From: a virus
Reading direction: 5' to 3' (one strand)
Virus record (IMG/VR): IMGVR_UViG_3300015371_000223
Location: 1 to 20,805 of that record
DNA: 20,805 bases
Of the stretch, positions 1 to 20,805 are shown in pieces (within the stretch, counting starts at the first letter, position 1; the number at the start of each line of letters is the position of its first letter). The translations under genes were made by a program, and so were the position numbers. The notes beneath the pieces are model-generated. The model had not been told where the DNA came from and searched no databases. It was given only the letters and a program-made list of their open reading frames with translations.

Positions 1-7
1 AAAAAAA
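1..7 (+). promoter_or_regulatory. Candidate -1 frameshift slippery heptamer
   Basis: The first seven bases are all A, in the form A AAA AAA. Read in the frame of positions 2-4 and 5-7, the upstream frame stays open only to a TAG at 74-76. The -1 frame is open from the window edge to the TGA at 322-324, just at the tape measure start. This is the geometry of programmed -1 frameshifting in tail-assembly chaperone genes (lambda G/GT). The upstream sequence is outside the window, so the true zero frame cannot be confirmed. Confidence 0.45.
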
Positions 8-324
8 TTGATCGCCGACGTGAAAGGACTGCTGGCCGGGATACGCCCGCCGAGGCCGGTGGACGCGGCGGCGTAGAAAGCTGGTTCCTGCGAACCTACC
101 AGGGCTTGCGTGAGCACGCCAATCTGCTGGTGTCCGAAGGATACAGTAGAGATTGCGTGTGGTCGATGCCTCTTGGGGTAATATGGACCGAGGCAGCCCT
201 GACAAGGCGGCGTATCAGGGGGCAGGCGGTGTTGAACGCGGTCCTCATCCACGCCGCTATCGTGGACGCAATCGGCGGCGGGGGTCATTTGAAACGGGTC
301 ATCGAGGATATCGAGGATGAGTGA
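1..324 (+). CDS. Tail-assembly chaperone, downstream (T-like) part, partial at left edge
   Basis: This frame is open from base 1 to the TGA at 322-324 (107 codons), so the gene starts left of the window. A TTG at 106 exists, but the frame continues upstream of it and there is no reason to start there. The protein has a basic, glycine-rich beginning, a middle containing WFLRTYQGLREHANLL, and an acidic end (VIEDIEDE). Size and position match the second chaperone domain made in siphophages by frameshifting, which recruits the tail tube protein to the tape measure. The family is inferred from synteny, since no sequence motif is diagnostic. It overlaps the tape measure start by 8 bases (ATGAGTGA), which suggests translational coupling. 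Confidence 0.6.
   Translation, partial: KKIDRRRERTAGRDTPAEAGGRGGVESWFLRTYQGLREHANLLVSEGYSRDCVWSMPLGVIWTEAALTRRRIRGQAVLNAVLIHAAIVDAIGGGGHLKRVIEDIEDE
2..76 (+). CDS. Possible C-terminus of tail-assembly chaperone, short (zero-frame) product, partial
   Basis: Positions 2-76 form an open frame reading KKLIADVKGLLAGIRPPRPV followed by DAAA and a TAG stop. If the upstream gene enters in this frame, this is the tail end of the short chaperone (gpG-like) that coats the tape measure before tail-tube polymerisation. Only 24 codons are visible and no domain can be judged. The reasons to list it are its place directly before the tape measure gene and the A-rich slippery run at its left end, which would let a minority of ribosomes move into the frame ending at 324. 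It could equally be a chance open frame, with the real gene running only in the frame of 1-324. Confidence 0.35.
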   Translation, partial: KKLIADVKGLLAGIRPPRPVDAAA

Positions 325-3300
325 CCGGGGCGGCGGCGCACTGACTCGCGATGTCATTCTGCGGATCAGCGCGCAGAACCTCTCGACAGCCGATTTTCGT
401 GCCGCCACTGCTGCCGTCAACGAACTGACCGCTGCGGTAGACAAGCAAATAGAGGCGGCGGCGAAAGGCACTGTTAAGGAGAAAGAACTTACTGAAGCCC
501 TGTCGAAGCTGAACGATGCCGGCAAGAGCTTCACAGGGTTTGCCCGCATCATCGAGAACCTTAAAGGTCTGGACATCCAGATCGCCGCTCAGATCAAGCG
601 GGTTGCCGAAGCCAAAGAAGCCTGGGACAAACAACAGGCGGCGGTAGACGCAAACGACAACGCCACCAAGAAGGAATTAAGCCGCCTTGCCGGGCTGAAG
701 ACGGGCCACGAAAACGCCGTAAAAGCCTTGAACGGCCAGATCGAGCGTCAAAAGGCTTACCGGGACGAACTCGAAAAGAACGGGCTGGACGCGCAGAACC
801 TCGCTAACGCCGAGCGGCAGTTGCTTGCGGTGGTTGACCAAGCCGGGCTTGCCGTTAACAAGCTGACCCAGGCGCGCGACAACTACGCCAAGATACTGCG
901 CCAGACCAAGGAAGAAGAATTAAAGAACATCCAAGTGCAGGAAGCCGCTACCAAGGCGGCACAGGAGCGCGCTGCCGCCGAGCGCGAGGTGGCGCACGCT
1001 CTTGAACAGGCGCAGCAGCGCATGTTCGCGCGCGATCGGGAAATCTCTCGCGCCGAAGTCGGCACCGGGGCGCAGGCTCACCTTGCTGCCCTGGCTGCCG
1101 AGCGCAAGGCCGAACAAGACCGGATCGCGGCCGAGCGGGCTGCCGAAATCGAGCGCGGGCGCATCCGGCAAGCCGCCAACGAGATCGCCCTCAGTCTGCA
1201 ACGGCAGCGGAACGAGGCGCGGCGCAAAGCCGAGGAGGAGGGAAGCCGGCAAGCCGTAGAGGCCGAGCGGGCGCGGCAAGCGGAACTGGCGCGTGTACGG
1301 CAGGAAGCCGACGAAAAGGCGCGTGCCGCCGAAGCGGCTGCGCTGTCCCGGTTCGACCGATTTCGCGAACAGCGGATGCGGGGGCGAACCCAGGAACGCC
1401 AGTCGGTAGACGATCTGGCGAGGACTGAGGCGCGGGCGGCGCAGAACCGCTCAAGGACCGGCCAGCAGCCGGGGTTTCTGGGACTGCGTAGTTATGAAAT
1501 TACGAACTTAGGTTATCAAGCCACCGATATCTTACAAGGATTCGCTTCGGGCGTTTCGCCTGCAACCATATTGGCTCAACAAGGGCCGCAAGTATTCCAG
1601 ATATTCGGACTAGCGGCTCTGAAGTGGCTTCCTGTTGTAGCTGTTGCGGCCGGCGCAGTCACGGTGGCTATTGGTGCAATGGCTACCGCGTTGCGGCAGA
1701 TTACTGCGGAGCGCCAGTTCTCGGCGGCGATTGCTGCTAATATCGACTTGGTGAGGTACAACGCGAAACAACTCGTGGAGTACCAGAAGAATATTCAGGA
1801 TATGGGTGTTTCGTGGGCCGACGCCGGCAAGGCGATCCGTACCGCGATGTCCCAGAACATCGCTTCAGATCGCATAACCCAACTGGCGCAGACCGCCAAG
1901 GACGTGTCGCGCATCACGGGTGATGAAGTACCCGATGCGATGAAGAAGCTGGTGACCGGGTTCACCAACGGCGAGAAAGGTATCAAGGAACTTAATCAAG
2001 AATTGGGCTTTCTCAACGACAAAGATTTGGAGCACATTGAAACCCTCTATAAGCACGGCAAGGCGGTAGAGGCGATAGATTTTGCTTACGGTAAGCTGGC
2101 GACGCGGTACAAGAACGCGGCGGAAATAGCTACAACGCCGTTTCAGAAGTCGGTTGAAAGTCTTACCGTATCGTGGAACGAGTTGTTGCGGACGCTCTCT
2201 GACAGTGAAACGATAAACAAACTTATTGGTTTGTTGACCCGGTTTGTTAATTTGCTCGATCAGGGCGTGCAAGCCATTGACCGCATGATCGAGCGCCAGA
2301 AGGAGTTGAAGTTCGCTCCTACGTCGGAAGCGGCTGCCGAGCAACAACGGATGCTGGAGGATGCGGCGGCGGGCCGTATGCCCACTGCGCCGCGACCGTC
2401 CGGTGTTGTCCCGATCCCAGGCGGGTTAGCCACCGGCAATGCGCGGGTGCAAACCGGCACCCTCAAGGTCGATACAACCGAGTTGCGCGACCTTGTCGCG
2501 GCGCTGAACGAAGCCTCGAAAGGATTGCCGGAAGGCTACCAGCTACGGGTGGCTGACCCGAGCCTGCACAACAAGTACGTCGCCGGCAGCAACCCTCCCC
2601 GAATATCCGAGCACTACATGCGCCGCGCGCTCGATGTGGCCGTGCTCGATGAGGCGGGAAACGTCGTCCCCGGCTACATGCGGCGGGGCGGGCCGCTCTA
2701 CGAACAAATCGACGCCGCCGTGGCTAAGTACGTTCAGGAAAATAAACTCGGCCCGTTGGCTATCGGCACATATTTTCCAAACAAGCCCGACGCCGGCCAC
2801 TTCAGCTTGCGCGGGCCGGAAGCCGAGAGTGCCGAGATAACACGGGGTATGCCCGGTGTCCGCGCCCAGCAGATGCAGGCTGAAGCTACCCGTAAGGAGC
2901 GGGACGCCGCCAAGGACGCATCGAGGGACGCGCGCGAAGCCTATGCGCTCGAACAGGCGCGCAACCGCGAGGAAGCCGCCCGGCTGGAGCGCATAAAGGT
3001 CGAGCGAGATATCAGGGCGCAGTTTCCCAACCTGACGCCGGCCGAACAGGCACGCATGGCCGCTGAAAAGATGGCTCCGTTTTTGTTGAAACAACGGATC
3101 GAAGCCACCAGGGAACAACAGGACATAGAACAAAAGCTCCTGCAAACCCGCACACACGCGGCCGAGGCCGAAGCTGCCCGCCAGAAGGCGATAGCTGAAG
3201 CGACTAAGAACAATATAACCAATTACAACCAGTTGAAGGAAATCGGCGACCGGGCGGCGGCTACGGAAGAAGCTCGTTTATCCGCGATAGATCAAGAAAA

Positions 3301-4507
3301 CGACCGTTACAAGTCGCTCGTTAAGGTGGTTGACGATCTTGAGCGTGGCCTGAACAAGACCCAGAAGACCGAGTTGGCGAAACAACTTGAGGAGATCGAG
3401 CTACGCTACAAGAACATTCGTGAACAGTTCGAGCAAGGTCGGCGCGAGGCGCCGCTGACCGGCGCCGCCCGTATCACCGAACTCGAACAACGCCTCGGGC
3501 CGTTGCAAGCCCGCGAGAGTTTCGATGTTCGCCGCAAAGCGGCGGAAGATTCCGCTAAGGCAGCCCTCCAGACCCGTGACGAACTCATCCGGAGCTACGA
3601 CAGGCTCTACGAGATGGGTGAGGTTACCCTGGAGGAAAAACAAAAGAAGACCAAGGAAGCCATCGAAGCAGCCACTCCTGCCTTGCTTGAACAGGCAGAC
3701 GCCTTGGAGAAGTGGGTCGAGGAAGCCCGAAAGGCCGGCAACATTCCCGCTTCGGTGCTCGACAAGGCTACCGCTTCCGCCAAGGAGTTCCGCGCCGAGA
3801 CGAAGTATATAGACCCGTTCTGGAAAGGGCTGAAGACCACCATCGAGGACAGCTTCGGCACCAACCTGACCGAAGCCTTCAACACTGTTGCCGAAGCTGT
3901 CGGCAAGGCCGTCACCAAGACCGGCGAGTGGAAGGACGTGCTCGTTTCGTTGAAGACCGCCGCCGGCTCGTTCTTCGCCGGCATCCTGAAAGACATCGCC
4001 GCCTACATCATCAAGGTCGAGGCGCTGAAGCTGCTACAGAGCGCCGGGTTGTCGCTGCCGGGGCTGGGGCTGGGCGGTGTCACCACAGCCGCGACCGGCA
4101 CGGCGGCAACAACCGGCATGTCCTCCGGGTGGTCCTCGATCCTGTCGGGGGCGGCTGCCGTGGCGCACGCGGGCGGCACCGTTGGCGTCACTCAGTTTCC
4201 GACCCGCCCGGCGCCGGCCTCTTGGTTCGACCGGGCGCCGCGCTACCACACGGGAGCAGTGGTTGGACTGGCCGCGAACGAGCAGACCGCGATCCTGCAA
4301 CGCGGCGAAGAAGTGCTGACCCGCGACAGCCCGCGCAACGCGATGAACCTGCGCGGCGGCGGCGGGGGAGAGATCAAGATCAGGTCTGTGCTGGTCGCCG
4401 ATCCCGATATGGTCCCGAGCGCGATGTCGGGTTCGATGGGCGAGCGCGTGGTTGTGCAGCACTTGGTCAAGAACGCGGCGACCGTGCGCCAGATTGTGCG
4501 GGGCTGA
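317..4507 (+). CDS. Tail tape measure protein with embedded M15-like peptidase signature
   Basis: This 1396-residue protein sets tail length and is probably ejected at infection to help DNA cross the envelope. Residues about 20-360 and 840-1200 are Ala/Glu/Arg/Gln-rich coiled coil. Residues about 396-432 carry the lambda-H-like tape measure signature (GYQATDILQGFASGVSP, then QQGPQ), followed by a hydrophobic segment at about 434-457 that could insert in the host membrane. Residues about 720-835 show S764-x-H766 and D773 (SEHYMRRALD) and D825-A-G-H828, the spacing of zinc ligands in M15 peptidases; the usual Gly is Arg769. The C-terminus (about 1310-1336) has the family ending with RGEEVLT. 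The ATG at 317 has GAGG at 304-307, 9 bases upstream. At roughly 1.5 angstrom per residue the tail could approach 200 nm, less what the globular insert takes up. The identification is very safe; activity of the peptidase domain is inferred. Confidence 0.96.
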   Translation: MSDRGGGALTRDVILRISAQNLSTADFRAATAAVNELTAAVDKQIEAAAKGTVKEKELTEALSKLNDAGKSFTGFARIIENLKGLDIQIAAQIKRVAEAKEAWDKQQAAVDANDNATKKELSRLAGLKTGHENAVKALNGQIERQKAYRDELEKNGLDAQNLANAERQLLAVVDQAGLAVNKLTQARDNYAKILRQTKEEELKNIQVQEAATKAAQERAAAEREVAHALEQAQQRMFARDREISRAEVGTGAQAHLAALAAERKAEQDRIAAERAAEIERGRIRQAANEIALSLQRQRNEARRKAEEEGSRQAVEAERARQAELARVRQEADEKARAAEAAALSRFDRFREQRMRGRTQERQSVDDLARTEARAAQNRSRTGQQPGFLGLRSYEITNLGYQATDILQGFASGVSPATILAQQGPQVFQIFGLAALKWLPVVAVAAGAVTVAIGAMATALRQITAERQFSAAIAANIDLVRYNAKQLVEYQKNIQDMGVSWADAGKAIRTAMSQNIASDRITQLAQTAKDVSRITGDEVPDAMKKLVTGFTNGEKGIKELNQELGFLNDKDLEHIETLYKHGKAVEAIDFAYGKLATRYKNAAEIATTPFQKSVESLTVSWNELLRTLSDSETINKLIGLLTRFVNLLDQGVQAIDRMIERQKELKFAPTSEAAAEQQRMLEDAAAGRMPTAPRPSGVVPIPGGLATGNARVQTGTLKVDTTELRDLVAALNEASKGLPEGYQLRVADPSLHNKYVAGSNPPRISEHYMRRALDVAVLDEAGNVVPGYMRRGGPLYEQIDAAVAKYVQENKLGPLAIGTYFPNKPDAGHFSLRGPEAESAEITRGMPGVRAQQMQAEATRKERDAAKDASRDAREAYALEQARNREEAARLERIKVERDIRAQFPNLTPAEQARMAAEKMAPFLLKQRIEATREQQDIEQKLLQTRTHAAEAEAARQKAIAEATKNNITNYNQLKEIGDRAAATEEARLSAIDQENDRYKSLVKVVDDLERGLNKTQKTELAKQLEEIELRYKNIREQFEQGRREAPLTGAARITELEQRLGPLQARESFDVRRKAAEDSAKAALQTRDELIRSYDRLYEMGEVTLEEKQKKTKEAIEAATPALLEQADALEKWVEEARKAGNIPASVLDKATASAKEFRAETKYIDPFWKGLKTTIEDSFGTNLTEAFNTVAEAVGKAVTKTGEWKDVLVSLKTAAGSFFAGILKDIAAYIIKVEALKLLQSAGLSLPGLGLGGVTTAATGTAATTGMSSGWSSILSGAAAVAHAGGTVGVTQFPTRPAPASWFDRAPRYHTGAVVGLAANEQTAILQRGEEVLTRDSPRNAMNLRGGGGGEIKIRSVLVADPDMVPSAMSGSMGERVVVQHLVKNAATVRQIVRG

Positions 4508-4510
4508 CCC

Positions 4511-7102
4511 ATGCCTCTCGAAAACATAGGGGTCTGGAGTGCGCCGCCCGATTGGGCGGACGGGTTGCTGGAAGCCCTGGAGTGGCAGACCAGCGTCTTG
4601 AAGTCCACCTTGGCCTACGAGCAACGCTTCGGTACTCGCCTGTCGCCCAGGCAGAACTTCACGGTCAATTTTACCGCGCACGACGAACAGCGGATGATGC
4701 TCGATCTGTCGTCGCTGGCTATGGGCGGCTCGCCCTTTTATCTGCCGGTCTGGCACGACGGTGAGCTTCTCGCGTCTTCTGCCGCTATCGGCGACACCGT
4801 TTTGTATCTCGACGCAACCGATACACAGTTTCTCGATGCGCGCACGGTGATGCTCTGGCGCGATGCGTTTCACTACGAACTGGCGGCGGTTGTCCAAGCT
4901 CTTCCCGGCGGGGTGTTTGTTGAAACCGGCCTCTTAAACAACTGGCCGAAAGGAACTCGTTGCTATCCGGTGGTCAAGGCGAAGTTCATGGCGTCGCCGA
5001 CACCGCAACGCAGGGGAAATCGCGCCTATACGGTGTCGATCCAGTTTCAGTCGCTGGAGCGGACGCCCTCGTCGGCGCTGGTTCCACTGCCGATTTACGA
5101 AGATTATTACTTGCTCGACATGGAGCCTAACGACGCGACCGATTTGCAATATACGATAGATCATGTTTTCTTCAACCTCGACAACACGACGGGGTTGCAG
5201 ACGCTCTACGATGTCGTCAACGACCCGGCGCAGGAGTTCAATTTCTGGGCCAAGGGTCGGGCGGCGCATCGCAGGCTGCGCGGGTTGTTGTATTTTCTCG
5301 ACGGCAAGCGGGTGCCGATCTGGGTGCCTACCTATTTCGCCGACTTCCAAGTGGTTGAGAATATCTCTAGCGGCGACGCCTCGTTCGAGGTCAAACGTTG
5401 CGGTTTCACCGATCTCGGCGGGCCGTTCGTCAACCGCGATCACATACAATTTAACGTGATGGGCGGCGGTCGCCTGTATCGTAAGATCACTGGCTCTGCC
5501 CTGGTCGGGGACGGCGACACCGAGCGGATCGCGGTTGATACGGAATTTCCCGACGATATCCCGGCAGCCATGATTAACCGCGTGAGCTTTCTCGTGCTGT
5601 GCCGGCAGGACGCGGATTTAGTGGAGTTGGAACACCACACCAACACGCGCGGGATGACAACCGCCAAGACCACATTCCGCGCCGCCAGGAACAGTGTCGT
5701 TCCGTCTATCGGCGAACGCTGCCTGCAACAGTTCCGCTGGTTTGCACGCACGCCTGCGGTAACGCAGGCATCACAACTCAGTATGCCTATTCCATGTAAT
5801 ATCGACAAGTTTAACAATTATTATTTTATCGAGAGTATAGCCAGTGTTCCGACCGTCAGCATCACCGGGCTGTCCGGTGTATTGTTGAAGACCTACACCC
5901 GTGCCGATTTTATCGCGGCCATAAATACATGGTACGGTAGTACGATTGTTGATTCCGGGGCTTTGACCGAAACCCAGACGAACATGGAGATATCGCCGAT
6001 CTATGCCGGCCAGTATGTCGCCTGCCGTTTCTGGGCGGCGCAGTCGGGCAGGGCTTTCGACAACTGGTTCGTGCTGTTCGAGCCGCACCTCGACGGCACC
6101 CTGACGGTCCTGGGCGCGCACTGGCACCGAGGCACGACCGACATGCCCTTTATCCACGGACTCTGGTTCTACGAGCCGTTGAGCCTGGAGCAGCCGATTT
6201 TCTACGGCGCCTTCGCCGGGTTCGGCGGCGTGTCTTTCGTGATGGGGGCGCTGCCTTCGATCAGCCAGTTTCTCGACGGCACCTACCACGCCGGGTATCC
6301 GGGGTACGGCCCGCTGCGGATACGCGCGGCCGGCTACTACCCTATCGGCAACAGCACCAACCTGACGATCCGGTGGGCGAGCTATCCGGCGACCGGAACA
6401 AACCAGAGCCGGGGGTTCGGATTCATTTTGCCGGGAGACGACGGAAACTTATATTATTACCACTACCTCAACCGCGAGCACTTGCAGAACATGAGCAGCA
6501 GCGGGGCGAACAACCCCGAGGTCTACAACGTTATCGCGCCCGCTTATCCCGATGGTTGCATCCTGCGGATCGGGTTGGGCAACCACAGTTATGGCAGTAT
6601 CGCCTCCAGTACAACCCGCGTCAATCTCGATACTCATATATTACCGACTGCCAACTACATAATAGATAATGCCGATTGGCAAAATGCGGACGATTCCCCC
6701 GCTATTCCGTTTCCCGACGAGTACACATACATCTCGACCGACGAAGCCGGCGGGGTGGATTGTTACTCGATGCAGATCGGGGGCGTCCAGAAACGGGCAA
6801 ACGGAAAGTATTGGGTCATATTCTATATGATCGGTTACAGCGATTATGCGCACTATAGCCTGGGCGCCACCACATTGCGGATCAAAGCGTTCGAGTTCGA
6901 TCCTGCCACGCTGATTGCCAAGCTGAAGTATATCGGTACTTGCGTCGTGCATAACGATCTGCAAATTCCGGCTTCCACTGCCGCACGCGGCAACGACCAG
7001 TATCTGCACATTACGATTACCGAGTCGGGGCCGGTGGCTACGGTCAACGTGTACGGCCCGATTTACCGCTCCACGTTCAGTTTGTTCGAGGTGGGGATAT
7101 GA
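4511..7102 (+). CDS. Minor tail (tail-tip) protein with large C-terminal extension
   Basis: This 863-residue protein starts 3 bases after the tape measure stop. Residues 1-393 resemble a phage tail protein found between the tape measure and the DUF2163-type hub protein in many siphophages: a start with LEALEWQTSVLKSTLAYEQR, a stretch PFYLPVWHDGELL (75-87), RGNRAYTVSIQFQSLE (168-183) and LLYFLDGKRVPIWVPTYFADF (about 259-279). It probably belongs to the ring at the distal end of the tail tube. Residues about 394-863 are not part of that core. They are rich in Tyr, Trp and Gly, contain stretches such as GYPGYGPLRIRAAGYYPIG, and look like beta-structured surface domains, perhaps for binding host glycans. 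I cannot name a family for this extension. The role in the tail is confident; the exact tip position is inferred from gene order. Confidence 0.82.
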   Translation: MPLENIGVWSAPPDWADGLLEALEWQTSVLKSTLAYEQRFGTRLSPRQNFTVNFTAHDEQRMMLDLSSLAMGGSPFYLPVWHDGELLASSAAIGDTVLYLDATDTQFLDARTVMLWRDAFHYELAAVVQALPGGVFVETGLLNNWPKGTRCYPVVKAKFMASPTPQRRGNRAYTVSIQFQSLERTPSSALVPLPIYEDYYLLDMEPNDATDLQYTIDHVFFNLDNTTGLQTLYDVVNDPAQEFNFWAKGRAAHRRLRGLLYFLDGKRVPIWVPTYFADFQVVENISSGDASFEVKRCGFTDLGGPFVNRDHIQFNVMGGGRLYRKITGSALVGDGDTERIAVDTEFPDDIPAAMINRVSFLVLCRQDADLVELEHHTNTRGMTTAKTTFRAARNSVVPSIGERCLQQFRWFARTPAVTQASQLSMPIPCNIDKFNNYYFIESIASVPTVSITGLSGVLLKTYTRADFIAAINTWYGSTIVDSGALTETQTNMEISPIYAGQYVACRFWAAQSGRAFDNWFVLFEPHLDGTLTVLGAHWHRGTTDMPFIHGLWFYEPLSLEQPIFYGAFAGFGGVSFVMGALPSISQFLDGTYHAGYPGYGPLRIRAAGYYPIGNSTNLTIRWASYPATGTNQSRGFGFILPGDDGNLYYYHYLNREHLQNMSSSGANNPEVYNVIAPAYPDGCILRIGLGNHSYGSIASSTTRVNLDTHILPTANYIIDNADWQNADDSPAIPFPDEYTYISTDEAGGVDCYSMQIGGVQKRANGKYWVIFYMIGYSDYAHYSLGATTLRIKAFEFDPATLIAKLKYIGTCVVHNDLQIPASTAARGNDQYLHITITESGPVATVNVYGPIYRSTFSLFEVGI

Positions 7103-7968
7103 CCTTCCGCACGCTTGAGCTTTCGGCTTACGACGGTCAACCGCTACAACTTTACGAGTTCTCCCGAGCATCGGGGGACAGTATATTCTACTGGCGCTAC
7201 AACGGGTCCGACCGTGACATCACTTATAGTAGTGACTTGTACAAAGCCGTGTCGATCTCGGATGCCGGGGCGACGTTCAGCGCCGACCAGCTTTCCTCCG
7301 ACCTGATCGTGACGATGCCGGCCGTCGAAGACTTTCCCCAGCAATACCGGCTGGAAGGTACGATACCCTCCGATACGATCATGCTGCGCATCCGGCGGGC
7401 GCACGCCTTCGACATCGCCGACATCGAAACCGCCCCCGTAGCCACCGAGGCGCCCCTAGTGTGGGTCGGCACGGTGTCGGGGGTCAAGCACACCACCGAA
7501 GTCCAGGCGGAAATCACCTGCGCAATGATGACGGCGTCGTTGCAGAGGCCGGGATTGCGCCAGGGCTACCAGATAAGCTGCCCGCACATCCTCTATGCCC
7601 CAACCACCTGCAAGGCCGATCCGGCGGCGTTCGCGGCAGGCCCGATCACGGTGGTTGGATTGGCCGGCTCGCGCGTCACCACCGACCTGCTGGGCGGCTA
7701 CGCCAGCGGCTACTTCACGGGCGGCTATATCGAGTATCTGACGCCGGCCGGGTTCCAAGAGCGCCGGTTCCTGACCCAGCACGCCGGCAACGTAGTCACC
7801 ACGATGGGGTTCCCCGCCGGCCTCGCAGTGGGCAGCACGCTGTTCGCCTACCCCGGCTGCAATAGGACGACCAACCACTGCGAGTTCAAGTTCTTCAACC
7901 TTCCCAACTACGGAGGTTTCCCGCATACTCCCGGCCGTAACCCATTCGACGGGATGCCCTTGTTTTGA
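7099..7968 (+). CDS. Tail hub/baseplate protein, DUF2163 / phage BR0599-like
   Basis: This 289-residue protein overlaps its upstream neighbour by ATGA and has GAGGTGGGG just upstream (7088-7096). The C-terminal signature YPGCNRTTNHCEFKFFN, then NYGGFPHTPGRNPF, is typical of the BR0599/DUF2163 family, which includes the hub protein of the Rhodobacter gene transfer agent and is functionally like lambda gpL. Four cysteines, C161, C171, C254 and C261, sit in the two conserved patches (SCPHILYAPTTC and PGC...HC); C141 is extra. In relatives these patches hold an iron-sulphur cluster that stabilises the tail tip, and the same is inferred here. The protein would sit at the end of the tube beneath the central tip protein encoded at 8416. 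Confidence 0.9.
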   Translation: MTFRTLELSAYDGQPLQLYEFSRASGDSIFYWRYNGSDRDITYSSDLYKAVSISDAGATFSADQLSSDLIVTMPAVEDFPQQYRLEGTIPSDTIMLRIRRAHAFDIADIETAPVATEAPLVWVGTVSGVKHTTEVQAEITCAMMTASLQRPGLRQGYQISCPHILYAPTTCKADPAAFAAGPITVVGLAGSRVTTDLLGGYASGYFTGGYIEYLTPAGFQERRFLTQHAGNVVTTMGFPAGLAVGSTLFAYPGCNRTTNHCEFKFFNLPNYGGFPHTPGRNPFDGMPLF

Positions 7969-8228
7969 ATTTCGTATGGGCCATTGCCCTCCTCGTCCTG
8001 TCGTATGCGATCACCGCGCTAACCGCGAAGTCGCCTTCGGCCCCCAAGACCGTCGATGCCCAGCCGTCAGGCTTGCAGGATTTCACGTTTCCCGAGCACG
8101 ACGAAGGCACGCCGCAGCCGGTCATATTCGGCGACGTGTGGATAGAAGACTGGATGGTGTTGTACTACGGCAACCTCGTCAGCACCGCTATCCGTACCTC
8201 CAGCGGCGGGGGCGGCGGCAAGAAATGA
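7965..8228 (+). CDS. Small membrane-anchored tail-module protein
   Basis: This 87-residue protein starts at TTG 7965, overlapping the upstream stop as TTGA; no ATG or GTG in frame gives a better start. Residues about 3-21 (FVWAIALLVLSYAITALTA) form one hydrophobic helix. The rest is a short domain, LQDFTFPEHDEGTPQPVIFG then a WYG-like YYGNL stretch, ending in a Gly-rich basic tail. Small proteins with this pattern (P-E-G-x-P-x-P-V-x-F-G, then YG) occur between the hub and tip genes of related phages. Their role is unknown; tail-tip assembly or virion association is the usual guess. ATGA overlap with the next gene supports operon membership. Confidence 0.72.
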   Translation: MNFVWAIALLVLSYAITALTAKSPSAPKTVDAQPSGLQDFTFPEHDEGTPQPVIFGDVWIEDWMVLYYGNLVSTAIRTSSGGGGGKK

Positions 8229-8419
8229 TTATGGTCCGTATGCGGCACTTGAGGGCTGCCGGCATGTGCAACCGCGAACCGCGCAAATTTGGCATGAGAC
8301 AGGGCTGGAGTTGGGCCGAGTTCCTTGAGCGCGGGATTGCGGTAGAGATAGTCGAAGCTACCGGCGACCCCCTCGCTCTGCGCGTGGCTGAGATTGCCCG
8401 CAGAGAGGCTTCCGAGTGA
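8225..8419 (+). CDS. Small conserved tail-cluster protein, function unknown
   Basis: This 64-residue protein begins at ATG 8225 (ATGA overlap) and ends inside the GTGA overlap with the tip gene. The frame stays open upstream to 7976, but that part lies over the neighbouring gene. The sequence has an N-terminal basic RMRHLRAAGMC, a middle GMRQGWSWAEFLERGI, and a C-terminal helix ATGDPLALRVAEIARRE. Small proteins of this shape, with x-x-RAAG-C near the start and ATGD-LALRV near the end, recur immediately before the tail-tip gene in proteobacterial siphophages. No function is known; a chaperone-like role in tip assembly would fit its place but is only a guess. Alternative starts at ATG 8231 or 8240 are possible. 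Confidence 0.75.
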   Translation: MIMVRMRHLRAAGMCNREPRKFGMRQGWSWAEFLERGIAVEIVEATGDPLALRVAEIARREASE

Positions 8420-10950
8420 GCCTTAAAAGCGGCAGTAGTTCTACTTCGCAAATTACCGGCTACCGCTATGAGATGGCATTCCATATGGGGATATGCCACG
8501 CTCCGATAAACGAACTCAACCAGATCAACGTCGGCGACCTGACGGCTTGGATAGGTTCGCTTCAGACCACCGACTTTGCGACGATAGACCAGCCCGATCT
8601 GTTCGGCGGCGACACCAAAGAGGGCGGTATCGTCGGGACGTTCAAATTGTTCCTGGGCCTGCCGGATCAGGTTGTCGATGATATCATTGTCGAGCAACTG
8701 ACCCCCGGCCTGCCGGTGCCGGGCTGGCGCGGCGTCACCACGTTATTCTATTACGGGCAGATTTCCAGCAACAACCCGTATCCTAAAGTCTGGAAAGTCA
8801 GGGCGAACCGCTCGACGGCAGGCTGGGAAAACGGCGTCTGCTGGTACGCCGACAAGTGCCGCCTGATCGTCAACGAAGATTTGATATCGTTTGTCATATT
8901 CGACAACAACCCCGAGGACGGCGATGTCCTGTCCATCGGCGGGGTCGAGTTATCGTATGTGACGGCCGACGCGGACGAGCACCAAGTGCTGATCGGCAGC
9001 GACATCAGCACGACCATAGACAACACGGTCACGTTTATCAACTTCAACCACGATATCTACAACAACGCGGTTGCCTCGGGTACGGGCGGCAATCAGATGC
9101 AGCTTCTGTTCTCGACCCCCACCACGGTGGTTGAAACAGTCGGGGATTTCATCACCGTGGTGTCGGGTGACGCCGACATCAAGGCGATGAACCCGGCCCA
9201 CATAATATACGAATGTTGCACTAATACGGTATGGGGGCGGGGCTACCCGGTATCTTTTATTGACGACAGTTCTTTCAGGGCGACCGCCGATAAGTTGTAC
9301 GACGAAGGTCTGGGCCTGTGTTTCCGGTGGACTCGCCAGGAGGACGTGGACAGGTTTGTCCAGAAAGTCATCGACCATATCGGCGCGGTGTTGTACATCG
9401 ACCGCACCAGCGGGTTGTTGACCCTCGACCTGATCCGCGACGATTACGATCCGGACACGCTGACCACCTATGGTTTCGACAGCGGATTGCTCGACATAAC
9501 CGAGGACGAAAGCGCGTCGGCCGACACCAGCTATAACGAAATCATCGTTAAGTACACTTCGCCCCTCAACGGCAAGGCGGGGCAAATCCGGGTTCAAAAT
9601 CTCGCTTCGTTCCAGAGTGTCGGAGCGGTGATATCAACCACGGTGGAGTACCCTGGTGTTCCTACCGCGACCCTGGCGGGCCGGTTGGGGATGCGCGACT
9701 TGCGGGTCAGTTCCGGCGATTTGCGGCGGTTCAAGCTCAAGATGGACCGGCGCGGCTTTTACATCAAGCCGGGCGGCGTGTTCAAAATCCACGCTCCGAC
9801 TCGGGGCGTCGAGTCGATCATCGTGCGGGCCGGCACAATCGAAGACACCACCCTGACCGACGGCACGATAACCGTGGGCGCGGTACAGGACGTGTTCACA
9901 CTGGACGACGCGACTTATCTCGCCCAGCAACCCAGCTACTTTATCCCGGCCGTCAAAGAGCCTCGAATCATCCAGCTTCGCGATGTAGGCGAGATGACTT
10001 GGTACGACGCCGCCGACAATCTGCCGCCCCTGTTGACGGACCAACTGGACAACGACACCGGGGTTATCAAGGTGTTCGCCGCCAATCCCGGCGGCGGCGC
10101 CATAGAATACCGGGTCACCAGCCGGGCAGGCGGCGAGACGCTGTTCGGCAACCGCTCGATCGCCGGGTTCGACACGGCGGCGACGTTGCGCACTTCTATG
10201 GGCTGCTACACCACCGATATCGAGATCGAGCCGCTCTCGGGCCTCCTGGCCGGCGGGGTTGCCGTGGGGCAACCCGTGCTGATCGGGGAAGAATACTGCG
10301 AGGTGGTTGATTTCGACGTTGGCGCGAAGACGCTGACCGTGGCGCGCGGGTGCATCGACACGATCCCAACGCCGCACTCGGTCGGCGACACGATCTGGTT
10401 TCAGACGCACTCGCCGACCACCGACTTCCGCGACTACGCGACCGGCGAGGATGTCGAAGTAAAGCTGCTGACCCGCACAAGCTCACAACAACTGGACGCA
10501 TCTCTCGCCCCGGTGGACACGGTGACCATTGCCGCCCGGCAGGCGCGTCCCTATCCACCGGGCAATGTGCTGGTCAATACGGTAGGATTTTGTAATCCGC
10601 ATGTGATTAGCGGCGATATCACGCTGACCTGGGCGCACCGTGACCGCATCGTGCAAGGCAATGTCTTGTTGGACCATAGCGCCGCGAGTACCGGCCCCGA
10701 GACGGGCGTGACCTACACCGTGCGGGTGTACGACGGGACGACCCTGCTTCGCACGGTGACCGGCATCACCGGCACAACCCTGGTTTACGACACGACTATG
10801 GCAGCCGCAGACGGCGATCCGGGGGTGCTGTGGTTCGAGCTTGAATCTGTGCGGGACGGGCTGGCGTCCTGGCAGCACTATCGTTTTGCGGTGAGCCGGC
10901 CGGCGACATTCGACTTCGGTTTCGACTTCGACTTCGATGGGACATTGTAA
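8416..10950 (+). CDS. Central tail-tip / host-specificity protein (J-like)
   Basis: This 844-residue protein starts at GTG 8416 (GTGA overlap, GAGG at 8405-8408). The N-terminus has the family pattern TGYRYEMAFHMGICHAPINE then VGDLTAW. Residues about 259-345 hold a very conserved block (NPAHIIYECCTNTVWGRGY ... YIDRTSGLLTLDLIRDDY), and about 612-665 the EEYCEVVDFD ... VARGCIDTIPTPHSVGDTIWF pattern. Residues about 708-830 look like one fibronectin-III-type domain. Residues about 153-256 appear to be an inserted beta domain (GDVLSIGGVELSY, then GGNQMQLL). The protein caps the tail, plugs the tube and contacts the receptor. It ends in an odd Phe-Asp repeat (FDFGFDFDFD). Family placement is strong; receptor and trimeric state are inferred. 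Confidence 0.9.
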   Translation: MSLKSGSSSTSQITGYRYEMAFHMGICHAPINELNQINVGDLTAWIGSLQTTDFATIDQPDLFGGDTKEGGIVGTFKLFLGLPDQVVDDIIVEQLTPGLPVPGWRGVTTLFYYGQISSNNPYPKVWKVRANRSTAGWENGVCWYADKCRLIVNEDLISFVIFDNNPEDGDVLSIGGVELSYVTADADEHQVLIGSDISTTIDNTVTFINFNHDIYNNAVASGTGGNQMQLLFSTPTTVVETVGDFITVVSGDADIKAMNPAHIIYECCTNTVWGRGYPVSFIDDSSFRATADKLYDEGLGLCFRWTRQEDVDRFVQKVIDHIGAVLYIDRTSGLLTLDLIRDDYDPDTLTTYGFDSGLLDITEDESASADTSYNEIIVKYTSPLNGKAGQIRVQNLASFQSVGAVISTTVEYPGVPTATLAGRLGMRDLRVSSGDLRRFKLKMDRRGFYIKPGGVFKIHAPTRGVESIIVRAGTIEDTTLTDGTITVGAVQDVFTLDDATYLAQQPSYFIPAVKEPRIIQLRDVGEMTWYDAADNLPPLLTDQLDNDTGVIKVFAANPGGGAIEYRVTSRAGGETLFGNRSIAGFDTAATLRTSMGCYTTDIEIEPLSGLLAGGVAVGQPVLIGEEYCEVVDFDVGAKTLTVARGCIDTIPTPHSVGDTIWFQTHSPTTDFRDYATGEDVEVKLLTRTSSQQLDASLAPVDTVTIAARQARPYPPGNVLVNTVGFCNPHVISGDITLTWAHRDRIVQGNVLLDHSAASTGPETGVTYTVRVYDGTTLLRTVTGITGTTLVYDTTMAAADGDPGVLWFELESVRDGLASWQHYRFAVSRPATFDFGFDFDFDGTL
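10909..10938 (+). repeat. TTCGAY hexanucleotide run at the end of the tip gene
   Basis: Five 6-base units in a row read TTCGAC, TTCGGT, TTCGAC, TTCGAC, TTCGAT, just before the last three sense codons and the TAA. They encode alternating Phe and Asp/Gly. Gain or loss of units would keep the frame, so the effect would be on the length of the C-terminal tail rather than on/off switching. Confidence 0.7.
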
Positions 10951-12440
10951 TGCCCGGTAGTACTGGACCGCACATAGGGCTTGTATGGGGTTATTCCCCC
11001 GGAGAGGTCGGTTGGGGCGTCGGCGGGTTCAATCCGAATTTCGCCCGGCTGGAAGCACTCACTCAACTAAGCGTGACCAGCATCCTCTCGACGCCGCCGG
11101 GATCGCCGGCCAACGGCGACACCTACATCGTCGGCGCGTCCCCTTCCGGCGCCTTCGCGGGACACGCCGACAGCGTGGCGGTCTGGTACACGGTCGGGAC
11201 GCCCGCGTGGCTGTTCCTGCCGCCCGCCCGTGGACACCGGGCGTACAACGCCGCCACCTCCTCGTACTGGCGCTACACCGGCTCGGCGTGGGCCGAGGAG
11301 ACGGCGGTGACCGGGCCGGGAAGCTCGGTTGACGGCAACTTCGCGATGTTCAACGGCACTACGGGCGAGGTTCTCGCGGACAGCGGCAAGTCCGTGCCGA
11401 TTGGGGATGTTGTCGGAACAGACGACATCCAGACGCTCCAGAACAAGACGATAGACGGCGACGATAATTCGCTCCTAGTGCATCTCAACAGCGACGTGAC
11501 CGGCAACCTGCCGGTCGGAAACCTGAACGGCGGAACCGGGGCGTCGTCAACTACCGCATGGTTCGGCGACGGGACATGGAAGACGGTTACCAGCGGGGGC
11601 GGGGGCGATGTCGTCGGGCCTGCCGGCGCGGTAGCGGGGCATCTGCCGGGCTACGCCGACACGACCGGCAAACTCTTGAACGACAGCGGCATCCCGGTAG
11701 CGGACGTGCTGCTGGCCGGCGGCGCGCTGGTGACCGGCAACTTCCTGACCGTCGATGGGGGCGGCGATGTTGTCGATAGCGGCGTCTCGGGCGTCAGCAC
11801 CGGCGATGTCGTAGGACCGGCCAGTTCAACCACCGGGCATCTGCCGAGCTACGCCGATGCGACCGGCAAACTCCTGGCCGACAGCGGCATCCCGGTGGCC
11901 GACGTGCTGCTGGTCGGCGGCGCGCTCGCTGTCGGCAACCTGCTGACCGTCAACTCGGGCGGCGATGTTGTCGATACCGGGCTTCCCGCCGCCACGCGCA
12001 CGGTGCCTGCCGGCACGGCGAATTACGATCAGTTGGTGTGGGACGGCTCCGCGTGGACGGTACAACGTGCGAAGTACATAATCGCTTTCGACTTGGCGGG
12101 CGTCTTAGCAATCGACCGCGTGTTTTCTCACGTATTTACGAAAGCGGTAACAATACCCGACGATTTCGGTTCGTATCTGGGCCACAGTAGCCAGGGGCGG
12201 GGCAGCGTCGCGGCTACGGGATCGCCCGTTATCACCGTGGCTAAGGCAACCAGCGCCTCGCCTCTCAGTTTCAGCAACGTCGGTACGATAACTATTACCG
12301 CAGGCGGTGTGGTGCCGGTGTTCGTAACCACAGGCACCACACTGAGCTTTGCTACGGGGGACACCATCAGGTTCAAGGTGACAACCGGCGATACAACTTT
12401 TGCCGACTTGATCTTAACCGTCGTAGGGTTTGAGAGCTAA
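10950..12440 (+). CDS. Tail fibre protein with DUF2793 domain and collar-type repeats
   Basis: This 496-residue protein starts within TAATG. Residues about 40-117 match DUF2793, a domain found in phage and prophage fibre proteins (PPGSPANGDTYIVGASPSG, then SVAVWY...W.FLPPARGHRAYN, then YWRYTGSAW). Next come fibre repeats of the type GHLPGYADTTGKLLNDSGIP, seen twice in near-perfect form (period 66 residues) with a weaker copy before (FAMFNGTTGEVLADSGKSVP). These probably form a trimeric beta-helical shaft. Residues about 375-496 are a Thr/Val-rich beta domain, likely the distal knob. The gene directly follows the tip gene, as for side or central fibres. The receptor is unknown. Confidence 0.87.
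   Translation: MPGSTGPHIGLVWGYSPGEVGWGVGGFNPNFARLEALTQLSVTSILSTPPGSPANGDTYIVGASPSGAFAGHADSVAVWYTVGTPAWLFLPPARGHRAYNAATSSYWRYTGSAWAEETAVTGPGSSVDGNFAMFNGTTGEVLADSGKSVPIGDVVGTDDIQTLQNKTIDGDDNSLLVHLNSDVTGNLPVGNLNGGTGASSTTAWFGDGTWKTVTSGGGGDVVGPAGAVAGHLPGYADTTGKLLNDSGIPVADVLLAGGALVTGNFLTVDGGGDVVDSGVSGVSTGDVVGPASSTTGHLPSYADATGKLLADSGIPVADVLLVGGALAVGNLLTVNSGGDVVDTGLPAATRTVPAGTANYDQLVWDGSAWTVQRAKYIIAFDLAGVLAIDRVFSHVFTKAVTIPDDFGSYLGHSSQGRGSVAATGSPVITVAKATSASPLSFSNVGTITITAGGVVPVFVTTGTTLSFATGDTIRFKVTTGDTTFADLILTVVGFES
11604..11985 (+). repeat. 198-bp tandem repeat in the fibre gene (two copies)
   Basis: A unit beginning GGCGATGTCGT starts at 11604 and again at 11802, giving a period of 198 bases or 66 codons. 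Long stretches are nearly identical (CATCTGCCG, CTACGCCGA, GACAGCGGCATCCCGGT, GACGTGCTGCTG). The second copy fades after about 11985. The unit encodes a fibre-shaft repeat, so copy-number change would alter fibre length in frame. Confidence 0.85.
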
Positions 12441-12442
12441 AT

Positions 12443-13933
12443 ATGCCAGCACTTCTCTTGATCGACGGCTTCGATAAGTACGGCACGCCGGGTATGAGCG
12501 CGACTCTTACCGCAGGAGATTGGGCAACATTTAGTGCCAGCACCGTGGGCAACTCGCTAAATCCTGCCGGCGTCGGGTATGCAGTAGGATTTAACATAGG
12601 GGGAGGATCAACAAGCAATACATTTTCCGCCGTCTCGCGAATTGTTGGCACTGTTCGCGTCGGCAGTAATGTCAGTGCGTCTATAACACTGCGCAACGGC
12701 GCGACCGCAGCATTTACGATACAGTTGTCGGTGGCGGGGGGATTAGTAATAAGGACCGGCACTTCATCCGGCTCTGTCATTGCTTCCGGCGGCACTTACG
12801 CCGGTACGAACTCGGTCATAACATTTGACGTAACCATAGGGGCGAGTTCCTCCTATGCGGTGTACCTCGATGGCAGCCTGATACTGAGCGGCACGGGGAA
12901 CACCGGCAACGGACAATCGAGCGTTAATACTTTACAGTTGGCGTCCTCTGCCAATACCACTTACTTCGATGACCTTGCGCTGTTCGATCCTACTAACAGT
13001 AACTACAATTCCGGTGTGCTTACCGCAAATGCCGTGGTCGAAACTCAGTTTGGAAACGGAGATAACCAAACGCAATTCGTTAATGATGGTGACGTGGTAT
13101 TACCGGCGGGTATCAGCCTGCAAAGCACATACCGTGTGGGATCGACTACAACTGCACCTGGGGCAAACCAGATAGTTCTGCTCAAGATTACGCCTAACCT
13201 GACGCGAACTTTGAATAACGTCCTTATGTGGGTTAACACAACTAGCGCCACGGCAAAATTCAAAGCAGTGTTGTACAGCGATAGTGCAGGCTCCCCCAAC
13301 GCCCTGCTGTCCGATGGTATCGAGGTGGTTGGCTGTACCAGCGGAGGAAATGTTATTGGCGCTCTCGTAACGCCTCAGACGATAACCGCCGGTACGTCGT
13401 ACTGGATTGGCTTCTACATGGATACGGCGATAACCATACAGGCTTACGACAACCTTTCGAGCAATTTGGGACAGCGTAAAGCAAATACTTACACGTCGGG
13501 CGCACCCGGCACTCTGACGGGTATGACTACGGGGCAGTTCACCTATTATATGTGGGGTAACTGCACCGGCTCGACGCAGAACTATCTCGCTCTTAGCCGT
13601 AATCCTCCGGTAGCGTCCGACCTCAGTCAGGTTCACAGCGCCACGGTTGGAAATGAGGATTTATTTAATTTTCCGGCAATGCTTACAACACCGAGCGCGA
13701 TCTACGGGGGCGCGGTCAAAGTCTACGCGAATAAGTCCGACGCCGGCACCCGCACGATGAACATTAACATGAAGTCGGGCGCAACCGATGCGAACGGCAC
13801 CAATACCGCCATAGCGATATCGACCACGTTCCAGTGGTGGGGCAGCGTGTTCGACGTAGACCCGGCAACCGGCACAGCGTGGACGGCGTCAGGCGTTAAC
13901 AACGCCAAATCCGGCTATAGCGTGAACACATGA
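12443..13933 (+). CDS. Virion-associated lectin-like (jelly-roll) protein with inserted domain
   Basis: This 496-residue protein begins 2 bases after the fibre stop. The start MPALLLIDGFDKYGT and the run to TTYFDDLALFDPTNS (about 173-187) match the concanavalin-like jelly-roll seen in many phage structural proteins (first beta strand IDGFD.Y, last strand ..YFDDL.L.D). A typical C-terminal half also follows: NEDLFNF (404-410), AVKVYANKSDAGTRTMN (424-440) and DVDPATGTAWTASGVN (471-486). Between them, residues about 213-379 look like an extra domain with AVLYSDSAGSPNALL and AGTSYWIGFYMDT. The role is probably glycan or surface binding on the virion; this comes from the fold and not from known relatives with assays. 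Base composition looks less GC-rich than in the tail-tip genes. Confidence 0.75.
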   Translation: MPALLLIDGFDKYGTPGMSATLTAGDWATFSASTVGNSLNPAGVGYAVGFNIGGGSTSNTFSAVSRIVGTVRVGSNVSASITLRNGATAAFTIQLSVAGGLVIRTGTSSGSVIASGGTYAGTNSVITFDVTIGASSSYAVYLDGSLILSGTGNTGNGQSSVNTLQLASSANTTYFDDLALFDPTNSNYNSGVLTANAVVETQFGNGDNQTQFVNDGDVVLPAGISLQSTYRVGSTTTAPGANQIVLLKITPNLTRTLNNVLMWVNTTSATAKFKAVLYSDSAGSPNALLSDGIEVVGCTSGGNVIGALVTPQTITAGTSYWIGFYMDTAITIQAYDNLSSNLGQRKANTYTSGAPGTLTGMTTGQFTYYMWGNCTGSTQNYLALSRNPPVASDLSQVHSATVGNEDLFNFPAMLTTPSAIYGGAVKVYANKSDAGTRTMNINMKSGATDANGTNTAIAISTTFQWWGSVFDVDPATGTAWTASGVNNAKSGYSVNT

Positions 13934-14151
13934 CCGATCTTGTAATACAAGGCACGGCACGTTCCTGGGTGCTGGGAACCACCGCATTTACGCATGATTT
14001 GCAGGTTCAGGGGATTGTGCGGGAGTTCGTCGTTGCGAGCGGGACGGCGTTTCACACGCTTAATATTCAGGGAACGGTTCGCGAGTTTGTCGTTCTCCCG
14101 TCTTTGGGAGTATCGGCAGATACGCAGCACGCAGTTACCGTAATTACATGA
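13930..14151 (+). CDS. Small three-repeat protein, function unknown
   Basis: This 73-residue protein overlaps both neighbours by ATGA (13930-13933 and 14148-14151). Nearly the whole chain is three 20-residue repeats starting at residues 3, 23 and 43: DLVIQGTARSWVL, DLQVQGIVREFVV and TLNIQGTVREFVV. The pattern of alternating hydrophobic residues with a Q-G turn suggests a small beta structure, perhaps a decoration or a connector for the fibre proteins made just before it. No known family is recognised. Precise coupling at both ends and clean protein repeats support it as a real gene despite the lack of a clear ribosome site. Confidence 0.72.
   Translation: MTDLVIQGTARSWVLGTTAFTHDLQVQGIVREFVVASGTAFHTLNIQGTVREFVVLPSLGVSADTQHAVTVIT
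13936..14115 (+). repeat. Three 60-bp coding repeats
   Basis: Three in-frame 60-base units (13936, 13996, 14056) encode the 20-residue repeat with the core QG(T/I)(A/V)R(S/E)(W/F)V. DNA identity is clearest between units 2 and 3 (GAGTT(C/T)GT(C/T)GTT). Confidence 0.75.
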
Positions 14152-14741
14152 ACGGATACCTGTCGGCCCTCTTAGCCTACATAGACCGCCCCTGGAAGGT
14201 GATAGCGGTGGTTGTGCTGGTGCTGCTAGGCGGGGCCGGGTGGGTAGCCTACGAGAAACGCGATATCATCATAGAAAGCTGGATGACCCCGTCCGCACCG
14301 GAACTGCGTACCGCCCTGATATCGGACGCGCTGGGGGTACTAACCACCGAGACGAGCGCCGATCTGATACAAGTCTGGTCGATCGACCTTGCGCTGAACA
14401 CGCAGCAATTCTACGCGGCCCGCCTGCGCAGCGGCGAGCGCCCGGTTATCCCGACGCCGCGCCGCCTGCCGGTCATCACCTCCACCTCCGACGCCAAAGC
14501 CCTGGTGGACGTATTGAACGGCAGCCCGATCTGCATCGACCTGACCCAGCACGGCACGCCGCTCGCCGAGCGGCTCGCGCAACGCGGTATGCACCGTGGC
14601 TGCGCTATTCCGATACCGCCATCGGCGGATGCCATAGTCGGTATCATTTATCTCGCGTGGGAAATGCCGCCGGATGAACGCTCCGAGAATGTCGCGGTCG
14701 GCGCGGCGCGCGATATCGCGCGAACCCTGGTGACCCATTAA
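14148..14741 (+). CDS. Single-pass membrane protein, possible GAF-like domain, next to endolysin
   Basis: This 197-residue protein has one strong hydrophobic helix at about 16-35 (WKVIAVVVLVLLGGAGWVAY) after a short polar N-terminus, then a soluble domain. The soluble part begins with a helix containing LISDALGVLTTETSADLIQV and continues through ARLRSGERPVIPTP and LVDVLNGSPICIDL to GIIYLAWEMP and a final helix. The order of elements resembles a small GAF-type sensor fold, but this is a shape impression only. It overlaps its upstream neighbour by ATGA and ends at the A that begins the endolysin ribosome site. Position suggests a role in lysis (holin or regulator) or in the envelope during DNA entry. 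No holin family is recognised, and the large soluble domain is unlike a classical holin. Confidence 0.7.
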   Translation: MNGYLSALLAYIDRPWKVIAVVVLVLLGGAGWVAYEKRDIIIESWMTPSAPELRTALISDALGVLTTETSADLIQVWSIDLALNTQQFYAARLRSGERPVIPTPRRLPVITSTSDAKALVDVLNGSPICIDLTQHGTPLAERLAQRGMHRGCAIPIPPSADAIVGIIYLAWEMPPDERSENVAVGAARDIARTLVTH

Positions 14742-14746
14742 GGAGG
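14741..14746 (+). promoter_or_regulatory. Strong ribosome binding site of the endolysin gene
   Basis: AGGAGG lies 6 bases before the ATG at 14753. Most neighbouring genes rely on stop-start overlap instead, so the endolysin appears to have independent and stronger initiation. Confidence 0.85.
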
Positions 14747-14752
14747 CCCGTC

Positions 14753-15451
14753 ATGACCGCCACGTTCAAGACACTGGACCCGTGTACCAACCACCTGCTT
14801 GACTTTATTGCGGGAGGCGTACCGACGAACAAATACGGCGAGAGCGCGGGAAATTATGATGCTATTTTTGGAGATATTGAGGGAAATACCTACGGAGATT
14901 TGTCGCAGAAGACCCTGACGCAAATCTACGATATGCAGACCGAGATGGTGGCTAAGAACGGCGTCAGTTCAGCCACCGGACGCTATCAAGCTCTCAAGAG
15001 CACATTGCAGGAGTATCAGGACCGCAAGAAATTACCGGGCGGCGCGTTGTTCACTCCGATCATGCAGGACGATTTCGGCCTGACCAAGATGAAGGATCGG
15101 GGATATTCGGAGTGGAAGAGCAACGCCATCGGTGACGACGAGTTCATGCACCGGCTCAGTTGCGAGTGGGCCAGCCTGCCAGACCCCTACAATGGCGGCA
15201 AGTCGCACTATGACGGCGACAGCGCAGGCAACCACGCCTCGACCACGCTGGCGCATTTCCGCGACGCGCTGCGCACCGCGTCGGGCTATATCAGCACGTC
15301 GGTCATGGACGCCGACATGGGCATCCGCACGATCCAGGCGACCCTGGTGCAGACCGGCGACCTCCCCAGCATGGCCTCTGTCGATGGCGTGTTCGGGCCG
15401 CAGTCGAGAGCGGCGCTGGAGCGGCTGATCGCGAGAGACAACCGGAGTTAG
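14753..15451 (+). CDS. Endolysin: lambda-R-like lysozyme fold plus peptidoglycan-binding domain
   Basis: This 232-residue cytoplasmic enzyme would cut the glycan strands of peptidoglycan at lysis. Near the N-terminus, YGESAGNYDAIFGD places a likely catalytic Glu at residue 30. SSATGRYQ (72-79), QDDFGLTKMKDRGY (105-118) and EWASLP (138-143) line up with STGAGRYQ, the QD...RG segment and WASLP of the lambda R transglycosylase, so a lysozyme-fold muramidase or transglycosylase is very likely; which chemistry it uses cannot be told. Residues about 188-228 look like a PG_binding_1 domain (IRTIQATLVQTGDL, then VDGVFGPQSRAALERL). There is no signal peptide, so release needs a holin, and none is certain in this window. 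Its place inside a run of virion genes is unusual but not unique. Confidence 0.9.
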   Translation: MTATFKTLDPCTNHLLDFIAGGVPTNKYGESAGNYDAIFGDIEGNTYGDLSQKTLTQIYDMQTEMVAKNGVSSATGRYQALKSTLQEYQDRKKLPGGALFTPIMQDDFGLTKMKDRGYSEWKSNAIGDDEFMHRLSCEWASLPDPYNGGKSHYDGDSAGNHASTTLAHFRDALRTASGYISTSVMDADMGIRTIQATLVQTGDLPSMASVDGVFGPQSRAALERLIARDNRS

Positions 15452-15455
15452 TGCT

Positions 15456-15719
15456 TTGGCTTATATAACCTCCGCACCATTCGTAGCTTCAATGAGCACT
15501 GCCCACGGGGTTGCCCCCATACGGGATTTTGCCCCGGCTGCACCGGGAACCAGCGAACCCCGCAGGACTCACATGCTCTCCGCTCGCTTTCGGACCTTGC
15601 AGTCCCGTTCCGGCCCTCCTGGCCGTACCCAACGGAAAGAACTATCCGTGCTAGGAATTAGAGCGTCAAGAACATATGTTTCAAATTTGAGACAAAATAG
15701 CGGGAGCCGGGACAAGTGA
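15456..15719 (+). CDS. Doubtful small open frame in the structured gap
   Basis: An 87-codon frame starts at TTG 15456, with GGAG at 15444-15447, and stops in a GTGA overlap with the next gene. The overlap fits local style, but any GTG followed by A provides a TGA in that frame. The predicted chain (Arg/Ser/Pro-rich, for example RFRTLQSRSGPPGRTQRKE) has no recognisable domain and is unlike every other protein here. The DNA under it is full of GC-rich hairpins and contains a minus-strand promoter-like element, which is easier to explain as non-coding. Listed so the reader can test it. Confidence 0.2.
   Translation: MAYITSAPFVASMSTAHGVAPIRDFAPAAPGTSEPRRTHMLSARFRTLQSRSGPPGRTQRKELSVLGIRASRTYVSNLRQNSGSRDK
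15506..15634 (-). ncRNA. Candidate structured RNA antisense to the operon
   Basis: Read on the minus strand, this stretch can form GGCC-AGGAG-GGCC, GGAC-TGCAAG-GTCC, CCCGG-TGCAG-CCGGG, and a long-range 7-bp stem of CGGGGTT with AACCCCG that encloses the last. The second hairpin shows a loop like the tRNA-Cys anticodon loop (CTGCAAG), and TTCG occurs where a T-loop might be. A complete cloverleaf with matching acceptor strands could not be drawn, so no tRNA is claimed. A promoter-like element lies just upstream on the same strand. The same stems could form in a plus-strand transcript. Confidence 0.22.
15641..15669 (-). promoter_or_regulatory. Sigma-70-like promoter pattern on the minus strand
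   Basis: On the minus strand TTGACG (15669-15664) is followed, after exactly 17 bases, by GATAGT (15646-15641). The first box matches the -35 consensus at 5 of 6 bases and the second matches the -10 consensus at 4 of 6. Transcription would start near 15634 and run into the hairpin-rich stretch, antisense to the operon. Such matches also occur by chance. Confidence 0.3.
15671..15690. repeat. Two adjacent perfect 10-bp palindromes
   Basis: AACATATGTT (15671-15680) is followed without a gap by TCAAATTTGA (15681-15690). Each equals its own reverse complement, and the second extends to 16 bases (15678-15693) if one G-T pair is allowed. The site is an AT-rich island in GC-rich DNA, 26 bases before the GTG of the next gene. 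It could be a protein-binding site or part of a promoter region; no consensus is recognised. Confidence 0.5.
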
Positions 15720-16015
15720 ACCCCCCGCAACGAGCCGTACCCCTGACGGTCCCGCTGTCGCTGGTCGATTTCGCGTCGGCGGGAAGGATGAAAGCGTCGC
15801 CTACCCTGGCCACGGGCGATTTCAAGGTTTCGATAGACGGCGGCGCGTTGACCAATCTGACCACGCTGCCGGTGGTTGTACCAGCCGGGGGAAAGATCGT
15901 ATTGGTGAGTCTGACAGGGCCGGAAATGGACGGCGGCACGATAGCCGTGGTGTGCTCCGATCAGACCGAGCCACCGGAATGGTGCGACCAGACTGTTGTG
16001 TTTGTCACGGAGTAG
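15716..16015 (+). CDS. Small virion-associated protein, paralogue A
   Basis: This 99-residue protein starts at GTG 15716 with GGGAG at 15702-15706. It has the pattern PTLATGDFKVSIDGGALTNL, TTLPVVVPAGGKIVLVSLTG, PEMDGG and PPEWCD, which recurs in small proteins of phage tail-fibre regions; these are short beta-rich proteins of unknown function. A second copy is encoded at 17798-18103, aligning almost end to end (TLxxGDxKVxxDG, NLTTLPxVxPAG, LVSLTxxEMD, DQTxPPEWCD). Expression as a virion decoration or fibre-tip piece is inferred from neighbours. The GTG is preferred because no other in-frame start gives an N-terminus comparable to the paralogue. Confidence 0.8.
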   Translation: MNPPQRAVPLTVPLSLVDFASAGRMKASPTLATGDFKVSIDGGALTNLTTLPVVVPAGGKIVLVSLTGPEMDGGTIAVVCSDQTEPPEWCDQTVVFVTE

Positions 16016-16018
16016 GAC

Positions 16019-16429
16019 ATGGCAACTTTTCAAATCAGCGTAGCACAACAGAACGCACGGCTCGATGCGATGGAGACGGAGGCAGGGGCGAGTCCGATCC
16101 TCAAGATATACAGCGGCAGTTTGCCGACTAACGTAGCCGCCGCCAGGACCGGCACGGTGTTGTCTACCTTGACGCTCCCGTCAGACTTCATGCAGGCGGC
16201 GGCATCCGGGGCCAAAGCGTACAATCCGACATGGAGCGACACCGCAGCGGATGCCGCCGGCACCGCCGGCTACTTCACTTTGTTCAAGTCGGACGGAACA
16301 ACCGGGTGCTGGCAGGGCGACATCACAACCACCGGGGGCGGCGGCGCGATGACGATAGACAACATCGTGTTCGCCGCCGGTCAGGCGTTTACGATCACAG
16401 GCTTCACGCTGACCGACGGTAATGGATGA
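16019..16429 (+). CDS. Conserved phage fibre-region protein
   Basis: This 136-residue protein has ATG 16019 with GGAG at 16009-16012. The pattern VAQQNARLDAMETEAGASPI, LKIYSGSLPTN, TLTLPSDFM, DAAGTAGYFTLF and GGGGAMTIDNIVFAAGQAFT is common among small proteins in fibre regions of phages infecting Gram-negative bacteria. It is probably a beta-sandwich virion component, but no activity is known. It sits 3 bases after paralogue A and overlaps the next gene by ATGA, so it is made as part of the same coupled set. Confidence 0.82.
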   Translation: MATFQISVAQQNARLDAMETEAGASPILKIYSGSLPTNVAAARTGTVLSTLTLPSDFMQAAASGAKAYNPTWSDTAADAAGTAGYFTLFKSDGTTGCWQGDITTTGGGGAMTIDNIVFAAGQAFTITGFTLTDGNG

Positions 16430-16671
16430 TGGCAACGGTAAACATCAAAGCGACCGGCGTTTGCAGCGGCGGCGAGCACGTCAACATCGAGGCGAACCTC
16501 GACGGCGGTCCCGTGCAGACGACGCAGTTCACCGTTACACGGATGACCCAGGTTCTTACCGCCGATGACGTGGCCTCTACCGTTTTGCCGCTGATACAAC
16601 TGCACGCACGCGGCAAGACGGTGGCTCAACTGCGCGCCGACCTCCTGGCCGGGATATCGGTGATAATCTGA
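16426..16671 (+). CDS. Small fibre-region protein, function unknown
   Basis: This 81-residue protein starts at ATG 16426 (ATGA overlap) or the adjacent ATG 16429. The N-terminal half is beta-like (ATVNIKATGVCSGGEHVNIE, then LDGGPVQTTQFTV). The C-terminal half is helical and regular (DVASTVLPLIQLHARGKTVA, then QLRADLLAG). Short proteins with a C-SGG-H ... LDGGP start and a K-T-V-A-Q-x-R/K-x-L-L-x-G end are found beside the 136-residue type protein in other phages, which supports it as a real gene. Its job is unknown; a chaperone for a neighbouring fibre protein is one possibility. It ends in TGATG overlap with the next gene. Confidence 0.75.
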   Translation: MMATVNIKATGVCSGGEHVNIEANLDGGPVQTTQFTVTRMTQVLTADDVASTVLPLIQLHARGKTVAQLRADLLAGISVII

Positions 16672-17795
16672 TGGCGCTGGTCAACCTCGACGGCGTCCCG
16701 CTGACCCAGGTCGGTTTTCCGATCCGCAGCGGGTCGTTTAATCCGGGTAGTTGGACAACCATAGATACCGTAGATGCGGTGAACGAAGCCATAATATCAA
16801 TCGGGCAGATTTGGACAACCGATGGTGGTTCTCACACAATCAACACGACGGGTTCTTCGTCGCTGGGGTGGAGAACAAACAACGTCGCAGTTTCGAATGC
16901 CGGTACAATCGTGAAGGTCGGTCTGGCCGCTGTCGATAATACAAGCGGCCCACCGGCAAGAGCGGTCAATGTCGCTAACGTAATAACATTTAATGTGTCG
17001 CGTTCGATTGTCGGAAGTTCCGGCGGGATAACGGATAACGCATGGCAGGAACACGTTCCCGATAATGGCAGCATGACAATCGCCAACGGTGATATTGTTG
17101 CATTTTGTACACAGATGACCGCACGAGGCGGGACCGATTTATACAATACGGGCGGTGTTTCCCCGCCTTTCGCCAATACGAGTTTTCCTTGCGTAACTAC
17201 CTACACGGGCGGCTCTTATTTGTTTAGCGGTTTTTTACCGACTGTCCGTATCAGTTTTAGTGACGGGGCCAGGGGATATTTTATCGGAGGCGCCGTTCAG
17301 AACGGTGCTGCAACAGCGGTTACATGGAGTTCGGGATCGGCGCAAAAGGAGTACGGCAACGCTTTTACCCTGCCGTTTCCGGCCAGAATATACGGGGTTG
17401 TCGCTTCTCTGGCGACCACCGGCCCGGTGGATTTCGTACTCTATTCCACGCCGTTCGGCACGCCGGTCGCAGAGCGGACTATTTCGCTGTCGCAGAGACA
17501 GGTCGGGGTAGCCGGCATCGGCACCGTGCATATGCTGTTTACCACGCCTTACGACGCGCAAGCGAACCAGCCGCTAGCAATAATATTCAAACCGGGTGCG
17601 ACTAACATCACGACATATTACCGCTCCGTGTCGCTCGCGTGGGATCAGGATCAAGATAGCGGCGGGGATGCGTGTTATGGGGCGTACCGCGCAACCGCAT
17701 CTTTTTTCCCCTTGTACACCGACCGCTACATGATCGGGGCAACGTTGCAAGGATTTTTGCATCCGGCGCGCTCTTCGCACATATTGGGGTTGTAG
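16671..17795 (+). CDS. Putative virion adhesin / structural protein, two beta domains
   Basis: This 374-residue protein starts in a TGATG overlap. Residues 1-195 form a Ser/Thr/Gly-rich beta region (MALVNLDGVPLTQVGFPIRS, SSSLGWRTNNVAV, PDNGSMTIANGDIVAFCTQM). Residues about 200-374 look like a second domain with YGNAFTLPFPARIYGVVASL, VDFVLYSTPFGTP (253-265), QANQPLAIIFKPG and a conserved-looking end DRYMIGATLQGF before a short tail. The FVLYS..G.P strand is similar to AVLYSDSAGSP in the inserted domain of the lectin-like protein at 12443, which suggests a shared fold. No enzyme motif is visible. Host-surface binding is inferred from context and composition. Base composition is visibly more AT-rich than in the tail-tip genes. 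Confidence 0.72.
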   Translation: MALVNLDGVPLTQVGFPIRSGSFNPGSWTTIDTVDAVNEAIISIGQIWTTDGGSHTINTTGSSSLGWRTNNVAVSNAGTIVKVGLAAVDNTSGPPARAVNVANVITFNVSRSIVGSSGGITDNAWQEHVPDNGSMTIANGDIVAFCTQMTARGGTDLYNTGGVSPPFANTSFPCVTTYTGGSYLFSGFLPTVRISFSDGARGYFIGGAVQNGAATAVTWSSGSAQKEYGNAFTLPFPARIYGVVASLATTGPVDFVLYSTPFGTPVAERTISLSQRQVGVAGIGTVHMLFTTPYDAQANQPLAIIFKPGATNITTYYRSVSLAWDQDQDSGGDACYGAYRATASFFPLYTDRYMIGATLQGFLHPARSSHILGL

Positions 17796-17797
17796 AA

Positions 17798-18103
17798 ATG
17801 GCGTATAACCCGCCTCGCCGCAATGTCGCGTTTGTGACCAGGGTGAGCCTCGACAGCTACAACTCGGCCGGGCGTGCGCAGGTTACGCCGACCCTGGCGG
17901 CAGGGGATGTCAAGGTGGATAAGGACGGCGCGGGGCTGAACAATCTAACCACGTTGCCGAGCGTCAGCCCGGCCGGCTCGCAACTTGTGCTGGTCAGCCT
18001 GACCGCGACCGAGATGGACGCGGATATCGTGACGATAGTTTTTCGCGACCAGACCGCGCCGCCCGAGTGGTGCGACCTGACCCTGTGCATTGAAACGACG
18101 TGA
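17798..18103 (+). CDS. Small virion-associated protein, paralogue B
   Basis: This 101-residue protein uses ATG 17798, two bases after the previous stop. The frame is open further upstream, but that part lies inside the preceding gene and encodes nothing similar to the paralogue. From residue about 28 it matches paralogue A (15716-16015): TPTLAAGDVKVDKDG, NNLTTLPSVSPAGSQLVLVS, TATEMDAD and DQTAPPEWCD. The two copies flank the genes at 16019-17795, so that block is bracketed by a duplicated gene. Function is unknown. The next gene starts in a GTGA overlap. Confidence 0.8.
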   Translation: MAYNPPRRNVAFVTRVSLDSYNSAGRAQVTPTLAAGDVKVDKDGAGLNNLTTLPSVSPAGSQLVLVSLTATEMDADIVTIVFRDQTAPPEWCDLTLCIETT

Positions 18104-18711
18104 CCTACCGGCTGTTCTTCGGCACGGCAACACTGGCCCCGCTCACCGGGGCAGCAACGGTAACACTACGCGCGGCCACGCTGGCCGCGTCAGGCAAGCT
18201 GGCGATCAGCGGCAGCCTGGATCAGACCCTGCACCCGGCCACGCTGGCCGCGTCAGGCAAGCTGACGATCAGCGGCAGCCTGAACCAGACCCTGCGCCCG
18301 GCCACGCTGACGGCTACCGGCTACCTCCAACCACTTGCACACGGCGCCGCAACGGTCACGCTGCGCCCGGCTACGCTGGCCGCAACCGGGCTGCTGGCCC
18401 TCTCGGGTGCGGCAACCGTCACGCTGCGCCCGGCCCAGGTGGTTGCATCAGGGCGGCTGGCCCTGTCGGGCGAAGCCGATGTCACGCTGCGCCCGGCCAC
18501 GCTGATGGCGTCGGGCAAGCGGGTGGCGCAGGGCGAGGCGGCGATCACCCTTGTTCCGGCCACGCTGACGGCGTCGGGGGCGCTCCTGCGCGGGCTGATC
18601 GGCGAGCGCCACCGGCTCTACGGCACGCAATCGGCGCCGGCCATGCTGACAGGCACCCGACGAGGCGCGGTTGTGCTGAACGGCGACTCCGACATGACAC
18701 AGGTGGCATGA
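18100..18711 (+). CDS. Repeat protein of seven 21-residue beta repeats
   Basis: This 203-residue protein starts at GTG 18100 (GTGA overlap). Residues 17-165 are seven head-to-tail repeats with consensus GAAxVTLRPATLxASGxLALS. Units start at residues 17, 38, 59, 82, 103, 124 and 145; the third has two extra residues. Alternating small and hydrophobic residues with a TL..ATL..SG rhythm suggest stacked beta strands, as in a fibre shaft or beta-solenoid. The final 38 residues (GERHRLYGTQ ... LNGDSDMTQVA) are different and may cap or attach the rod. A longer frame on the same strand (18090-19088) is open over this gene only because the repeats avoid stops there. Similar repeats are known in phage and bacterial surface proteins; no function is assigned. 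Confidence 0.8.
   Translation: MTYRLFFGTATLAPLTGAATVTLRAATLAASGKLAISGSLDQTLHPATLAASGKLTISGSLNQTLRPATLTATGYLQPLAHGAATVTLRPATLAATGLLALSGAATVTLRPAQVVASGRLALSGEADVTLRPATLMASGKRVAQGEAAITLVPATLTASGALLRGLIGERHRLYGTQSAPAMLTGTRRGAVVLNGDSDMTQVA
18148..18594 (+). repeat. Seven 63-bp coding tandem repeats (one unit 69 bp)
   Basis: Units begin at 18148, 18211, 18274, 18343, 18406, 18469 and 18532. The DNA core (C/G)CTGCGCCCGGC(C/T)ACGCTG recurs through most copies, and units 1 and 2 share GGCCACGCTGGCCGCGTCAG. All changes in copy number would stay in frame. Confidence 0.85.
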
Positions 18712-19088
18712 TGGCGGTCAACCAGAACTTTGAATTGTACAGTGGCGACACCGCAGACATATCGTTCGTGCTGACCGACGTGCAGGGGCTGCCGCTGGTG
18801 CTGACCGGCCTCGTCCTGTGGTGGGGCATGGGCGATATTCTGAAGAGTTCACCGGACGACATCACGGTCGAGGACAACATAGCCACCGTGCATCTCGTCC
18901 CCGATGACAGCATCGAGTTAACCACGGGTGGGTTGCGGCACCAGTTGCGTGCCGTGGGCCTTACCGGGCGCGTCGAGACGTTTGCGACCGGCGTCTGCCG
19001 GGTTACCGAGTCGGTGTTTCAGCCCGTCGTCGCCCCTGTCGTAGTGGGCGTGCGGACACTACGGTTGATTGGAGGCGCGCGTGCCTAA
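18708..19088 (+). CDS. BppU-N-like baseplate/decoration protein
   Basis: This 126-residue protein starts at ATG 18708 (ATGA overlap, AGGTGG upstream) or the next ATG at 18711. The sequence NFELYSGDTADISFVLTDVQ, GLPLVLTGLVLWWGMG, VHLVPDDSIELTTGGLRHQL and VETFATGVCRV follows the pattern of small immunoglobulin-like domains related to the N-terminal domain of the BppU baseplate protein: Q/S-GDT, a D-x-x-G-x-P-x-x-L-T-G turn, then a final G-x-x-x-V strand. Such domains attach receptor-binding proteins to tails. Here it would link to, or sit beside, the large protein encoded next, whose GTG lies within this gene's last 8 bases. Confidence 0.75.
   Translation: MMAVNQNFELYSGDTADISFVLTDVQGLPLVLTGLVLWWGMGDILKSSPDDITVEDNIATVHLVPDDSIELTTGGLRHQLRAVGLTGRVETFATGVCRVTESVFQPVVAPVVVGVRTLRLIGGARA
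19071..19075 (+). promoter_or_regulatory. Ribosome binding site fixing a GTG start
   Basis: GGAGG lies 5 bases before GTG 19081. It supports that GTG as the start of the large partial gene at the right edge. Confidence 0.75.
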
Positions 19089-20805
19089 GACAGCTTACGA
19101 GATCGCCAACGTCAAACTGCATCCGCTTAATTTTATTGCGGAAGAGGGATACGTCGGGGAAGTCGCGGTCGATACGGTCGGCGAGCCGTTCGCCGGTACG
19201 GTAGAGATATTTGAAGGGGAGTTATTTGCCGTGGTCGGCAATGTCATTTCATCTGCGCCGCTCCCGGTCGGGAGCTACTCGCTGACCCTCTTGGTGAAAG
19301 ACCGGGGGCAGGCATATTACTCGATGCAGACGGTCACGGCGCGCGGCGTGGCACGCCCGCCCGATGTCATCATCGACCCTCCGGAACCCGATACCGACAA
19401 CACGATGACCCTGGTCAATGTGTCGGGGACGGAAGTTGTCGATTATCCGCTTCAGTTCGCCCGAGCTTTTGTAGAAGGCGAAATCCTCAACTACGCCGAG
19501 ATCATCCTTGATGGCGAGGTAATCCCGACACAATGCGACGTAAAGAACCGCTGGGGCGACGGGTCGATCAAGTTCGCCATCATGGCAGCCGTGGTGCCGT
19601 CTCTATTGCCGGGCATCCCAACCACCGTGCAGTTCATTAACGGCACCTCCAACAACACGCCGTCCGATCTGTCGTCGGTCGCGGGCTACGACGCCGGGAT
19701 CATGCTGACCAACCCGGTGGGGGGAGCGGTGGTGTACGCCAGCGCAAAGGAGATGCTGCAAGCCGGTAAATTTTCGTTTTGGACAGTAGGACCAATCGCG
19801 CAAACATATGTGTGTTGCGACCGCTCGACGGCGCGTATGTACGATATGGGCTGGAGCAGCTACCGGGCGGTCCATCCCTGGTTTGTCGTGACCGTGTGGC
19901 CCGGCCTGGGCAAAGTCTTTACGCGATACGTCGGCGAGATCGGCAACACCGAAGCGATGGAAGCGCAGACCTACAACCTCGATCTCACGGTGGCTGGGGT
20001 AGGGGTGTACAGCCAGCACAACATCGCGCATTTGCCTGCTACAAGGTGGTCGCGAACGGCATGGTACGGCGGGACGCCGGAACCCAAGGTTAATTTATAC
20101 CACAATTTCGTGTATCTGGCGCAGGCCAAACTGGTGCCGAAATACGACCCGACTGTCGTAATACCGTCGAGCAGGCTGGAGTCCCGCTACGCAAGTTGGC
20201 TGGGGTCGAATCGTGCCATAGGTGGGCCGGGCCTGTGGCAAGTGTATATGCCGAACACGGGCGGAAGACTGGACATAGGTCTGAATCCGTCTTGGTCGGC
20301 GAGCGCCTTGATGAGCGGCGACTGGCGTGACCGCGAGGTCATGCTGGGCCAAGCGGAACTGGCGGGCTGGTGGAAACGCCACATACGAGAGGGCGACCCC
20401 ACCAAGAACAATTTTGGCAGGACCATCCACTGCCATACCAGAGGAACCTATGGATTCCTTGACGACCGTTTTACGCCAGCGGCACAGGACGATGTCGTAA
20501 TAATCAACATGGGTGTCGCGAACGACTGGGTATCGGATATCGCGCACCATCCCGAGCCATTTGCTATTCCATATATTATGACCGGCGATCCATTCTTTTT
20601 GGATGGCTTGGAGATGTGGCAGGGGGCCAACTCGTTGTTCGGCAACCCAGGCTACCGGAACTTCAACCACATGACCTGTTACGGTGACGGTCAGGTGCGC
20701 TCGATGGGCTGGATGTACCGGACGTTGTTTATCGCCGCCGCTTTGCTGCCCGACGCGGACCCGTTGCGCCCTGCGTTTGTGCAGATGGTCGGCGAGGCTA
20801 TCGCA
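19081..20805 (+). CDS. Large putative depolymerase (PcRGLX/YetA-like), partial at right edge
   Basis: From GTG 19081 the frame is open for 575 codons to the window end, so the C-terminus is missing. Residues 1-90 look like a small beta domain (PVGSYSLTLLVKDRGQAYYS), then a Pro-rich linker (PPDVIIDPPEPDTDNT). Residues about 108-300 resemble the N-terminal RIFT-barrel domain of exo-rhamnogalacturonan-lyase-like proteins: YPLQFARAFVEGEI, then ILDGEVIPTQCDV and RWGDGSIKFAIMA at 157-169. The remainder is rich in Trp, His and Tyr (WYGGTPEPK, GLNPSWSASALMSGDWRDRE, NFNHMTCYGDGQVRSMGWMYRTLF) and helical at the end, as in an alpha/alpha toroid. A role in cutting host capsule or other surface polysaccharide is inferred. 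Catalytic residues cannot be named. It overlaps the upstream gene by 8 bases. Confidence 0.72.
   Translation, partial: MPKTAYEIANVKLHPLNFIAEEGYVGEVAVDTVGEPFAGTVEIFEGELFAVVGNVISSAPLPVGSYSLTLLVKDRGQAYYSMQTVTARGVARPPDVIIDPPEPDTDNTMTLVNVSGTEVVDYPLQFARAFVEGEILNYAEIILDGEVIPTQCDVKNRWGDGSIKFAIMAAVVPSLLPGIPTTVQFINGTSNNTPSDLSSVAGYDAGIMLTNPVGGAVVYASAKEMLQAGKFSFWTVGPIAQTYVCCDRSTARMYDMGWSSYRAVHPWFVVTVWPGLGKVFTRYVGEIGNTEAMEAQTYNLDLTVAGVGVYSQHNIAHLPATRWSRTAWYGGTPEPKVNLYHNFVYLAQAKLVPKYDPTVVIPSSRLESRYASWLGSNRAIGGPGLWQVYMPNTGGRLDIGLNPSWSASALMSGDWRDREVMLGQAELAGWWKRHIREGDPTKNNFGRTIHCHTRGTYGFLDDRFTPAAQDDVVIINMGVANDWVSDIAHHPEPFAIPYIMTGDPFFLDGLEMWQGANSLFGNPGYRNFNHMTCYGDGQVRSMGWMYRTLFIAAALLPDADPLRPAFVQMVGEAIA

Follow-up and report, generated by a model that had tools for sequence, protein, structure and literature searches.

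The window, that is, the whole stretch of DNA analysed here, is 20,805 bases long and carries a long-tailed, siphovirus-type tail module, followed by small genes and then by a gene at its end (the edge gene; Table 1). The edge gene stands among phage structural genes, as in selected relatives, although in the window it lies past the endolysin gene. It does not directly follow the fibre genes, which weakens an argument from its being next to the fibre. The open reading frame that the earlier note had placed here is borne out: it begins with a GTG codon behind a GGAGG sequence and stays open to the end of the record. A TTG codon at 19069 is an alternative start, and the upstream open reading frame terminates at 19088. 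The whole IMG/VR record (IMGVR_UViG_3300015371_000223) consists of the same 20,805 bases, so the edge gene is cut by the end of the record. Relatives on five other viral contigs are 67–77% identical in their best segments, and the close relatives, where complete, are 797–835 residues long. Judging from the ends of the matches and of the relatives' reading frames, the window protein is short of about 217–245 C-terminal residues.

Table 1 Features of the window (positions in the window, residues in window numbering)
Feature	Positions	Strand	Basis or remark
Tape measure protein (long-tailed phage)	317–4507	+	phrog_2335, E 2e-47
Tail assembly protein	7099–7968	+	phrog_778, E 5.6e-64
Tail protein	8416–10950	+	phrog_1101, E 8.9e-254
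Tail-fibre-like protein	10950–12440	+	phrog_35360, phrog_7049
Protein without assigned role	12443–13933	+	35%-identical homologue shortly before the enzyme gene in L011
Endolysin	14753–15451	+	phrog_90, E 2.1e-19
Virion structural protein, between endolysin and edge gene	16019–16429	+	phrog_3758, E 1.7e-24
GGAGG, ribosome-binding-like site	19071–19075	+	read from sequence; 5 nt ahead of GTG 19081
Edge gene, 575 aa	19081–20805	+	GTG start, no stop up to record end
Cadherin-like beta-sandwich and proline-containing linker, aa 1–105, probable adaptor	19081–19395	+	L001 model, alignment; role proposed
Breakpoint, start of DNA common to podovirus-type relatives	19381–19394	+	blastn, sliding identity
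RIFT barrel and second beta region, about aa 108–341	19402–20103	+	transferred from L001 models; hhalign to PL26
RWGDGSIKFA signature in RIFT barrel, aa 157–166	19549–19578	+	within modelled RIFT region
Glu286, beta region	19936–19938	+	28/28 rows
Alpha/alpha toroid, first part, cut by record end, about aa 342–575	20104–20805	+	models, VIA-align
Arg436 and Glu437	20386–20391	+	alignment; 28/28 and 27/28 rows
Arg454	20440–20442	+	28/28 rows
His489, candidate catalytic residue	20545–20547	+	invariant, 29/29
Tyr498, candidate catalytic residue	20572–20574	+	invariant, 29/29
Arg540 and Trp544	20698–20712	+	invariant, 29/29

Apart from the window, 26 viral contigs carry relatives of the edge gene. 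So does EBPR siphovirus 1 (gp39, JF412302.1), which alone gave a match when 50,697 phage records were searched. Therefore, the edge gene belongs to a family and is not a one-off. Relatives are also found at ten loci in bacterial MAGs, on one plasmid, from Skermanella rosea, among 72,556 plasmids, and, within the class to which G007 belongs, in six out of 101 genomes, of which two had already been found. Used as queries, EBPR gp39 and the Uhrbacteria protein match no viral contigs, and L014 matches only itself. In a tree of 33 hand-chosen rows, in which the long branches of L007 and L014 meet and are unsurely placed, the phage protein L083 groups with an Acidobacteria MAG protein (support 94/80) and the phage protein L006 with Nitrospirales proteins (100/100). 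These positions suggest gene exchange between phages and bacteria. A PHROGs scan of the neighbouring genes at selected loci (20 stretches, 16 with a match; L071–L073, L076, L077, L084 and L086–L088 left out) places the family gene near terminase, tail fibre and head–tail adaptor genes in L011, portal and terminase genes in L074, scaffold and major head protein genes in L081, a major head protein gene in L013, connector and terminase genes in L083, and a tail fibre gene in L069.

Two structural models were made of the relative L001, with the window protein entered as a row in both alignments. Model 1 covers full-length L001 and is built from 18 rows, leaving out L002 (two ambiguous residues) and L007; it has a pLDDT of 70 and a pTM of 0.71. 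Model 2 covers the complete L001 core only and is built from 29 rows from phages and bacteria; it has a pLDDT of 87.2 and a pTM of 0.90. Left out of model 2 are L002, L007, L020, L082 and L085 (short), L075 (the same protein as L074), L086–L088 (large inserts), duplicates from the same contigs (L008–L011, L013, L068, L070, L080) and loci from genome searches. The RIFT barrel and toroid on which the earlier note had staked its reading are both present in the confident model of L001, a RIFT-type beta region being joined to an alpha/alpha toroid. The RWGDGSIKFA segment, which the same note had read as a RIFT-barrel signature, does fall within the modelled RIFT region; D153, K155, R157, D160 and G161, in or just before it, are the same in all 28 rows compared.

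The closest structural matches of the core are to PcRGLX, an exo-rhamnogalacturonan lyase of family PL26. It accounts for all PDB matches that Foldseek returns at E ≤ 0.001, five of five for model 2 and 12 of 12 for model 1. The TM-scores to PL26 are low (0.19–0.30), so the match is distant; identity in the PL26 structure matches is 7–12%. VIA-align, in which Z scores below about 13 may come from an arrangement that is widespread among predominantly helical parts, aligns residues 1–715 of model 2 with residues 26–920 of the best PL26 chain (Z 11.7, 514 residues, rmsd 4.5), and the four PL26 entries score similarly (Z 11.3–11.7, 492–517 residues, rmsd 4.3–4.5). Among the VIA-align matches listed for model 2, only PL26 spans the whole core, whereas the next match (Z 8.8) is confined to the toroid. 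For model 1, PL26 scores Z 13.4 over 504 residues, with GH76 (Z 12.5) and GH105 (Z 12.4) less than one unit below but matching the helical part only. A library of viral models yields three proteins at E ≤ 0.001, one of them unnamed and the other two uncharacterised proteins of Caudovirales phages. The fold of the core is very likely that of a carbohydrate-active enzyme.

The earlier note had also proposed a profile comparison with PcRGLX, and its outcome differs between the two parts of the core. The RIFT part is homologous to PL26: 33 core sequences compared with 26 PL26-type sequences give P 6.8e-10 over 114 columns, against 0.51 for the reversed control. The PL26-type set combines seven sequences aligned earlier with 19 more distant ones; one of the seven, L034, has a PcRGLX match at E 2.9e-179. 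With smaller alignments the RIFT match is weaker (E 2.1e-5 and 5.2e-5, probability 77% and 67%); in hhalign with smaller profiles, the RIFT part alone gives P 5.8e-7, against 0.0049 for the reversed control. For the toroid, hhalign detects no homology to PL26 in local or global mode (P 0.055, reversed 0.6). In global mode the toroid alone gives 0.59, and so we credit the RIFT part with the P 3.9e-10 (reversed 0.13) that the whole core reaches there.

The Pfam model of the RIFT domain, PcRGLX_1st (PF19501), has no match in the window protein at E ≤ 10. It scores 13.6 bits in L001, against a cut-off of 22.1, and exceeds the cut-off in a single family member, EBPR siphovirus 1 gp39 (23.3 bits). 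Below the cut-off, it picks out the family gene in G005, G006, contig 77 of G007, G010, G011 and G012; it has no match in eight of the 15 records and genomes scanned, all eight of which hold a family member. The toroid model PF21346 has no match in the Pfam scans of family members. Among 14 control genomes, PcRGLX_1st and PcRGLX_3rd match Bacillus subtilis and Bacteroides ihuae. Searched by sequence against Pfam, PHROGs and PDB chains, the window protein gives nothing useful, and an eight-row profile gives two chance-level matches to PDB sequences. For five relatives, NCBIfam returns one weak, irrelevant match, and PHROGs returns nothing for four and weak matches for EBPR gp39 (best E 0.046). 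Only the models and the deeper profiles were informative on the relationship of the window protein. This phage family, with its different enzyme architecture, goes unnamed in PHROGs, NCBIfam and, apart from the RIFT domain model, Pfam. As the window protein has no Pfam match and the toroid no detected sequence homology, we call the core PL26-like and not a formal member of PL26. The earlier guess of a PcRGLX-like enzyme therefore stands for the layout of RIFT barrel, beta region and toroid (model, Foldseek) and for the homology of the RIFT part, but not for formal PL26 membership or homology of the toroid.

The conserved residues listed here all precede the cut at the end of the record, and the toroid part holds the invariant His, Tyr, Arg and Trp (Table 1). 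In addition, Gly502 is invariant (29/29), and Asp558 and Asp470 are conserved in 28/29 and 27/28 rows. Neither Asp nor Glu is found among the positions that never vary across the 29 rows, whereas His, Tyr and Arg are. By analogy with toroid lyases, His, Tyr and Arg together would be consistent with the cleavage of a uronate-containing polymer by beta-elimination. The earlier note had pointed to a helical remainder rich in His, Trp and Tyr. These residues make up 10.4% of positions 345–575 and 6.2% of nine other proteins of the window. The enrichment is real but modest, an equal content being reached in 80 of the 992 sliding stretches taken from the nine, and we reject it as evidence.

The N-terminus is a separate domain, as the earlier note had supposed in calling it attachment-like; the attachment role itself is our inference. 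Residues 11–104 of L001 in model 1 match a cadherin domain (Z 12.5, rmsd 1.9, 90 residues). The N-terminal domain of the window protein is 28–32% identical to those of five relatives, with alignment scores of 89–106 against a shuffle maximum of 47, and on this sequence evidence it is a diverged homologue of the cadherin-like domain of L001. Cadherins carry the calcium motifs LDRE and DxNDN; by eye, neither is present in the window N-terminus. A search for independent occurrences of the window N-terminal domain found none, and a phage search with it gave weak matches only, the strongest of them (E 0.05) being a 'virion structural protein' of a cyanophage. The L001 domain matches its own relatives and no other phage protein. 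Across the family, the N-terminal part is cadherin-like, Ig-like (by eye), short, or a bacterial Ig domain with weak Kelch matches.

The DNA common to the window and its podovirus-type relatives begins near the junction of this domain with the core. In blastn against seven relative loci, four close relatives match from 19381 or 19394 to the end at 77–81% identity, L004 and L012 match a later part of this stretch at 75–76%, and L069 matches two short pieces of it at 68–71%; nothing matches outside it. Positions 1–19380, compared with the seven whole relative records, give one match, 15442–15633, which is 80% identical and confined to the L001 record. This 190-base stretch, located after the endolysin gene, has no Rfam match, no tRNA and no unusual folding. 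In the core, the window protein is 84% identical to L001 and 76–78% identical to L002, L003 and L005, whereas in the N-terminal domain it reaches only 28–31% identity to them; the tree joins it to L001 (support 100/99). Among L001, L002, L003 and L005, the N-terminal domains are 57–80% identical; L069 compared with these four is 58–64% identical in the N-terminal domain and only 56–57% in the core. The head–tail adaptor family phrog_332, which we take to be typical of T7-like podoviruses, is found at about 1e-151 in all five close relatives searched. The window families phrog_778 (tail assembly) and phrog_2335 (tape measure) were not found in the same five records, which may be fragments; this search covered every one of the six close relatives except the 5.2-kb L004. 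The window itself has no phrog_332; as it holds no recognised head genes, this lack says little.

In podovirus-type phages, nearly the same core is thus preceded by a clearly different form of the adaptor. The sequences suggest that the core is a mobile catalytic cassette that crossed between phage types and now stands behind another adaptor, presumably in adaptation to another tail. Alternatively, the divergent N-terminus may reflect fast divergence of the N-terminus alone.

Taken as a whole, the data are best explained by an enzyme of two modules, probably borne on the tail and cutting a polysaccharide of the host surface, a reading that we put a little above even chances. The cadherin-like N-terminal sandwich and the linker would dock the enzyme to the virion. 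The core of about 710 residues, with the RIFT barrel and beta region packed on the alpha/alpha toroid in the PL26 arrangement, would hold the polysaccharide chain. The most likely mode of cleavage would be a beta-elimination beside a uronic acid, in which invariant Arg residues would neutralise the carboxylate and His489 and Tyr498, candidates by virtue of their invariance, would serve as base and acid. More tentatively, the PL26-like and possibly exo-acting lyase core could be a tail cassette of podoviruses and siphoviruses, re-fitted by changing the cadherin-like adaptor and hung on the tail as an independent enzyme, unlike the trimeric beta-helix spikes.

The chemistry is somewhat more likely to be that of a lyase than that of a hydrolase. 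That the core is instead a glycoside hydrolase, or a toroid enzyme acting on sugars in some other way, seems rather unlikely to us. The toroid of model 2, taken alone, also resembles epimerases (Z 8.8), GH105 (8.1) and GH88 (8.1), the RIFT/beta part also matches GH38, and the acids Glu286, Glu437, Asp470 and Asp558 are conserved and could serve a hydrolase. However, the whole layout is matched only by PL26 among the matches listed, the RIFT homology is to PL26 (the only family compared by profile), and the fully invariant set is devoid of acids.

Location on the virion is likely. The same enzyme could instead be produced inside the infected cell and leave it by lysis or secretion, loosening the biofilm or capsule around neighbouring cells, which we consider unlikely. 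The position of the edge gene behind the endolysin gene would suit such release, but a virion structural gene likewise follows the endolysin. By eye, signal-like N-termini are present in the cellular relatives L016 and L021, several cellular relatives looking secreted, and also in L083, whose contig carries terminase and connector genes, so that some phage copies may be secreted; no hydrophobic signal-like stretch is seen at the N-termini of the window, L001, L003 and L005 proteins. The cadherin-like domain could be a mere spacer, but it varies with the phage tail type while the core stays, and a kept core behind a changed adaptor version is what a virion-docked enzyme would need. A receptor-binding lectin on a dead enzyme scaffold is very improbable: the family members are known here from sequences and models alone, but His, Tyr, Arg and Trp are invariant (29/29) across phages and several bacterial phyla, unlike in a decayed site.

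The proposed tail-carried polysaccharide lyase can be compared with several known systems. PcRGLX (PDB 5xq3, 5xqg, 5xqj, 5xqo) and its bacterial relatives share with the family the order of RIFT barrel, beta region and toroid, the fold match over the whole core and the homologous RIFT part. They differ in that the window clade stays below the Pfam cut-off, the toroid has no detected sequence homology, and the edge-gene family adds an N-terminal cadherin-like domain and sits on phage contigs. EBPR siphovirus 1 gp39, annotated as hypothetical and adjoining gp40 ('glycoyl hydrolase'), is 28–31% identical over about 44% of the query and reaches the Pfam cut-off in its RIFT part, but its short N-terminus has no cadherin-like domain. 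The relatives in Nitrospirales, Acidobacteria, Planctomycetota and Uhrbacteria MAGs share the core (24–38% identical to L001) but differ in other accessory domains and, in some, in signal- or lipoprotein-like N-termini (by eye).

Among the papers that our literature search listed, none concerns a phage PL26-type enzyme, and none in the literature set searched mentions PcRGLX. In the excerpts available, the rhamnogalacturonan-lyase match in one study is a beta-helix (PMC13243795), and another describes tail proteins of prophages that resemble pectinesterases and match rhamnogalacturonan lyases in structure, with no fold given there (PMC10194240). The family has complete relatives that could be expressed, and the presumed natural swap between tail types would mark a module boundary. 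With the beta-helix depolymerases and tailspikes of phages, it shares the proposed task of degrading host polysaccharide from the tail; unlike them, it shows no beta-helix in the secondary structure of either model or in the PDB fold matches. The DepoScope survey counts, among 984 phage fold hits, 844 right-handed beta-helices, 119 beta-propellers, 11 alpha/alpha toroids and 10 TIM barrels, and its tool was trained without toroids because examples were lacking (PMC11326577). The architecture of the family thus differs from the beta-helices that dominate the phage depolymerase folds in that survey.

Besides the enzyme-gene DNA, the only match found between the window and seven whole records of relatives is a stretch at and past the end of the endolysin gene. 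Its counterpart in the record of the podovirus-type phage L001 lies at 24384-24574 on the opposite strand. The window stretch has no match in Rfam, no tRNA was found in it, and its folding energy is ordinary.

Upstream of the edge enzyme gene, two small paralogous genes (54% identity across 98 residues) flank a cluster of small genes, one on each side. The neighboring repeat protein is built from short repeats, variants of TLRPATLAASG. A longer ORF (18090-19088) overlaps this gene. Because the overlapped stretch is read there in a different frame, the true gene within the longer ORF probably starts near 18708 or 18711.

Some relatives of the edge-gene protein carry extra parts. The L083 protein has, by eye, a signal-like N-terminus, and its long extension at the C-terminus matches Kelch weakly; this phage enzyme may be secreted. 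In L087, the region ahead of the core resembles an SGNH-type esterase by eye and has no match in Pfam. The repeats of L079 sit as an insert within the C-terminal part. In EBPR siphovirus 1, gp39 is directly followed by gp40, annotated 'glycoyl hydrolase'.

On the contig of the closest relative (L008), 19 direct repeats of ~33 nt each are positioned immediately 3' of the enzyme gene. The repeats are 79-97% alike and spaced 65-68 nt apart, forming a CRISPR-like array whose repeats are unusually varied. The gene after the array is on the opposite strand and is TnpB/Cas12f1-like (PF07282, E 6.9e-23; PF01385 also matched).

Features of the window and of the records of its relatives
Feature	Record	Coordinates	Remark
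Shared DNA stretch	window	15442-15633	80% identity to L001 phage record
Small paralogous genes	window	15716-16015 and 17798-18103	
Repeat protein	window	18100-18711	203 aa
Family member	L083	5383-9171	contig also carries terminase and connector genes
Family member	L087	4657-8832	core fused behind esterase-like region
Family member	L079	5605-9639	GGSGYxSAPTVTI-type repeats
Family member, gp39	L007, EBPR siphovirus 1 (JF412302.1)	6972-11402	
Repeat array, then TnpB/Cas12f1-like gene	L008, contig IMGVR_UViG_3300025944_000018	8505-9725 and 9696-10826
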